A stretch of DNA of 64,000 nt from Variovorax paradoxus (GTDB lineage: Bacteria > Pseudomonadota > Gammaproteobacteria > Burkholderiales > Burkholderiaceae_C): contig NZ_CP046622.1 of NCBI RefSeq assembly GCF_009755665.1, forward strand, positions 248,001-312,000, given 5' to 3'. A program made the position numbers and the translations under genes. This document shows positions 1-64,000 of the stretch, in pieces; the stretch's first letter is position 1; every line of letters starts with the position of its first letter. The notes under the pieces are model-generated. The model was not told the origin of the DNA and searched no databases. It was given only the letters and a program-made list of their open reading frames with translations.

Positions 1-10
1 AGCCACGAGT

Positions 11-1240
11 TCAAGTAGGAGCGCCCGGCACCCGGCGCCAGCGCTGCGCGCCGACCAGCGCCAGCACCGCAACAACGCTGGCCGCCAGCAGCATCCAAAG
101 GCCAAGCGTGTAGCCGGTGCCCGGCTGCCACAGCACTCCGAGCATCAAGGGTGCCAGCGCGCGGGCGATGGCGCTCGGCAAGCCCAGTGCGCCGTTGAGC
201 GTGGCCACATGGTCGCGGTTCACGTATTGCGCGATCGCGGTGCCCTTCACGATGGTGAGCATGCCGTTGCCCATGCCATAGAAAAACACGAACAGCAGCG
301 CCGCGCCCGGGCTGCCCGCACCCGCGAGCAACGCAAGAAGGCCGAGCGGAATCAGGCAGGGAATCAGCCGGTTCGCCAGATGCAGGTCGAAGTGGTGCTC
401 GAAGAAGTACAGCAGCGCCCGCCCCAGCACCTGCACCAGCCCGATGCTCGCGGGCACGGCAATGGCCCACGACTCGCTCAGCCCCGCACCGCGCAGCAGG
501 CTCACCATGTGCGGCGGCAGCGCGGCCGTGACAGCCATCAGCAACACGGTGAAAACGCCCACCAGCAGGAACGGCGCTGTGCGCATGTAGTGGCTTGCGG
601 GCGCCACAGCCGCCGCCGCGCCTGCGCGTGGCCACCCGGCTTTCGAACCTGCTGCGGGATGGGGCGCATGCCGCAGCACCCGCGCATGCAGCGGCACACA
701 GATGAAAAGATGGATGGCCGCGAGCACCCATAGCGCATGCCGCCAGCCGAGCTCCGCAATGAGCCAGGCCACGACCGGAATGAACACCGTGCTCGCCAGC
801 CCGCCGAGAAAAGTCAGCGTGATGATCGCGCGGCGAAAGGCGTTGGGAAAGCGCCGTGTGACGATGGAGAACGCGGGGCTGTAGAGCGTGGCCGCAAGCC
901 CTGCGCCGAGCAGCGTCCACGCCGCGTAGAAGCCAAGGGCGCTGTGCACCACGCTGTGCAGCAGCAGGCCGGCCACGATGACCAGCGAGCCGCCCGTCAT
1001 CACCGCCCGCTCATGGCCGCGGTCGATCCAGCGGCCCACCGGCCACGCCAAGGCGCCTTCGGCCAGCAGCGCGAGGCTGAAGGCCAGCGACGACTGCGCC
1101 CGGCTCAGACCCAACTCGCGCTCGACCGGCTCCATCAGCAGCGCGAAGCCGTAGAAAACGCTGCCCCAGGTGATGAGCTGGCCGAGCGACAGCCACCCGA
1201 CCATGCGGCGGTTGTAGGGCGTTGGGTCGGGTGTATTCAC
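11..1240 (-). CDS. MFS transporter
   Basis: Major facilitator superfamily permease of about 409 residues with roughly twelve hydrophobic segments; substrate unknown. The loop after the second helix reads GRWIDRGHERAV, a version of the MFS motif-A loop. I chose the GTG at 1240, giving VNTPDPTPYNRRMVGWL; the ATG at 1204 is the alternative. Reading further upstream would run into comM in an arginine-rich, non-protein-like frame. The GTG lies about 10 bp after the comM stop, so the two are probably co-transcribed. No strong ribosome site is visible before either start. Nothing in the neighbourhood points to a substrate. Confidence 0.85.
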   Translation of the reverse strand: MNTPDPTPYNRRMVGWLSLGQLITWGSVFYGFALLMEPVERELGLSRAQSSLAFSLALLAEGALAWPVGRWIDRGHERAVMTGGSLVIVAGLLLHSVVHSALGFYAAWTLLGAGLAATLYSPAFSIVTRRFPNAFRRAIITLTFLGGLASTVFIPVVAWLIAELGWRHALWVLAAIHLFICVPLHARVLRHAPHPAAGSKAGWPRAGAAAAVAPASHYMRTAPFLLVGVFTVLLMAVTAALPPHMVSLLRGAGLSESWAIAVPASIGLVQVLGRALLYFFEHHFDLHLANRLIPCLIPLGLLALLAGAGSPGAALLFVFFYGMGNGMLTIVKGTAIAQYVNRDHVATLNGALGLPSAIARALAPLMLGVLWQPGTGYTLGLWMLLAASVVAVLALVGAQRWRRVPGAPT

Positions 1241-1250
1241 TGCTGGAGAG

Positions 1251-2798
1251 TCAGTTTCGCAAACCCCGACGGTACTGCACCGCCTCCGCCACATGCACGG
1301 CCTGCACCGATTCGGCGCCGGCCAGGTCGGCCACCGTGCGCGCCACCTTGAGGGCGCGATGCGTGCTGCGCGCCGACCAGCCGAGCTTGGCTGCGGCGTT
1401 GACCATGAACTTGCGCGCAGCCTCGTCCAATGCGGCATGCTGGTCGATGGCGCCGGCCTGCAGTGCCTGGTTGGGGCCGCCCTGGCGCTGCAGCGCCAGG
1501 TTGCGCGCGGCGACCACGCGGGCGCGGATGCTGCCGGTCGCCTCGCCGGCCGGCGCACCGAGCAGCTGCTGCGCCGACACCGCGGGTACTTCGATGTGCA
1601 GGTCGATGCGGTCGAGCAGCGGGCCGCTGAGCTTGCTCTGGTAGCGGGAGACCTGGTCGGGCGTGCAGCGGCAGGCCTTCAACGCCGAGCCCTGGTAGCC
1701 GCAAGGGCAGGGGTTCATGGCCGCAATGAGCTGGAAGCGCGCGGGAAACTCGGCGCGCCTGGCGGCCCGCGCGATGGTGATGGTGCCGGTTTCGAGCGGC
1801 TCGCGCAGCGCCTCGAGGGCGGACCTTGCGAACTCCGGAAATTCGTCGAGAAAGAGCACGCCGTGGTGCGCCTGCGAGATTTCGCCCGGCCGCGGAGGGG
1901 AGCCGCCGCCCACCAGCGCCACGGCGCTGGACGTGTGGTGCGGCGAAGAAGTCGGCCGGCTCATCCAACGCTCGGTCGAGAAGCTGCCGCCCAGGCTGGC
2001 GACCGCCGCGGTCTCCAGCGCCTCGTCGATGCTCATCGGCGGCAGCAGGCCGGCAAAGCGCTGCGCCAGCATCGACTTGCCCGAGCCCGGCTCGCCGACC
2101 ATCAGCAGGCTGTGCCCGCCGGCGGCGGCGATTTCGAGCGCACGCTTGGCGCTCGCATGGCCTTTCACATCCGCCAGGTCGGCATACAGGGGCGCGGCCC
2201 CGGCCGCCGCGGCGTGGATGCGGGCCCAGCCATCCGCGCCGGGCGGCTCGGCTGGGTCGGCCTGCTGCGCGGCGGCGCCTTCGGGCATGAAGCGCTGCAC
2301 CACGTCCAGCAGGTGCCTGGCGCCGTACACCTCGCCGCCGGGCACCAGCGCGGCTTCCCTGGCGCTTTCGGTAGGCAAAACCAGGCGTGTCGCGATGCCG
2401 CGGGTGTGCAGCGCAAGCGCCATGGCCAGCGCGCCGCGCACGGGCCGAAGCTCGCCTGAAAGGGAAAGCTCGCCGGCAAACTCGTGCCCTGCCAGGCCGG
2501 CGGACTGTATTTGCCCGCTGGCAGCCAGGATGCCGAGCGCAATCGGCAGATCGAACCGGCCGGAGTCCTTGGGCAGGTCTGCCGGCGCCAGGTTGACTGT
2601 GATCCGTTTGTTATTTGGAAACTCGAGGCCAGCGTTCTGGATGGCCGAACGCACGCGTTCGCGTGCTTCCTTGACTTCGGTTTCGGCCAGTCCGACCAGC
2701 GTAAAACTGGGCAGGCCGTTCGCCAGATGCACCTCGACCGTGACACTGGCCGCTTCCAGCCCAAGCAAAGCGCGGCTTTGCACCAAAGACAAGCTCAT
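1251..2798 (-). CDS. comM: ComM-like Mg-chelatase-family AAA+ ATPase (YifB family)
   Basis: 515 residues, the usual length for ComM/YifB, a hexameric helicase that promotes branch migration during natural transformation. The protein begins MSLSLVQSRALLG, matching the family start, with a purine-rich GGGGAGAG ribosome site just upstream at about 2808-2815. It has the N-terminal ChlI-like domain, then Walker A (GEPGSGKS), a Walker B region (LFLDEFPEF), an arginine-finger region and the C-terminal Mg-chelatase domain. It is divergent from the porin–glnK–amtB unit. An intact comM fits potential competence; no other competence gene is in the window. Confidence 0.95.
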   Translation of the reverse strand: MSLSLVQSRALLGLEAASVTVEVHLANGLPSFTLVGLAETEVKEARERVRSAIQNAGLEFPNNKRITVNLAPADLPKDSGRFDLPIALGILAASGQIQSAGLAGHEFAGELSLSGELRPVRGALAMALALHTRGIATRLVLPTESAREAALVPGGEVYGARHLLDVVQRFMPEGAAAQQADPAEPPGADGWARIHAAAAGAAPLYADLADVKGHASAKRALEIAAAGGHSLLMVGEPGSGKSMLAQRFAGLLPPMSIDEALETAAVASLGGSFSTERWMSRPTSSPHHTSSAVALVGGGSPPRPGEISQAHHGVLFLDEFPEFARSALEALREPLETGTITIARAARRAEFPARFQLIAAMNPCPCGYQGSALKACRCTPDQVSRYQSKLSGPLLDRIDLHIEVPAVSAQQLLGAPAGEATGSIRARVVAARNLALQRQGGPNQALQAGAIDQHAALDEAARKFMVNAAAKLGWSARSTHRALKVARTVADLAGAESVQAVHVAEAVQYRRGLRN

Positions 2799-2950
2799 TC
2801 TTATTACTCTCCCCATTATGGTGCGCCCGTTTTTGGTCGGGCTTGTGCACCGCGGCGCCCGGAGGGGCGTCGCACCTGAACACTCTTGTAACTTTTCAAG
2901 CGGATTGCGGATGACGGGCGGCCGCTGCGCGGCTGGAAGAACGAGCACTT

Positions 2951-2966
2951 TGGCACGCTCCCTGCT
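2951..2966 (+). promoter_or_regulatory. Putative sigma-54 promoter of the porin-glnK-amtB unit
   Basis: TGGCACG-N4-CTGCT, with GG at 2952-2953 and GC at 2964-2965 separated by exactly 10 bp. The -24 half is perfect; the -12 half differs from TTGCT by one base. It lies about 47 bp before the porin ATG, on the correct strand. RpoN/NtrC control of glnK-amtB is well established in proteobacteria, so the position makes sense. I did not locate convincing NtrC sites upstream. Confidence 0.75.
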
Positions 2967-3012
2967 ACGAGACGGTGTCCCCCAACTATCCAACCAACTC
3001 CGAGGAGTCTCG

Positions 3013-3837
3013 ATGATGCACCGTAAATTCGCCCAGGCAGTGGCCGTGGCCGGTCTTGCAGCCCTGCCGATGCTGGCGAGCGCCCAGCTCTCGGGGAATG
3101 TGGCCCTGACCAGCAACTACAAGTTCCGCGGCCAGGACCAGGACATGATCGGGAACAACGACTACGCCAAGACCAAGGGCTTCAAGCCCGCCATCCAGGG
3201 CGGCTTCGACTACGCCTTCGGCGAAAGCGGCTTCTATGTGGGCAACTGGAACTCCAGCGTCAACTGGCTCCAGGGCAACAGCATCGAGAGCGACCTCTAC
3301 GGCGGCTACAAGTTCAAGGCCGGCCCGTTCGACCTGGACGTGGGCGCGCTGACCTACATCTACCCGGGCAACTCCATCGGCAACACCACCGAGCTGTACG
3401 GCGCGGGCACCTGGGCCGACGAAGCCATCGGCTCGTTCACCCTGAAGTACTCGCACACGGTTTCCAAGGACTACTTCGGCTACGCCGGCTACAAGTCGGG
3501 CTCGGGCCTGAAGGGCCGCAACACCGGCTACCTGAACCTGGCCTACAGCAAGGAGATCGTGCCCAAGCTCACGCTGAAGGCGGCCGTGGGCTACACGCAC
3601 ATGTCCAGCGACATCCGCAGCCTGGGCTACAAGAGCTACGTGGACTACAACGTGGGCGTGTCGTATGACTTCGGCAACGGCCTGGCACTGGCCGGCTCGG
3701 TGCAGGGCGCCAACAAGAAGAGCTCTTACCTCGCGCTGAGCAACCCGGGCGTGGACCTCGGCTTCGGCCCGATCGGCGAGCAGTACTACTCGCCCAACAA
3801 GGCGCGCTTCATCGTTACGCTCAGCAAGACGCTGTAA
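3013..3837 (+). CDS. TorF-family putative outer-membrane porin
   Basis: 274 residues. An N-terminal signal peptide ends near MLASAQ (about residue 25). The mature part alternates aromatic and polar residues (LTSNYKFRGQDQD, GGYKFKAGPFDLDVGALTYIYPG) and ends in a beta-barrel-like strand (RFIVTLSKTL), as in the TIGR02001/TorF putative porin family. GAGGAG at 3002-3007 is a strong ribosome site; ATG at 3016 is an alternative start. It sits 69 bp before glnK and behind the sigma-54 promoter, so it may let ammonium or another nitrogen source cross the outer membrane. That role is inferred from context. Confidence 0.88.
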   Translation: MMHRKFAQAVAVAGLAALPMLASAQLSGNVALTSNYKFRGQDQDMIGNNDYAKTKGFKPAIQGGFDYAFGESGFYVGNWNSSVNWLQGNSIESDLYGGYKFKAGPFDLDVGALTYIYPGNSIGNTTELYGAGTWADEAIGSFTLKYSHTVSKDYFGYAGYKSGSGLKGRNTGYLNLAYSKEIVPKLTLKAAVGYTHMSSDIRSLGYKSYVDYNVGVSYDFGNGLALAGSVQGANKKSSYLALSNPGVDLGFGPIGEQYYSPNKARFIVTLSKTL

Positions 3838-4245
<408 letters not shown>

Positions 4246-4266
4246 TCAGCCCGGAAAAAAACAACC

Positions 4267-5802
4267 ATGAAAAAACTGCTTGTTTCTCTTGCGCTCGGCT
4301 TGAGCGTGCTCGCTGCCGGCACCGCCTCCTTCGCACAGGCGCCGGCGGCTGAAGCGCCGGCTGCCACGGCACCGGCTGCAACCGCCCCGGCTCCCGCTGC
4401 AGCCCCCGCGGCCGCGGCACCTGCCGCCGCGCCCGCTGCTGCGGCCGAAGCAGCGCCTGCCGCGGCTCCCGCCCCTTCGTTCAACAAGGGTGACACCAGC
4501 TGGATGATGCTGTCCACGCTGCTCGTCATCATGATGACCATTCCTGGCCTGGCCCTGTTCTACGGCGGCCTGGTGCGCAGCAAGAACATGCTGTCGGTGC
4601 TGATGCAGGTGATGGTCACCTTCTCGCTGATCGTCGTGCTGTGGCTCATCTATGGCTACAGCCTCGCGTTCACCGAGGGGAATGCCTTCATCGGCGGCTT
4701 CGACCGGCTCTTCATGAAGGGCGTGTTCGATCCGGCCACCGGCGTGTTCGCACCGGGCGCCACCTTCAGCAAGGGTGTGTATATCCCCGAGCTGCTGTTC
4801 GCCGCCTTCCAGGCTACGTTCGCCGGCATCACCTGCTGCCTGATCGTGGGTGCCTTCGCAGAGCGCGCCAAGTTCTCGGCCGTGCTGCTGTTCATGGTGA
4901 TCTGGTTCACCTTCAGCTATGCGCCGCTGGCCCACATGGTCTGGTTCTGGCTCGGCCCTGACGCCTACACCGCCGCCAGCGTGGTGGATGCCAACAACGC
5001 CAAGGCCGGCCTGATCTGGCAATGGGGCGCGCTCGACTTCGCGGGCGGCACCGTGGTGCACATCAATGCAGCCGTTGCAGGCCTGGTTGGCGCCTATGTC
5101 ATCGGCAAGCGCGTCGGCTACGGCAAGGAAGCCTTCACGCCGCACTCGCTCACGCTCACCATGGTCGGCGCCTCGCTGCTGTGGGTCGGCTGGTTCGGCT
5201 TCAACGCAGGTTCGGCCCTCGAAGCCGGCACCAGCGCCGTGCTCGCCTTCATGAACACCTTCACCGCCACGGCAGCCGCCGTGCTCGCATGGTGCATCGG
5301 TGAAGCGCTGATGCGCGGCAAGGCCTCGATGCTGGGCGCCGCTTCGGGCGCCGTTGCAGGCCTGGTGGCCATCACCCCGGCCGCCGGCAACGTCGGCCTG
5401 ATGGGCGCCATCATCATCGGCTTCATCGCCGGCTTCGCCTGCCTCTGGGGCGTCAACGGCCTCAAGAAGCTGCTCGGCGCGGACGACTCGCTCGACGTGT
5501 TCGGCGTACACGGTGTCGGCGGTATCGTCGGCGCGCTGCTCACCGGCGTGTTCAACACCCAGGCTCTCGGCGGCCCCGGCCTCGTGGGCGACTGGGTCAC
5601 GGCCAGCGTGGTGTCCAACGGCATCGGCGCACAGGTCTGGATCCAGCTCAAGGGCGTTCTGCTGACCATCGTCTGGTCGGGCGTGGTGGCGTTCATCGCC
5701 TTCAAGATTGCCGACCTCACCATCGGCCTGCGTGTGTCGGAAGAAGAAGAGCGCGAAGGCCTCGACATCTCCTCGCACGGCGAGACCGCATACAACAGGT
5801 AA
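4267..5802 (+). CDS. amtB: Ammonium transporter AmtB
   Basis: 511 residues. A signal peptide (about 1-23, ending SFAQ) is followed by an unusual Ala/Pro-rich spacer of about 47 residues, then the Amt core from DTSWMML with eleven predicted helices. Family motifs are visible: FYGGLVRSKNML, the AHMVWFW helix carrying the first pore histidine, and VHGVGGIVGALLTG carrying the second. The C-terminal tail (RVSEEEEREGLDISSHGETAYNR) is the GlnK-binding region. It follows glnK by 21 bp and is presumably co-transcribed from the sigma-54 promoter upstream of the porin. Confidence 0.97.
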   Translation: MKKLLVSLALGLSVLAAGTASFAQAPAAEAPAATAPAATAPAPAAAPAAAAPAAAPAAAAEAAPAAAPAPSFNKGDTSWMMLSTLLVIMMTIPGLALFYGGLVRSKNMLSVLMQVMVTFSLIVVLWLIYGYSLAFTEGNAFIGGFDRLFMKGVFDPATGVFAPGATFSKGVYIPELLFAAFQATFAGITCCLIVGAFAERAKFSAVLLFMVIWFTFSYAPLAHMVWFWLGPDAYTAASVVDANNAKAGLIWQWGALDFAGGTVVHINAAVAGLVGAYVIGKRVGYGKEAFTPHSLTLTMVGASLLWVGWFGFNAGSALEAGTSAVLAFMNTFTATAAAVLAWCIGEALMRGKASMLGAASGAVAGLVAITPAAGNVGLMGAIIIGFIAGFACLWGVNGLKKLLGADDSLDVFGVHGVGGIVGALLTGVFNTQALGGPGLVGDWVTASVVSNGIGAQVWIQLKGVLLTIVWSGVVAFIAFKIADLTIGLRVSEEEEREGLDISSHGETAYNR

Positions 5803-5900
5803 CCCCCCCAGTCTTCGCGCACTTCGTGTCGCTTCGCCAACCCCCCTGCTGGGGGGCAACACCAGAGGCCCGGCAAAGCCGGTTCCTCGGTGTTCCACGA
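5803..5900 (+). repeat. Dispersed intergenic repeat A, copy 1
   Basis: About 98 bp starting directly after the amtB stop codon. It contains GCGCACTTCGTGTCGCT, a CCCCCC-TGCT-GGGGGG hairpin, GGCAACACC and GGTGTTCCACGA. A second copy lies on the minus strand at 14029-14123, also starting within a few bases of a stop codon and in the same orientation relative to the upstream gene. Most aligned bases match by eye. No reading frame is conserved between copies. Confidence 0.85.
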
Positions 5901-5978
5901 AGGGGGCATACGAGGCGAAGGCTGCTTATAAGAACCACAAGAAACGATCCTTTTCAGCAAGGTCTCCTTTGGATGTTC

Positions 5979-6015
5979 AGCCCGCGAGCGCTTCGGCGTC
6001 AGCGGGCTTTTTTTT
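5979..6015 (+). terminator. Rho-independent terminator after amtB
   Basis: AGCCCGC (5979-5985) pairs with GCGGGCT (6002-6008) and is followed by a run of eight T (6008-6015). It ends the porin–glnK–amtB unit about 180 bp after the amtB stop, beyond repeat A, and just before the next gene. Confidence 0.85.
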
Positions 6016-6032
6016 GGCCTGAGGGGGAGCGG

Positions 6033-6983
6033 ATGCACAATGCCGGAATCATGTGGACCACCCTCGAAGACAGCCTTTGCGAGCTCGGCGAATCGCCGTT
6101 CTGGCACCCGCACGAACGCTCGCTTTATTGGCTCGACATTCCGGGGCGGGCGGTGCTGCGCACGCGCGGGGAAATCGGCACGCCTGGCGCCAAGGTGGAG
6201 CGCTGGGCCCTGGCTACGGAGCCCGGCTGCATGGCTCCGGCGCGAAGCGGCGGGCTGGTGATCGCGCTGCGCGACGGCATCTACCGGGCGCGCGAATGGG
6301 GCGGTGAACTGATTGCGGTTGCGCGCGTGGAGCACGACGCTCGCGCCATGCGCTTCAACGACGGCAAATGCGATGCGCTGGGCCGCTTCTGGGCCGGCTC
6401 GCTCAATGAGGCCAAGGACAAGGCCAATGCCGCGCTCTATTGCTTCGATGCCCGCACCGACACCGGTGTGTCGCCCACGTTGACGCAAATGGCCAACGAG
6501 TCCACCACCGGCAACGGGCTCGCGTTCTCGCCCGATGCCCGCACGCTCTACTGGGCCGACACCGCCGCGCACGTGGTGTGTGCGTGGGACTGGGACTCCG
6601 AGGCCAATTCGCTTTCACGTGCGCGCGTGTTCCATCAGTTCGAGCCCAAGCCCCAGGGCTGGACCCCTGACTCACCGGTGCGCTACGAAGGCCGCCCGGA
6701 TGGGGCGACAGTCGATGCCGACGGCCACTATTGGGTTGCGATGTTTGAAGGTGCGCAACTGCTGCGCTTCGCACCGTCCGGCGAAATCGTGGCGTCTGTC
6801 GCTGTTCCCGTTCAGTGCCCAACCATGCCCTGTTTTGGCGGCGACGATCTGAAGACGCTTTTCGTCACCAGCGGGCGCAAGGGCCGGCCCGCTGCAGAGA
6901 TCGAGCGTCTGCCGGCATCGGGCACAGTGATCTCCATGCGCGTCGATGTGCCCGGGTTGCCTGTCAGCTTCTTCGAGGACTGA
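6033..6983 (+). CDS. SMP-30/gluconolactonase/LRE-family hydrolase
   Basis: 316 residues of the six-bladed SMP-30 beta-propeller family, which hydrolyse sugar lactones using a bound divalent metal. Visible family features are LGESPFWHPHERSLYWLDI near the N-terminus (the glutamate is the usual metal ligand), MRFNDGKCDALGRFWAGSL (Asn/Asp metal-site region), NGLAFSPDARTLYWADT and RYEGRPDGATVDADGHYWVAMF with a likely catalytic aspartate. GGGGGAG at 6023-6029 decides the ATG at 6033. The true lactone is unknown; no sugar-acid pathway gene is adjacent. Confidence 0.9.
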   Translation: MHNAGIMWTTLEDSLCELGESPFWHPHERSLYWLDIPGRAVLRTRGEIGTPGAKVERWALATEPGCMAPARSGGLVIALRDGIYRAREWGGELIAVARVEHDARAMRFNDGKCDALGRFWAGSLNEAKDKANAALYCFDARTDTGVSPTLTQMANESTTGNGLAFSPDARTLYWADTAAHVVCAWDWDSEANSLSRARVFHQFEPKPQGWTPDSPVRYEGRPDGATVDADGHYWVAMFEGAQLLRFAPSGEIVASVAVPVQCPTMPCFGGDDLKTLFVTSGRKGRPAAEIERLPASGTVISMRVDVPGLPVSFFED

Positions 6984-6992
6984 AGTGGGTCA

Positions 6993-7091
6993 TTCAGGGC
7001 GCGCACCCGCCGACGGGGTACCTTTCTCCGCGAATGTCCCCCGGCCTGCGGCCTCCTCCTTTATTTCGCTGCGCAAGGCACCCCATCGACG
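6993..7091 (+). repeat. Dispersed intergenic repeat B, copy 1
   Basis: About 100 bp with the core CTCCGCGAATGTCCCCCGG, followed by CTGCG, then TCCTCCTTTATTTCGCTGCGC and GGCACCC. A second copy in the same orientation lies at 26238-26345. The cores are almost identical while the flanks differ. It fills most of the gap between the SMP-30 gene and the LysR gene; the remaining bases up to the LysR start show nothing further. Confidence 0.8.
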
Positions 7092-7175
7092 GGTGCGTGA
7101 TTCAGAGCAGTTGTTGATCAGCGGTGCACCCGCCCTGGACAGCGGCGCCAACAAAATCCCCCGGAGGTTAGACAA

Positions 7176-8060
7176 GTGGCCCTCCAGCACATCCCACCCA
7201 TCCAGTGCCTGCTGACCTTCGAAGCCGTGGCCAGGCTGCGAAACGCCGGAAGAGCTGCAGACGAACTGTGCGTCACGCCCAGCGCCGTGAGCCATCGCAT
7301 CCGGCAACTCGAATCCCACGTGGGCTTCAAGCTCTTCGGTCGCAGCGACTTCAGCCTTACGGCCGACGGCGCTGCCTACCTTGCCAACGTGCGTACCGGC
7401 CTTGCGGCGCTGCAAGCCATGTCCACCGGCAATGCGGCGCAGCAGCGCGCCACCCGTCTGCGCATTGCCGTCACGCCCACCTTCAGCCGCCAGTTCCTCA
7501 TGCCGCGGCTCGAACTGTTCCGCAACATCTATCCGGACATCGAGCTCGTGCTGCAGGTGTCCATTCCGCTGCTCGACGTGACCGCAGAGCAGGCCGATCT
7601 TGAAGTGCGCTACGGCACCGGTGCATACGCCGACTGCGAACACCGGCTCTTGCTCGAAGAAGAAGTGGTGCCCGCCTGCAGCCCGAGTTTCCTCAACGAG
7701 TTTGGCCCGTTCAACGGCTTTCGTACCGCGGCCGAAATTGCCAGCGCCCGGCTCATTCGCAGCCCGCTCGAGCCCTGGGGAACCTGGTTCGCGAGCTGCG
7801 GCATCGACCAGCCCGAACCGCACGTCGGCTCGCAATTCAACGACCTAGGCTTGGTCTACGACGCGGCCGCCAGCGGCTTTGGCGTGGCACTCGTGCGACT
7901 GAAGATGGGCGCCGCATGGTTCGAGTCGGGCCGGCTGGTGCCGCTTTCCGACCGGCCCGTGCCTTCGCCGCACCGCCATACCATCTGCTGGCAGCCCGGC
8001 ACGCTCGATCGCTGGGAATGCGCCGCCTTTGCCGACTGGCTGGCGCAGAGCCTGCACTGA
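7176..8060 (+). CDS. LysR-family transcriptional regulator (GcvA-like)
   Basis: 294 residues. The winged helix-turn-helix is at about residues 8-66 (LLTFEAVARLRNAGRAADEL, then TPSAVSHRIRQLESHVGFKLF), followed by a LysR substrate-binding domain. It resembles GcvA-type regulators. It uses a GTG start at 7176, fixed by GGAGG at 7163-7167. It lies 137 bp upstream of glcD on the same strand, so it may control the glycolate oxidase genes, but E. coli uses a GntR-type GlcC for this and the link here is only positional. Confidence 0.92.
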   Translation: MALQHIPPIQCLLTFEAVARLRNAGRAADELCVTPSAVSHRIRQLESHVGFKLFGRSDFSLTADGAAYLANVRTGLAALQAMSTGNAAQQRATRLRIAVTPTFSRQFLMPRLELFRNIYPDIELVLQVSIPLLDVTAEQADLEVRYGTGAYADCEHRLLLEEEVVPACSPSFLNEFGPFNGFRTAAEIASARLIRSPLEPWGTWFASCGIDQPEPHVGSQFNDLGLVYDAAASGFGVALVRLKMGAAWFESGRLVPLSDRPVPSPHRHTICWQPGTLDRWECAAFADWLAQSLH

Positions 8061-8197
8061 AGAAAAAAAGCGAAGGCACCGCGCGGCAAAGTTCTCTCAA
8101 GCGGGGCGCAAAAAAGCTTCAACCCGGCGGCGCCGCATTTGCGTAGAGTGCGCTACACCACGAGACACATCCGCCCGACAAAAAAGAGGCTTGCCGC

Positions 8198-9700
8198 ATG
8201 AACGCGCCGCTTACCCCTGCCCAGCACGATTCGCTGCAGAAAACCGAACGCCAGTCGCAGGTCGTGCGCGCCCTGCAGGCCCACCTGCCAGCGCACGCGC
8301 TCATCTGGCACGCCGAGGACACCACGCCCTACGAATGCGACGGCCTCACCGCCTACCGCCAGCGCCCGCTGGTGGTGGCGCTGCCCGAAACCGAAGCCCA
8401 GGTGGCCGCCGTACTCAAGACCTGCCACGAGCTTGGCGTGCCCGTGGTGGCGCGCGGCGCCGGCACCGGGCTCTCCGGCGGCGCCATGCCCCATGCGCTG
8501 GGCGTTACGCTCTCGCTCGCCAAGTTCAACCGCATCTTGAAGATCGACCCTGTGAGCCGCACGGCGGTGGTGCAGTGCGGCGTGCGCAACCTCGCCATCA
8601 GCGAGGCGGCCGCACCTTTCAACCTTTACTACGCGCCCGATCCGTCGAGCCAGATCGCCTGCACCATCGGCGGCAACGTGGCCGAGAACTCGGGCGGCGT
8701 GCATTGCCTGAAATACGGCCTCACGCTGCACAACGTGCTGCGTGTGCGCGGCTTCACGGCCGAGGGCGAAGCTATCGAGTTCGGCGGTGAGGCGCTCGAT
8801 GCACCGGGGCTCGACCTGCTCGCGCTGGTCATCGGCAGCGAAGGAATGCTGGCCGTGACCACCGAGGTCACCGTCAAGCTCGTGCCCAAGCCACAGCTCG
8901 CGCGTTGCATCATGGCCAGCTTCGATGACGTTCGCAAAGCCGGCGACGCGGTGGCCGCGGTGATCGCCGCCGGCATCATTCCCGCGGGACTCGAAATGAT
9001 GGACAAGCCCATGACAGCCGCCGTCGAAGACTTTGTGCGCGCGGGCTACGACCTGGACGCCGCGGCCATTCTGCTGTGCGAATCCGACGGCACGCCCGAA
9101 GAGGTGGAAGAAGAAATCGGCCGCATGACGGCCGTGCTGCGCGGCTGTGGCGCCACCGCCATCGCGGTGAGCAACAGCGAAGAAGAGCGCATGAGGTTCT
9201 GGAGCGGGCGCAAGAACGCCTTTCCGGCATCTGGCCGCATCAGCCCCGACTACATGTGCCTCGACTCGACCATTCCGCGCAAGCGGCTCGCGGACATCCT
9301 GCTTGCCATCCAGCAGATGGAGCAGAAGTACAACCTGCGCTGCTGCAACGTGTTCCACGCGGGTGACGGCAACCTGCATCCGCTGGTGCTGTTCGATGCC
9401 AACGACCCTGATGAGCTGCACCGCTGCGAGCTCTTCGGCGCCGACATTCTCGAGACCAGCGTGGCCATGGGCGGCACCGTGTCGGGCGAGCATGGCGTGG
9501 GCGTGGAAAAGCTCAACAGCATGTGCGTGCAGTTCACCGCGGCGGAGAACGAGCAGATGTTCGGCGTCAAGCGCGCGTTCGATCCGGCCGGCCTGCTGAA
9601 CCCCGGCAAGGTGATTCCCACGCTGCAGCGCTGCGCCGAATACGGCAAGCAGGTGGTGCGCGGCGGGCAACTGCCGCACCCCGATCTGCCGCGCTTCTGA
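8198..9700 (+). CDS. glcD: Glycolate oxidase subunit GlcD (FAD-linked)
   Basis: 500 residues, the same length as E. coli GlcD. It has a PCMH-type FAD domain (VARGAGTGLSGGAMP, near residues 84-98, and CTIGGNVAENSGGVHCLKYG) and a C-terminal FAD-linked oxidase domain with HAGDGNLHPL and GTVSGEHGVGVEK. It oxidises glycolate (or another 2-hydroxy acid such as D-lactate) to the 2-oxo acid in a membrane-associated complex with GlcE and GlcF. GAGG about 8 bp before the ATG supports the start. It is first of three tightly spaced genes. Confidence 0.94.
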   Translation: MNAPLTPAQHDSLQKTERQSQVVRALQAHLPAHALIWHAEDTTPYECDGLTAYRQRPLVVALPETEAQVAAVLKTCHELGVPVVARGAGTGLSGGAMPHALGVTLSLAKFNRILKIDPVSRTAVVQCGVRNLAISEAAAPFNLYYAPDPSSQIACTIGGNVAENSGGVHCLKYGLTLHNVLRVRGFTAEGEAIEFGGEALDAPGLDLLALVIGSEGMLAVTTEVTVKLVPKPQLARCIMASFDDVRKAGDAVAAVIAAGIIPAGLEMMDKPMTAAVEDFVRAGYDLDAAAILLCESDGTPEEVEEEIGRMTAVLRGCGATAIAVSNSEEERMRFWSGRKNAFPASGRISPDYMCLDSTIPRKRLADILLAIQQMEQKYNLRCCNVFHAGDGNLHPLVLFDANDPDELHRCELFGADILETSVAMGGTVSGEHGVGVEKLNSMCVQFTAAENEQMFGVKRAFDPAGLLNPGKVIPTLQRCAEYGKQVVRGGQLPHPDLPRF

Positions 9701-9719
9701 AAAAGAACAATAGAGACAC

Positions 9720-10826
9720 ATGGATCAAGCCCTCAGCCACATCGTCGAGCGCGTCCGCGCCGCGGCCTCTGACGCCACGCCGCTGCGCATTCGCGGCGGC
9801 GGCACCAAAGACTTTCATGGCGAGTTGCTGCAAGGAGAAATCCTCGGCACCAGCGCCCTCGCAGGCATCACGAGCTATGAGCCCAGCGAGCTGGTGGTTA
9901 CCGTGCGCGCCGGCACGCTGCTCGTCGAACTCGAAGCTGCATTGGCCGAAAAAGGGCAGTGCCTTCCGTTCGAGCCGCCGCATTTCGCAGGCGGCGGCAC
10001 CGTGGGCGGCATGGTCGCAGCCGGGCTCAGCGGCCCTGCGCGCGCGAGCGTGGGCGCGGTGCGCGACTACGTGCTCGGCGCCACGCTGGTCAACGGCCGC
10101 GCCGAGGTGCTGACCTTCGGCGGGCAGGTCATGAAGAACGTGGCCGGCTACGACGTTTCGCGCGTGCTGGCAGGTTCGCTCGGCACGCTGGGCGTGATCG
10201 CGGAGGTCAGCCTCAAGGTGCTGCCCGTCGCGCCCGCCGAAGCCACGCTGGCGTTCGCTTGCAGCCAGGCGGATGCGCTGCGCCTGCTCAACGAGTGGGG
10301 CGGCCGGCCGCTGCCGCTGAACGCGAGCTGCTGGGTCGAGCAAACCGGTGCGGGCACCTTGTACCTGCGCCTGCGTGGCGCGGTCGCGGCGGTGGAAGCC
10401 GCTTGCACGCACCTGGGCGGCGAGCGGCAAGACAACGCTACTGCCGCGGCCAATTGGCAATTGCTGCGCGACCATCAGCACCCCTGGTTTGCCGGCGATG
10501 AAGGTTCCACTGCGCTCTGGCGCCTGTCGGTGCCGCAGACCGCGCCGGTGCTCGCCATGGACGGCAGCGCGCCGCTCGTCGAGTGGCACGGCGCGCAGCG
10601 CTGGTACAAGGCGGCGCCCGACCAAGCCGCGCACATCCGCGGCATTGCGCATGCAGCGGGAGGGCACGCCACGCTTTTCCGGCTGCCTGCTTCCGGTGCA
10701 ACGGATGCAGCAATTCCCCGCTTCGATGCCATGAGTGCCCCGGTCGCCCGCATCCATCGCGCGTTGATGCAGGAGTTCGACCCGCATCGCATCTTCAACC
10801 GCGGCCGGCTCCTCGCAGCCGAATAA
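9720..10826 (+). CDS. glcE: Glycolate oxidase subunit GlcE (FAD-binding)
   Basis: 368 residues, slightly longer than the E. coli subunit. It has one PCMH FAD-binding domain with IRGGGTKDFHG, GGTVGGMVAAGLSGPAR and VMKNVAGYDVSRVLAGSLG, the last being characteristic of GlcE. It is the second flavin subunit of the glycolate oxidase complex. It starts 19 bp after glcD and ends 25 bp before glcF, consistent with one transcript. Confidence 0.94.
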   Translation: MDQALSHIVERVRAAASDATPLRIRGGGTKDFHGELLQGEILGTSALAGITSYEPSELVVTVRAGTLLVELEAALAEKGQCLPFEPPHFAGGGTVGGMVAAGLSGPARASVGAVRDYVLGATLVNGRAEVLTFGGQVMKNVAGYDVSRVLAGSLGTLGVIAEVSLKVLPVAPAEATLAFACSQADALRLLNEWGGRPLPLNASCWVEQTGAGTLYLRLRGAVAAVEAACTHLGGERQDNATAAANWQLLRDHQHPWFAGDEGSTALWRLSVPQTAPVLAMDGSAPLVEWHGAQRWYKAAPDQAAHIRGIAHAAGGHATLFRLPASGATDAAIPRFDAMSAPVARIHRALMQEFDPHRIFNRGRLLAAE

Positions 10827-10851
10827 AAAAACAACCGACACCTTTTCCGCG

Positions 10852-12084
10852 ATGCAAACCGAACTCGCCCCCGAATTCCGCGGCACCGACGAAGGCCGCG
10901 AGGCCGAAGCCATTCTGCGCAAGTGCGTGCACTGCGGCTTCTGCACCGCCACCTGCCCCACCTACCAGCTGCTCGGCGACGAACTCGATGGCCCGCGCGG
11001 GCGCATCTACCTGATCAAGCAGGTGCTCGAAGGCAAGGAGCCCACACGCAGCACGCAGCTGCACCTGGACCGCTGCCTCACCTGCCGCAACTGCGAAAGC
11101 ACCTGCCCGAGCGGCGTTCAGTACGGCCACCTGGTCGACATCGGCCGCAAGATCGTCGACGAGAAGGTGCCGCGGCCCGCCATGGAATCGGCCACGCGCT
11201 GGCTGCTGAAGGAAGGCCTGCCGTCGCCGCTTTTCGCGCCCGCAATGAAGCTCGGCCAGGCGGTGCGCGGGCTCTTGCCCGATGCGCTCAAGGCCAAGGT
11301 TCCGGCCAGGCAGGACGCAGGCGCCTGGCCCACCGCCACGCACGCGCGCAAGGTGCTCATGCTCGCGGGCTGCGTGCAGCCGTCGATGATGCCCAACATC
11401 AACACCGCGACCGCGCGCGTGCTCGACGCGGCGGGCATTCAGACCTTGATCGCCAAGGAGGCCGGCTGCTGCGGCGCCGTGAAGTTCCACCTCAACGACC
11501 AGGACGGCGGCAAGGCGCAGATGCGCGCCAACATCGACGCCTGGTGGCCGCAGGTCGAACGCAATGAGGTCGAAGCGATTGTGATGAATGCTTCGGGCTG
11601 CGGCGTCACCGTGCGCGAGTACGGCCACATCCTGCAGCACGACCCAGCCTATGCGGCCAAGGCGGCACGCATCAGCCAACTAACACGCGACCTGAGCGAA
11701 CTGCTGCCCGACCTGGTGCCGGCCCTGAAGGCGCGTGTGCACGCGCCGCAGGGCGTGGTGGCCTACCACCCGCCGTGCACGCTGCAGCACGGGCAGAAGC
11801 TGCGCGGCGGGGTCGAGACGCATCTGCGCGCGCTGGGCTTTGACGTGCGCGTGGCCATGAACGAATCGCACCTGTGCTGCGGCTCGGCGGGCACGTATTC
11901 GGTGCTGCAACCAGAGCTGGCGTATCCGCTGCGCGACCGCAAGCTCGGCCATCTGCGGCAATTGCAGCCGAGCGTCATCGCTTCGGCCAACATCGGCTGC
12001 ATCACGCATCTGCAAAGCGGCAGCCAGGAAACGCCCGTGCGCCACTGGGTGGAGCTGCTGGATGCCGCGCTGGCGCCGGCCTGA
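10852..12084 (+). CDS. glcF: Glycolate oxidase iron-sulfur subunit GlcF
   Basis: 410 residues. Two [4Fe-4S] ferredoxin-type motifs are complete: C25/C28/C31/C35 (CVHCGFCTATCP) and C75/C78/C81/C85 (CLTCRNCESTCP). Two cysteine-rich CCG domains follow (EAGCCGAVKFHL and ESHLCCGSAGTY). It carries electrons from the GlcD/GlcE flavins toward the quinone pool. It closes the glcDEF set. No malate synthase, glyoxylate carboligase or glycolate permease is nearby. Confidence 0.95.
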   Translation: MQTELAPEFRGTDEGREAEAILRKCVHCGFCTATCPTYQLLGDELDGPRGRIYLIKQVLEGKEPTRSTQLHLDRCLTCRNCESTCPSGVQYGHLVDIGRKIVDEKVPRPAMESATRWLLKEGLPSPLFAPAMKLGQAVRGLLPDALKAKVPARQDAGAWPTATHARKVLMLAGCVQPSMMPNINTATARVLDAAGIQTLIAKEAGCCGAVKFHLNDQDGGKAQMRANIDAWWPQVERNEVEAIVMNASGCGVTVREYGHILQHDPAYAAKAARISQLTRDLSELLPDLVPALKARVHAPQGVVAYHPPCTLQHGQKLRGGVETHLRALGFDVRVAMNESHLCCGSAGTYSVLQPELAYPLRDRKLGHLRQLQPSVIASANIGCITHLQSGSQETPVRHWVELLDAALAPA

Positions 12085-12174
12085 TCGCACACCGAAGAGC
12101 GCCCTGGTCCGACTCGCGCACAAGCCGCTTGCGCCGCATCATGGCGGCACCGATTCTTCCAAGGAGCAAGCCTC

Positions 12175-12606
12175 ATGTCTTCCGTTCAAGCTTTCATCGT
12201 CCAGACGAACTTGCGGCGCGCCTTGCTGGCCTTTGCCTGCGCACTGGGCGCCGTCGGCGCACAGGCCCAGTCGGCCATGCCGCAGTGGAAGGGGGAGGGC
12301 GCAGTGCGCTACGTGTGCGGCGGCATCGGCTCGGACGAATCGAACGCCATGCGCGCGGCCATGAAGGAGCATCCGCTGGCCCTGCTTTTCGCGCGCTCCG
12401 ACGGCGCCTACCTGGCGGATGTGCAGGTCGACATCAAGGGCACCGGCGGTGCGCCTTCGCTCGCGTTGCGCGCCAGCGGGCCGGTCTGCCTGGTCGATTT
12501 GCCCGCAGGCCGCTATACGGTGGATGCCGCCACGGCGGGCGGCAGCGTCCAGAGCCAGTCGGTGACCGTGGGCGGCAGTCCCAAGACGGCCAGCTTCCGG
12601 TTCTGA
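12175..12606 (+). CDS. Small secreted protein of unknown function
   Basis: 143 residues. A signal peptide (about 1-32, ending VGAQAQ) precedes a compact domain containing YVCGGIGSDESNAMRAAMKEHPLALLF and a beta-rich C-terminus (CLVDLPAGRYTVDAATAGG). The latter half resembles carboxypeptidase regulatory-like or transthyretin-like folds seen in small periplasmic proteins. Two cysteines in the mature part could pair. AAGGAG before the ATG supports the start. I cannot assign a function. Confidence 0.8.
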   Translation: MSSVQAFIVQTNLRRALLAFACALGAVGAQAQSAMPQWKGEGAVRYVCGGIGSDESNAMRAAMKEHPLALLFARSDGAYLADVQVDIKGTGGAPSLALRASGPVCLVDLPAGRYTVDAATAGGSVQSQSVTVGGSPKTASFRF

Positions 12607-12624
12607 CCGGGTTCTTGCTGGGCC

Positions 12625-13113
12625 TCAGCCCGCCGCCAGCGCCGCCTCGATGTCCGGCGCGAGCGAAGCGGGCGTGTCGAGCGGCGCATAGCGCTTTTGC
12701 ACCTTGCCGTCGCGCCCCACCAGGAACTTCGTGAAGTTCCACTTGATGGCGGTGCTGCCCAGAAGGCCCGGCTTCTCCTTGGTGAGCCACTGGTAGAGCG
12801 GCGCGGCGCCGCTGCCGTTCACGTCGATCTTCTCCATCATCGGAAAACTCACGCCGTAGTTGGTGGTGCAGAAGGCGCCGATTTCCTCGTTGGTGCCCGG
12901 GTCTTGCGAGCCGAACTGGTTCGACGGAAAACCGAGCACCACCAGCCCCTTGGCCGCATACTTTTCGTGCAGCGCCTCGAGGCCCGCGAACTGCGGCGTG
13001 AAGCCGCACTTGCTGGCCGTGTTCACGATCAGCAGCACCTTGCCGCGGAAGTCCGAGAGCTTCACGCTCTTGCCGTCGATCTGCCTGGCTTCGAAGTCGT
13101 AGATGCCGGTCAT
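12625..13113 (-). CDS. Glutathione peroxidase family protein
   Basis: 162 residues, the usual bacterial length. The peroxidatic cysteine is C36 in NTASKCGFTPQF, followed by the family motif VLGFPSNQFGSQDPG (glutamine of the catalytic site) and WNFTKFLVGRDG (tryptophan/asparagine). It reduces hydrogen and organic peroxides, in bacteria usually with thioredoxin. It ends 18 bp from the convergent small secreted protein, with no clear terminator between them. It lies 8 bp after a DMT transporter gene and is probably co-transcribed with it. Confidence 0.95.
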   Translation of the reverse strand: MTGIYDFEARQIDGKSVKLSDFRGKVLLIVNTASKCGFTPQFAGLEALHEKYAAKGLVVLGFPSNQFGSQDPGTNEEIGAFCTTNYGVSFPMMEKIDVNGSGAAPLYQWLTKEKPGLLGSTAIKWNFTKFLVGRDGKVQKRYAPLDTPASLAPDIEAALAAG

Positions 13114-13121
13114 GCGCTACC

Positions 13122-14015
13122 TCAGGTGGTGGAAGACGAAAGGCGATCATCGCCCTGTGTCGGCGTTCGCGCAAACGCCGACCACACGGCCGCCAGCACG
13201 ATCAGCGCACCGCCCACGAGAATTCGCGGGCTCATGTCGGCAGCGCCCAGCGCCACCGACGAGACGCTGGCGAACAGCACCTCCGACAGCATGATCACCG
13301 CGGTGGCGCTGGCCGCCAGCCGGGCCGCGCCGTACTGCAGGCAGAAGTTGGCTGCCACGAAGCCCACTCCCAGCAATGCGGCCCAGCCGATCCAGCCCGG
13401 CTGCACCGCGAGGGGAGACGCGAACGCACCGAGCAGGGTACCCGTGGCCGCGGCAATGGCGGACACCAGCGCGCAGCCGCAGAACATGGCCAGCGCGCGC
13501 GATTCACCAGGGGCGCCGTGCAGGTGGCGCAGCAGGATGTTCGTCACTGCAAAGCTGAAGCCGGCCGCCACGCCCAACCAGTCCGGCAGGCTGGAAGGCA
13601 CGGGCCAGTCGACACCCGGCGCCTTGAGCACCACCACCACGCCGATAAGCGCCAGCGCCACGCGTGCAAGCGCACCCGCCGTGGGCCGCTCGCCCAGCAC
13701 GGCCCAACCCAGCAGCACGCTCCACAACGGCATCAGGTAGAAAAGCAGCACCACCCGCACCACGTCGCCCTGCGTGACGGCCCAGTTGAAGCCCAGGTTG
13801 GTGAAGCCGGCCGCAAGGCCCAGCGCCACCAGCATCGGAAACGCCGCAAAGCCGCGCCACGCATGCCGGCGAAAGAAGCCCATTGCGAGCGAAATCGCCA
13901 CGTAGATGAAGCAGGTGGTCCACACCGGGTGCAGCCCATGGCTTTCGATGTGCCGGAACGGGAACCACGAAACGCCCCATACAAAGGCGTTGAAGATCAG
14001 TGCGAGCGCTGGCAT
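13122..14015 (-). CDS. DMT-family (EamA) transporter
   Basis: 297 residues with ten predicted membrane helices arranged as two EamA repeats. The first begins LIFNAFVWGVSWFPFRHIE; the second begins near DWLGVAAGFSFAVTNILLRHLHG. These inner-membrane proteins usually export amino acids or metabolites; the substrate here cannot be told. The ATG at 14015 directly precedes the hydrophobic start. It lies downstream of repeat A copy 2 and lplT on the same strand. Confidence 0.9.
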   Translation of the reverse strand: MPALALIFNAFVWGVSWFPFRHIESHGLHPVWTTCFIYVAISLAMGFFRRHAWRGFAAFPMLVALGLAAGFTNLGFNWAVTQGDVVRVVLLFYLMPLWSVLLGWAVLGERPTAGALARVALALIGVVVVLKAPGVDWPVPSSLPDWLGVAAGFSFAVTNILLRHLHGAPGESRALAMFCGCALVSAIAAATGTLLGAFASPLAVQPGWIGWAALLGVGFVAANFCLQYGAARLAASATAVIMLSEVLFASVSSVALGAADMSPRILVGGALIVLAAVWSAFARTPTQGDDRLSSSTT

Positions 14016-14028
14016 AGGGCGGAGTTAT

Positions 14029-14123
14029 TCGTGGAACACCGTGGAACCGCCTTCGCCGGGCCACCGGTGTTGCCCCCGGGTGAGGGGTGGCGGAGCGACA
14101 CGAAGTGCGCGCAGCCTGGGGGA
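14029..14123 (-). repeat. Dispersed intergenic repeat A, copy 2
   Basis: About 95 bp. Read on the minus strand it starts CTCCCCCAGGCTGCGCGCAC, continues with TTCGTGTCGCTCCGCCACCC and ends GGTGTTCCACGA. It matches copy 1 (5803-5900) along its length, though the central hairpin is imperfect here. It begins 2 bp downstream of the lplT stop codon and fills the lplT-to-DMT gap, the same placement as copy 1 after amtB. Confidence 0.85.
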
Positions 14124-14125
14124 GG

Positions 14126-15430
14126 TCAATGATGCTTGTCGCTACGGGCGATGGCGAGCAGGTGCTCGACTTCTTCGGGATATTTGCGCAGGTTGTGATG
14201 ATGCCAGCGCTGGATGATCCACATGCAGCCCGCCACCACCCCGCCGAAGGCGCCGATGGCCGCATAGGCCGACAGGCCCAGCCCGGTGCAGGCGCTGTAG
14301 AAGCCGCCGAGCAGCAGGATGCAGGCCTGTTCGTTGAAGTTCTGCACCGCAATGGAGCGGCCGGCGCCCATCAGGTTGTGGCCGCGGTGCTGCAGCAGTG
14401 CGTTCATGGGCACCACCAGGAAGCCACCCAGCCCGCCCAGCAGAATGAGGAAAGGCACGGCGATCCACACGTTGCCGATCAGGTTCATGCTGATCACCAG
14501 CAGGCCCATGGCAATGCCCATCGGGATCACGCGCGTGGCCATGTCCAGGCGCATGCGCATCGAAGCGACGATGGCGCCCACCGCCATGCCGACGGTCACC
14601 ACGCCGGTGAGCGCCGTGGCCTGCGTGGTGTTGTAGTTGAGCGCGAGCGAGGCCCAGGCCAGCACGATGTACTTGAGGTTGGCCCCGGCGCCCCAGAAGA
14701 GCGTGGTGGTAGCCAGCGAAATCTGTCCCAGCTTGTCGCGCCACAGGCGTGCGTTGCAGTGCCAGAAATCAGGCAGCAGCGCCAGCATGTTGCGCGCGAG
14801 CCCGTGCTGCGGAATGGCTCGCAGCGGCCGCATTTCGACGCCGGTGTGCGGAATGCGCGTGTTGAACCAGGCCGCCAGTGCATAGACGAAGATCAGCACC
14901 GCAATGGCCGCTTCGGCCGGCGAATCGATGCCAGTGTCGATGAGCGGCATGTCGAAGGACAGCAACTGCGTGGACACCGCGTGCCCCACCAGCGAGCCGC
15001 CGAGCACGATGCCCAGCAGGATCGAGGCGATGGTGAGGCCTTCGATCCAACCGTTGGCTTTTACCAACTGCGAAGCCGGCAGCAACTCGGTCAGGATGCC
15101 GTACTTGGCCGGCGAATAGGCTGCAGCGCCAAGCCCCACGATCGAATAGGAGAGCAGCGGGTGCGAGCCGAACAGCATCATCAGGCACCCGACCACCTTG
15201 ATCGCGTTGCTGATGAACATCACCCGCCCCTTGGGCAAGGCGTCGGCAAAGGCGCCCACCAGCGGCGCCAGCACCACGTAGAAGACGGCGAAGATCGGCA
15301 CCAGGGCCGCGCGTTGCCATTCGGCTGCTCCCGAGCTGCGCATGAGCTCGACAGCCACGACAAAGATCGCGTTGTCGGCCAGCGACGAAAAGAACTGGGC
15401 CGACATGATCGTGTAGAAACCGCGCTTCAT
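14126..15430 (-). CDS. lplT: Lysophospholipid transporter LplT (MFS)
   Basis: 434 residues, twelve predicted helices. The N-terminus MKRGFYTIMSAQFFSSLADN, followed by AIFVVAVELM, matches the LplT start; longer frames upstream run through arginine-rich, non-protein-like sequence. LplT flips lysophospholipids across the inner membrane for re-acylation. In enterobacteria it pairs with the acyltransferase Aas, but no aas gene is adjacent here. It is divergent from alr across a roughly 170 bp region that presumably holds both promoters. No good Shine-Dalgarno site is visible. Confidence 0.88.
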   Translation of the reverse strand: MKRGFYTIMSAQFFSSLADNAIFVVAVELMRSSGAAEWQRAALVPIFAVFYVVLAPLVGAFADALPKGRVMFISNAIKVVGCLMMLFGSHPLLSYSIVGLGAAAYSPAKYGILTELLPASQLVKANGWIEGLTIASILLGIVLGGSLVGHAVSTQLLSFDMPLIDTGIDSPAEAAIAVLIFVYALAAWFNTRIPHTGVEMRPLRAIPQHGLARNMLALLPDFWHCNARLWRDKLGQISLATTTLFWGAGANLKYIVLAWASLALNYNTTQATALTGVVTVGMAVGAIVASMRMRLDMATRVIPMGIAMGLLVISMNLIGNVWIAVPFLILLGGLGGFLVVPMNALLQHRGHNLMGAGRSIAVQNFNEQACILLLGGFYSACTGLGLSAYAAIGAFGGVVAGCMWIIQRWHHHNLRKYPEEVEHLLAIARSDKHH

Positions 15431-15601
15431 CGATGGGCTGGCTGGCCAGTGGGGTGCTGGCAGTAGTGAGAAAGTGTCGCGTCTTTTTGGCGAATGGGCG
15501 GTTATAGCATGGGGGTACGACCGCGAAATCAGCGTTGCCACCCTGGACGTTTCTCCCCGGGAAGATGCTAAAACCCATCTATTCACCAATCGACGTCTCC
15601 C

Positions 15602-16699
15602 ATGCCGCGTCCCATCCTTGCCACCGTCCACACCGCCGCACTTCGCCACAACCTCGACCGCGTGCGCCGCGCCGCGGTCGATGCCCGCGTCTGGGCCGTG
15701 GTCAAAGCCAATGCCTATGGCCACGGCATCGAGCGGGTGTATGAGGGCCTTCGCGGCGCCGACGGCTTTGCGCTGCTCGACCTGGCCGAAGCCGAGCGGG
15801 TGCGCGCACTCGGCTGGCGCGGCCCCGTGCTGCTGCTCGAAGGCGTGTTCGACGCACGCGACCTGGAACTGTGCTCGCGCCTCGACCTCTGGCACACGGT
15901 GCACTGCGACGAGCAGATCGACATGCTCGCGGCCCACAAGACGCTCAAGCCGCAGCGTGTGTTCCTCAAGATGAATTCCGGCATGAACCGCCTGGGCTTC
16001 GCGCCCGAGCGCTTCGGCTCGGCCTGGACGCGCCTCAACGCGCTGCCGCAGGTGGACGAGATTTCGCTGATGACGCATTTCAGCGACGCCGACGGCCCGC
16101 GCGGCATTGCGCACCAGCTCGAAGCGTTCGAGCGTGTCACGCGCGACCTGCCGGGCGAGCGCTCCATTGCGAACAGCGCCGCCACCTTGCGCCATGCTTC
16201 GCAGACCCGCGGCGACTGGGTGCGCCCGGGCATCGTGCTGTATGGCAGCGCGCCCGACTTTCCGCAGCACGACACCGCGCACTGGCAGCTGCAGCCCACC
16301 ATGACGCTCGCGACCAGGCTCATCGGCGTGCAGCAGCTGAAGGCGGGCGACACCATCGGCTACGGCTCCAACTTCACGGCCGACGGACCGCTCACCATCG
16401 GCGTGGCGGCGGTCGGTTACGCCGACGGCTATCCGCGCCACTGCAACACCGGCACGCCAGTGCTGGTGAACGGCGTGCGCACCCGCATGGTGGGCCGCGT
16501 GAGCATGGACATGATCACTGTCGACCTCACTCCCGTGCCCGACGCGAAGTTCGGCGCCGAGGTCACGCTGTGGGGCCGCTCGGCCGCAACCGGTGCCGTG
16601 CTGCCCATCGACGAGGTCGCGCAGGCGGCCGGCACCGTCGGCTACGAACTCATGTGCGCGGTGGCGCCGCGCGTTCCATTCGCTCCCGCCGACGAATGA
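15602..16699 (+). CDS. alr: Alanine racemase
   Basis: 365 residues, fold-type III PLP enzyme making D-alanine for peptidoglycan. The PLP lysine is K35 in [11 protein letters not shown], and the second catalytic residue is Y254 in [22 protein letters not shown] and [12 protein letters not shown] are further family motifs. The start [14 protein letters not shown] matches the family. It overlaps the next gene by the ATGA tetranucleotide at 16696-16699, so translation is likely coupled. It could equally be the catabolic DadX; there is no dadA neighbour to suggest that. Confidence 0.96.
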
Positions 16700-17421
16700 A
16701 GGTTCTCTCCGACTGGCGCTCGGTGCGCCTGTGGGAAACGCGGCTCGAGCGCGACCTTCATCGCAGCTACAGCCTGCGCACGCACGGCATCCTGATCGGC
16801 ACCTTCACACTGCTGCTGATGTGGGGTGTGTCGGCGTTGCAGATGCATGTGTTCGATGTGCAGTCCCTGGCGGTGCGCTATTTCCTCACGCTGGGCGTGG
16901 GCTACCTCGGCTACCTGCTGGTGCTGCGCTGGTGGGCCAAGCGGCTGGTCGAGCGCCGCAGTGCCGACCTGGACGTCGATGTGCCCGACGTCGACCTGGG
17001 CGGCGGATCGCAGCAATACCCATCCACCACGGGCACCGCCGACGAGGGCGGCGTGCTTTCCGATGCGGCCAGCGGCGCGCTCGAGGTCGCGGGCAGTGCC
17101 GACGAAGGCGCCATCATCGTGGTGCCCGTGGTCGCCATTTTCCTGATCTGCGTGGCCGTTGTGCTCGGCGCCGGGTCCCTTGTGCTGCTTTACTTCAGCT
17201 GGGACGCCCTGCTGGCCGTGGCCATCGAAGTGGCGTTCTCGTACGTGTCGGCCCGCGCCGCGGTGCGCGTGGCGCGCGAGGGCTGGTTGATGGCGGCCGT
17301 GCGGCTGACCTGGAAGCCGCTGCTCGGGGCGGTGGTCTGCGCCGTCGCCCTCGGCGCCGTGCTCGACCACTTCATGCCCCAGGTCAACTCCTTGCCCGAG
17401 GCCGTGCGGACCCTGCTCTGA
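16696..17421 (+). CDS. Uncharacterised integral membrane protein coupled to alr
   Basis: 241 residues. It has two hydrophobic segments near residues 34-54 and 60-82, a polar acidic region (about 90-135, with [18 protein letters not shown]), then three further hydrophobic segments. I do not recognise a family with a known role. Its ATG overlaps the alr stop codon, suggesting joint expression with D-alanine synthesis, but nothing in the sequence proves a cell-wall role. Confidence 0.85.
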
Positions 17422-17553
17422 AGAAGCACTGAGTGCGTTTCCGGCTGCAGTCGCCTGTCGCGCTGCGCACACACGCGTGAATTTTTCACGGCGCGCACCT
17501 GTCGGGCGCCCTTCCGGCCAAGGACAATTCCGGCCGGAGGAAGAACTGTTCAC

Positions 17554-18378
17554 ATGACTTTTAAAAAACAACTGCACGCCGCTTTCACCTGCGGCATGGT
17601 GCTGGCCATCAGCGGGTTTTCGGTGCATGCCGCCGAGCCGGAAGCATCGGTATCGGCAACCCCATCCGCGACGACTACCGCTGACGCCCCAGCCACCCCG
17701 CCGCTGTCACCGGTCGCTCCGGCTGCACAGGAGGCTGCGGCCCCGCAAACCCGGCTGCGCTTCACTCGCGGCGTCTACAAGCCCGGCATCGAACGGCTTC
17801 GCGTGGTTCGGCGCGAAAACACGGGCAATCACGTCGCGACACAGGTCGCGCTGAACGTGGCAACGACCTTGATCGCGGGCAGGCTCGCCATTGGCGCACA
17901 GAGTTTTTCGAAGGACGACCTGGGCGGCGTGACGCTGGAAGAACTGAAGGACGATCCCTTGGCCGTCAACCCGGCCATGACCGAGCTGAACGATGCCTTG
18001 AGCAAGGTCGCCACCGGCATCTATCGCAAGCGCGCTGAAGCGGCGTATGCAACGGCCCTGACGGATGGCTCGACGCCAGAGGAAATCGAAGAAGCGCGAA
18101 AGGTCCAGAAAGAAGCCGACACGCCCCTGAACTCGGGGCCGTGGCACCTTGTCTACGAGAACCTGGCGGGCACGGACGAACTGTTCCGACTGAAGTTCGG
18201 CGCCGAGCTGGGCCGCCCGGGCTTCATGCGCCCACCGCTCGAGTGCTTCTATCAATCGGAGCCCGTGGCTTGGACGCAATGGAAGGCGGACAACTGGCAG
18301 CGGCTGCGCGAGGAGCGCGCGAAGGCGGTGGCCAGCTGCACCGAGACACTGGCGGCCGCGCCCGAGAAGCGGTGGTAA
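17554..18378 (+). CDS. Secreted protein of unknown function
   Basis: 274 residues. A signal peptide (about 1-26, ending VHAAEP) is followed by an Ala/Pro/Thr-rich spacer (about 27-65) and a mixed alpha/beta region containing FTRGVYKPGIERLRVVRREN. The C-terminus (PLECFYQSEPVAWTQWKADN, then WQRLREERAKAVASC) has two cysteines. I do not recognise the family. It is probably periplasmic. It is convergent with the oxidoreductase gene that ends the catabolic operon; no clear terminator lies between them. Confidence 0.8.
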   Translation: MTFKKQLHAAFTCGMVLAISGFSVHAAEPEASVSATPSATTTADAPATPPLSPVAPAAQEAAAPQTRLRFTRGVYKPGIERLRVVRRENTGNHVATQVALNVATTLIAGRLAIGAQSFSKDDLGGVTLEELKDDPLAVNPAMTELNDALSKVATGIYRKRAEAAYATALTDGSTPEEIEEARKVQKEADTPLNSGPWHLVYENLAGTDELFRLKFGAELGRPGFMRPPLECFYQSEPVAWTQWKADNWQRLREERAKAVASCTETLAAAPEKRW

Positions 18379-18393
18379 GCCGGGCAGCCGAGC

Positions 18394-19371
18394 TCAGTAC
18401 AGCCCGAGCTGCCGCATCCGCAGCCGCGCCAATCCCAGCAGCGCATCGGTGAACGGGGTGGCAACCGCCGTCAGTTCACCCAGTTCTCGCACGACGGTCA
18501 CCAGCGCATCCAGTTCCACCGACCGCCCGGCCTCCACGTCCTGCAGCATCGAGGTCTTGAACGCGCCGAGCTTCATCGTCACCGCATGCCGGTCTTCGGG
18601 GCTCTGCGTGATCTCGATGCCAATGCGGCGGCCGATTTCCTTGGCTTCGAGCATCACGGCGGAGATGAAGCCGCGCACGTAGTCGTCGCCCATGATCAGG
18701 TCGGTGGTGGTGCCCGTCAGCGCGCTGATGGGGTTCACTGTCATGTTGCCCCAGAGCTTGAACCACACGTCCTTCTGGATCTGCGGCGACAGCGTGGCGT
18801 CGAAGCCGCCGTTCTTGAGCAATTCGACCAGCTTCTTCACGCGCGGCGTGGCTTCGCCCGAGGGTTCGCCCACGATCAGCCCGTTGCCGAAGTGATGCCG
18901 CACCACGCCCGGCGCATCGAGCGAGCAGCTCGCGTGCACCACGCAGCCGATCACGTTGCGCGCCGGAATGGCCTTGGCAATTGCGCCGTCAGGGTCGACG
19001 GCTGCCAGGCGATGGCCCGTGATGGCCCCGCCGAATCCGCCCTCGAGAAACCACCAGGGCACGCCGTTCATCGCCACCAGCACGATGGTGTCGGGCCCGA
19101 TCAGCGGGCCGATGCGCTCGGCCACGCCGGCCAGCGCGGGCGCCTTCACGGCGATGATCACGAGGTCTTGCGTGCCGAGCGATTCCGGGTCGGCCACCGC
19201 ATTGACCGGCACGCGCGTGCGCACGTCGCCGCGCATCAATGAGAGGCCGCCCTGCTGCAGTGCCTCGAGCGTAGCGCCGCGCGCCACCACGTTGAGCCGT
19301 TCGCCGGCCTGCGCGAGACCGGCGCCGATCCATCCGCCGATTGCGCCGGCGCCGTAGATGCAAATCTTCAT
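18394..19371 (-). CDS. 2-dehydropantoate 2-reductase family (PanE/ApbA-like) oxidoreductase
   Basis: 325 residues. An N-terminal NAD(P)-binding Rossmann motif (IYGAGAIGGWIGAGLAQAG) and the C-terminal ketopantoate reductase domain (VWFKLWGNMTVNPISALTGT, EAKEIGRRIGIEI) are clear. Classical PanE makes pantoate, but family members reduce many 2-oxo acids. Being last in a catabolic operon, 13 bp after a class II aldolase, makes a catabolic 2-oxo-acid or lactone reductase more likely than pantothenate synthesis. That is inference. Confidence 0.85.
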   Translation of the reverse strand: MKICIYGAGAIGGWIGAGLAQAGERLNVVARGATLEALQQGGLSLMRGDVRTRVPVNAVADPESLGTQDLVIIAVKAPALAGVAERIGPLIGPDTIVLVAMNGVPWWFLEGGFGGAITGHRLAAVDPDGAIAKAIPARNVIGCVVHASCSLDAPGVVRHHFGNGLIVGEPSGEATPRVKKLVELLKNGGFDATLSPQIQKDVWFKLWGNMTVNPISALTGTTTDLIMGDDYVRGFISAVMLEAKEIGRRIGIEITQSPEDRHAVTMKLGAFKTSMLQDVEAGRSVELDALVTVVRELGELTAVATPFTDALLGLARLRMRQLGLY

Positions 19372-19384
19372 GAAAAGGGTGGCC

Positions 19385-20179
19385 TCAGTTCTTGTAGCTC
19401 GGGTCGATGCGGTCGACCTGGCGCACCAGCGCATCGAACACGTCTTGCCCGGCGCCGTGCTCGGGGCTGAACTGCAGCGCATCGCGCGTGCAGCGCTCGG
19501 CGATTTCCTCGCTCACCGGAATGGCGGCGCCCATCGAAAAGGTTGCCATCTGCACTTCGCAGGCGCGCTGCAAGGTCCACAGGATGGCGAAGGTCTGCGG
19601 CAGGGTCTGGCCCCAGGCCAGCAGCCCATGGTTGCGCAGGATCACCGCGTTGCGGTTGCCGATGCTCTTGAGGAGGCGCGGGCCTTCGTCGGCGTGAATG
19701 GTGATGCCCTCGAAGTCGTGGTAGGCCACCATGCCGTGCAGCTGGGCGGTATAGAAATTGGTCTGCTGCAGTCCGCCCTGCAGGCAGGCCACGGCCACGC
19801 CGGCGGTAGTGTGGGTGTGCATTACGCAATGGGCGCCGGGCAGGCCATCATGAATGGCGGCGTGCACCGTGAAGCCTGCCGGGTTGACCGGATAGGTCGA
19901 GCCGTCGAGCACCTTGCCCTGCAGGTCGATCTTCACCAGGTTGCTGGCCGTGACCTCGCTGTAATGCAGCCCGAAGGGGTTGATGAGGAACTGCTTCTCT
20001 CCACCCGTCACGCTGTCGGGCAGCCGCAGCGTGATGTGGTTGTAGATCATCTCGGTCCAGCCCAGCATCGCGAAGACGCGATAGCAGGCCGCAAGCTGTT
20101 CGCGCGCGGCGCGCTCGTCCGGGTGGATCGAGGGATGGACCAGCGCCGACGGCGCCGCGGGGGTGGAGAGTGTGTTCAT
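19385..20179 (-). CDS. Class II aldolase/adducin-family protein
   Basis: 264 residues. It shows the zinc histidines of the family in VMHTHTTAGVAVACL and the downstream RNHGLLAWGQTLPQTF histidine, plus EMIYNHITLRLP near the N-terminus. Members cleave or epimerise sugar phosphates, or act as decarboxylases on small hydroxy acids. It lies between a Bug binding protein (18 bp upstream) and the PanE-like reductase. Substrate unknown. Confidence 0.88.
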   Translation of the reverse strand: MNTLSTPAAPSALVHPSIHPDERAAREQLAACYRVFAMLGWTEMIYNHITLRLPDSVTGGEKQFLINPFGLHYSEVTASNLVKIDLQGKVLDGSTYPVNPAGFTVHAAIHDGLPGAHCVMHTHTTAGVAVACLQGGLQQTNFYTAQLHGMVAYHDFEGITIHADEGPRLLKSIGNRNAVILRNHGLLAWGQTLPQTFAILWTLQRACEVQMATFSMGAAIPVSEEIAERCTRDALQFSPEHGAGQDVFDALVRQVDRIDPSYKN

Positions 20180-20197
20180 TGCAGTTCCTTCATACGG

Positions 20198-21187
20198 TTA
20201 GCCCTCTGCGGTGAAGCCGACTTCCTTCACAATCGGCGCCCACTTCGCGGTGTCTTTCTTGAGCAGGTCGGTCAGCTCGCCCGGCGTGGAAGACATGGCT
20301 TCCAGCCCGAAGTTGCCGAGGCCTTCGATCACGTCCTTGTGCGCCAGCGCGGTCTTCATGGATGCGTTCAGCCGCGCCACGACGTCCGGCGAGGCCTTGG
20401 CCGGCAGGAAGAAGGCGAACCATTCGCTGTGCGCCATGTCCTTGATGCCCTGCTCGCCGAAGGTGGGCACGTCGGGCGCGAAGCGGCTGCGCTTGGAGCC
20501 CGAAACGCCCAAGATGCGCACCTTGCCCGAGGCCAGGTGCTGGGTGATGTCGCCGATGGGGCCCGAGACGGCGGAGATGTTGCCGCCCAGCAGGTCGAGC
20601 ATGGCCGGCTGCGTGCCGCGGTAGGCGGCGTGCTTCAGCTCGACGCCGCTCTTCTTGCCCAGCAGCGCGCCGATGAAGTGCGGCGTGGAGCCCGCGGCGG
20701 GCGAGCCGAAATTGGCGCCGGTCGGGTTGGCCTTGGCCCAGGCCAGAAACTCGGGCACGGTCTTCACGTTGGCAGGCACCGAGGGGCCGACCGCAAAGCC
20801 GAAGTCGAAGATGCAGGCGATGCTGACCGGCGTGAGGTCGACCATCGGGTCGTACGGCAGCTTCTTGTAGATGTGCGGATAGATCGTGAGGATCGAGGTC
20901 GGCGTCTGCAGAATCGTGGCGCCGTCGGCAGGCCGGCCCTTCACGTAGCTCACGGCGATCTGGCCGCCCGCGCCGGTGCGGTTTTCGACCACGGCCGACT
21001 TGGCGTAGTCCGGGCTCAGCTTTTGCGCGATGCGCCGGCAGGTGGTGTCCGAGGTGCCGCCGGCCGCAAAGCCGGTGACGATGGTGGCGGTTTCGAGCGC
21101 GGCTTGCGCAAAGGCGTGCTGGCCAAGGCTGGCGAGCAGCGCCGAGGCGCCGGTGGTCTGCAGCAACTGGCGGCGGGTGAATGTCAT
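20198..21187 (-). CDS. Bug-family (tripartite tricarboxylate transporter) solute-binding protein
   Basis: 329 residues. The N-terminus FTRRQLLQTTGASALLASLG has a twin-arginine-like pattern. It shows the Bug family hallmarks IVTGFAAGGTSDTTCRRIAQ, VVENRTGAGGQIAVSYVKG and TPHFIGALLGKK. Such proteins bind carboxylates or aromatics in the periplasm for TctAB permeases, but no TctA/TctB gene lies in the window. Large orphan Bug families are known in Bordetella and Comamonadaceae. It sits inside the catabolic operon, so a pathway substrate is the likely ligand. Confidence 0.93.
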   Translation of the reverse strand: MTFTRRQLLQTTGASALLASLGQHAFAQAALETATIVTGFAAGGTSDTTCRRIAQKLSPDYAKSAVVENRTGAGGQIAVSYVKGRPADGATILQTPTSILTIYPHIYKKLPYDPMVDLTPVSIACIFDFGFAVGPSVPANVKTVPEFLAWAKANPTGANFGSPAAGSTPHFIGALLGKKSGVELKHAAYRGTQPAMLDLLGGNISAVSGPIGDITQHLASGKVRILGVSGSKRSRFAPDVPTFGEQGIKDMAHSEWFAFFLPAKASPDVVARLNASMKTALAHKDVIEGLGNFGLEAMSSTPGELTDLLKKDTAKWAPIVKEVGFTAEG

Positions 21188-21222
21188 GGTGTGTCTCCGG
21201 GTGTTGGTGGTTGGTTGCGGGT

Positions 21223-22965
21223 TTACGACTCGTCGCGCAGCCAGGTGACTGCGCCCGAATGGGTCACTGCGCCCTGATGGGCAGGACGCACGGTGAGCGC
21301 GTATTTTTCCAGCAAGCCGCGGTGCGCCACCCCCGCGTTTACCTCACGTTTGGAGAGCCGAAGCGCAATTTCTTCCGCCGTGAGTTCCACCGAAATGCTG
21401 CGCGCATCGGCGCGCGCGTCGATGGCCACCACATCGCCGTCACGCAGCACCGCAATCGGCCCGCCGTCGGCTGCTTCCGGGCCCGCATAGCCGATGCACA
21501 GGCCGCGCGTGGCGCCGGAAAACCGGCCGTCGGTCAGAAGCGCCACCTTGTCGCCCATGCCCTGGCCGTAGAGCAGGGCGGTAATACCCAGCATCTCGCG
21601 CATGCCGGGGCTGCCCTTGGGGCCTTCGTTGCGGATCACGATCACGTCGCCGGGCTCGTAGCGGCGGTTCTGCACCGCCGCCTGGGCTTCTTCCTCGGAG
21701 TTGAAGACGCGCGCCGGGCCGCGGTGCACCAGCGTTTGCAGGCCAGCGGTCTTGAGCAGCGCGCCGTCGGGGCAGAGATTGCCCTTGAGCACGGCCAGCC
21801 CGCCGTCGCGGGTGATCGGGTTGCCGGCTGCGCGCACCACGCGGCCATCGGGCGCCGCGGCATCGGCCAGCTCTTCGGCCATGGTGCGGCCAGTGAAGGT
21901 GAGCGCGTCGCCATGCAAAAAGCCTTGCTCCATCAGCGTGCGCAAGATGACGCCCGCGCCGCCGATGTAGAACACGTCGCGCGCCAGGTATTGGCCCCCC
22001 GGGCGCAGGTCGGCAATGAGCGGCGTGCGCGCGAAGATCTCGGCCACGTCGTCCAGGTGGAACTTGATGCCCGCCTCGTGCGCAATGGCCGGCAAGTGCA
22101 GCGCAGCATTGGTCGAGCCGCCCGTGGCCGAGACCACGGCGCAGGCGTTTTCGAGCGCCTTGCGCGTGACGATGTCGCGCGGCAGCGGGCTGTCGCCCAT
22201 CACCGCCTTCATGAGGTTCTTCGCGGCGCGGCGCATCAAGGGCGCGCGTTCGCTGAACACCGCGGGCACCATGCTCGAGCCGATGGGCGCAAGGCCCAGC
22301 GCCTCGGACACCATGCCCATGGTGTTGGCCGTGAACTGGCCCGCGCAGGCGCCGGCCGTGGGCAGGCAGGCGCGGCTCATGGCGTCGAGTTCGTCGTGGG
22401 TGGCGATGCCGGCCAGCACCTTGCCGATGGTCTCGTAGGTATCGACCACGTTGAGGTCGCGGCCGTCCGGCCCCGGCATCTGCCCCGGCAGTGCCGAGCC
22501 GCCATGCACGAACACGCTCGGCACGTTGCAGCGCACCATGCCCATCATCAGGCCCGGCAGGTTCTTGTCGCAGGCGCCAATGGCAAAGATGCCGTCCCAC
22601 TGGTGGCCGCGCGTGGAGGCCTCTACGCTGTCGGCGATCAGCTCGCGCGAGATCAGCGAGAAGCGCATGCCCGAATGCGCCATGGTGAGCCCGTCGCTCA
22701 CCGACACCACCGGGCATTCGTGCGGCGTGCCGCCGCCGGCGTAGATGCCGGTCTTGGCGTGCTGCGCCTGCTCGCGCAGGTTGAGGTTGCACGGGCTCAT
22801 TTCGCCGCCGGTGTGGAACACGCCGATATGCGGACGTTCGATGTCCTCGTCGTCCTGGCCCAGCGCATGCAGAAAGCTGCGCGTGGTCGCGCGGATCGTG
22901 CCTTCGCGGATGGTGGCGGAGCGGAAGCGCTTGGGCGTGGGCTTGGGGTCGGTCGGGGAAGTCAT
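21223..22965 (-). CDS. IlvD/Edd-family dehydratase
   Basis: 580 residues. It has the three cysteines expected for a [2Fe-2S] dehydratase: C59 (GEMSPCN), C132 (GACDKN) and C207 (AGACAGQ), plus the [11 protein letters not shown] active-site segment. It looks like dihydroxy-acid dehydratase (IlvD), yet its position 21 bp after hpaI in an aromatic catabolic operon, with an aldolase and a PanE-like reductase downstream, suggests a catabolic dehydratase for a sugar acid or dihydroxy acid. A second, biosynthetic ilvD would be expected elsewhere in the genome. I withhold the gene symbol. Confidence 0.88.
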
Positions 22966-22986
22966 GGCGCAGGAAGGCGGAAGGTT

Positions 22987-23817
22987 TCAGTAGCCGTTGG
23001 GCGTGGTGGTGCCACCGGTGTTCTTGTCCGTTTTGTATTTGGACGCCAGCTGCCTGGCCGCCGCGGTGAGCAGAATGGTGTCCACCCCCACTGCCACGAA
23101 CTGCGCGCCGGCAGCCAGCCACTTGCGCGCCTGCTCCTCGGTGGTCGAGAGGATGCCCGGTGCCTTGCCTGCCTTGCGGATGCGCCCGATGGCGTCGGCA
23201 ATCACGGCCTGCACCTCCGGGTGGTTCGGCTGGCCCACGAAGCCCATCGATGCCGACAAGTCGGCCGGGCCGATGAACACGCCGTCCACGCCCGGCGTGG
23301 CGGCAATGGCGTCGAGGTTCTTCATGGCTTCGACCGTCTCGGCCTGCACCAGCAGGCAGGTCTGCGCATTGGCTTCATGCAGGTAGCCGGGGTAGGCCTG
23401 CCAGCGCGAGGAGCGCGCCAGGGCGCTGCCCATGCCGCGGATGCCTTCCGGCGGGTAGCGCATGCCCCTCACCATGCGCGCGGCCTGCTCGGCGGTGTCG
23501 ACCATCGGCACCAGGATGGTCTGCGCGCCGATGTCCAGGTACTGCTTGAGCAGCGTGGTGTCGCCCACCGGAACGCGCACCACCGGGTGCGAGCGTTCGG
23601 CCTCGGGCTGAGCCGACCATGCGCTGGAGATGCCCTGCAGCTGCGCGAGCACAGAGCGCACGTCGTTGGGCGCATGCTCTCCATCGACCAGCAGCCAGTC
23701 GAATCCGGTGCCCGCCAGCAGCTCGGCCACATAGCCGTCGGCCAGGCCGACCCAGAGGCCGATTTTCTGTTCGCCGGCCTGCATGGCCTGCTTGAAGGTA
23801 TTGAGCGGTGTTTGCAT
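22987..23817 (-). CDS. hpaI: 4-hydroxy-2-oxoheptanedioate aldolase HpaI
   Basis: 276 residues, HpcH/HpaI class II aldolase family. Visible are [12 protein letters not shown] (catalytic histidine H48), [19 protein letters not shown] with the pyruvate-binding arginine, the metal site near QAETVEAM, and [13 protein letters not shown]. It splits 4-hydroxy-2-oxoheptanedioate to pyruvate and succinate semialdehyde, the last dedicated step of homoprotocatechuate degradation. It follows hpaH by 9 bp. Confidence 0.93.
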
Positions 23818-23826
23818 GGAAGTCTT

Positions 23827-24630
23827 TCAAGCGAAACGAAAGGCGATGCTGCCGAGCGGGCCGTAGTCGGCATGGAAGGTGTCGCCCGGCAGGGCGGTGG
23901 TCGGCCGCGTGAACGAGCCGCCGAGCACCACTTCGCCGGCTTCGAGGTGTTCGTCCCACGGCGCGAGCTTGTTCGCCAGCCACGCCACGCCAGTGGCCGG
24001 GTGGTTGAGCACGGCCGCGGCCACGCCCGATTCCTCGATCACGCCGTTCTTGTAGAGCAGCGCGCTCACCCAGCGCAGGTCCACCGCATCGGGTTTGACC
24101 GGGCGCCCGCCGAGCACGATGCCTGCATTGGCCGCGTTGTCGGCAATGGTGTCGAACACCTTGCGCGGCGCCTTGGTGTGGCGGTCGAACTGCTCGATGC
24201 GCGCGTCGATGATCTCGATGGCGGGCACCACGTAGTCGGTGGCCGCCAGCACGTCGAAGATGGTCACGTTCGGGCCCTGCAGCTTCTTGCCGAGGATGAA
24301 GGCCAGCTCCACCTCGATGCGCGGCGCGATGAAGCGCGTGAAGGGAATGTCGCTGCCCTGCTCGAAGAACATGTCGTCGAGCAGCGTGCCGTAGTCGGGC
24401 TCGTCGATCTGGCTGGACAGCTGCATGGCACGCGAGGTGAGGCCGATCTTGTGGCCCTTCACGGTGCGGCCTTCGGCGATCTTGGCCTTGACCCATTCAC
24501 GCGAGATGGCGTAGCCGTCTTCCACCGTCATTTCGGGAAAGCGCTTGGAAAAATGCTCGACCTGCACGCGCGACTTCTCGCTTTCGTGCAGTTCGGCCGC
24601 AAGCCTGGCGATGGTGTCGGAAGTGAGCAT
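23827..24630 (-). CDS. hpaH: 2-oxo-hept-4-ene-1,7-dioate hydratase HpaH
   Basis: 267 residues, the family's usual length, of the hydratase/decarboxylase (MhpD/DmpE-like) FAH-related family. Metal-binding acidic residues lie in [19 protein letters not shown] and the motif [20 protein letters not shown] is typical of HpaH. I chose the ATG at 24630 ([14 protein letters not shown]). It hydrates the decarboxylated ring-fission product before HpaI cleavage. It starts 4 bp after the isomerase gene stop. Confidence 0.93.
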
Positions 24631-24634
24631 GAGG

Positions 24635-25039
24635 TTACTTGTTGAAGAGGGGATGCAGGTTGCTGTGCTTGCCGTCATACACCTGGCCCGGGCTTTCGTC
24701 TATCTGCAGCGTGATGCCGATGTGGCGCTTGTCGAAAATCGGTTCGAAATGCGCACGCACGTCGGCCAGCAGTTCGTCGCCGGCCTTTTTCTTCACGGCT
24801 TCGGAGCGCCCGCCCGCCATGCGGATGTTCAGGTACACGAAGGCGTAGTCGGCCTTGCCGTCCGCCACCGCGTAGTGCGCGGCCGGGTAGGCCAGCACGC
24901 GCGTGCCGCCGATGGGAAACACCGGTTTGCCGGCCTCGTCGCGTTGCTTCAGCATGGTGTCGGCCAGCGTGCGGCAAAGCGCCGACATGTCGGTTTCGGC
25001 TTCGATGTTGGGCGTGTACAAAATCACGAGGTGCGGCAT
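24635..25039 (-). CDS. hpaF: 5-carboxymethyl-2-hydroxymuconate delta-isomerase HpaF
   Basis: 134 residues of the CHMI family. [13 protein letters not shown] gives the N-terminal proline that acts as the catalytic base once methionine is removed. [19 protein letters not shown] and [12 protein letters not shown] are typical of the trimeric tautomerase-like fold. It isomerises 5-carboxymethyl-2-hydroxymuconate for HpaG. It lies between the LigB-like dioxygenase and hpaH in the operon. Confidence 0.93.
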
Positions 25040-25056
25040 GCCGGTGTTCCGTTCAT

Positions 25057-25884
25057 TTATTCAATGGACATCGTCGCGGCGGTGCATGTCACCGCGAAGA
25101 TGGGGATGGCCTTCATGTGCAGGATATGGCCCTTGCCGCGCGCGGCCGCGGCCACGCTAAGAAAGGTGCGAATCTCGAAGCCGCCCTGGCCGGCTTCGCG
25201 ATAGGTGGCTTCGTCGTTGTAGTCGGCCTGCGAGAGCAAGGCTTCGCGGTCGTTGGCGCACCAGCGTCGCATGAACTCGGCGTCCCACTCGGCGTTGACC
25301 TTGCCGGAGTCGGGTGTGGCGGGCCAGTGCGAAATGCCCCCGGTGCCCACCAGCGCAATGCGTTCGGGCGCCTTGTCGCAGGCGCGGCGCAGCGCCTCGC
25401 CGAACGCCCATGCGCGGTGCAGCGGTGTGAGCGGCGGGCCCTGGCAGTTGATGTTCACGGGGATGACCCTGGTGTCGAACTTCGGCGTAAGAAAGTGCAG
25501 CGGCACCATGATGCCGTGATCGAACTTCCATTCCTCCGCGTAGGCCACGTCCACCGTCTGCATCACCTCGCGGATCAGGCGCTGCGAAAGTGCGGCATCG
25601 CCCGGCACCTTCGTTTTTTCGATGCCGAGCCACTTCGGGTCTTCGATCGGCCCTTCGTAGCTGTCGGCCATGCCGATGGCGTACGTCGGCATGTTGTTCA
25701 TGAAGAAGTTCGCGAAGTGCTCGGCCGCGACCACGATCACTGCGTCGGGCTTCGCCGCGCGCATCGCTTCGCCGAAGCGATGGAACTGCGCATGAAATTC
25801 GTCCTTTACCGCCGAATCGGCCAGGTGGGCGCGGCCGGTAATGCCGGGGGCGTGGCTGCAAACGCCTGCAAATACAAGACTCAT
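25057..25884 (-). CDS. Class III extradiol ring-cleavage dioxygenase, LigB-like catalytic subunit
   Basis: 275 residues. The likely iron ligands are H11 (CSHAPG) and H56 (AAEHFANFF), plus a downstream glutamate, perhaps in GGFEIRTF. The catalytic-base histidine is in GTGGISHWP. By position it opens the ring of homoprotocatechuate (role of HpaD). However, it is a LigB-type beta subunit whose ATG overlaps the stop of a LigA-like alpha subunit, whereas enterobacterial HpaD works without one. I chose the ATG at 25884 (MSLVFAGVC). It could also act on a related catechol. Confidence 0.9.
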   Translation of the reverse strand: MSLVFAGVCSHAPGITGRAHLADSAVKDEFHAQFHRFGEAMRAAKPDAVIVVAAEHFANFFMNNMPTYAIGMADSYEGPIEDPKWLGIEKTKVPGDAALSQRLIREVMQTVDVAYAEEWKFDHGIMVPLHFLTPKFDTRVIPVNINCQGPPLTPLHRAWAFGEALRRACDKAPERIALVGTGGISHWPATPDSGKVNAEWDAEFMRRWCANDREALLSQADYNDEATYREAGQGGFEIRTFLSVAAAARGKGHILHMKAIPIFAVTCTAATMSIE

Positions 25885-26216
25885 ACACCTGCCACCTTTT
25901 CGTCTGTGCCCGTTGTCATCGCGTAGATGCCTGCGCGCACGGGACCGTATTTGCGTACGCCTTCGCGCATGGCTTCGAGGTAGTCGGCCCATGCAATGCC
26001 CAGCAGCGGCGCGAAGTGCATGAGCAGTTGTCCGTTGCAGCCGAGCACGTAGAGCTTTCCGATGTCGCCTTTGTCTATGGCTTCACGTTCTTCTTCGTTG
26101 AAATCATAGGCTCCCAGCAAGGTCGCGCGCGTGTCGCCGCCTTCTGCGTAGCGGCGTTGTACCTCTGTGTCGCGGTTGAGGGCGAACAGGAATTTCTGCA
26201 TTGCGTAGAGGCTCAT
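25881..26216 (-). CDS. LigA-like alpha subunit of the extradiol dioxygenase
   Basis: 111 residues. YAMQKFLFALNRDTEVQRRY, then REAIDKGDIGKLYVLGCNG and MHFAPLLGIAW, matches the LigA fold, the small helical subunit that caps the active site of protocatechuate 4,5-dioxygenase-type enzymes. The stop overlaps the LigB-like ATG (25881-25884), so the two are translated together. The ATG at 26216 (MSLYAMQKF) is chosen; sequence upstream is repeat B, not protein. Such pairs are often mislabelled protocatechuate 3,4-dioxygenase. Confidence 0.9.
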   Translation of the reverse strand: MSLYAMQKFLFALNRDTEVQRRYAEGGDTRATLLGAYDFNEEEREAIDKGDIGKLYVLGCNGQLLMHFAPLLGIAWADYLEAMREGVRKYGPVRAGIYAMTTGTDEKVAGV

Positions 26217-26237
26217 TGGGGATGCCTTGGGTGTTCT

Positions 26238-26345
26238 TTCAGGGCGCGTGCAAAGGCCACCGGGTACTCCCCTCCGCGAATGTCCCCCGGGGCTGCGCCC
26301 CTCCTCCTTTATTTCGCTGCGCGGAGCACCCGATGCCCTGTGCAC
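26238..26345 (+). repeat. Dispersed intergenic repeat B, copy 2
   Basis: About 108 bp, same orientation as copy 1 (6993-7091). It shares CTCCGCGAATGTCCCCCGG, then TCCTCCTTTATTTCGCTGCGC and GCACCC. It lies inside the minus-strand catabolic operon, in the 176 bp gap between the aldehyde dehydrogenase stop and the LigA-like start, so it must be transcribed with the operon. A GGGGCGC/GCGCCCC hairpin follows just after it. Confidence 0.8.
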
Positions 26346-26392
26346 TGGGGCGCGCTCTGGGTGCGCCCCCAAGAAGGTATCCCGTATTCATC

Positions 26393-27856
26393 TCACACAC
26401 CCCAATGCGGAATATGGTGCGACCCCATCGACACCGCGACGTTCTTCGGCTCACAAAACACTTCATAGCTCCAGGTGCCGCCTTCGCGCCCCGTCCCCGA
26501 GGCCTTGGTGCCGCCAAAGGGCTGGCGCAGGTCTCTTACGTTCTGGCTGTTGACGAAGCACATGCCGGCTTCGACCGCAGCCGCCACACGGTGCGCACGG
26601 CCGATGTTCTCCGTCCACACGTAGCTCGAGAGGCCGTATTGGATGTCGTTCGCCAGGCGGATCGCGTCGGCCTCGTCCTTGAACGGGATCAGGCAGGCGA
26701 CCGGGCCGAAGATTTCTTCTTGCGCAATACGCATGCGGTTGTCGACGTCGGCGAACACGGTGGGCATCACATAGTTGCCCTTCTTCACGCGGTCCGGCAG
26801 GGTGCCCGGAACCTCGAGTCCGCCACACAAGAGCGTCGCGCCTTCCTTCGGGCCCAGCTCGATATAGCTGCGCACCTTCGCCAGGTGGCCCTGAGAAATC
26901 ATCGGCCCGACGATCGTCTTCTCGTCGAGCGGGTCGCCCACCGCGATGCGCTTCGCGCGCTCGGCAAACTTCGCTGCAAAGTCCGCGTAGATCGACTGCT
27001 GCACCAGAATGCGCGAGCCGGCCGTGCAGCGTTCGCCGTTGTTGCTGAAGATCATGAACACCGCCGCATCCAGCGCACGGTCCAGGTCTGCGTCGTCGAA
27101 GATCACGAACGGGCTCTTGCCGCCCAGTTCCATGCTGAACTTTTTCAGGCCCGCGCTCTTCACGATGCGGTTGCCGGTGGCGGTGGAGCCGGTGAACGAG
27201 ATTGCGCGCACATCCGGGTGTGCCACCAGCGGCTCGCCCGCTTCCTTGCCGTAGCCGTGCACCAGGTTCAGCACGCCGGGCGGAATGCCCGCTTCGAGCG
27301 CGAGCTCGCCCAACCGTGCGGCCGTGAGCGGCGAGAGCTCGCTCATCTTCAACACCGCGGTGTTGCCGAAGGCGAGGCAGGGCGCGACCTTCCACGTGGC
27401 CGTCATGAACGGCACGTTCCACGGGCTGATGAGCGCGCACACGCCCACGGGATGGAACAGCGTGTAGTTCAGGTGCGTGGGCGTGGGATAGGTGTGGCCG
27501 TCGACGCGCGTGCACATCTCGGCAAAGTAGTAGAAGTTGTCGGCCGCGCGCGGAATCAACTGCTTGCCGGTTTGCGCGATGACCTGGCCGCAGTCGTTGG
27601 TCTCGGTCTGCGCGATCTCGGGCACGTGTTTCGCGATCAGGTCACCCAGCTTGCGCACCAGTTTCGCGCGCTCCGCGGCAGGCAGCCCGGCCCATTTGGG
27701 AAACGCTTCCTTGGCGGCGGCCACGGCCGCGTTCACTTCGGCTTCGCCGCCCGACGCAACCTCTGCCAGCACCTCTTGCGTGGCGGGGTTGACGGTTTCG
27801 AAGTAATCGGTGCCGGCAACGCTCTTGCCGCCGATGAGATGATGGATCTGTTGCAT
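26393..27856 (-). CDS. hpaE: 5-carboxymethyl-2-hydroxymuconate semialdehyde dehydrogenase HpaE
   Basis: 487 residues, the HpaE length. Aldehyde dehydrogenase features are GTDYFETVNPATQEVLAEV near the start, the catalytic glutamate in FSMELGGKSPF and the catalytic cysteine in NNGERCTAGSR. LINPWNVPF-like NAD-binding sequence (ALISPWNVPFMTATWKVAPC) is present. It oxidises the ring-fission semialdehyde to the dicarboxylate. It starts 19 bp after a Bug binding-protein gene. Confidence 0.95.
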   Translation of the reverse strand: MQQIHHLIGGKSVAGTDYFETVNPATQEVLAEVASGGEAEVNAAVAAAKEAFPKWAGLPAAERAKLVRKLGDLIAKHVPEIAQTETNDCGQVIAQTGKQLIPRAADNFYYFAEMCTRVDGHTYPTPTHLNYTLFHPVGVCALISPWNVPFMTATWKVAPCLAFGNTAVLKMSELSPLTAARLGELALEAGIPPGVLNLVHGYGKEAGEPLVAHPDVRAISFTGSTATGNRIVKSAGLKKFSMELGGKSPFVIFDDADLDRALDAAVFMIFSNNGERCTAGSRILVQQSIYADFAAKFAERAKRIAVGDPLDEKTIVGPMISQGHLAKVRSYIELGPKEGATLLCGGLEVPGTLPDRVKKGNYVMPTVFADVDNRMRIAQEEIFGPVACLIPFKDEADAIRLANDIQYGLSSYVWTENIGRAHRVAAAVEAGMCFVNSQNVRDLRQPFGGTKASGTGREGGTWSYEVFCEPKNVAVSMGSHHIPHWGV

Positions 27857-27875
27857 GGTTGCCCTGCGGGGTCGG

Positions 27876-28862
27876 TCAGTCGAGTTTGATGTCGCGCGCC
27901 TTGATCAAGGCATGCCACTTCTTGCGTTCAGCGTCGACGAAGCGCGCCATCTCGGCGCCGTCGGCGGGGCGTGCTTCCCAGCCTGCGTCGAAGAGCTTCT
28001 GGCGAACGCCGGCATCGGCCATGGTCTTTTGCAAGTCGGCGCCGAGCCGGGCTTGCGCGTCCTTCGGCGTGGCTGTGGGCACCACGAGGCCCTGCCAGGT
28101 GTAGGCCTCGACACCGGCATAGCCCAGTTCCTTGGCGGTTGGCACATTGGGCAGCTGCGGAATGCGCTCGGCGCCCATCGTGATGAGCGGCACCACCTTG
28201 CCGGCCTTGACCGCGCTCACGCCGCTGGGCAGGTCGAGCATCATCAGCGGCACTTGACCGCCCATCAGGTCTTGCAAAGCGGGTGCGCCGCCCTTGTAGG
28301 GCACGTGCAGCATCGTTACGCCGGCTTCGCGCTGAAAAAGCTCCAGCGCCAGATGGTGCGGGCTGCCGGTTCCCGGCGTGGCAATGCTGTATTTGCCGGG
28401 CGATGCCTTCAGTGCGGCAATCAGTGCCTTGGCATCGGCGAGGCCGGCATTGGGCGCGGCCGTGATGACCAGCGTCGAGCGGCCCATCATGCCCACCATC
28501 GCGAAGTCTTTCTCGGCGTCGTAGGGCAGCTTCTTGTAGAGCGCGGGGTTGTACACCAGCACGCCGTTGTCGGCCGAAAACACCGTGTAGCCGTCGGCGG
28601 GCGAGCGCGCCACGTTCTCCGACGCGATGATGGCGCCCGCACCGGGGCGGTTGTCCACCAGCACTGGCTGCCCCAACTGCTGCGAGAGCTGCGCGCCGGC
28701 GGTGCGCGCGAGAAAGTCGGTGCCGCCGCCCGCGGGATAGCCCACCACCCAGCGCACGGGTTTGGCGGGAAAGGCCTGGGCCTGTGCGTGCTGGGGCAGG
28801 AGGGTGGTGGCGGCAAAAGCCACAAGGGCCGCTGCGAGCCCGAGCTTGTTCCTGATCGTCAT
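27876..28862 (-). CDS. Bug-family solute-binding protein (second copy in the operon)
   Basis: 328 residues. A Sec signal peptide (about 1-28, ending AQAQAF) precedes the Bug fold: PVRWVVGYPAGGGTDFLART, VDNRPGAGAIIASENVA, PGTGSPHHLALELFQ and VPYKGGAPALQDLMGGQV. It is only distantly like the other Bug protein at 20198-21187, so the two are not a recent duplication. Likely ligand is an aromatic acid feeding the pathway. No TctAB permease is encoded nearby. Confidence 0.93.
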   Translation of the reverse strand: MTIRNKLGLAAALVAFAATTLLPQHAQAQAFPAKPVRWVVGYPAGGGTDFLARTAGAQLSQQLGQPVLVDNRPGAGAIIASENVARSPADGYTVFSADNGVLVYNPALYKKLPYDAEKDFAMVGMMGRSTLVITAAPNAGLADAKALIAALKASPGKYSIATPGTGSPHHLALELFQREAGVTMLHVPYKGGAPALQDLMGGQVPLMMLDLPSGVSAVKAGKVVPLITMGAERIPQLPNVPTAKELGYAGVEAYTWQGLVVPTATPKDAQARLGADLQKTMADAGVRQKLFDAGWEARPADGAEMARFVDAERKKWHALIKARDIKLD

Positions 28863-28930
28863 GCTGGTTTGTCTCTTCTGTAGTTGGTATGTGGAGCGAA
28901 GCAGGTGGCGTGCGGTGCGGCGCCAGGTCG

Positions 28931-29704
28931 CTAGGTGTTGCCGGAAATGGTGTTGACCAGCGCGCCGACGCCCTCGATCTCGGTCACCACCACGTCGCCC
29001 GGCTTGCAGTCGACCACCCCGTCCGGCGTGCCGGTGAGGATCAGGTCGCCTGGCGAGAGCGTCATGAAGCGGCTGAAATATTCGATGAGGAACGGAGCAT
29101 CGAAGATCATGTCGCGCGTGCTGCCCTGCTGCGTGACCGTACCGTTGACCGTGGTGCGCAATGCAAGCGCCATCGGGTCGGGCACGTCGGCCGCATCGAC
29201 GAACCACGGGCCGAGCGGCGTGCAGGTGTCGCGGTTCTTCACGCGCAGGTTGGGGCGATACCAGTTCTCGAGGTAGTCGCGGATCGCGTAGTCATTGGCC
29301 ACGGTGTAGCCGCCGATGAAGTCGTAGGCGTCATCGCGCGTCACGTTCTTCGCAGTCTTGCCAATCACGATGGCCAGTTCGCATTCGTAGTGCATGAACT
29401 GCACGCCTGCCGGGCGGTGCGTGTGCTGGCGGTGGCCGATGAGCGTGCTCTGGCCCTTGACGAACACCAGCGGTTCCTCCGGCGCCTTGAACTCGAGCTC
29501 CTTGGCATGGTCGGCGTAGTTGAGGCCCAGCGCGAGGATGGTGCGCGGCCGCGCCGTGGGTGCGAGCGGCGGCAGCCAGGTGAGCTGCTCTTGCGGAACG
29601 ACGCGGCCGTCGTCCAGGCGCACGGCCGCGTCGGGGTGGCCGCCGAACTCGTGCGCGGTACCGATGTGCTCGCGGCCTTCGTAGATGACGCGTGCGTGCT
29701 TCAT
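28931..29704 (-). CDS. Fumarylacetoacetate-hydrolase-family HpaG, C-terminal-type subunit (HpaG2)
   Basis: 257 residues. The metal motif YECELAIVIGKTAKNV, plus LGLNYADHAKELEFKAPEEP, GPWFVDAADVPDPM and LILTGTPDGV, identify a HpaG/FAH-fold decarboxylase-isomerase. In E. coli HpaG is one protein with two such halves; here they are two genes. It acts on 5-carboxymethyl-2-oxohex-3-ene-1,7-dioate. The start overlaps the stop of the other half (29701-29704). Confidence 0.92.
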   Translation of the reverse strand: MKHARVIYEGREHIGTAHEFGGHPDAAVRLDDGRVVPQEQLTWLPPLAPTARPRTILALGLNYADHAKELEFKAPEEPLVFVKGQSTLIGHRQHTHRPAGVQFMHYECELAIVIGKTAKNVTRDDAYDFIGGYTVANDYAIRDYLENWYRPNLRVKNRDTCTPLGPWFVDAADVPDPMALALRTTVNGTVTQQGSTRDMIFDAPFLIEYFSRFMTLSPGDLILTGTPDGVVDCKPGDVVVTEIEGVGALVNTISGNT

Positions 29705-30336
29705 GCGGCGGTCTCCTGCACCAGCGTGTTGATCAATGTCTCGAAGCCGGGTGAAGAAATCTCGATGCGGTCGCCCGCGCGCACCAGCGGCCGGCCGGCG
29801 TCGCAGCCCAGCAGCAGCACGTCGCCGTGCGCGAGCGTCATGAATTCGCCCACGTCGGCAAGCAGTTGCTGCGCGGGCCGCACAAGCTGCGAAAAGTCGA
29901 CGGACTGCTTCAGCGCGCCGTTGATGCGCACCTCAACGCGGAAGTTTGCCGGGTCGGCCACTTCCTGCGCATCGCGCAGCGCCGGGCCGATGCCCAGGAA
30001 GCCGTCGACGCACTTGAACTTCACCGGCGGGCGAAAGAAGCTCGCATGCGGGATCGACAAATCGTTCATCAGCACGAAGCCTTCGATGTCGCCTTCGGCG
30101 CCGATCACCAGGCCGATGCTCGCGCCGATCTCCACTTCGGGCACGGATGCAGGCACGGTGATCGCGCTGCCATGCGGGCTCCAGGTGTTGGCAGTCTTCA
30201 CATAGAGCACCGGCGCTTTCGGCGGTGCCTTGTACGGCGGCTGCGTCATTTGCGGCGCGAGCGCTTCCACTTCCGTGCGGAAGTTCAGCAGCGTGCCGTA
30301 CACCGTGCCGGTGGGCAGGAAAGGAGAGAGGGTCAT
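29701..30336 (-). CDS. Fumarylacetoacetate-hydrolase-family HpaG, N-terminal-type subunit (HpaG1)
   Basis: 211 residues. TGTVYGTLLNFRTEVEAL, then PVLYVKTANTWSPHGSAI, EVEIGASIGLVIG (metal ligands) and VRAGDRIEISSPGFETL match the N-terminal half of HpaG. Start ATG at 30336 gives MTLSPFLPTGTVYG. It overlaps the hpaR stop by four bases (30333-30336) and the HpaG2 start by four bases, so all three are translationally linked. Confidence 0.92.
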   Translation of the reverse strand: MTLSPFLPTGTVYGTLLNFRTEVEALAPQMTQPPYKAPPKAPVLYVKTANTWSPHGSAITVPASVPEVEIGASIGLVIGAEGDIEGFVLMNDLSIPHASFFRPPVKFKCVDGFLGIGPALRDAQEVADPANFRVEVRINGALKQSVDFSQLVRPAQQLLADVGEFMTLAHGDVLLLGCDAGRPLVRAGDRIEISSPGFETLINTLVQETAA

Positions 30337-30767
30337 TCGGGCTGCTCCAGCGCGATCAGTTCGTCCAGCAGCCCATACAGCTGCGTCAGCTTGGTCTTGC
30401 CCAGCGACTGTTCCAGCCACTGGTAGTGCGCCTCGATGCTCGAGGACAGCTTCTTCACCAGCTTCATTCCGTGCGCAGTGGCTTCGACCACGGTGCGGCG
30501 CTGGTCTGCGGGGTCGCGGCTGCGCGTGATGAGCTTGTCCCGCTCCATGCGCGCCAGCACGCCGGTCAGGCTGGGGCCGAGGATGAACGCCTCTCGCGCA
30601 ACGTGGCCTGTTTCGACAGCGCCGTGCTCGCCGAGCACGCGCAGCACGCGCCATTGCTGGTCGGACAGCGCGTGCTCGCGCAAGCTGGGCCGGGTGTGGG
30701 CCATCACGGCTTCGCGGGCCTGCAGCAGCAGGCGCGGCAAATTGCGGTGCGCGAAGGTAGTGCTCAA
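30333..30767 (-). CDS. hpaR: MarR-family repressor of homoprotocatechuate degradation (HpaR)
   Basis: 144 residues. LLLQAREAVMAHTRPSL, then ALSDQQWRVLRVLGEHGAVE, ILGPSLTGVLARMERDKLI and RDPADQRRTVVEATAHG follow the HpaR subgroup of MarR regulators, which release DNA on binding 4-hydroxyphenylacetate-type ligands. It is first in the operon it presumably controls. A perfect 12-bp palindrome sits 21 bp upstream of its start codon. Confidence 0.93.
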   Translation of the reverse strand: MSTTFAHRNLPRLLLQAREAVMAHTRPSLREHALSDQQWRVLRVLGEHGAVETGHVAREAFILGPSLTGVLARMERDKLITRSRDPADQRRTVVEATAHGMKLVKKLSSSIEAHYQWLEQSLGKTKLTQLYGLLDELIALEQPE

Positions 30768-30788
30768 GAGCTGTGCCTTTCAAATTAG

Positions 30789-30800
30789 TTAACATGTTAA
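30789..30800. promoter_or_regulatory. Candidate HpaR operator
   Basis: TTAACATGTTAA is a perfect 12-bp palindrome in an AT-rich patch within otherwise GC-rich sequence, between hpaR (minus) and radA (plus). MarR-family repressors bind such palindromes in their own promoters. Its position 21 bp ahead of the hpaR ATG fits autorepression. Confidence 0.6.
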
Positions 30801-30865
30801 ATGATTGGGAATTTCTTTCCAAGCCGTTTTCCATCAGGGTTTGTGCGGACACCTAAACTCACCGC

Positions 30866-32254
30866 ATGGCCAAGGAAAAATCTCTCTTCGTCTGCAGCGA
30901 ATGCGGCGGCACCAGCCCCAAGTGGCTCGGCAAATGCCCGAGCTGCGGCGCCTGGAACACACTGATCGAGCAGGTGGCCGGCAGCACCGGCCCGGCCAAC
31001 AACCGCTTCGGCACGCAATACACCGCGCTCGCGGGTGTGTCCGAGCTCGCCACGCTGTCTGAAATAGAAGCGACCGACGTTGCGCGCACGCCCACGGGGC
31101 TTGACGAACTCGACCGCGTGCTGGGCGGCGGCATCGTCTCGGGCGGTGTCACGCTCATCGGCGGCGACCCGGGCATCGGCAAGTCGACGCTGCTGCTGCA
31201 GGCGGTCGACGCACTGCAGCGCGCCGGGCAAAACGCGCTCTATGTCACCGGCGAGGAAAGCGGCTCGCAGGTGGCGCTGCGCTCCAAGCGGCTGGGGCTC
31301 GACCATTCGCAGGTGCAGGTGCTGGCCGAAATCCAGCTCGAAAAAATCATCGCGACCCTCGACGCCAATCGGCCGGCCATCGCGGTGATCGATTCGATCC
31401 AGACCGTGTACTCCGATCAGCTCACATCAGCGCCCGGCTCGGTGGCGCAGGTGCGCGAATGCGCGGCGCACCTCACGCGCTTCGCCAAGACCAGCGGCAC
31501 GGCGGTGGTGCTGGTGGGCCACGTCACGAAGGAGGGCGCGCTCGCTGGCCCGCGCGTGCTCGAACACATGGTCGATACGGTGCTGTACTTCGAAGGCGAC
31601 ACGCACTCGAGCTTTCGCCTTGTGCGGGCCATCAAGAACCGCTTCGGCGCGGTGAACGAAATCGGCGTGTTCGCCATGACGGAGCGCGGCCTCAAGGGCG
31701 TGGCCAACCCGAGCGCGATCTTCCTGAGCCAGCACGCCGAGCCGGTGCCCGGCAGCGTGGTGCTGGTCACGCTCGAAGGCACGCGGCCGATGCTGGTCGA
31801 AATCCAGGCGCTGGTCGACAACGGAGGCCCGAGCCCACGCCGCCTTTCGGTGGGGCTTGACCGCGACCGGCTCGCAATGCTGCTCGCCGTGCTGCACCGC
31901 CATGCTGGCGTGGCCTGCATGGACCAGGATGTGTTCGTCAACGCGGTGGGTGGCGTGCGCATCAGCGAACCGGCAGCCGACCTGGCCGTGATGCTGGCCA
32001 TTACTTCGAGCCTGCGCGGCAAGCCGCTGCCCAAGGGCTTCATCGCGTTCGGCGAAGTGGGGCTGGCGGGCGAAGTGCGCCCTGCGCCGCGTGGGCAGGA
32101 GCGCCTGCGCGAAGCGGCCAAGCTGGGCTTCAGCGTGGCCGTGGTGCCCAAGGCGAATGCGCCGCGCAAGGGCACGAAGGAAATCGAAGGCCTGACCATC
32201 CACGCCGTCGAGCGCATCGAAGAGGCGATGGACGTGGTCCGCCGCCTCGACTGA
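30866..32254 (+). CDS. radA: DNA repair protein RadA
   Basis: 462 residues. It has the N-terminal C4 zinc finger (C10, C13, C24, C27), Walker A GGDPGIGKSTLLLQ, the RadA-specific motif IKNRFGAVNEIG, and a C-terminal Lon-protease-like domain (FIAFGEVGLAGEVRP). RadA is a DnaB-like helicase acting in branch migration and recombinational repair. The ATG at 30866 gives the standard start MAKEKSLFVCSECG. It is divergent from hpaR. Confidence 0.97.
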   Translation: MAKEKSLFVCSECGGTSPKWLGKCPSCGAWNTLIEQVAGSTGPANNRFGTQYTALAGVSELATLSEIEATDVARTPTGLDELDRVLGGGIVSGGVTLIGGDPGIGKSTLLLQAVDALQRAGQNALYVTGEESGSQVALRSKRLGLDHSQVQVLAEIQLEKIIATLDANRPAIAVIDSIQTVYSDQLTSAPGSVAQVRECAAHLTRFAKTSGTAVVLVGHVTKEGALAGPRVLEHMVDTVLYFEGDTHSSFRLVRAIKNRFGAVNEIGVFAMTERGLKGVANPSAIFLSQHAEPVPGSVVLVTLEGTRPMLVEIQALVDNGGPSPRRLSVGLDRDRLAMLLAVLHRHAGVACMDQDVFVNAVGGVRISEPAADLAVMLAITSSLRGKPLPKGFIAFGEVGLAGEVRPAPRGQERLREAAKLGFSVAVVPKANAPRKGTKEIEGLTIHAVERIEEAMDVVRRLD

Positions 32255-32263
32255 TCGTCCGGG

Positions 32264-32297
32264 AAAAAACGCCCGGCGCACCACAGGCGCGCCGGGC
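32264..32297 (-). terminator. Intrinsic terminator (minus strand)
   Basis: A 9-bp stem, GCCCGGCGC (32271-32279) with GCGCCGGGC (32289-32297), flanked by AAAAAA at 32264-32269, which reads as TTTTTT on the minus strand. It terminates the lipoprotein gene and lies just after the convergent radA stop, where its stem may also stop radA transcripts. Confidence 0.8.
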
Positions 32298-32305
32298 CAC
32301 CCTCC

Positions 32306-32761
32306 CTACCCCCCGATGTGCATCGTGAACGCCGGTCCGCCGTTGAGCACGCATTGGCCGCTGCCCAAGGTGGCCGAGTTCATCGTGTACTGGCAACTCA
32401 GGTTGCCGCCGCGATTGCCGCTGGCGTTCGCCAGGCCGGCACCTCGCGAGCCGGCAACCCGGGTCGCCTCTCCCTGAAACTGCTCGTTGCCGATCACCGT
32501 ATTGAAGCGTCCGCGTCCGTTCATGTCGTTTGTCACCGTGCCCGCAATGGTTCCGTAGCGCGCCGCTTCGGCGTTCGACGGATACAACCGCGCGCTGAAG
32601 CTTTGCGCCACCGGGCCCGGTGCCACGGCATAGGCCTGCGAAGGCGGCGCCGCGGGAGCGGGTTGTCCGAGCGGCACCACGTAGCAACCGCTGAGGGCGG
32701 TGGCCGTGAGTGCGGCGCAAAGGCTGAGACGAACGAATGTGACGGATCGGGGAATGCTCAT
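32306..32761 (-). CDS. Putative small lipoprotein
   Basis: 151 residues. The signal ends in a lipobox (TALSGC, cysteine at about 26), predicting outer or inner membrane anchoring. A Pro/Ala-rich spacer follows, then a domain with ARYGTIAGTVTNDMNGRGRF, NTVIGNEQFQGEATR and two cysteines near the C-terminus. I do not recognise a named family. It has its own terminator at 32264-32297. Confidence 0.85.
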   Translation of the reverse strand: MSIPRSVTFVRLSLCAALTATALSGCYVVPLGQPAPAAPPSQAYAVAPGPVAQSFSARLYPSNAEAARYGTIAGTVTNDMNGRGRFNTVIGNEQFQGEATRVAGSRGAGLANASGNRGGNLSCQYTMNSATLGSGQCVLNGGPAFTMHIGG

Positions 32762-32986
32762 ACGCTTTTCAGTGGCCCGGGCTGATGCCCGTGAGATGAA
32801 ATGTGGCGGCTGGCGCCCCCGCGCCGGATGTTTTTCAAGGTGAGTACCACGCCGCGCGCCCGGCGGTAGCCAGGGCCGCTACTGCCGCCGGCCTTGCCGG
32901 TGCGGCAAAAATCGCCCTCGATTCATATGCGTACTTTCGAATGACGCCATCGGGGCGCAGGCCGCCGCGCGGCGACAATGCGCGCC

Positions 32987-33421
32987 ATGAATTTCCAGAA
33001 ATTGCTGGTGCCCGTGGGCGCCATCGTCCTTCTCGGCCTGGCTTGGCGCAGCGGCGGCTGGGGCGGCGTCGCCTTGGCGGGCGGCGTGATCGTGATGTTC
33101 CTGCTGATGCACTTCACCCGCGCCATGCAGGTGCTCAAGCGCGCGGCCGATCGCCCGGTCGGCTATGTCGCAAGCTCGGTGATGCTCAATGCCAAGCTCA
33201 AGAAGGGCGTCACGCTGATGCACGTGATCGCGATGACGCGCGCGCTTGGCGAGCTGCGCTCGCCGCAGGACGAGCAGCCCGAGCTTTATCGGTGGACCGA
33301 TACGGGCGGCTCGTACGTCGACGCCGTGTTCAAAGGCGGCAAGCTGCAAAGCTGGACGCTGACGCGCCCTGAAGCGGAGCCCGACAGCGCTCCGCCTTCC
33401 GAAGAAAACACGGCGGGCTGA
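32987..33421 (+). CDS. Small membrane protein of unknown function
   Basis: 144 residues (147 if the in-frame ATG at 32978 is used). Two adjacent hydrophobic segments at about residues 5-20 and 24-44 precede a cytosolic domain with LKRAADRPVGYVASSVMLNA and LYRWTDTGGSYVDAVFKGGK. Relatives in Comamonadaceae are sometimes labelled glycerate kinase, but at this size and with these helices it cannot be that enzyme. It converges on rdgC with about 20 bp between. Confidence 0.8.
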   Translation: MNFQKLLVPVGAIVLLGLAWRSGGWGGVALAGGVIVMFLLMHFTRAMQVLKRAADRPVGYVASSVMLNAKLKKGVTLMHVIAMTRALGELRSPQDEQPELYRWTDTGGSYVDAVFKGGKLQSWTLTRPEAEPDSAPPSEENTAG

Positions 33422-33442
33422 GCCGCCGCGGGCGCTGTCAGG

Positions 33443-34441
33443 TCAGAACGGCGCGTCTTCTTCGACTTCGGCGTCTGCCGGAGTGGTTGTCGTGGGCGTT
33501 TCTGCAGCAGCCTTGGGCGCTGCATCGGTCGGCGCGCCGCTGAAGGCCGCTTCGCCGCCCAGCGCATCGAGCAGCGCCGGCACCAGCTGGCCGAGCTCGC
33601 CGGTGGCAATGGCCACGTCGGCGTCGAAGTTGTCTTCCTTCTTGCCGCCCGAGGCACCGTCGCCCGTGCCTTCGAGGAACACGATCTTGCGGATCAGCAT
33701 GCCGTGCGTCAGCTCGAAGGACACGCGGTCGTCCCAGGTGAGCGCAAGACGCGTCGGGCGCTTGCCGTCGGTGATGTGCTTTTGCACTTCCTCGATGTCG
33801 AGCGGGTGCTTGGCGTAGCGCACCACGGCCTTGGAATCGTCCGAGGCCTTGAGCTCGCACTCGCGGTCGATGGTGAAGCCGGCCGGCGGCTCCTGCGTGA
33901 GCAGCCAGTTGGCCATGGCCGCGGCGGGCTCGACCTGCGTGTTGATGAGGGCCACGGCAAAGCCGTCGAGCGACTTCACGAGGCTGGTCACCACTTCGTC
34001 GGCGCGGGCGGCATTGGCGCTGTTGATCACGAGGCGGCGCTCGGCCTGGTCGATCCACACGGCCACGCGCGCGCTGCGCGTGAAGGCCATGGGCAGCAGC
34101 TCGAGGGTGATGTCTTCCTTGAGCTCTTTCTTTTCCTTCTTGCCGGGTTTGCGGCCGGTGGTGGCCTCGATCTGCGCGCAGCGCTCGTCGAGCTTGCGGC
34201 GCACCACGGAGCCGGGCACCTCCTTGCTCTCGATCATGTATTCGACCAGCCACTGGCCGCCGATGGACTCGACCAGCGGGCCGTTGGCCTCGCCCCGGGG
34301 TTCGACCCAGCCGGCGGATTTTTCCTGCGAAGGGCCGCAGGGTTCGAAGCGCTGCTTGCCGAGGCCTTCTTCGATCTCGGTCAGTGTTTGGGACCAGGCA
34401 GGTTCGATGCGATAGACGATGACGTTCTTGAATACGGACAC
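33443..34441 (-). CDS. rdgC: Recombination-associated protein RdgC
   Basis: 332 residues, a ring-shaped DNA-binding dimer that moderates RecA. FKNVIVYRIEPAWSQTLTEI, then SAGWVEPRG, LPMAFTRSARVAVWIDQ and LTWDDRVSFELTHGMLIRKI are typical. The start is a GTG at 34441 (VSVFKNV) with AAGGG upstream; no ATG is available at the family start. The C-terminus has an acidic Ala/Thr-rich tail (about 295-332). Confidence 0.93.
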   Translation of the reverse strand: MSVFKNVIVYRIEPAWSQTLTEIEEGLGKQRFEPCGPSQEKSAGWVEPRGEANGPLVESIGGQWLVEYMIESKEVPGSVVRRKLDERCAQIEATTGRKPGKKEKKELKEDITLELLPMAFTRSARVAVWIDQAERRLVINSANAARADEVVTSLVKSLDGFAVALINTQVEPAAAMANWLLTQEPPAGFTIDRECELKASDDSKAVVRYAKHPLDIEEVQKHITDGKRPTRLALTWDDRVSFELTHGMLIRKIVFLEGTGDGASGGKKEDNFDADVAIATGELGQLVPALLDALGGEAAFSGAPTDAAPKAAAETPTTTTPADAEVEEDAPF

Positions 34442-34573
34442 GGAAACCCTTTTTCCACTGGTTTGGACAACCCGCCATTGTCGGGCACCCCGTTCCGCCG
34501 GGCGCCGTAAAATCGAAAGCTTTTGCGACTCCCGGGTCGCTCCCCACACAGCTGCCCCCAAAGGAATCAGGAA

Positions 34574-35524
34574 ATGAGCTCGATCCCCCCCTCGCTGGAC
34601 GACCGTGACGGCAAGATCTGGATGGACGGCGAACTCGTGGACTGGCGCGACGCCAAGATCCACGTGCTGAGCCATACGCTGCACTACGGCTGCGGCGCCT
34701 TCGAGGGCGTGCGCGCCTACAAGACGCCCGAAGGCACGGCCATCTTCCGCCTGGCCGAGCACACCGAGCGCCTGTTCAACAGCGCCAAGATCCTGCGCAT
34801 GAAGATCCCGTTCACGCCCGAACAGCTGAACGAGGCCCAGAAGCAGGTCGTGCGCGAGAACAAGCTCGAAAGCTGCTACCTGCGCCCGCTGATCTGGATC
34901 GGCTCCGAGAAGCTCGGCGTGAGCCCCAAGGGCAACAAGATCCACGCCATGGTCGCGGCCTGGTCCTGGGGCGCCTACCTGGGCGAAGAGGGCATGAAGC
35001 GCGGCATCCGCGTGAAGACCTCCAGCTACACCCGCCACCACGTCAACATCACCATGACGCAGGCCAAGTCGGTGAGCAACTACACCAACTCCATTCTTGC
35101 CAACATGGAAGCGCTGGACGACGGCTACGACGAGGCGCTGCTGCTCGACGCGAGCGGCTTCGTCTCCGAAGGCGCGGGCGAGAACATCTTCGTGGTGAAG
35201 GGTGGCGTGGTCTACACGCCCGACCTGTCGGCCGGCGCGCTGAACGGCATCACCCGCAACACCATCCTGCACGTGTGCAAGGACCTGGGGCTCGAGCTGG
35301 TGCAAAAGCGCATCACGCGCGACGAGGTCTACATTGCCGACGAAGCCTTCTTCACCGGCACCGCGGCCGAAGTCACGCCCATCCGCGAGCTCGACCGCAT
35401 CGAGATCGGCAACCGCGGCGACGGCGGCTCGCGCGGCCCGATCACCGAGAAGATCCAGACGGCCTTCTTCGACATCGTGAACGGCAAGAACCCCAAGTAC
35501 GCCCACTGGCTCACGAAAGTCTGA
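34574..35524 (+). CDS. ilvE: Branched-chain amino acid aminotransferase
   Basis: 316 residues, fold-type IV PLP enzyme that makes or degrades leucine, isoleucine and valine. HTLHYGCGAFEGVRAYK, YLRPLIWIG, NITMTQAKSVSNYTNS (PLP lysine) and EGAGENIFVVKGGVVYTP are standard motifs. The ATG at 34574 (MSSIPPSLDDRDG) is preceded by an AGGAATCAGGAA ribosome site. A small zinc-protein gene follows 5 bp later. Confidence 0.96.
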   Translation: MSSIPPSLDDRDGKIWMDGELVDWRDAKIHVLSHTLHYGCGAFEGVRAYKTPEGTAIFRLAEHTERLFNSAKILRMKIPFTPEQLNEAQKQVVRENKLESCYLRPLIWIGSEKLGVSPKGNKIHAMVAAWSWGAYLGEEGMKRGIRVKTSSYTRHHVNITMTQAKSVSNYTNSILANMEALDDGYDEALLLDASGFVSEGAGENIFVVKGGVVYTPDLSAGALNGITRNTILHVCKDLGLELVQKRITRDEVYIADEAFFTGTAAEVTPIRELDRIEIGNRGDGGSRGPITEKIQTAFFDIVNGKNPKYAHWLTKV

Positions 35525-35529
35525 GAAAC

Positions 35530-35739
35530 ATGTCTACCAACGCAGTCGTCGAACTCCTGGCCAAGGAGCTCAACCACCAGGGCGGCGTGTTCTGCCCCAG
35601 CCCCAAGGCCGACATGAAGCTCTGGAACACCCATCCCAAGGTGTACCTGGACGTGGCGCGCACCGGCGAGGCCAAGTGCCCGTATTGCGGCACCGTCTAC
35701 CGCCTGGCGGCGGGCGAGACGGTGTCGTCGCGGCACTGA
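35530..35739 (+). CDS. Small zinc-finger (zf-CHCC-type) protein
   Basis: 69 residues. GGVFCPSPKADMKLWNTHPK and AKCPYCGTVYRLAAGE give a Cys/His/Cys-Cys zinc site like that of the zf-CHCC family, related to a mitochondrial complex I accessory subunit. The bacterial role is not settled. It starts 5 bp after the ilvE stop, so it shares that transcript. Confidence 0.9.
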   Translation: MSTNAVVELLAKELNHQGGVFCPSPKADMKLWNTHPKVYLDVARTGEAKCPYCGTVYRLAAGETVSSRH

Positions 35740-35756
35740 GCGCGGCCGCCAGTTAG

Positions 35757-37013
35757 CTAGCTGGAAGCGGGAGCCTCGGGCACCGCTGCCATGCGGCTTC
35801 CCGGCAACAAGTCGTTCCAGGCCTGGACGCTCCGGGGTTCCTGTGCAAGCCGCAGGTACACCATCGCAATCCAAAGCAGCGCCAGGCCGATCTGCGCGTC
35901 GCGCACGGCCGAATTCACGCTCGATGCGATCAATGCGATCAGCGTGGCCGCCAACGCGTAGCGGCCTGCAATGTCGGGCCGCTTCCACGCCTGCCAGACG
36001 GCGCCCGCCATGATGACCAGCAGGCTCAGCAAGGCCGGCAGGCCGCCCTGCGCGCCGACCCACAGGAAGTCGTTGTGCGGCATGTTCGAATCCGCAAACA
36101 TCGCCGGGCCGCGCTTGTGCCATTGGTCGGTCCAGCCGCCGATGCCCCAGCCGGCGAGCGGCCGGTCGGCAATCATGAGGCCGGTGTCGCGGTACATGTA
36201 GTAGCGAATGACCCAACTGCCCTTGAAGACCGCGCCCGCCTGGGCCTTTTCGATTTCCTCGATGCCGGTCTCGACCTTGTGCTGCAGCTGCGGCAACTGG
36301 TAAAGCGCGGCGGCCAGCACCACGGCGCCCAGCACCAGCGAACTCACCAGCATCTTCAGGTGGCTGCGCCATTGGTGGATGCACACCACCGGAATCACCA
36401 GCATCAGCGCGAGCACCGAGGTGCGCGAGGTCAGCGGCAGCGCCACCACCAGGCCCAGGCCGAGCACCAGCACAAAGGCGGGAACGGCGCGCAGCGGCCT
36501 GTGCGCAGCGATCTGCGCAATGCCCCACACGGCGGCCGTCGAGGCCACCACGCTGAAAAGCAGCGCATTGCTGATCGACTTGTTGCCCACCTCCATGACC
36601 ACGGCGCGCAGCGGCGACCAGATCGGAAAACCGATGGCGTAGAAGGCAACGATCAACACAATATTCAGCGCCGCGATCAACAGGAAGCCGCGCAGCGCCC
36701 ACAGGGCTTCCTCGCGGGTGAGCGCCAGCGCGATCAATATGGTGATGCCGATGCGCAGCCCGTGGAACAGGTTCGAGCCGGTCTCGGGGTAGTGCGGCCC
36801 GATGACCAGCACGATGAAAGTCCAGCCCAGGTACGCCACCAGCGGCCACCACAGCGGATTGGCGCGCAGCCGCTCATAGCGCTCGCGCAAGCTGCCGGCC
36901 ACCAGCATGGTGGCGAGCAACAGCAAGGCCGAAAGGTAGGTGACGCCGACGGGCATGAACACCACCAGCCCCCAGAACGCGGCCGCGGGCCTGACGATGT
37001 GCGATCTCTGCAT
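35757..37013 (-). CDS. O-antigen ligase (WaaL/RfaL)-like membrane protein
   Basis: 418 residues with about ten to twelve hydrophobic segments and a long periplasmic loop (about 240-300) holding RPLAGWGIGGWTDQW and SNMPHNDFLWVGAQGG, the Wzy_C signature with the conserved histidine. Such proteins transfer O-antigen or other glycans onto lipid A-core, or act as polymerases. It lies 70 bp after the histidine kinase gene on the same strand. There is no other glycan gene in the window, so the substrate is open. Confidence 0.88.
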   Translation of the reverse strand: MQRSHIVRPAAAFWGLVVFMPVGVTYLSALLLLATMLVAGSLRERYERLRANPLWWPLVAYLGWTFIVLVIGPHYPETGSNLFHGLRIGITILIALALTREEALWALRGFLLIAALNIVLIVAFYAIGFPIWSPLRAVVMEVGNKSISNALLFSVVASTAAVWGIAQIAAHRPLRAVPAFVLVLGLGLVVALPLTSRTSVLALMLVIPVVCIHQWRSHLKMLVSSLVLGAVVLAAALYQLPQLQHKVETGIEEIEKAQAGAVFKGSWVIRYYMYRDTGLMIADRPLAGWGIGGWTDQWHKRGPAMFADSNMPHNDFLWVGAQGGLPALLSLLVIMAGAVWQAWKRPDIAGRYALAATLIALIASSVNSAVRDAQIGLALLWIAMVYLRLAQEPRSVQAWNDLLPGSRMAAVPEAPASS

Positions 37014-37083
37014 AGGGGCGGGATTTTAGGTGGGCCGGGTGGCCCCGACCTGACTTGCCCCGGCCCGCCGCCGGGAGGCGGGT

Positions 37084-38283
37084 TCAGTGCGCGGGCGCGC
37101 CCGCCGGCAGGCGGATCACGAAGCTCGCGCCGCCCTCCGGGCCGTCTTCGCAGCGCACGCTGCCACCATGCCGCTCGGCAATCGACTTCACCAGCGCAAG
37201 CCCCAGGCCGACGCCGCCGTTGCGCTCGCTGGCGCCGGGCAGTCGGTAGAAGGGCTCGAAGATGCGTTCGCGCAGCGCCGCCGGCACGCCCGGGCCACCG
37301 TCGGTGACGCGTACCGTCGCAAAGCCGTTGGCGCTGCCGAGCTCCACCCGGATGTCGCCCGCGCCGTAGCGGCGCGCGTTCTCGAGCAGGTTGCGGATTG
37401 CGCGGCGCAACAGGCGCGACACGCCCGGCACGGTGAGCCTGGCGTTGTCGGTGCCTTCCACCAGGTCGAGCTCGGCGTTCACCTGCGAGCACTCCTCGGC
37501 CGCGAGCCCGGTCAGGTCGACGGCCTCGATGGTGCCCATGTCGGCCTCGCTCGCATCGAGCCGGCTCGCCAGCAGGATCTCGTCGATGAGCTGGTCGAGC
37601 TCGCCGATGTTGCGCGAAATTTCCTCGCGCGCCGCGGGGCTCGGGCGGTCGCCCATCAGTTCCAGGCCCATGCGGATGCGGGTGAGCGGCGAGCGCAACT
37701 CGTGCGATGCATTGGCCAGCAGCGATTTGTGCGAACGCACCAGTTTTTCGATGCGTTCGGCCGAGGCATTGAAACGTTTGGAGAGATCAGCCACTTCGTC
37801 CTGCCCTTCTTCGATCACGCGCACCGAGAGATCGCCTTCGCCCCAGCGCTGCACGCCGCGCTGCAGGGACTCCAGCCGCTGGGTGAGCCGCCGCACGATC
37901 GGGTACACGCCCAGCGCCACGGCAATGCCCACGAGCGCGATCATCCAGCCCAGCCCGAAAGGCGTGCGCCAGGGCGCGAACCCGCCGGTGCCGGTGGGCC
38001 GGTCGCGCGGCGCCACGCGCAGCGTGATGGCCTTGCCGTCGCTCAGCGTCACGTCGAACTCCAGCCCCTGGCCCGGCACGCGCAGGGCCTTGCCGCTGCC
38101 GATGGTGCGGTCTTGCGCATCGAGCACCACCACGTTGCGCGGCACCGGTGCCAGGCGCTCGCGCTCGGCCTCCGCGGCTTCGCGCACGATCCAGTTGGCC
38201 ATCAGCGTGAGGATGACGACACCGCCCACCACCGCGAGCCAGATGCGGACATAGAGGTGCCGGGAGTACAGGCTGCGCAGCAT
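37084..38283 (-). CDS. Sensor histidine kinase
   Basis: 399 residues. TM1 at about 11-30, a short periplasmic loop (about 31-110), TM2 at about 112-131, a HAMP linker (about 130-183), the phosphoacceptor H194 in ANASHELRSPLTRIR, and HATPase boxes (RNLLENARRYG, VRVTDGGPGVP, GGVGLGLALVK). The small loop suggests it senses something at the envelope. It starts 7 bp after the response regulator stop. Confidence 0.95.
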   Translation of the reverse strand: MLRSLYSRHLYVRIWLAVVGGVVILTLMANWIVREAAEAERERLAPVPRNVVVLDAQDRTIGSGKALRVPGQGLEFDVTLSDGKAITLRVAPRDRPTGTGGFAPWRTPFGLGWMIALVGIAVALGVYPIVRRLTQRLESLQRGVQRWGEGDLSVRVIEEGQDEVADLSKRFNASAERIEKLVRSHKSLLANASHELRSPLTRIRMGLELMGDRPSPAAREEISRNIGELDQLIDEILLASRLDASEADMGTIEAVDLTGLAAEECSQVNAELDLVEGTDNARLTVPGVSRLLRRAIRNLLENARRYGAGDIRVELGSANGFATVRVTDGGPGVPAALRERIFEPFYRLPGASERNGGVGLGLALVKSIAERHGGSVRCEDGPEGGASFVIRLPAGAPAH

Positions 38284-38290
38284 CGGCCGG

Positions 38291-39013
38291 TCAGTCCTGC
38301 TGCTTGGCGAACACGTAGCCCACGCCGCGCACGGTCAGGATGCGCTTGGGGTTCTTGGCGTCGACCTCGATGGCGGCGCGGATGCGGCCCATGTGCACGT
38401 CGATCGAGCGGTCGAAGGCCTCGAGCTCGCGGCCGCGCACGGCTTCCATGATCTGGTCGCGGGTGAGCACACGGCCCGCACGCTCGGCCATGGCCACCAG
38501 CAGGTCGAACTGGTAGGAGGTGAGGTCGGCCAGCGCGCCGCCCACAGCCACGGTGCGCGCGTTGCGGTCGATCTCGAGCGTGCCGAAGCGCATCACCGTG
38601 CTGGCTTCGGTGTCGGCGTTGCTCTCGCTGCGGCGGCGCAGCACCGCGCGGATGCGCGCCAGCAGCTCGCGCGGCTCGAAAGGCTTGGGCAGGTAGTCGT
38701 CGGCGCCAATCTCCAGGCCGATGATGCGGTCCATGGGGTCGCCCTTGGCGGTGAGCATGAGCACCGACACCTTCGAAGCCGGGGCGGGCAGCGAGCGGAT
38801 GCGACGGCAGATTTCAAGGCCGTCGGTATCGGGCAGCATCAGGTCGAGGATCACCAGGTCGGGCGCGTGCTGCTGCAGCTGCTCGAGGCCGCTGGCGCCG
38901 TCGCCGGCATGGGTGAAGAGAAAACCCGACTGCGTCAGGTATTCGCCCACCATCTGCGCCAGGCGGGCGTCGTCTTCGATCATCAGGAGTTGGGGGGTGC
39001 TCATGCGCTTCAT
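38291..39013 (-). CDS. OmpR-family response regulator
   Basis: 240 residues. The receiver domain has D57 (LVILDLMLPDTDG) and K (LPKPFEP); the winged-helix DNA-binding domain ends VRGVGYVFAKQQD. The ATG at 39013 overlaps the stop of the halogenase-like gene (39010-39013), which favours it over the ATG at 39004. It forms a two-component system with the kinase next to it, and is translationally linked to the ketosynthase/halogenase genes. Confidence 0.95.
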   Translation of the reverse strand: MKRMSTPQLLMIEDDARLAQMVGEYLTQSGFLFTHAGDGASGLEQLQQHAPDLVILDLMLPDTDGLEICRRIRSLPAPASKVSVLMLTAKGDPMDRIIGLEIGADDYLPKPFEPRELLARIRAVLRRRSESNADTEASTVMRFGTLEIDRNARTVAVGGALADLTSYQFDLLVAMAERAGRVLTRDQIMEAVRGRELEAFDRSIDVHMGRIRAAIEVDAKNPKRILTVRGVGYVFAKQQD

Positions 39014-40716
39014 GGTCGTGCACGGGGGGCAACGGGGCTTGAACGCTCCGTAAAGTTGGGTAAACGCGGCTCCCGGTAGTCAACCGGAAGCGCTGCGAAA
39101 AGCATAGCGCCGCTTTCCGCAGAGGCGGGCGGCGAAGACATGTTTTCTTCGAGGATGGAGGGCAGGGCGCAATCGCCCAGGTCCGTATTGTCGGCCCGCG
39201 CCCGCTCGAGAATTTCGCGCGCGAGCTGCCGCAACTGCGCCGTCGAAGCCCGGATGCGCGCCTTGAACCCGGCATCGTCCAGCCGCGGGTCCTTCAGGCT
39301 CCGGTTGAGTTCGGCAAACCACGGCATTGCGGCCTGGTCGAGCAGCACCGGGGCGTTGCGCCTGGCGCTTGCGGCGGACCATGCGCGCAGCAGCTGCTGC
39401 ACCGCCAAGTTCAGGCGCTGGCAATGCTGCAGCTCTTCCTTCAGGCTTCCGAGCAGCATCAGGTCGGTGAGCCGCTGCTGGAAGAAGATCTGCGACAGCA
39501 CGCCCCAGTAGTAGGCGTAGTCCCAAATCACCTTCACCGGCAGCACCTCGGGGTCGCCGAAGAGGGGGTACTGGTCCTGGTAGAGCGCCAGCGTGCTTTC
39601 GTAGAACGACTGGTAGATCTGGTCGTACAGCTGCGCGCGCGCCTCCACCGAACGGCCCGCGCGGTCGTGCGCCACCAGGTCGGTGATGTAGGTGTTGCTC
39701 ATCGCGATGAAGTCGCTGCCCGGCGAATAGAACGGGTCGAGAAACAGCCCCGCCTCGCCCGTCAGCGCCCAGCGCTGGCCCGAGAACACCTGCTTGCAGC
39801 CGTGCGAGAAGTGCTTGAGAAAGGCGAAGTCCTGCAGCAGGTGCCGCTTGCCGTCGAGCGCTTCATACAGCCGCGGCTGGTAGGTCGCAAACCACTGCAT
39901 CGCCTTCTCGAAGGTGTCGAAGGTGCCCAGCGGATGCAGCTTCGGGTCGGCCACGATGCCCACCGAGTGCGAACCCGAAGCCAGCGGAATCAGCCACGCC
40001 CAGTACCCGGCGCCACACAGGTGATTGGTCGAAAGCCAGCGCGCGCGGGGATCGCAGCGCGCCTGCCAGTCGGCGTTGTCGCTCCAGTCGTCGATGGCAA
40101 CCCGCTCGCCGATGCGGAACCACACCGCGTTGACGTCGTGCGCGTTGGGCTCGGCCAACCCCAGCTTGCGCTTGAGCAGCCCGGCGCGCCCGCAGGCGTC
40201 GATGATCCAGCGCGCCTCGGCGCTGTGCGTCTGGTCGCCGTGCGACCATTCGACGCGGTGCGCCGCCTTGGCGTCCGAAGCCAGCTCGACGCGGCGCACC
40301 AGCGCGGCATCGTCGAAGCGCACCCCGCGCCGAACGGCCTCCTGGGCAAGATAGTTCTCGAAGATACCGCGGTCGATCTGGTAGCTGGGCACCGCCAGGT
40401 AGCGGCTCGCGCCGATTTCGGTGACCTGGTCGATGTCGCGCCGGCCCTCGCTGAAGAAAAAGCGAAAGCCGAACTTGCGCAGCTGCGCACTGTCCATGTG
40501 CGGCTTGAGGCCGAGCACCGTGTCGAAGTAGTGCGCGCCGATTTCCACCGACGACTCGCCCACCTTGTGGGCCGCGTGCGGCACCGGGTGCTTGCGCCGC
40601 TCCAGCACCAGCACCTCGATGTCCTCGAAGCGCTGCTTGAGCTGCAGCGCCAGCGTGAGGCCCGCGAGCCCGCCGCCCATGATCACTGCGTCACATGTAT
40701 GCGCAGTGCCCGTCAT
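39010..40716 (-). CDS. Flavin-dependent halogenase-like FAD oxidoreductase
   Basis: 568 residues. The FAD motif is GGGLAG (14-19). The halogenase lysine is K51 in HKVGESS and the halogenase signature WxWxIP is present as WAWLIP (239-244). TGEAGLFLDPFYSPGSDF is a further family motif. All key residues of flavin halogenases are therefore retained, though some relatives are plain oxygenases. It follows two ketosynthase genes by 6 bp, like the halogenase-like genes in aryl-polyene/xanthomonadin clusters. The C-terminal 30 residues are low in conserved pattern. Confidence 0.88.
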   Translation of the reverse strand: MTGTAHTCDAVIMGGGLAGLTLALQLKQRFEDIEVLVLERRKHPVPHAAHKVGESSVEIGAHYFDTVLGLKPHMDSAQLRKFGFRFFFSEGRRDIDQVTEIGASRYLAVPSYQIDRGIFENYLAQEAVRRGVRFDDAALVRRVELASDAKAAHRVEWSHGDQTHSAEARWIIDACGRAGLLKRKLGLAEPNAHDVNAVWFRIGERVAIDDWSDNADWQARCDPRARWLSTNHLCGAGYWAWLIPLASGSHSVGIVADPKLHPLGTFDTFEKAMQWFATYQPRLYEALDGKRHLLQDFAFLKHFSHGCKQVFSGQRWALTGEAGLFLDPFYSPGSDFIAMSNTYITDLVAHDRAGRSVEARAQLYDQIYQSFYESTLALYQDQYPLFGDPEVLPVKVIWDYAYYWGVLSQIFFQQRLTDLMLLGSLKEELQHCQRLNLAVQQLLRAWSAASARRNAPVLLDQAAMPWFAELNRSLKDPRLDDAGFKARIRASTAQLRQLAREILERARADNTDLGDCALPSILEENMSSPPASAESGAMLFAALPVDYREPRLPNFTERSSPVAPRARP

Positions 40717-40722
40717 GGAACT

Positions 40723-41565
40723 TCAGTCCCGGACCTGCTGCAGTTGCAGCCGCAGCGCCAGGGTGGAAGAAAGCGGCAGGTCCAGCGGCGCGGGCGGGTC
40801 GTCGTCCGCCACACGCGCAAGCGATTCGAACAAGCTGAGCGCATGCGCCATCGGGTTGATGTGCGCCAGCGTCTTCGCGGCGGCCGACAGGGGCGCCGGC
40901 ACGTTGCCGTTGCCGCTCTCTGTCGACCAGTCGAAGGACGCCACGGTGCGCTCGGTGCGCTCGGGCGCAATCACCAGCGCCACGGCCAGCAGGCCCTGGC
41001 TGTCGGTGACCGAGGTCAGCGCGCCCACGGTGGGCGTGTCGTAGCCCACCAGCAGCACCGGCGAGTGGTCGGCCGCGCACTGCACCGCGGCCTCGAGCAG
41101 GCCGGCGGCAAAGCTGTTCTCGTAGGCCGAAACCGAATTGCTGGCCGCCATGCAGCCCGTGCCGATGGTCCAGTAGCCCACGGCCGCGTTGTGCACCGAG
41201 TTGTGAAAGCGCGTGGGCGACAGCACCGTCGGGTCTGTGGCGAGCGTGCTGCACATGTAGTCGTTGATCGAAAGATCGCCGTGCGCTGAAACAAACACGC
41301 AGGGCACGTCGGCCGCATTGCGCCCCGCGCCCGCCATCGAGGCGGCGGCCACCTCCAGCGCAAGGGCCACGGTATCGGGTGCGCGGCGGCGCTCGGCGGG
41401 CGCCAGCACCTGCGGCGATGGGCGCTTGGCGGGCGGGTCGGTGAGCGTGCCTTCACCTCGAAAGGCGGCACGGGCGGCCTCCCAGCCGGGCAGGGTGGGC
41501 GTCCAGAAGGCCGGGCCTTCGATGTAGAGGGTGGGCGGCTTCGGAGCCTGGTTCGCGGCGGTCAT
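40723..41565 (-). CDS. Beta-ketoacyl synthase-like chain-length-factor protein
   Basis: 280 residues, shorter than a true ketosynthase. It contains PTRFHNSVHNAAVGYWTIGT followed by GCMAASNSVSAYENSFAAGL, typical of the Ketoacyl-synt_2 family found as partner of a full ketosynthase in aryl-polyene clusters. The thiolase-like C-terminal half with the two histidines is missing, so it cannot condense alone. Its ATG overlaps the stop of the full ketosynthase (41562-41565). Confidence 0.87.
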   Translation of the reverse strand: MTAANQAPKPPTLYIEGPAFWTPTLPGWEAARAAFRGEGTLTDPPAKRPSPQVLAPAERRRAPDTVALALEVAAASMAGAGRNAADVPCVFVSAHGDLSINDYMCSTLATDPTVLSPTRFHNSVHNAAVGYWTIGTGCMAASNSVSAYENSFAAGLLEAAVQCAADHSPVLLVGYDTPTVGALTSVTDSQGLLAVALVIAPERTERTVASFDWSTESGNGNVPAPLSAAAKTLAHINPMAHALSLFESLARVADDDPPAPLDLPLSSTLALRLQLQQVRD

Positions 41566-42764
41566 TGAGCGGCCTTGCCGAACACCAGCGAGCAGTTGTT
41601 GCCGCCAAAGCCGAATGAGTTGGTCAGCGCGTAGCGAACCTCGCCGTGCGCGGGCTCCAGCTTGATCTGCGGCCCGAAGCCCGTGTCGAGTTCGTTCGTG
41701 TTCACGGTGCCCGGCATCAGACCGCGCTCGATGGCCAGCAGGCTGATCACCGACTCGACAATGCCCGCCGCGCCCAGCGTGTGGCCCATGAAGCCCTTGG
41801 TCGAGCTGGCGTGGGTGGTGGCGGGGAAGCGGCGGGCCACCAGTGCGCCTTCGACCTCGTCGTTCTTCTGGCTCGCCGTACCGTGCATGTTGATGTAGTC
41901 GATGGCGTCGGGGGCCAGGCCCGCGCGCGCCAGCGCCTCGTCGAGCGCGCGTTCGGCGCCCAGGCCTTCCGGGTGCGGCGTCGACATGTGGTGCGCATCG
42001 CTGGCTTCACCGTAGCCGAGAAGGCGCAGCGGAGCGTCCGCATCGTCCTGCACGCGCTCCACCAGCGCAAAGCCGGCCGCCTCGCCCAGGCTGATGCCCT
42101 TGCGGCCGGCGTCGAAAGGCCGGCAGGGCTCGCTGGACACCAGTTCGAGCGAATTGAAGCCGAACAGCACGCTGCCACACAGCGTGTCGACCCCGCCGAC
42201 CACGGCGGCGTCGGCCAGCCCGAGGCGGATCAGCCGCTCGGCCGAGGCGAACACCTTGGCGCTCGACGAACAGGCGGTGGAAATCGTCTCGCTGGGACCG
42301 GTGAGCCCGAGCACCTGCTGCACAAACATGGCCAGCGAATGCGGCGTGTGCACCGCAGGGCGGCGCTGGCCCATCGGAAAGAGCCCGTCGGCGTCGAGCT
42401 GGGTGTAGGCCAGCTCGGTTTCGCCGATGCTGGACGTCGAGGTGCCCAGGATCAGCGCGATGCGCGAAGGCCCGTACTTGGCCCGAGCGGCTGCCACCGC
42501 CTCGGGAAACCCGTCGGCATGCAGGCCGAGCCAGGCGAGCCGGTTGTTGCGGCAATCCCAGTGGGCGAGGTCTTCGGGCAGGCGAATGTCTTCGAGCCCC
42601 TCGACGCGGCCGATCCAGGTGGGCAGCGGCGCATCGCCGAAATCGTTGGCGCGCAAGCCGCTGCGCGAATGCGCGAGCGCCTCGGCGAGCGGCTCCTTGC
42701 CGACACCGACGGCCGAAGTGGCCGTGAAGGCGCTGATCTGAAGGGGAGAAATGCGGGGCGGCAC
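41562..42764 (-). CDS. Beta-ketoacyl-ACP synthase (FabF-like, aryl-polyene type)
   Basis: 400 residues. The catalytic triad is complete: C165 (STACSSSAK), H294 (MHGTASQ) and H328 (GFMGHTLGAAG). It starts with GTG at 42764 (protein start PPRISPLQISAFTATSAVG). It is too divergent to be the housekeeping FabF and is paired with a chain-length-factor-like partner and a halogenase-like enzyme, pointing to polyene or fatty-acyl pigment synthesis. No acyl carrier protein, ketoreductase or dehydratase gene is adjacent. Confidence 0.9.
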   Translation of the reverse strand: MPPRISPLQISAFTATSAVGVGKEPLAEALAHSRSGLRANDFGDAPLPTWIGRVEGLEDIRLPEDLAHWDCRNNRLAWLGLHADGFPEAVAAARAKYGPSRIALILGTSTSSIGETELAYTQLDADGLFPMGQRRPAVHTPHSLAMFVQQVLGLTGPSETISTACSSSAKVFASAERLIRLGLADAAVVGGVDTLCGSVLFGFNSLELVSSEPCRPFDAGRKGISLGEAAGFALVERVQDDADAPLRLLGYGEASDAHHMSTPHPEGLGAERALDEALARAGLAPDAIDYINMHGTASQKNDEVEGALVARRFPATTHASSTKGFMGHTLGAAGIVESVISLLAIERGLMPGTVNTNELDTGFGPQIKLEPAHGEVRYALTNSFGFGGNNCSLVFGKAAQ

Positions 42765-42888
42765 GTTGCTTGAGGGTTCGGACGGAAAGTAAACGCTTTG
42801 AAAGCGATGCGAAAGGTAACCGGAAAATGACAGCCTACCAGTTGTGCGGGGGCCCCAGCGTCAGCTGTTTTCCTATAGGGCCCGTGCT

Positions 42889-44256
42889 CTATTGACGCTC
42901 GGCGGGGGCTGTGGTCGTGGTGATCCGGGCGGCCAATGCCACCAGCAACAGCACCGGCACCCCCAGGAGCGCCGTGGCGGTAAAGAACGGGGCGTAGCCG
43001 TAGGCGTCGACAAAAACACCCGAGTAGCCGGCAATGAACTTCGGCAGCAGCAGCATCAGCGAACTGAACAGGGCGTACTGCGTGGCGGAGTAGCTGATGT
43101 TCGTCAGGCTGGAGAGATAGGCGATGAACGCCGCCGAGGCGATGCCGCCAGCCAGGTTGTCGGCGGACACCACCGCAATCAGCGCCGTGAGGTCGTGCCC
43201 GCGCGAGGCCAGCCAGGCAAACAGCAGGTTGCTGGCGGCGCTGAGGACCGCGCCCAGCATGAGCACGCGCATCACGCCCAGTCGCATCGACAGCACGCCG
43301 CCCACGAAGGCGCCGGCCAGCGTCATCACCACGCCGTAGATCTTGCTGACCGTGGCCACCTCGTCCTTGGTAAAGCCCATGTCCACGTAGAACGGGTTGG
43401 CCATGATGCCCATCACCACGTCGCTGATGCGGTAGATGGCAATCAGCGCGAGGATCAGCGCGGCCTGCCACTTGTAGCGGCGGATGAAGTCGGCAAAGGG
43501 CTCGACGAGCACGCCCTGCAGCCACTCGGCCGCGTTCCTTGCCTTGGGCAGCACGCGACGCGCCGGCTCGGGTGAGAGCAGCACCGTGAGCACGCCCACC
43601 GCCATCGAGGCGGCCATGACCAGGTAGGCGGTTTTCCAGGCTGCGTTCTGGTAGGCCGCAGCGCCCGTGACGCCTGCCACCGGCGCCACCTCCGCCCAGG
43701 CCGCGACCCACAGCACGCCGGCGCCGGCCCAGATCATCGCGAGGCGGTAGCCGGTTTGATACGCGGCGGCGAGCGCGGCCTGCTTCCGGGTTTCGGCCGA
43801 TTCGATGCGGAAGGCGTCGAGCGCGATGTCCTGCGTGGCCGAGCCGAAGGCCACGAGCAGCGCACACCAGATCAGCGGCTGCAGTCCCTGGCGCGGGTCG
43901 TTGAGCGCCATGCCCACCAACCCCGCGATCACCAGCCCCTGCGCCAGCAGCAGCCAGCCGCGCCGGCGCCCGAGCAGCGTGGTTAGCGGCGGCAGCGGCA
44001 GCCGGTCGACCAGCGGCGCCCAGACCCATTTGAAGCCGTAGGCCAGGCCCACCCAGCTCAGGTAGCCGATGGTGGTGCGGTCGATGCCTGCTTCGCGCAG
44101 CCGGAAGCTCAGCGTGCCCAGCACCAGCAGCAGCGGCAGGCCGGCCGAAAAGCCGAGCGCCAGCATGCGCAGGGTGGCAGGCTCGAGATAGACCTTCAGC
44201 GCGTCGCGCCAGGGCAGGGAAGAGGCGGTGGGGGTTTCGGCGGGCTGGGCAGACAT
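42889..44256 (-). CDS. ampG: AmpG-like muropeptide MFS permease
   Basis: 455 residues, twelve or more predicted helices. LGFSAGLPLLLVLGTLSFRL, then WVWAPLVDRLPLP, AFGSATQDIALDAFRIE and ISYSATQYALFSSLMLLLPK match AmpG, which imports GlcNAc-anhydroMurNAc peptides for cell-wall recycling. I chose the ATG at 44256 (MSAQPAETPTAS); 44271 is possible. It lies 124 bp upstream of the ketosynthase on the same strand. It is divergent from the M48 peptidase gene. Confidence 0.92.
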   Translation of the reverse strand: MSAQPAETPTASSLPWRDALKVYLEPATLRMLALGFSAGLPLLLVLGTLSFRLREAGIDRTTIGYLSWVGLAYGFKWVWAPLVDRLPLPPLTTLLGRRRGWLLLAQGLVIAGLVGMALNDPRQGLQPLIWCALLVAFGSATQDIALDAFRIESAETRKQAALAAAYQTGYRLAMIWAGAGVLWVAAWAEVAPVAGVTGAAAYQNAAWKTAYLVMAASMAVGVLTVLLSPEPARRVLPKARNAAEWLQGVLVEPFADFIRRYKWQAALILALIAIYRISDVVMGIMANPFYVDMGFTKDEVATVSKIYGVVMTLAGAFVGGVLSMRLGVMRVLMLGAVLSAASNLLFAWLASRGHDLTALIAVVSADNLAGGIASAAFIAYLSSLTNISYSATQYALFSSLMLLLPKFIAGYSGVFVDAYGYAPFFTATALLGVPVLLLVALAARITTTTAPAERQ

Positions 44257-44332
44257 GAACCCCGGATTGTCCATGAGGGCGCGGCATGCGCCGAGCCGTC
44301 TTTTTGTCGGCAATTGTTCCTATGATCCGCGC

Positions 44333-45199
44333 ATGTGCACACGATGCGAGCTCCTTCTTCCTTCTGCGGCTTCTTCGGTCTCCCGTTCCTCGGCGTGGCA
44401 GCCGCGGCGGGCCTTCCTGCTTGCCGCGGCTGGCGCGGCACTGACGGGTCCGGCGCTGGCGCAGGTCAACGTGGGCAATGCATCCGTGGCGCGCAACCTG
44501 GTGCCGGCCGACCGGATCGAGGCCGCCGGCGTTCAGCAGTACGGGCAATTGCTCGCGCAGGCGCGCGCCAAGGGGGCGCTGGCGGGCGACGGCAACGCCC
44601 AGCTGCAAAGGCTGCGCACCATCGCCAACCGCCTGATTCCCTTTGCCACGCCCTGGAACACGCGGGCGCGCGATTGGAAGTGGGAGGTCAACCTCATCGG
44701 CAGCAAGCAGATCAATGCCTTCTGCATGCCGGGCGGCAAGATCGCCTTCTTCACCGGCATCCTCGAGCAGCTCAAGCTCAATGACGACGAGGTTGCGATG
44801 GTGATGGGCCACGAGATGGCCCATGCGCTGCGCGAGCATGCGCGCGCCCGCATGGCCAAGAGCGCCGGCACCGGCGCCGCGCTCTCCATCGGCGCGCAGC
44901 TGCTGGGCCTGGGCCAGATGGGCGACCTGGCAGCCCGCGCCGGCACGCAGTTGATCACCCTCAAATTCAGCCGCAGCGATGAGACCGAGGCCGACCTCGT
45001 CGGCCTCGAGCTGGCGGCGCGGGCGGGCTACGACCCGCAGGCATCGGTGTCGCTCTGGAAAAAGATGGCCACTGCCTCGAAGAACCAGGGTGGGCTGAGT
45101 TTTCTTTCGACCCACCCGAGCGGGCCGGACCGCATCCAGAAGCTCGAAGCCAACCTGCCGAAGGTGGAAAAGCTCTACCGCGAAGCCAAGCGGAGCTGA
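44333..45199 (+). CDS. M48-family metallopeptidase, periplasmic
   Basis: 288 residues. A signal region (about 23-45, AFLLAAAGAALTGPALAQ) precedes the peptidase domain with the zinc motif HEMAH and the third ligand in RSDETEADLVGLELAARAGYD. FCMPGGKIAFFTGIL is typical of the BepA/LoiP/YcaL branch that works on outer-membrane proteins. The start MCTRCELLLP is the first usable ATG after the ampG 5' end. Confidence 0.93.
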   Translation: MCTRCELLLPSAASSVSRSSAWQPRRAFLLAAAGAALTGPALAQVNVGNASVARNLVPADRIEAAGVQQYGQLLAQARAKGALAGDGNAQLQRLRTIANRLIPFATPWNTRARDWKWEVNLIGSKQINAFCMPGGKIAFFTGILEQLKLNDDEVAMVMGHEMAHALREHARARMAKSAGTGAALSIGAQLLGLGQMGDLAARAGTQLITLKFSRSDETEADLVGLELAARAGYDPQASVSLWKKMATASKNQGGLSFLSTHPSGPDRIQKLEANLPKVEKLYREAKRS

Positions 45200-45219
45200 G
45201 GCGGCGCTTGGGTATTACT

Positions 45220-45338
45220 CCCTCTCCCTCTCCCTCTCCGGGAGAAGGCGGGGTGAGGGCAGCTGCCCTCATATAAGAGCCGTGCTTCATCGGCGGCACG
45301 CAGCCCTCACCCCAACCCTGTCCCAGAGGGAGAGGGGG
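45220..45338. repeat. Short inverted-repeat (MITE-like) intergenic element
   Basis: Arms of about 40 bp face each other: a left arm of repeated CCCTCT units followed by GGCGGGGTGAGGGC (ending near 45260), and a right arm GCCCTCACCCC (45303-45313) followed by CAGAGGGAGAGGGGG. The roughly 40 bp between them is unrelated. It has no reading frame of its own. Elements of this look are scattered between genes in many betaproteobacteria and xanthomonads. It sits 48 bp ahead of the atzF promoter. Confidence 0.8.
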
Positions 45339-45385
45339 CAAAACTCCTGAGCGAAATCTGCTGAAGCGCGATCCTCCGATCGCCT

Positions 45386-45401
45386 TGGCACACTGCTTGC
45401 A
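45386..45401 (+). promoter_or_regulatory. Sigma-54 promoter of the atzF operon
   Basis: TGGCAC-N5-TTGCA, a perfect match to the sigma-54 -24/-12 consensus, with GG (45387-45388) and GC (45399-45400) exactly 10 bp apart. Transcription would begin near 45412, 23 bp before the atzF ATG. Sigma-54 control fits a nitrogen-scavenging operon. NtrC-type enhancer sites upstream were not recognised; the MITE-like element lies there. Confidence 0.85.
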
Positions 45402-45406
45402 TCTCG

Positions 45407-45420
45407 ACTTGTACACAAGT
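45407..45420. promoter_or_regulatory. Palindromic operator over the atzF transcription start
   Basis: ACTTGTACACAAGT: arms ACTTGT/ACAAGT with a 2-bp spacer. It fits the TnGTnnnACnA-type pattern of FadR-subfamily GntR repressors, and a GntR gene closes this cluster at 56477. It overlaps the predicted start of transcription, an ideal place for repression. A related site lies at 50238-50249 at the same distance from another sigma-54 element. Confidence 0.65.
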
Positions 45421-45434
45421 TTGGATGCTTTGAT

Positions 45435-47144
45435 ATGGTGCATGAAGAAAACGGATCGGCCGCCGCGGCGTGGATCGCGCGCTTCCCTCGGCCCGTGCCC
45501 GGCGTGGATACGGGAAAAGGCCCGCTCGCCGGCCTGCGCTTCGCCGTCAAGGACAACATCGACGTGGCCGGCGTGCCCACCACGGCCGCCTGTCCATCGT
45601 TCGATCGCCGGCCCACCGAGCACTCGGCCGTGGTGCAGAAGCTGCTCGATGCCGGTGCATCGCTGCTCGGCAAGACCAACCTCGATCAGTTCGCCTGCGG
45701 CCTGAACGGCACGCGCTCTCCGTATGGCGAGGTGCCCAACGCCTTCGACCCGCGCTATGTCTCGGGCGGCTCCAGCTCGGGCTCGGCCTATGTGGTGGCC
45801 GCGGGTGAGGTTGATTTCGCGCTCGGCACCGACACGGCCGGTTCGGGCCGCGTGCCCGCCGGGCTCAACAACATCGTCGGCATCAAGCCTTCGCGCGGCT
45901 TGCTGAGTGCGTTCGGCGTGGTGCCTGCTGCGCAGAGCGCGGACTGCGTGTCGATCTTCGCGCGCACGGTCGGCCTGGCTGTCGACGTGCTTCTTGCGGC
46001 CGCGGGTCCGGACGCGCGCGATCCTTATTCGCGCGAACTTGCCTTGCGCAGCGACCCCTTTACACCGGCATTTCGCTTCGGCGTGCCCGATACGCTGAGC
46101 TTCTTCGGCGACACCGAAGCCGAAGCAGCCTTCCGCGACGCACAGGCGCGGCTCGTCGCGCTCGGCGGCACGCCGATGACGATTCCCTTCGCGCCGCTGG
46201 CCGAGGCCGCCGCGCTGCTCTATGAGAGCGCACTGGTGGCCGAGCGCTATGCCGCGGTGCGCGGGTTTTTTGATGCGCACGGCTCCCAGGTCATCGAACC
46301 GGTGCGCGGCATTCTCGAGAGCGGACGCGGCTACAGCGCCGCCGATGTGTTCGAGGCGCAGACAAGACTGCGCGCGCTCGCGCAACAGGTCGAGCCGATG
46401 TGGCGCGGCATCGACGTGCTGCTGGTGCCAACGGCGCCCACGCACTACACGCGCGACCAGATGCGCGCCGATCCGGTCGTGCTCAACCGCAACCTCGGCG
46501 CGTACACCAACTTCGTCAACCTGCTGGACTACGCCGCCATTTCGGTGCCGAGTTCGCTGCGCGCCGACGGCCTGCCGTTCGGCATCACGCTGATCGCGCC
46601 GTGCGGCAGCGACCTTGCGCTGGCCGATCTGGGCCAGCGCTATCACCACGCCACTGGGCTGCCGCAAGGCGCCACCGGCTTACCGCTGCCAGAGCCGCGC
46701 GCCATTCTGGGCCTGGGCGTCTCGCAAGTGCAGACGATGCCCATCGCTGTCGTCGGCGCACACCTTTCGGGCATGCCGCTCAATAGCCAGCTCACCGAGC
46801 GCGGCGCCACGCTGCTGCGTGCCACGACCACCGCGCCCCGCTACCGGCTGCATGCATTGCCCGGCACCGTGCCGCCCAAGCCGGGCCTGCAGCGCAGCGC
46901 AGGCGGCGGTACCGCCATCGCGCTCGAGGTGTGGTCGGTTCCGGTTGCGCAGGTCGGCAGCTTCCTGGCGCTGATTCCGCCTCCACTGGGGCTCGGCAGC
47001 GTGGAGCTTGCCGACGGCAGCTGGGTGCACGGCTTCATCTGCGAAGGCCATGCGCTGGCCGACGCCGAAGACGTGAGCCACCACGGCGGCTGGCGTGCCT
47101 ACATCGCGAGCCGCACCGTTCCTTCCCAAGCCATTTCAACCTGA
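45435..47144 (+). CDS. atzF: Allophanate hydrolase AtzF
   Basis: 569 residues. The amidase-signature catalytic set is complete: K39 (FAVKDN), cis-serine S113 (GGSSSG) and S137 (DTAGSGR). A C-terminal AtzF-type domain (about 450-569, ending GWRAYIASR) follows. It converts allophanate to ammonia and carbon dioxide. No urea carboxylase gene is nearby, so allophanate probably comes from biuret-type hydrolysis by the isochorismatase enzymes in the same cluster. It is the first gene behind a sigma-54 promoter. Confidence 0.95.
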   Translation: MVHEENGSAAAAWIARFPRPVPGVDTGKGPLAGLRFAVKDNIDVAGVPTTAACPSFDRRPTEHSAVVQKLLDAGASLLGKTNLDQFACGLNGTRSPYGEVPNAFDPRYVSGGSSSGSAYVVAAGEVDFALGTDTAGSGRVPAGLNNIVGIKPSRGLLSAFGVVPAAQSADCVSIFARTVGLAVDVLLAAAGPDARDPYSRELALRSDPFTPAFRFGVPDTLSFFGDTEAEAAFRDAQARLVALGGTPMTIPFAPLAEAAALLYESALVAERYAAVRGFFDAHGSQVIEPVRGILESGRGYSAADVFEAQTRLRALAQQVEPMWRGIDVLLVPTAPTHYTRDQMRADPVVLNRNLGAYTNFVNLLDYAAISVPSSLRADGLPFGITLIAPCGSDLALADLGQRYHHATGLPQGATGLPLPEPRAILGLGVSQVQTMPIAVVGAHLSGMPLNSQLTERGATLLRATTTAPRYRLHALPGTVPPKPGLQRSAGGGTAIALEVWSVPVAQVGSFLALIPPPLGLGSVELADGSWVHGFICEGHALADAEDVSHHGGWRAYIASRTVPSQAIST

Positions 47145-47161
47145 TCGATCGAGGAGTCTTC

Positions 47162-48166
47162 ATGAGCATCCCTGAAAAATCGCCCGCCGCCGCGTCGCGC
47201 CGCCAGCTGTTGCAAGCCGGCGCAGCGGGCTTGGCCGTGCTGGCCGCACCGGCCATCGTGCGAGCGCAAGCCGCACCGAAGATCCGAATCGGCTTCTGGC
47301 CCGTGGCCGCCGGCCTCCCCTTCTTTGCCGCGGTGGACCGCGGTTACTTCAAGGAAGCCGGCCTCGACGTGGAGCCGCTCAAGTTCGCCGGCGCGCAGCA
47401 GGTCATGGAAGGCATGCTGGCGGGCCGCTGCGACGGCAGCTCCAACGGCACCGGCTCTGCCAACCTCGCCATCGGCGAGATTGCGCAGCCGGGCCTCTTC
47501 AAGATCTTCTGCACCAACCCGAGCAACGCCAAGTTCGTGCTCGACGAGTTCATCGTCGCCAAGGACAGCCCGATCAAGACCATGGCCGAGCTGGCCGGCA
47601 AGAAGATCGCGTCCGGCCCCGGCATCCAGAACGTGACGTTGTGCAAGACCATGCTCGAACGCGCCGGCGCCAAAGGGGCCACGGTGAGCGAGCTGCCCAT
47701 CGGCCAGCACGTGGCCGCGCTCGTCGCGGGCCAGGTCGACGCCTGCTACACGCTGGAGCCCACCGGCACTGTGGGCCGCATGAACGGCACCACGCGCGTC
47801 ATCGAAGCCGGCGTGGTCGCCAGGTATATCCTGGGCGATCCCATGGCGCCCTGGCACGGCGGCGCGGCCAGTCTCACGAGCGAGTTCATCAAGAAGAACC
47901 CGGAAGTCGCCAAGAAGTACATCGCCGCCTATGCGCGCGGCGTGGAGCTGGTGCGCACCAAGCCCGACGACGCCCGCCAGCACATGAAGGGCTACACCGC
48001 CATCGAGGGCAAGCTCACGGCCGAAGTACCTCTCGCCTCTTACATGCTCTACAACGAGTTCAAGCCCAGCGACGTGGCCTACTTCCAGAAGTTCTACGAC
48101 CTGTTCACCGAGAAAGGCATCTTCGAGAAGAAGGTGCTGGTGGACGGCCTGCTCTACAAGGCATGA
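47162..48166 (+). CDS. ABC transporter solute-binding protein (NMT1/SsuA type)
   Basis: 334 residues. A twin-arginine-like signal (SRRQLLQAGAAGLAVLAAPA) precedes an NMT1/THI5-like domain: KIRIGFWPVAAGLPFFAAVD, then GYFKEAGLDVEPLKFAGAQ and VDACYTLEPTGTVGR. Relatives bind taurine, nitrate, pyrimidine precursors or urea derivatives. GAGGAG at 47151-47156 fixes the start. It overlaps the permease gene by ATGA. The likely ligand here is a urea-type nitrogen compound, inferred from neighbours. Confidence 0.93.
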   Translation: MSIPEKSPAAASRRQLLQAGAAGLAVLAAPAIVRAQAAPKIRIGFWPVAAGLPFFAAVDRGYFKEAGLDVEPLKFAGAQQVMEGMLAGRCDGSSNGTGSANLAIGEIAQPGLFKIFCTNPSNAKFVLDEFIVAKDSPIKTMAELAGKKIASGPGIQNVTLCKTMLERAGAKGATVSELPIGQHVAALVAGQVDACYTLEPTGTVGRMNGTTRVIEAGVVARYILGDPMAPWHGGAASLTSEFIKKNPEVAKKYIAAYARGVELVRTKPDDARQHMKGYTAIEGKLTAEVPLASYMLYNEFKPSDVAYFQKFYDLFTEKGIFEKKVLVDGLLYKA

Positions 48167-49002
48167 CCATGGCGGACGCAAGCACGACCACGGCCGCGCC
48201 GTGGACGCCGCCGGCCGCCGGAGCCCCGGCAGCGGCTTTGCCCAAGCCCCCGCTGCGCGACCGGCTGCTGCCCTTCATCGGACCCGTGGTGCTGTTCATC
48301 GTGTGGGACCTGGCGGTGCGGCTCGGCTTCATCAAGCCGATCCTGCTGCCCACGCCCGCCGACACCGTTGCGGCGCTGATCACGGGGCTTGCGGGTGGGC
48401 CGCTGCTCACCGACTTTGCGATGACCGTGTGGCGCACGCTGCAGGCCTTTCTGATTGCGGCGGTGGTCGGCGTGCCGCTGGGCGTGCTGCTCGGCAGCAA
48501 TGAGAAGGCCTACCGCAGCGTCGAATTCCTGATCGACTTCTTCCGCTCCACGCCTTCGTCCGCGCTCATTCCGCTGTTCCTCCTGATCTTCGGCGTGTCC
48601 GACGTCAACAAGGTGGCCATTGCGGCTTTCGGTGCGCTGCTGATCGTGGTGTTCAACAGCGCCTATGGCGTCATCAATGCGCGCAAGCAGCGCGTGATGG
48701 CGGCGCGTGTCATGGGTGCCTCGCGCTGGCAGATCTTCAAGGACGTGCTGGTGTGGGAAAGCCTGCAGCCCAGCTTCGTGGGCCTGCGCTCGGCGGTGTC
48801 GATGGCCTTGGTGATCGTCATCGTGGCCGAGATGTTCATCGGCTCCGACACCGGCCTTGGCCACCGCATCATCGATGCGCAGCAGGTGCTCAACGTGAAG
48901 AGCATGTATGCGGCCATTCTTGCCGCCGGTGCGCTGGGCTATGCGCTCAACATTCTCTTTCTTGTGGCCGAGCGCCGCATCGTGCACTGGAGCGGCCGAT
49001 GA
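48163..49002 (+). CDS. ABC transporter permease (SsuC/TauC type)
   Basis: 279 residues with six predicted helices and the EAA loop around [20 protein letters not shown]. The first about 30 residues are Ala/Pro/Thr-rich. The ATG overlaps the binding-protein stop (48163-48166); a second ATG lies 6 bp further on. It forms the membrane channel of importer 1 with the neighbouring binding protein and ATPase. Confidence 0.94.
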
Positions 49003-49832
49003 AAGCCACGCAAGACATCGTCGTGAACGGCCCGGTGTATGCCGACGTGCCCAAGCCCGTCTTCAAGCCCGGCCCCGCCGGCACGCACATCACCATCCGC
49101 GGCCTGACCAAGTACTTTGCCGGCTGGCCGCTGTACGAGAACTTCGATCTCGACATTCCCAAGCACAAGATCGTCTCGGTGTTCGGCCCCAACGGCTGCG
49201 GCAAGTCCACGCTCATCAACATGATCGCGGGGCTCATTCCCATCGATGCGGGCGAGATCCTGTTCGACGGCAAGCAGCGCAAGGACACCAAGATCGGCTA
49301 CGTGTTCCAGAACTACCGCGAGGCGATGTTCCCGTGGATGCGCACCATCGACAACATCGCCTACCCGCTGAAGCTCGAAGGGCGCAGCAAGGCCGAGGTC
49401 GACCGGCGCATGGAAGAGCTGGTGGCGTCCTTCGACGTCAAGTTCGACCTGAAGCGCTTTCCGTACGAACTCTCGGGCGGCCAGCAGCAGACCGCATCGA
49501 TCATGCGGGCGCTCGCGCCCAACCCCGAAGTGCTGTTTCTCGACGAGCCGTTTTCCGCGCTCGATTTCGAGATGACGCTCTTCATCCGCGAGAAGCTGCA
49601 GGAAGTGTTCATGCAGACCGGCACCACCATGCTGCTGGTGTCGCACGACCTCGAAGAGGCCGTGTACCTGGCCGACGAGGTGTTGCTTCTGACCAAGCGG
49701 CCCACCAGGGTGGCCGAGATCCTGCGCTACGGCGATGCCCGGCCGCGCACGGTCGAGACGCTGAGCACCGAGAGCTTTGTCGCAATGAAGAAGCTCAGCC
49801 TCGACATCTTTCAACGCGAGGTGCGCAGATGA
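48999..49832 (+). CDS. ABC transporter ATP-binding protein (SsuB/TauB type)
   Basis: 277 residues. Walker [12 protein letters not shown]-loop [14 protein letters not shown], signature LSGGQQQ, Walker [13 protein letters not shown] and H-loop [10 protein letters not shown] are all intact. An N-terminal extension of about 30 residues precedes the domain. It energises importer 1. Its start and stop each overlap the neighbouring genes by ATGA, so importer 1 and the AtzH-like protein are translationally coupled. Confidence 0.95.
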
Positions 49833-50209
49833 CCCTGGAAATCAACATCCCCGAAGTGCTTGCCGAAGTGACCGCGGTGTTCGCGCGCTACGAAGAAGCA
49901 CTGGTCACCAACCGGCGCGATGTGCTCGACGAGCTGTTCTGGAACAGCCCGCACACGCTGCGCTACGGCTACGCCGAGAACCACTACGGCCATGCGGCGA
50001 TCAGCGCCTTTCGTGCGTCGCTGCCGGTGCAGAGCCCGCCGCGCGAGTTGCTGCGCACCGTCATCACCACCTACGGCCGCGACTTCGCGACCGCCAATAC
50101 CGAGTTCTGCCGCGAAGGCGGCCGCCAGACGGGCCGCCAGAGCCAGACCTGGCTGCGCACCGCCGATGGCTGGCGCGTGGCCGCCGCGCACGTGAGCCTG
50201 ATCGACTGA
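49829..50209 (+). CDS. AtzH-like DUF3225 (SnoaL-fold) protein
   Basis: 126 residues. [20 protein letters not shown], then [20 protein letters not shown] and [20 protein letters not shown] match DUF3225. AtzH of Pseudomonas ADP is reported to turn 1,3-dicarboxyurea into allophanate, with Tyr22 and Arg46 needed; the equivalent Y21 and R45 are present here, offset by one. AtzH normally accompanies AtzG and AtzE, both absent from this cluster. Its ATG overlaps the ATPase stop. Confidence 0.9.
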
Positions 50210-50215
50210 ACAGGC

Positions 50216-50231
50216 AGGCACATTTTTTGCA
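50216..50231 (+). promoter_or_regulatory. Second sigma-54 promoter, upstream of importer 2
   Basis: AGGCAC-N5-TTGCA, with GG (50217-50218) and GC (50229-50230) exactly 10 bp apart; only the first base differs from TGGCAC. It lies in the 53 bp gap before the BMP-type binding protein. It aligns base for base with the atzF promoter over the -24 and -12 elements and the following palindrome. Confidence 0.78.
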
Positions 50232-50237
50232 CCCCAC

Positions 50238-50249
50238 CTTGTATCCAAG
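50238..50249. promoter_or_regulatory. Second CTTG-N4-CAAG palindrome
   Basis: CTTGTATCCAAG matches CTTGTACACAAG (45408-45419) at 10 of 12 positions. It begins eight bases after the -12 GC, exactly as in the atzF promoter. It is probably bound by the same GntR repressor. It also overlaps the expected transcription start. Confidence 0.6.
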
Positions 50250-50262
50250 ACCGGAGAACCCC

Positions 50263-51381
50263 ATGACCAGCCCCATCAATCGCCGCGAGTCCCTCAAATC
50301 CCTGGCCGCGCTCGGCGCTGCCGGTTCCCTTGGAGGCTGGAGCGCCCTTGCCGGCGCACAGGCCAAGCCGCTGACCGTCGGCGTGATCTACGTCGGCGCG
50401 CGCGACGACTATGGCTACAACCAGGCGCACGCCATGGCGGCGGCCGAGGTCAAGAAGCTGCCCGGCGTGAAGGTGGTCGAAGAAGAGAACGTGTCCGAGA
50501 CCGCCGCCGTGCAGAAGACGATGGCCGGCATGATCTCGCAGGACGGCGCCAAGCTGCTGTTTCCCACGTCGTTCGGCTACTTCGATCCGCACATCCTTGC
50601 CGTGGCGCCCAAGAACCCCGATGTGCGCTTCTCGCACTGCGGCGGCCTCTGGACCGAGGGCAAGCACCCGAAGAACGTCGGCAGTTTCTTCGGCTACATC
50701 GACGAGTGCCAGTTCCTGAACGGCGTGATCGCGGCGCACATGACCAAGAGCAACAAGATCGCCTTCGTTGCCGCCAAGCCCATTCCGCAAGTGCTGCGCA
50801 ACATCAACGCCTTTACGCTCGGCGCGCGCTCAGTCAAGCCGAACATCACCTGCAGCGTGATCTTCACCGGCGACTGGTCGATGGCCGTGAAGGAAGCCGA
50901 GGCCACCAACAGCCTGGCCGACCAGGGCTGCGACGCGTTCACCATGCACGTCGACGGCCCCAAGGTGGTGGTGGAGACGGCGGCCAAGCGCGGCAAGATG
51001 GTTTGCGGCTACCACGCGAGCCAGGCCAAGCTGGCACCCAATGCGTATCTCACCGGTGCCGAGTGGAACTGGCTCACGGCCTACAAGGCGGCCATCGAGG
51101 CCGCTCAAGCCGGCAAGCCGCACCCCAACTTCCTGCGCGGAGGCCTGAAGGAAGGCTACGTGAAGATGTCCGCCTACGGCCCCATGGTGCCCGACGCCGC
51201 AAAGAAGCAGGCCGACGACATCAAGGCCAGGATGATCGCGGGCACCTTCGACATCTTCAAGGACGGCATCAAGGACAACAAGGGCGCCGTCGTGGTGCCG
51301 GCCGGCAAGGTGCTGAAGCAGACCGACCTGGAGCTGGAAAAGATGAACTACCTGGTCGAAGGCGTGATCGGCTCGGCCTGA
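50263..51381 (+). CDS. BMP/PnrA-family ABC solute-binding lipoprotein-like protein
   Basis: 372 residues. The signal region has a twin-arginine-like pattern (NRRESLKSLAALGAAGSLGG) rather than a lipobox. The BmpA-type fold shows VGVIYVGARDDYGYNQAHAM, then GGLWTEGKHPKNVGSFFGYI and GAEWNWLTAYKAAIEAAQAG. Family members bind nucleosides or purine-like compounds, though several are linked to urea or nitrogen-compound operons. GGAG before the ATG supports the start. It begins importer 2. Confidence 0.93.
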   Translation: MTSPINRRESLKSLAALGAAGSLGGWSALAGAQAKPLTVGVIYVGARDDYGYNQAHAMAAAEVKKLPGVKVVEEENVSETAAVQKTMAGMISQDGAKLLFPTSFGYFDPHILAVAPKNPDVRFSHCGGLWTEGKHPKNVGSFFGYIDECQFLNGVIAAHMTKSNKIAFVAAKPIPQVLRNINAFTLGARSVKPNITCSVIFTGDWSMAVKEAEATNSLADQGCDAFTMHVDGPKVVVETAAKRGKMVCGYHASQAKLAPNAYLTGAEWNWLTAYKAAIEAAQAGKPHPNFLRGGLKEGYVKMSAYGPMVPDAAKKQADDIKARMIAGTFDIFKDGIKDNKGAVVVPAGKVLKQTDLELEKMNYLVEGVIGSA

Positions 51382-51399
51382 TCCGGGTTCATCATCACC

Positions 51400-52461
51400 A
51401 TGCGCCACGCGCTCAAGGAATTTGCCCTGCCGGTGTTCGCCATTGCGGCAGCGCTGCTGCTCTTCGGTGTGCTGGTGGCCTTTGCCGGCGTCGATCCGGT
51501 GGAGGTCTGGGCAACGCTGTTCAAGGGTGCGTTCGGCGACTGGTTTTCTTGGCAGAACACGTTGCAGCGCGCTGCGCCGCTGATGCTCACCGCGCTGTGC
51601 GTGGCGCTGCCGGCGCGGGCGGGGCTCATCGTCATCGGCGGAGAGGGGGCGCTGGTGCTGGGCGGCCTGGCCTCTGCGGCGCTCGCGCACGCGGTGCCCT
51701 TGCCTCATAACTTCGTGGGCACCGCGGCGGTGTGCGCTGCGGGCGCTCTTGCCGGGGCGCTGTGGATCGCGCTTGCGGGCTGGCTGCGCCAGTACCGCGG
51801 CATCAACGAAACCATCAGCAGCCTGCTGCTGGCCTACATTGCCATCGGCATCTTCAAGCACCTTGTCGAGGGGCCGCTGCGCGACCCGGCCAGCCTCAAC
51901 AAGCCATCGACCCATGCGCTGAACGAGGGGCTGCTGATCGGCGGCATCGGTGGCTCCGACGTGCACTGGGGCTTCGTCATCGGTGTGCTCGCTTGCCTCG
52001 GGCTCGCGTGGTGGCTGCGCGCCACGGCCTCGGGCTTTTCGGTGCGCGTGGTGGGCGGCAATCCGCGCACGGCGCAGCTCGTAGGGCTGCCGGCCACGCG
52101 GCTCATCCTCGGTGCCTGCGCACTCGGCGGTGCCTGCGCGGGGCTCGCTGGCGCGGTCGAGGTGGCGGCGGTTCACACCAATGCCAATGCTTCGTTGATT
52201 GCGGGCTACGGGTATGCGGGCATCCTGGTGTCGTTCATCGCGCGGCACAACCCCGCGGCCATCGTGCCGGTGGCCATCCTGTTCGGCGGCTTCGGTGCGG
52301 CGGGCAGCCTGTTGCAGCGGCGGCTCGGCTTGCCCGATGCATCGGTGCTGGTGCTGCAGGGCATTGCGTTCGTGCTCATTCTTGCGAGCGAGGGCCTGCG
52401 CATGATCGACTGGAGCGCGCTGCGCGCACGCATGCTCCGCGCTTCGGGGAGCCCGGCATGA
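51400..52461 (+). CDS. ABC transporter permease (YufP/BPL_HI type), importer 2
   Basis: 353 residues with about ten hydrophobic segments. ALPARAGLIVIGGEGALVLG and QYRGINETISSLLLAYIAIG match the branched-chain/nucleoside permease superfamily that partners BMP binding proteins. It starts 18 bp after the binding-protein stop and overlaps the second permease by ATGA (52458-52461). Confidence 0.93.
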   Translation: MRHALKEFALPVFAIAAALLLFGVLVAFAGVDPVEVWATLFKGAFGDWFSWQNTLQRAAPLMLTALCVALPARAGLIVIGGEGALVLGGLASAALAHAVPLPHNFVGTAAVCAAGALAGALWIALAGWLRQYRGINETISSLLLAYIAIGIFKHLVEGPLRDPASLNKPSTHALNEGLLIGGIGGSDVHWGFVIGVLACLGLAWWLRATASGFSVRVVGGNPRTAQLVGLPATRLILGACALGGACAGLAGAVEVAAVHTNANASLIAGYGYAGILVSFIARHNPAAIVPVAILFGGFGAAGSLLQRRLGLPDASVLVLQGIAFVLILASEGLRMIDWSALRARMLRASGSPA

Positions 52462-53381
52462 CGGTTGACCAGTGGATCGCGCTCGCGGCCGGCATCGTCG
52501 GCGGTGCGCTGCGCGTGGGCGCACCGTTTCTCTTCGTGAGCCTGGGTGAATGCCTTACCGAGAAGTCGGGGCGCATCAACCTCGGGCTCGAGGGCGTGCT
52601 GGTGCTGTCGGCCATGGCGGCTTTCGGTGGCGCCTATCTCACCGATTCGGCCTGGCTCGGCGTGCTGATCGGCGCTGTGGCGGGCGCGGCGCTCGCGCTG
52701 CTGCACGGCGTGTTGTGTTCGCTCGACCGCGTGAACGATGTGGCCACGGGCATCGCGCTGATGCTGCTCGGCACGGGGCTCGCGTTCTACCTGGGCAAGC
52801 CACTGATCCAGCCGCAGGCGCCTCAGATTCCCGCCATACCGCTGGGCTTCTGGAGCGACAACACGGTGGTGCGATCGGCGCTGCAGCTCAATGCGCTGGT
52901 ACCCATCGGCGTGGCGCTCGCAGTGCTGCTGTGGTGGGGCTTTGCGCGCACACGCGCCGGCCTGCTGGTGCGCATGGCCGGCGATTCGGCGCAGGCGACG
53001 CGCGCGCTCGGCTACTCGGTCTCGGGCCTGCGCATCGCGGCGACAACGGCCGGCGGCTTCATCGCCGGGCTCGGCGGCGCGTCGCTCACGCTGTTTTATC
53101 CGGGCAGCTGGAACGAAGGCATTTCCAGCGGCCAGGGCCTCATTGCGGTGGCGCTCGTGATCTTTGCGCGCTGGAGCCCCCTGCGCTGCGTGGGTGCTGC
53201 GTTTCTCTTCGGCGGCGCGGGTGCCATCGGGCCCGCGCTGCAGTCCATCGGCATCGGCTGGGGCTATCACCTGTTCAACACCGTGCCCTACGTGCTCACG
53301 CTGGTCATTCTTGTGCTTACCTGCAGGCCCGGCAGCACGGCACTCGGCAGCCCCGGCGAACTTTCATCGACAAGGAACTGA
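52458..53381 (+). CDS. ABC transporter permease (YufQ type), importer 2
   Basis: 307 residues with eight to nine hydrophobic segments. [20 protein letters not shown] and the loop [20 protein letters not shown] are typical of the second permease of nucleoside-type importers. The ATG overlaps the first permease stop. It is followed 5 bp later by the biuret-hydrolase-like gene, tying transport to hydrolysis. Confidence 0.93.
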
Positions 53382-53386
53382 ACGCC

Positions 53387-54088
53387 ATGACAACGACAAC
53401 TGGCCGCCACGTGGATGCCGAACCCTATGCCTGGCCCTACAACGGCGCATTGCGGCCCGACAACACCGCGCTCGTCGTGATCGACATGCAGACCGACTTC
53501 TGCGGCAAGGGCGGGTATGTCGACGTGATGGGATACGACCTCTCGCTGGTCCAGGCGCCGATCCAGCCCATTGCGCGCACGCTCGCGGCGATGCGGCCGC
53601 TGGGCTTTCACATCATTCATACGCGCGAAGGCCACCGGCCCGACCTGGCGGACCTGCCCGCCAACAAGCGCTGGCGCTCGCGGCAGATTGGCGCCGGCGG
53701 CGTGGGCATTGGCGACGACGGGCCGTGCGGACGCATCCTGGTGCGCGGCGAGCCGGGCTGGGAAATCATTCCGGAACTGGCGCCGCTCGCCGGCGAGGTG
53801 GTGATCGACAAGCCCGGCAAGGGGTCGTTCTACGCGACGGATCTCGAACTGATCTTGCGCACGCGCGGCATCGAGAACCTGATTCTTGCGGGCATCACCA
53901 CGGACGTGTGCGTGCACACCACGATGCGCGACGCCAACGACCGCGGCTTCGAATGCCTGCTGCTGTCCGACTGCACGGCTGCCACCGACCACGGCAACCA
54001 TCTTGCAGCGCTGAAGATGATCACGATGCAGGGCGGCGTGTTCGGTGCGCACGCCGGTTCGCAGCAACTGCTGGCCGCGCTCGGGTGA
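53387..54088 (+). CDS. Isochorismatase-family amidohydrolase, probable biuret hydrolase
   Basis: 233 residues. The triad is D33 (VVIDMQTDF), K142 ([10 protein letters not shown]) and C175 (TTDVCVHTT); Q215 (MQGG) is also present. As I recall, Rhizobium biuret hydrolase BiuH uses D36, K142, C175 and Q215, so the spacing is nearly identical. Biuret hydrolysis gives allophanate, the substrate of AtzF in this cluster. The family is broad (RutB, nicotinamidase), so the substrate is inferred. AAGGA at 53372 supports the start. Confidence 0.85.
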
Positions 54089-54095
54089 TTCACGC

Positions 54096-55697
54096 ATGAG
54101 CGCCGCGCCCCACGCGATTGGTGCCCTGCCGGGCGGCAGCGGCGCACTCGCGCTCGACACCTACGAGCTGACCAAGCGCTTCGGCGCCTTCACCGCGATG
54201 GACCGCGTGACGATGCGCGTGGAACCCGGCACGGTGCATGCGCTGCTCGGCGAGAACGGCGCGGGCAAGAGCACGCTGGTGAAATGCGTGGCCGGCTTCC
54301 AGCGCGCGGAAGAAGGCAGCATCCTGATCGACGGGCGCGAGCAGGACATTGCCAATCCCATCGTGGCGCGTGCGCTGGGCATCGGCATGGTCTACCAGCA
54401 CTTCACGCTGGCGCCGGGCATGACGGTGGCGGAGAACCTGCTGCTCGCGGGCGGCAAGACGCCCGCGCTGATCGACTGGAAAGCCAAGCGCGCAGAGCTG
54501 AAGGAGTTTCTCGCGACCACGCCCTTCAGTCTCGACCTGGACGCGCGGCCTTCGGAGCTTGCCGCGGGCGAAAAACAGAAGCTCGAGCTTCTCAAGCAGC
54601 TGTACTTGAAGCCGCGGCTCCTGATCCTCGATGAGCCGACCTCGGTGCTGACGCCGCAGGAGGCGGACGAGGTGCTGGGCCATGTGCGGGAGTTCGCGCG
54701 CAGCGGTTTGTGCACCGTGCTCATCATCACGCACAAGTTTCGCGAGGTCATGGCCTATGCGGACGGCGTGACGGTGCTGCGCCGCGGCAAGGCGGTACAC
54801 CATTGCCGCGTGACGGACACGAGCCCGGCACGGTTGGCAGGGGCCATGATGGGCGGCGAGGATGCTGAGGCTTCTTCCTCCGCACCGGCTGCATTGCCCG
54901 CTGCCAGAAAGCCCGTGTCCGCTGCGGCGCCCATTGCATTGAAGGTCGAAGGCCTCCGGGCCCAGGGCGACCGGGGCACCTTGGCGCTGCACGACCTGGC
55001 ACTTTCGGTGCGCGCGGGCGAAATCCTCGGCGTGGCGGGCGTCTCGGGCAACGGGCAGCGCGAGCTGGTCGAGGCACTGGTCGGGCAGCGTCCGCGGCTT
55101 GCCGGGAAGGTGAGCGTCATGGGCCAACCATACAGCGCACGGCGCGGAGAGAACCGAAGCCTCAAGGTGCGCAGCCTGCCCGAGGAGCCGCTGCGCAACG
55201 CGTGCGTGGGCGATCTCAGCGTGGCAGAGAACATGGCGCTTCGTGATTTCGACAGGCCGCCTTTGTCGCGAGGCGGGGTGCTGAACTATCCCTTCTGGCG
55301 CAACCGGGCGCGCGAGTGGATCGCCGAATACGGCGTGAAGACGCAGGGTGAGGGCGCGCCGATTCGCAGCCTTTCAGGCGGGAACGTGCAGCGCGCCGTA
55401 CTGGCGCGCGAACTCGCAGGCGACATCAATGTGCTGATTGCGGCCAACCCGGTGTTTGGGCTCGACTTTGCGGCCGTGGCCGAGATTCACGAACGCATCG
55501 TGCAGGTACGCGAGAAGGGCGGGGCAGTGCTGCTCATCAGCGAAGACCTCGACGAACTGCTGGAACTGGCCGACCGCATCGTCGTGATGAGCGAAGGGCG
55601 CATCGTGTTCGAGACTTCGGCTGAGGGCGCTGAGAGGCACGTGATCGGGGCGCACATGGGTGGCGGGCATCATGAGCCGTTGGAGGCTGTGGCATGA
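54096..55697 (+). CDS. ABC transporter ATP-binding protein (two-domain, YufO type), importer 2
   Basis: 533 residues with two ATPase domains. The first has Walker A LLGENGAGKST, Q-loop VYQHFTLAPGM and Walker B LLILDEPTS. The second has the altered P-loop GVSGNGQREL, signature LSGGNVQR and ISEDLDELLEL. Degenerate second domains are normal in this sugar/nucleoside type. I chose the ATG at 54096 (MSAAPHAIG), 7 bp after the hydrolase stop. It powers importer 2. Confidence 0.93.
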   Translation: MSAAPHAIGALPGGSGALALDTYELTKRFGAFTAMDRVTMRVEPGTVHALLGENGAGKSTLVKCVAGFQRAEEGSILIDGREQDIANPIVARALGIGMVYQHFTLAPGMTVAENLLLAGGKTPALIDWKAKRAELKEFLATTPFSLDLDARPSELAAGEKQKLELLKQLYLKPRLLILDEPTSVLTPQEADEVLGHVREFARSGLCTVLIITHKFREVMAYADGVTVLRRGKAVHHCRVTDTSPARLAGAMMGGEDAEASSSAPAALPAARKPVSAAAPIALKVEGLRAQGDRGTLALHDLALSVRAGEILGVAGVSGNGQRELVEALVGQRPRLAGKVSVMGQPYSARRGENRSLKVRSLPEEPLRNACVGDLSVAENMALRDFDRPPLSRGGVLNYPFWRNRAREWIAEYGVKTQGEGAPIRSLSGGNVQRAVLARELAGDINVLIAANPVFGLDFAAVAEIHERIVQVREKGGAVLLISEDLDELLELADRIVVMSEGRIVFETSAEGAERHVIGAHMGGGHHEPLEAVA

Positions 55698-55808
55698 GTG
55701 CTCTGCTGTTCATCGGAAGGCCGCACACCGGGCTCAAAGGTGGAGTGTTTGCCCCTGTGCATCCCGCCGATCGCCGCACCCGCGCCCTCTGAACAAGTGA
55801 GCAACAAC

Positions 55809-56480
55809 ATGCGCATAGAAGAAGCCATTCCCTTCCCCTACGAGTTCGAGATCAAGAAAGCTGCCCTGGTCCTCATCGACATGCAGCGCGACTTCATCGA
55901 ACCCGGCGGCTTCGGTGAAACGCTGGGCAACGACGTGTCCCTGCTCGAAGCGATCGTTCCTGCCACAAAAGCGGCGTTGCAGGCCTGGCGGGAAACCGGC
56001 GGCCTCGTGGTGCACACGCGGGAGGCGCACAAGCCCGATCTTTCCGATTGCCCGCCCGCCAAGCGCAGCCGCGGCAACCCGGCGTTGCGCATCGGCGACG
56101 AAGGCCCGATGGGCCGCATCCTTGTGGCGGGCGAACCGGGCAACCAGATCATCGATGCGCTGGCGCCGGTCGAAGGCGAAATCGTCATCGACAAGCCCGG
56201 CAAGGGCGCGTTCTACGCCACCGGCCTGCACGAACTGCTGCAAGCGCGCGGCATTACGCACCTGCTGTTCGGCGGGGTGACCACCGAGGTCTGCGTGCAG
56301 ACCAGCATGCGCGAAGCCAACGACCGCGGCTACGACTGCCTTCTGCTCGAAGACTGCACCGAGAGCTACTTTCCGGCCTTCAAGGCAGCCACGCTCGACA
56401 TGGTTCGCGCCCAGGGCGGCATCGTCGGCTGGACCGCGCCAAGCAGGGCGCTGCTGGCTGCGCTTCGCGGTGGGCAATGA
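55809..56480 (+). CDS. Isochorismatase-family amidohydrolase, paralogue of the biuret hydrolase
   Basis: 223 residues. Triad D24 (VLIDMQRDF), K129 ([10 protein letters not shown]), C162 (TTEVCVQTS), with Q202 (AQGG). About half the residues match the protein at 53387 by eye; the differences cluster in the substrate-loop region and the C-terminus ([10 protein letters not shown] against [10 protein letters not shown]). It may act one step earlier, for example on triuret, or on another ureide. The ATG at 55809 is chosen; it overlaps the GntR gene start by ATGA. Confidence 0.85.
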
Positions 56481-57250
56481 CAGCGACTAATATTCCCCAC
56501 GTGCCTACTGTTCGTTCCCGCTCCGCCTCGCCCGTACCCGCCGTCCCCGCCGCCGGCGAAACCGCTTTTCGCACCCGCGCCGACGAGGTGTACGCGCAGC
56601 TCAAGCGCGACGTGGCCGATTTCATTCTTGTGCCGGGCGACCGCTTCACCGAGAACGAGATCAGCGAGCGGCTCGGGGTTTCGCGCACGCCGGTGCGGCA
56701 GGCGCTTTTCCGCCTTCAGCAAGAGGGCTTTGTCGAGGTGCTGTTCCGCAGCGGCTGGCGCGTGCTGCCGTTCGACTTCGACCAGTTCGAGCAGCTTTAC
56801 GACCTGCGCATGGTGCTCGAGACCACGGCCGTGCATCGCCTTTGCGAGGCGGATCGCCGCGTCGACCGCAGCCTGCTCGAGGCACTGGCCGACATCTGGC
56901 TCGTGCCCGCGGCCCAGCGCAGCAGCGACACCGCCCAGGTGGCGCAATGGGACGAGGCTTTTCACTGCTCGCTGGTGGCCGCCGCAGGCAACGCCGAGAT
57001 GGCGCGCGTGCACGGCGACGTGACCGAACGCATCCGCATCATCCGCCGCCTCGACTTCACGCAGCAGCCGCGCATCGATGCCACCTACGACGAGCACGCC
57101 AAGATCCTGAAGGCCGTTCGCTCCAACCGCGGCGACCAGGCCGCAATGCTGCTGCGCGCGCACATCGAGACCAGCCAGGCCGAGGTGCGCAAGATCACGC
57201 TGCACCAGGTGCACCTGGCGCGGCATGCCGGAAAGACGGCGCCGCGCTGA
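56477..57250 (+). CDS. GntR-family (FCD domain) transcriptional repressor
   Basis: 257 residues. A variable N-terminal tail of about 30 residues is followed by the winged helix-turn-helix ([20 protein letters not shown], then [20 protein letters not shown]) and a helical FCD ligand-binding domain with metal-type histidines ([23 protein letters not shown]). It is the last gene of the cluster, coupled to the second hydrolase. It is the obvious candidate to bind the CTTG-N4-CAAG sites at 45407 and 50238 and to sense a ureide. Confidence 0.92.
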
Positions 57251-57263
57251 AGCGGGGCCGCGG

Positions 57264-58067
57264 CTACAGCGTGAAGTCGTAGTCGACCGTGATCGGCGCG
57301 TGGTCGCTGAACTTGATGGTCTTGTAGATCTGCTCGTTGCGCGCCAGCGCGCCGAGCGCCGGCGTGGCCAGGTGGTAGTCGAGCCGCCATCCCACGTTGT
57401 TGGCATAGGCCTGGCCGCGGTTGCTCCACCAGGTGTAGGCCTCGGCCGTGGTCTCGGGCTTGAGCATGCGGTACACGTCCACCAGGCCCGCGCCGTCGGT
57501 GCCGGCGTCCAGCAGGCGGGTCATCCAGGCGCGTTCCTCGGGCAGGAAGCCGCTGTTCTTCTGGTTGCCGCGCCAGTTCTTGAGGTCGATTTCCTTGTGC
57601 GCGATGTTGATGTCGCCGCAGAGGATGAACTCGCGCTCTTTCTTGAGCGCAATCAGGTGCGGGAAGAAGCCCTTCAGGAAGCGGAACTTGGCCTCCTGCC
57701 GTTCCTCGCCCGAGCTGCCGCTCGGAAAGTAGCAGCTGATGATCGAGAGCTTGCGCTCGGGCGTGTCGAAGCGCAGCTCGAGATACCGGCCTTCGGCGTC
57801 GAATTCGGTGTCGCCCCAGCCCACGACCACGGCGCTTGGCGCGTGCCTTGTGTAGATGGCGGTGCCGGCGTAGCCTTTTTTCTCGGCAAAGTGGAAATAG
57901 CCCTTGAGACCGGCCATTTCTTCGAACCGGCCTTCGATGTCGCTGGCCTGCACCCGGATCTCCTGCATGCAAATACAATCCGGCGCAAGTTCGGCCACCC
58001 AGTCCGCCACCCCTTTCGTGGCGGCCGAACGCAGGCCATTGAGATTGAGGCTGGTCAGTTTGAACAC
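57264..58067 (-). CDS. Exodeoxyribonuclease III
   Basis: 267 residues of the ExoIII/AP-endonuclease family, acting in base-excision repair. LTSLNLNGLRSAATKG, CMQEIRVQASD (metal glutamate), ILCGDINIAHKEIDLKNW and the C-terminal FSDHAPITVDYDF histidine are all present. It has a GTG start at 58067 (VFKLTSLNLNG), only 12 bp from the divergent pyrE ATG. Both xthA and exoA are used for such genes, so I leave the symbol empty. Confidence 0.94.
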   Translation of the reverse strand: MFKLTSLNLNGLRSAATKGVADWVAELAPDCICMQEIRVQASDIEGRFEEMAGLKGYFHFAEKKGYAGTAIYTRHAPSAVVVGWGDTEFDAEGRYLELRFDTPERKLSIISCYFPSGSSGEERQEAKFRFLKGFFPHLIALKKEREFILCGDINIAHKEIDLKNWRGNQKNSGFLPEERAWMTRLLDAGTDGAGLVDVYRMLKPETTAEAYTWWSNRGQAYANNVGWRLDYHLATPALGALARNEQIYKTIKFSDHAPITVDYDFTL

Positions 58068-58079
58068 AAGGAAATTCCG

Positions 58080-58763
58080 ATGGCTGTAGATGGTGTGGAA
58101 AGCAGTTCGGTTGCGCAGGATTTCGTCCAGTTCGCACTCGACTCCGGCGTGCTGCGCTTCGGCGAGTTCAAGACCAAGGCCGGCCGCCTGAGCCCCTACT
58201 TCTTCAATTCGGGTCTCTTCGACGACGGCGCCAAGATCGCGCGTCTGGCCGGATTCTATGCAGACCGGCTGATCGAAAGCGGTGTCGAGTTCGACATGAT
58301 CTTCGGCCCGGCCTACAAGGGCATTCCGCTGGGCGCCACGGTGGCGGCCGAACTGGCGCGCCGGGGCCGCAATTACCCCTTTGCCTACAACCGCAAGGAA
58401 GCCAAGGCCCACGGCGAGGGCGGCAACCTGGTGGGTGCGCCGCTCAAGGGCCGCGTGCTCATCGTCGACGACGTGATGTCGGCCGGCACCGCGGTGCGCG
58501 AATCGATTGCGGCCATCGAAGCCGCCGGCGCCACCCCGCACGCGGTGTCCATTGCCCTCGACCGGCAGGAGAAGGCCACCGAAAACGGCGTGGACGTGGA
58601 CCACAGCGCCGTGCAGTACGTGCGCAACCAGCTGGGCCTGCAGGTGGTGGCCATTGCCACGCTCGACGACCTCTTGAACTACCTGTCGGGCAACGCCGCC
58701 GCCGACCTGGGTGCGCATCGCGAGCGCGTTCTTGCCTACCGCGCCCGCTATGGCGCTCACTGA
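58080..58763 (+). CDS. pyrE: Orotate phosphoribosyltransferase
   Basis: 227 residues. LRFGEFKTKAGRLSPYFFNS, then FGPAYKGIPLG, AYNRKEAKAHGEGG and the PRPP-binding motif VLIVDDVMSAGTAVRE are standard for PyrE, the fifth step of pyrimidine synthesis. AAGGAAA ahead of the ATG is the ribosome site and lies on the other strand from the start of the exonuclease gene. The next gene begins 10 bp after its stop. Confidence 0.96.
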   Translation: MAVDGVESSSVAQDFVQFALDSGVLRFGEFKTKAGRLSPYFFNSGLFDDGAKIARLAGFYADRLIESGVEFDMIFGPAYKGIPLGATVAAELARRGRNYPFAYNRKEAKAHGEGGNLVGAPLKGRVLIVDDVMSAGTAVRESIAAIEAAGATPHAVSIALDRQEKATENGVDVDHSAVQYVRNQLGLQVVAIATLDDLLNYLSGNAAADLGAHRERVLAYRARYGAH

Positions 58764-58773
58764 GGCCATCGCC

Positions 58774-59460
58774 ATGCCCGTGCGCAAGTTCGACCAGCCG
58801 GCCCGGCCGTTCGCCACAGCGGTGTTGCTGCTGCTGCCGCTCGCGGCGGCGCTGTTGCCCATGGCGGTGCCGGCACAGCCCGCGCCGGCGCCGGCTGCCA
58901 TCTACTCCTGCACCGACGCCCGTGGCCGCACGCTCACGGCGGACCGGCCGATTGCCGAATGCAGCGATCGCGAGCAGCGCGAGCTCGGCCCGAGCGGCAC
59001 CACGCGCCGCAAGATCGAGCCGACCTACACCGCGCGCGAACTGGCCGAGCGCGAAGACCGGGCCCGCGAGGCCGCGTTGCAGGCCGCGCGCCTCATCGAC
59101 GAGCGCCGGCGCGAGCGTGCCTTGCTGGTGCGCTACCCCAACGTGACCGTGCACGAGCGGGAGCGCAAGGAGGCGCTGGTGCAGATCGATGCGGTGATCC
59201 AGGCCGCGCAGAAGCGCCTGGCCGAACTCGCCGAAGACCGCAAGAAGATCGACGAGGAGCTTGAGTTCTACAAGCACGACATCAGCAAGGCGCCGGGCGC
59301 GGTGCGCCGCAAGCTCGAGGACAACGCGCAGAGCGCGGCGGTGCAGAACCGCTTCATCGGCGAGCAGGAAGACGAGAAGAAGCGCGTGAACGCGCGCTTC
59401 GACGAAGAGCGCGCGCGCCTCAAACAGATCTGGTCGCCCCAAAACGGCGGCGGCAAGTAG
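58774..59460 (+). CDS. DUF4124-type secreted coiled-coil protein
   Basis: 228 residues from the ATG at 58774, which has GAGG 8 bp upstream; 58750 is an in-frame alternative. A signal peptide (ending near VPAQP) is followed by IYSCTDARGRTLTADRPIAE, a DUF4124-like segment, then a long charged coiled coil (about 85-228, rich in Arg/Glu). Function unknown; probably periplasmic. It follows pyrE closely and converges on gatB. Confidence 0.82.
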   Translation: MPVRKFDQPARPFATAVLLLLPLAAALLPMAVPAQPAPAPAAIYSCTDARGRTLTADRPIAECSDREQRELGPSGTTRRKIEPTYTARELAEREDRAREAALQAARLIDERRRERALLVRYPNVTVHERERKEALVQIDAVIQAAQKRLAELAEDRKKIDEELEFYKHDISKAPGAVRRKLEDNAQSAAVQNRFIGEQEDEKKRVNARFDEERARLKQIWSPQNGGGK

Positions 59461-59481
59461 CCCCGCCGCCGTAGGGGCCGG

Positions 59482-60972
59482 TCAGGCCAGCTTGGCCTTG
59501 AGCAGTTCGGTGACCTGAGCGGGGTTCGCCTTGCCGCCGCTCGCCTTCATCACCTGGCCCACGAGGCCGTTCAGGGCCTTTTCCTTGCCGGCGCGGTACT
59601 CTTCGACGTTCTTCTGGTTCTTGGCAATCACCTCGTCCAGGATCTTGTCGAGCGCGCCGGTGTCGTTCATCGGCTTCAGGTCCTTGGCTTCGATGATGGC
59701 GTCGACATCGCTGCCGTCGCCAGTCCAGAGCGCATCGAACACCTGGCGCGCCGCGTTGTTGGGCAGCGTGCCGTCGGCAACGCGTTGCACCAGCTGGGCC
59801 AGCTGCTGCGCGGTGACGGGCGCGGCTTCGATGCCGATTTCCTGCGCGTTCAGGCGGCGCGCCATTTCGCCGGTGATCCAGTTGCTTGCGAGCTTGGGGG
59901 TTGCGCCGGCCTTCACCGCGTCGTCGAAATAGCGGGCGAGCGCCGGGCTCTGCGTGAGCTGCGTCGCGTCGTATTCCGACATGCCGTGATCGCGCACATA
60001 GCGCTCGGCCATGGCGCGCGGCAGCTCGGGCATGGTGGCACGCACCCGCTCGATCCAGTCGGCGGCGATGACCAGCGGCGGCAGGTCCGGATCGGGGAAG
60101 TAGCGGTAGTCGGCCGAGTCTTCCTTGGCGCGCATCGCACGCGTCTCGCCCGTGTCGGGGTTGAACAGCACGGTGGCCTGTTCGACCTTGCGGCCGTCCT
60201 CGATCTCCTCGATCTGCCAGCGGATCTCGTAGTCGATCGCCTGCTGCATGAACTTGAAGCTGTTCAGGTTCTTGATCTCGCGCCGCGTGCCGAGTTTTTC
60301 GCCGGGCCTGCGCACCGACACGTTGGCGTCGCAGCGGAAGCTGCCTTCCTGCATGTTGCCGTCGCAGATGCCGATCCACGTGACGATCTTGTACAGCTCG
60401 CGCGCATAGGCCACGGCCTCCGCGGTGGAGCGCATGTCGGGCTCGGTCACGATTTCGAGCAGCGGCGTGCCGGCGCGGTTCAGGTCGATGCCGCTCTGGC
60501 CGATGAAGTCCTCGTGCAGCGACTTGCCGGCGTCTTCTTCGAGGTGGGCGCGCACCAGGCGCACCGTCTTCTTTTCTTCGCCCAGGAAGAACGACACCGA
60601 ACCGCCTTGCACCACCGGAATTTCGAACTGGCTGATCTGGTAGCCCTTGGGCAGGTCGGGGTAGAAGTAGTTCTTGCGCGCGAACACGCTGCGCGGCGCA
60701 ATGTGCGAGCCGAGCGCCAGGCCCAGCTTGATGGCGCGTTCGACCGCGCCCTTGTTCATCACGGGCAGCGTGCCGGGCAGTGCCAGATCGACCGCGCAGG
60801 CCTGCGTGTTGGGCTCCGCGCCAAAGGCGGTGGAGGCGCGGCTGAAGATCTTGCTCGCGGTCGACAGCTGGGCGTGCGTCTCGAAGCCGATGATGACTTC
60901 ATAGCCGCGGACCAGCGGGCCGGTCGGACGGCCTTGTTGTTGTGCTTCGAAGGTGTTCACTGTCTCGCTCAT
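59482..60972 (-). CDS. gatB: Asp-tRNA(Asn)/Glu-tRNA(Gln) amidotransferase subunit B
   Basis: 496 residues. The catalytic kinase domain has [32 protein letters not shown] and [18 protein letters not shown]; the C-terminal YqeY-like tail follows. GatB activates the misacylated tRNA and takes ammonia from GatA. It starts 1 bp after the gatA stop. The AdT complex means the organism makes Gln-tRNA and/or Asn-tRNA indirectly. Confidence 0.97.
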
Positions 60973-60973
60973 T

Positions 60974-62457
60974 TCAGAAGCCCTCCGGCGTGCGCATGTG
61001 CCAGTCGGTGGCTTGCTGGAAGCGGTGCGCTGCGCCGAGCAGCTTCGCTTCGCCGAAGTAGTTGCCGATCAGCTGCAGGCCGACGGGCATGCCCGCATCG
61101 AAGCCCGCGGGCACGCTCATGCCGGGCAGGCCGGCCAGCGACGCGGGCAGCGTGAAGATGTCTGCGAGGTAGTCGGCAACGGGGTCGTCCCCATGCTCGC
61201 CGATCTTCCAGGCGGTGGTCGGCGCGGCGGGGCCGGCGATCACGTCGCACTGCTTGAAGGCCTGCTGAAAGTCGTCGGCGATCATGCGGCGCACCTTTTG
61301 CGCCTGCAGGTAGTAGGCGTCGTAGTAGCCGTGCGAGAGCACGTAGGTGCCGATCATGATGCGGCGCTTCACCTCGTCGCCAAAGCCTTCGGCGCGCGTG
61401 CGCTCGTACATGTCGCCCAGGTCCTTGTACTGCTTGGCGCGGTGGCCGAACTTCACGCCGTCGAAGCGGCTCAGGTTGCTCGACGCCTCGGCCGCGGCCA
61501 GGATGTAGTACACGGGAATCGACAGTTCGGTGCGCGGCAGGCTCACTTCGACGCGCTTGGCGCCGAGCTTCTCGTATTGCGCCAGCGCCGCATCGACGGC
61601 GGCGCGCACGCCGGGCGCCACGCCTTCGCCGAAGAACTCCTTCGGCACGCCGATGCGCAGGCCCTCGAGCGAGTCGTTCAGCGAGCGGCTGAAGTCTTCG
61701 GCGGGCTTGTCGAGCGAGGTGGAGTCGCGGTCCAGGTCGGGGCCGCAGAAGGCCGACAGCAGCAGCGCGCAGTCTTCGGCCGAGCGGGCCATGGGGCCGG
61801 CCTGGTCGAGGCTCGATGCGAACGCCACCATGCCGTAGCGCGAGGCGCGGCCGTACGTGGGCTTGATGCCGGTGATGCCGCAGAACGAGGCCGGCTGGCG
61901 GATCGAGCCGCCGGTGTCGGTGCCGGTGGCCGCAGGGGCCAGGCGGGCCGCCACGGCCGCGGCGCTGGCGCCCGAGGAGCCGCCCGGAATGCGCTCGCGG
62001 TTCCAGGGGTTTTGCACCGGCACGGCCTTGTCGTGGCCCACGGCGGGCACGGCCACGTTCTCGTTGGCCGAGCCCATGGCGAACTCGTCGCAGCTCAGCT
62101 TGCCGAGGGTGACTGCGCCGGCTTCGGCCAGGCGGCGCACCACGGTGGCATCGAAGGGCGAACGGTAGCCCGCGAGCATCTTCGAGCCGGCGGTGGTGGC
62201 GAAATCGGTGGTGACGAAGATGTCCTTGTGCGCAATCGGCACGCCGGCCAGTGCCGGGGCGTTGCCGGTGGCAAGCTGCGCGTCGGCCGCACGGGCCTGG
62301 GCCAGCGTGACTTCCTCGTTCACATCCACAAAGGTGCCGAGCGATTCGTGGGACTTCATGCGGCCCAGAAAGGCCTGGGACGCCTCGACCGCCGAAACCT
62401 GGCGGTCGGCCAATGCCTTGGCCAGGGCGACCACGCCCATTTGATGCAATTCGCCGC

Positions 62458-62461
<4 letters not shown>
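60974..62461 (-). CDS. gatA: Asp-tRNA(Asn)/Glu-tRNA(Gln) amidotransferase subunit A
   Basis: 495 residues, amidase-signature glutaminase subunit. K79 (PIAHKDIF), [14 protein letters not shown] and [13 protein letters not shown] hold the Ser-cisSer-Lys set. It releases ammonia from glutamine for GatB. The ATG overlaps the gatC stop (62458-62461). It shares the amidase fold with AtzF at 45435 but differs in context and C-terminus. Confidence 0.97.

Positions 62462-64000
<1,539 letters not shown>

Follow-up and report, generated by a model that had tools for sequence, protein, structure and literature searches.

The window, a stretch of 64,000 nucleotides of Variovorax paradoxus (contig NZ_CP046622.1, positions 248,001 to 312,000), contains at 45435-57250 an array of 12 genes, all on the forward strand, whose neighbours overlap or are separated by at most 111 bases. 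The first gene, atzF (45435..47144), encodes an allophanate hydrolase with an amidase domain (PF01425) and the C-terminal AH_C domain (PF21986), and its product scores above the cut-offs of NF006043 and of the equivalog model TIGR02713 (738.9 bits, cut-off 511.05). It is followed by importer 1, which consists of an NMT1/SsuA-type substrate-binding protein (47162..48166, PF09084), a permease (48169..49002, PF00528), and an ATPase (48999..49832, PF00005). The stop of the ATPase gene is overlapped by the gene for an AtzH-like, NTF2-type protein (49829..50209, PF11533). Importer 2 has a Bmp/PnrA-type substrate-binding protein (50263..51381, PF02608), two permeases (51400..52461 and 52458..53381, both PF02653), and a tandem ATPase with two PF00005 stretches (54096..55697); an isochorismatase-type hydrolase gene (53387..54088) lies before the ATPase, and a second one (55809..56480) lies after it. 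Family assignments thus confirm the gene content listed in the original prediction, namely AtzF, an AtzH-like protein, two isochorismatase hydrolases, and two complete ABC importers. Judged by eye, the N-terminus of the NMT1/SsuA-type binding protein carries a twin-arginine-like RRQLL motif.

The last gene encodes a GntR/FCD transcriptional regulator (56477..57250; PF00392, PF07729), and a GntR-operator-like site, TTGTACACAA (45409..45418), is located 26 bases before the atzF start. This site is identical and equally spaced from atzF in 15 of the 18 Variovorax-clade loci, the window included; L118 and L119 each carry a single-base variant, and in L111 the atzF start is missing owing to a contig end. 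The regulator probably acts on the promoter at this site. It had been called a repressor, and the presence of a GntR/FCD protein bears out the regulator, while family membership is what suggests repression.

Both isochorismatase-type proteins could be assigned. The 53387 protein scores 418.7 bits against the BiuH model NF050097 (cut-off 370) and shares 77% identity with BiuH PDB 6azo, and the 55809 protein is 70% identical to crystallised TrtA (PDB 6xix) and 49% to BiuH 6azo. In the phylogeny against BiuH and TrtA that had been proposed as a check, the former groups with BiuH (PDB 6azo and 6xjm; clade support 89) and the latter with TrtA (PDB 6xix; clade support 96, inner group 99), and RutB of E. 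coli and two relatives belong to neither clade. Furthermore, at the six places named in PMC7948467 as distinguishing TrtA (Phe35, Asn41, Ala134, Glu160, Tyr187, Ile205) from BiuH (Tyr, Tyr, Ser, Asp, Thr, Val), the 53387 protein reads YYSDTV like 6azo, and the 55809 protein reads FNAEYI like 6xix. Exact YYSDTV was found in 113 of 115 BiuH matches and exact FNAEYI in 103 of 136 TrtA matches, with Met at 134 in 28. The 55809 protein also has the TrtA triad Asp24-Lys129-Cys162 together with Phe29, Lys132, and Gln202 (DFKKCQ). The predicted roles of the two enzymes, biuret hydrolase (biuH) and triuret hydrolase acting one step earlier (trtA), are therefore upheld at the level of sequence, and so is the ureide-mineralisation reading as a whole, which had left the AtzH-like protein unexplained.

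The two absences noted for the array, of urea carboxylase and of AtzD, extend to the whole genome. AtzD (PF09663) had no match in the whole genome while 3/3 control records matched, so that cyanuric acid was rejected as a substrate in this genome. Urea was rejected as the allophanate source, since no urea carboxylase scored above the model's cut-off genome-wide and a urease is encoded. A genome-wide profile search for AtzE gave no match over the cut-off either; the best match, considered as a substitute AtzE, is an ordinary GatA (60974-62461 in the window), recognised as such by the GatA model and scoring below the AtzE cut-off.

The AtzH-like protein is 65% identical to AtzH of pADP-1 and was matched to the AtzH structure 6bjt. 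It belongs to PF11533, has Tyr22 and Arg46, and keeps eight of the nine published pocket residues. In the arginine-rich pocket (Arg63, Arg66, Arg73, Arg96) only Arg66 is changed, to a leucine (Leu65; codon 50021..50023, forward strand), and AtzEG, the supplier of 1,3-dicarboxyurea for AtzH, is not available as judged from the genome-wide AtzE search. Four comparisons give the gene a dN/dS of 0.08-0.26, which indicates purifying selection; all 18 Variovorax-clade AtzH proteins keep the pocket residues other than Arg66, and AtzH persists in L115, where the neighbouring importer has been lost. Of 60 TrtA loci sampled from the host's family, 37 carry an AtzE-type gene, which comes next after the importer 1 ATPase gene; the Variovorax clade lacks AtzE and retains atzH. 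For atzG, we found one weak match, a gap before the AtzE-type gene, and annotations in a few records.

Residue 66 tracks the presence of AtzE. In a discovery set of 134 loci, among them a few duplicates, the residue is Arg in 85/85 AtzE-bearing loci, non-Arg in 36/36 AtzE-less biuret/triuret loci, and Arg in 13/13 other AtzE-less loci. Two further sets were picked blind to residue 66, one from plasmids (14 of 54 records) and one across the phylum (40 of 44 places). In the plasmid set, the AtzE-less biuret/triuret class is non-Arg in 5/5 and the remaining classes have Arg in 6/6 and 2/2, with L191 left aside as a very distant protein that has Asn at position 66 and has lost most of the pocket; in the 40 loci of the phylum sample, 3/3 are non-Arg and 37/37 Arg where expected. 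After merging, with identical proteins counted once and the very distant one excluded, 185 distinct AtzH proteins have Arg66 in 119/119 cases with atzE nearby, in 0/43 without atzE within biuret/triuret clusters, and in 23/23 without atzE in other contexts, although for some of these 23 the contig is short and an AtzE gene could lie beyond its end. AtzE-associated AtzH proteins have 29 positions with conservation of 97% or more; of these, only Arg66 is lost across all five AtzE-less groups, and Tyr22, Arg46, Arg63, Arg73, and Gln106 are retained in all five. The replacing residue in the 43 proteins is Leu (20), Thr (8), Cys (6), Ser (5), Val (2), Gly (1), or Gln (1); it is constant in two clades (Leu in 18/18 Variovorax, Cys in 6/6), and one clade is mixed (Thr 8, Ser 5, Val 2, Gly 1). 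Arg66 loss takes four changes on the best tree, of which only two are forced by well-supported branches, and a decarboxylase role for Arg66-less AtzH is thus supported by no more than two to four independent events. Within biuret/triuret clusters, both usable independent pairs agree (2/2, p 0.5, the pairs being few), and across all 186 rows Arg66 is on average unchanged in 4.4 of 5 AtzE-differing pairs because AtzE-less AtzH proteins of other contexts keep Arg66.

What occupies this slot also tracks BiuH. Among 107 loci with both TrtA and BiuH, 50 have AtzE with AtzH(Arg66), two have AtzE without a detected AtzH, 40 have only AtzH(non-Arg66), nine have only a small cupin, and six have none of these, three of the six being cut by contig ends and two having AtzE elsewhere in the genome. 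Two kinds of occupant were found together in 0/107, and the cupin never accompanies AtzH. BiuH lies beside non-Arg66 AtzH in 42/43 loci, the exception (L109) being cut by a contig end, and BiuH is the neighbour that a biuret-making enzyme would need. Conversely, all ten sampled loci with TrtA and AtzH but without BiuH carry AtzE and Arg66; three of them hold a distant BiuH-like gene (37-43%), and in one (L227, genome G447) BiuH is encoded at another place on the contig. Likewise, in 31 TrtA genomes outside the host's family, AtzE is present in 11/11 without BiuH versus 8/20 with it. The plasmid cluster L242 has no enzyme for the carboxybiuret step, and such an enzyme is not strictly required, since carboxybiuret decarboxylates by itself with a half-life of about 20 minutes (PMC7948467).

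The gene content and enzyme classes computed here suggest the following route. Triuret and biuret are impurities of urea fertiliser. The two ABC importers would bring ureides into the cell, TrtA would deaminate triuret to 1-carboxybiuret, Arg66-less AtzH would decarboxylate this to biuret and so feed BiuH, BiuH would convert biuret to allophanate, and AtzF would release ammonia and CO2. The operon thus very probably imports triuret and biuret and converts them to ammonia by a route that is itself known, the AtzH step being the new one. In many relatives, an AtzE-type enzyme, with room for atzG, would instead take carboxybiuret to 1,3-dicarboxyurea, and AtzH with Arg66 would convert the latter to allophanate, by-passing biuret. 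AtzH of the Variovorax clade appears to have shifted from a two-carboxylate to a one-carboxylate substrate, losing Arg66, and the change seems to have coincided with the loss of two neighbouring genes. We consider it likely that the array serves a Variovorax-type bacterium as an operon for acquiring nitrogen from triuret and biuret, with Arg66-less AtzH as its carboxybiuret decarboxylase.

The observed absence of AtzE, co-loss of Arg66, and selection on atzH can also be read in other ways. Within the same operon, Arg66 may serve the docking of AtzH to AtzE or channelling between them and drift once atzE is gone, AtzH then having another or a minor job. As drift predicts, many residues replace Arg66 and one clade is mixed. 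Moreover, Arg66Ala and Arg66Lys were made in AtzH of Pseudomonas sp. ADP and neither is among the five variants given as impaired in the accessible text of PMC6219798, so that, in that assay, the dicarboxyurea step can proceed without Arg66; a gain of carboxybiuret activity is not reported there for these variants. However, docking in the same paper positions Arg66 within the substrate pocket, the replacement is constant in two clades, BiuH accompanies nearly every non-Arg66 AtzH, and AtzE-less AtzH of other contexts keeps Arg66, with the proviso on short contigs given above. We regard this explanation as unlikely. Still less probable is that AtzH is a vestige that lost its substrate with atzE and will decay; the spontaneous decarboxylation of carboxybiuret and the six loci with an empty slot are consistent with it, whereas the low dN/dS, the intact remainder of the pocket, and the survival of atzH in L115 speak against it.

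It is very doubtful that a different ureide, such as guanylurea or ureidoacrylate, is the substrate of either or both isochorismatase-family enzymes. Guanylurea hydrolases belong to the same superfamily (PMC9800807) and the second importer suggests an additional substrate, but the BiuH and TrtA residue sets are complete, the context includes AtzF and importers, and the tree, which was built without guanylurea hydrolases, places both enzymes as expected. We also rejected, as scarcely credible, the automatic annotation of the AtzH-like protein as HpxZ in an oxalurate/allantoin pathway: it does pass the NCBIfam HpxZ equivalog NF033625 (193.1 bits, cut-off 135), but AtzH of pADP-1 is annotated HpxZ as well, so this label fails to distinguish the functions, and no oxalurate pathway gene is found in the array by Pfam, the neighbours being TrtA, BiuH, and AtzF.

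At its core, the proposed triuret/biuret operon is ordinary, an already published pathway found in a further host. PMC7948467 describes operons of Herbaspirillum sp. BH-1 and Rhizobium leguminosarum 3841 that have the same TrtA, BiuH, and AtzF, and the same triuret, biuret, and allophanate reactions as proposed here; novelty lies elsewhere than the original prediction supposed, in the Arg66/AtzE pattern of the AtzH-like gene. Proteobacterial atzF-(ABC)-atzG-atzE-atzH-ABC-amidase clusters, Variovorax included, are described in PMC6219798 and have the same gene order, clearly representing the same kind of operon, but in the window atzE is missing and AtzH is without Arg66. The cyanuric acid operon atzDGEHF of pADP-1 (L192) shares AtzF and AtzH with the window; there, AtzD makes carboxybiuret from cyanuric acid and AtzEG by-passes biuret, and no TrtA or BiuH match was found in the 9.4 kb examined. 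Two Rhizobiaceae plasmid loci have a formamidase, a cupin downstream of trtA, and, in one of them, AtzD; in contrast, the window has neither AtzD nor formamidase, and encodes the AtzH-like protein and, besides importer 1, another ABC importer. In ammonia oxidisers, triuret clusters (PMC12625717) hold atzF, biuH, trtA, and bmpA-nupABC together, as in the window, whereas an NMT1 importer is not among the genes described in the accessible part of that paper. PDB 2OWP, hypothetical protein Bxe_B1374 of Paraburkholderia xenovorans, is an Arg66-less AtzH-like protein as in the window, but with Cys at position 66 and Ser for Arg96.

A broader proposal, which we hold somewhat above even, is that one residue splits the AtzH family: proteins with Arg66 and AtzEG would be 1,3-dicarboxyurea decarboxylases and those with neither 1-carboxybiuret decarboxylases feeding BiuH, making at least three mutually exclusive solutions for carboxybiuret (AtzEG with AtzH(Arg66), AtzH(non-Arg66), and the small cupin). 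The pattern yields a one-residue prediction for a small decarboxylase. The main text of PMC6219798 never mentions triuret and leaves open the role of the atzG-atzE-atzH clusters, for which triuret would be a natural substrate source. If the proposal is true, triuret operons of Proteobacteria are the source of the atzGEH module of atrazine/cyanuric acid plasmids; this would answer that question and may explain where three of the five cyanuric acid operon genes came from. Many proteins named HpxZ, as well as PDB 2OWP, would then be carboxybiuret decarboxylases, and our data suggest that this automatic name covers at least two roles.

Either the cupin or the AtzH-like protein could be the protein named TrtB, which is cited as carboxybiuret decarboxylase in PMC7948467; PMC12625717 calls the decarboxylase 'trtB' in its text and 'atzH' in its abstract. 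In tree path length, the TrtA proteins closest to that of Herbaspirillum mostly belong to Cys66-AtzH clusters, but by identity the nearest is from an AtzE-bearing locus, so the former proximity is only a hint to the identity of TrtB. The cupin of L241 would match TrtB in its co-occurrence with AtzD.

The twelve genes at 45435-57250, which the original prediction read as one biuret and triuret cluster, do form a single array on the + strand, with almost no space between them. Their order is atzF (allophanate hydrolase), three genes for an NMT1/SsuA-type importer, an AtzH-like gene (49829-50209), four genes for a Bmp/PnrA-type importer with biuH inside the set, trtA, and a GntR/FCD regulator gene. 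The TTGTACACAA site lies 26 bases before atzF, exactly the distance found in 15 of 18 Variovorax-clade loci, and the nearest named relative in our search, Variovorax sp. DXTD-1, has the same gene order and an AtzH that is 96% identical. In the interval that separates the M48 peptidase gene from atzF, a repeat-like stretch containing CCCTC and GAGGG pieces (45220-45335) is perhaps a dispersed intergenic repeat.

The protein encoded at 53387 passes the NCBI BiuH equivalog and shares 77% identity with the Rhizobium BiuH of PDB 6azo; that at 55809 shares 70% with the Herbaspirillum TrtA of PDB 6xix and 49% with BiuH 6azo. At the six residues which distinguish TrtA from BiuH in the accessible text of PMC7948467, the 53387 protein has the exact 6azo set and the 55809 protein the exact 6xix set. 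The exact TrtA set occurs in 103 of 136 TrtA matches (the remainder differ at position 134, except one at 205, and one of them lacks Gln202) and the exact BiuH set in 113 of 115 BiuH matches (the other two differ at 134), a separation that is not independent of similarity, since the matches were labelled by best match. Thinning 257 proteins to 141 gave a tree in which the TrtA and BiuH clades have supports of 96 and 89, E. coli RutB and two relatives lie outside, and neither protein of the window falls in another clade, in agreement with their predicted identity as BiuH and TrtA. The biuret/triuret reading is thus right in its core, though already known, since operons of TrtA, BiuH and AtzF, their reactions and the adjoining Bmp-type importer are described in the accessible parts of PMC7948467 and PMC12625717, and a cluster of atzF, ABC genes, atzG-atzE-atzH and downstream amidases, with Variovorax among the hosts, in those of PMC6219798. 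In the host's family, 81 of 299 genomes have a TrtA match with an E value of 1e-60 or lower, two of them only at BiuH level. Matches of TrtA or BiuH class also occur on 285 plasmid records, with Enterobacteriaceae of clinical and water origin among the hosts.

The AtzH of the window keeps eight of the nine pocket residues listed in the available text of PMC6219798, and has Leu at the ninth, Arg66 (pADP-1 numbering). Of the 134 loci in a discovery set, all 85 with AtzE have Arg66, none of the 36 AtzE-less biuret/triuret loci has it, and all 13 other AtzE-less loci do. Two further sets were chosen blind to residue 66. On plasmids the residue was non-Arg in 5/5 AtzE-less biuret/triuret loci and Arg in 8/8 others, with L191, a locus encoding a very distant protein with Asn at 66 and most of the pocket lost, set aside from the count; the corresponding figures in the phylum sample (40 loci) were 3/3 and 37/37. 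With the sets merged and identical proteins counted once, Arg66 is found in 119 of 119 AtzH with AtzE, 0 of 43 from AtzE-less biuret/triuret loci, and 23 of 23 from other AtzE-less loci. Among the 29 positions conserved at 97% or more in the AtzE-bearing set, it is the only one lost in all five AtzE-less groups, other conserved positions being lost in single groups only (e.g. Arg96 in the Cys66 group). When the Cupriavidus form was searched against 5.8 billion proteins, the best 120 of 956 matches all lacked Arg66 (Cys 107, Ala 8, Thr 4, Val 1); they include the PDB 2OWP protein and, where named, are mostly called HpxZ, hypothetical or DUF3225. In the accessible text of PMC7948467, PMC6219798, PMC12625717 and PMC9800807 we found no Arg66 rule and, within that same scope, no statement of AtzEGH as the triuret branch.

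The independent events behind the rule are few. On a tree that omits column 66 (122 columns, with many unresolved forks), four changes are needed to explain the loss of Arg66, and well-supported branches force two of the four. All 18 rows of the Variovorax clade fall in a single supported group, and the best tree puts this group among relatives that bear AtzE. A pairwise test within biuret/triuret clusters gave two usable pairs, both in agreement. Over all rows Arg66 is mostly independent of AtzE, since it is retained when an AtzH without AtzE stands in another context, and the rule therefore holds only inside biuret/triuret clusters. Its strength lies in the absence of exceptions there and in the variety of replacement residues.

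Of the family's 78 other TrtA genomes, 60 were sampled for the stretch around TrtA, and 37 of these 60 stretches contain an AtzE-type amidase gene, commonly between the ATPase gene of the first importer and atzH. This gene is missing from the window and 17 further Variovorax-clade loci, where atzH follows the ATPase gene with 0 to 121 bases between; the exception is L115 (Variovorax sp. EL159), where atzH directly follows atzF because the NMT1 importer, which may be dispensable or replaced there, is gone. No AtzE over the cut-off was found in the window's genome (a single contig, 5.57 Mb) or in three other genus members of the sample, of which one (G122) lacks TrtA and another (G215) has its cluster cut by a contig end. 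GatA, encoded with GatB just downstream on the opposite strand (59482-62461), was considered as AtzE and belongs to the same amidase family, but it passes the GatA model and is an ordinary neighbour. Purifying selection nevertheless acts on atzH, with dN/dS of 0.08 to 0.26 across four comparisons. AtzE thus travels with TrtA: in the family it occurs in 56 of 79 genomes with TrtA vs 13 of 220 without. TrtA yields carboxybiuret without any cyanuric acid, and AtzEG is described in the accessible text of PMC7948467 as acting on the TrtA product.

We propose that triuret and biuret enter through one or both importers, that TrtA would produce 1-carboxybiuret, from which AtzH(Leu66) would strip CO2 to give biuret, and that BiuH and AtzF would then convert biuret to allophanate and allophanate to ammonia and CO2. 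Losing a single arginine from the pocket fits a change of substrate from two carboxylates to one. Against this, the accessible text of PMC6219798 does not list the Arg66Ala and Arg66Lys variants of the pADP-1 enzyme as impaired, so that Arg66 is not required for dicarboxyurea decarboxylation in that assay; a single residue exchange may not be enough to switch the substrate. The same text reports that AtzH left ammonia release from AtzD plus AtzEG unchanged. This suggests an Arg66 form that leaves carboxybiuret undrained, in line with the proposal. Carboxybiuret also decays unaided, with a half-life of about 20 minutes according to the available part of PMC7948467, so that an enzyme is not strictly needed. 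TrtB is a published carboxybiuret decarboxylase, as cited in the accessible text of PMC7948467 and PMC12625717; if it is AtzH-like, the activity proposed for AtzH(Leu66) is not new.

If an Arg66-less AtzH makes biuret, BiuH is expected beside it, and BiuH is present in 42 of 43 such loci, the remaining one being cut by a contig end. If AtzEG-AtzH by-passes biuret, BiuH would be dispensable there: all 10 fetched loci with TrtA and AtzH and without BiuH have AtzE and Arg66, although a distant BiuH-like gene (37-43%) is present in three, the L152 contig is 5 kb long, and BiuH lies elsewhere in the L227 genome. The phylum sample gave 33 matched genomes outside the family, 31 with TrtA proper; AtzE occurs in 11/11 of these without BiuH over the cut-off (7 genera) vs 8/20 with BiuH (Fisher p 0.0014, kinship ignored).

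In nine loci, on two named Rhizobiaceae plasmids and in seven phylum genomes, the next gene match after trtA is a small cupin (PF12973); Allorhizobium L196 carries AtzH(Gln66) rather than a cupin. The 107 loci with TrtA and BiuH comprise 50 with AtzE and AtzH(Arg66), 2 with AtzE and no detected AtzH, 40 with AtzH(non-Arg66) alone, 9 with the cupin alone, and 6 with none of the three kinds, which are never mixed in one locus. This mutual exclusion suggests that the three kinds share one function, removing carboxybiuret. Contig ends cut three of the six (in two of these genomes, G055 and G204, AtzE lies on a different contig). A further two come from genomes with AtzE at another place, and the last is the Enterobacter hormaechei plasmid pENT-576 (L242), with IS1 genes on both sides of the cluster and no decarboxylase gene. 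The Cupin_7 proteins adjoining trtA (L241 9650-10003, L243 8647-8994, and L244-L250), variously annotated as allophanate hydrolase, cupin or ChrR anti-sigma factor, are possible carboxybiuret decarboxylases.

A formamidase gene, absent from the window, lies between the Bmp-type permease gene and biuH in five clusters (L183 4079-5086, L184 4078-5085, L241 4653-5669, L242 5748-6752, and L243 4718-5734). Within the window, ARAGORN predicts a tRNA-Asp of 98 bases (43231-43328, - strand) that overlies an MFS transporter gene; the call is probably spurious because Rfam at gathering scores finds no match anywhere in the window. AtzD (cyanuric acid hydrolase) and TrtA share one cluster in L196 and in L214; the former has AtzH(Gln66) and, within the stretch retrieved, lacks AtzE, and the latter has AtzE and AtzH(Arg66). 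Lone TrtA genes, with no BiuH or AtzE in the fetched DNA, occur in L251-L267 and L269; those checked have the full TrtA residue set, and several of these genomes carry an atzE-atzH(Arg66)-atzF cluster elsewhere.
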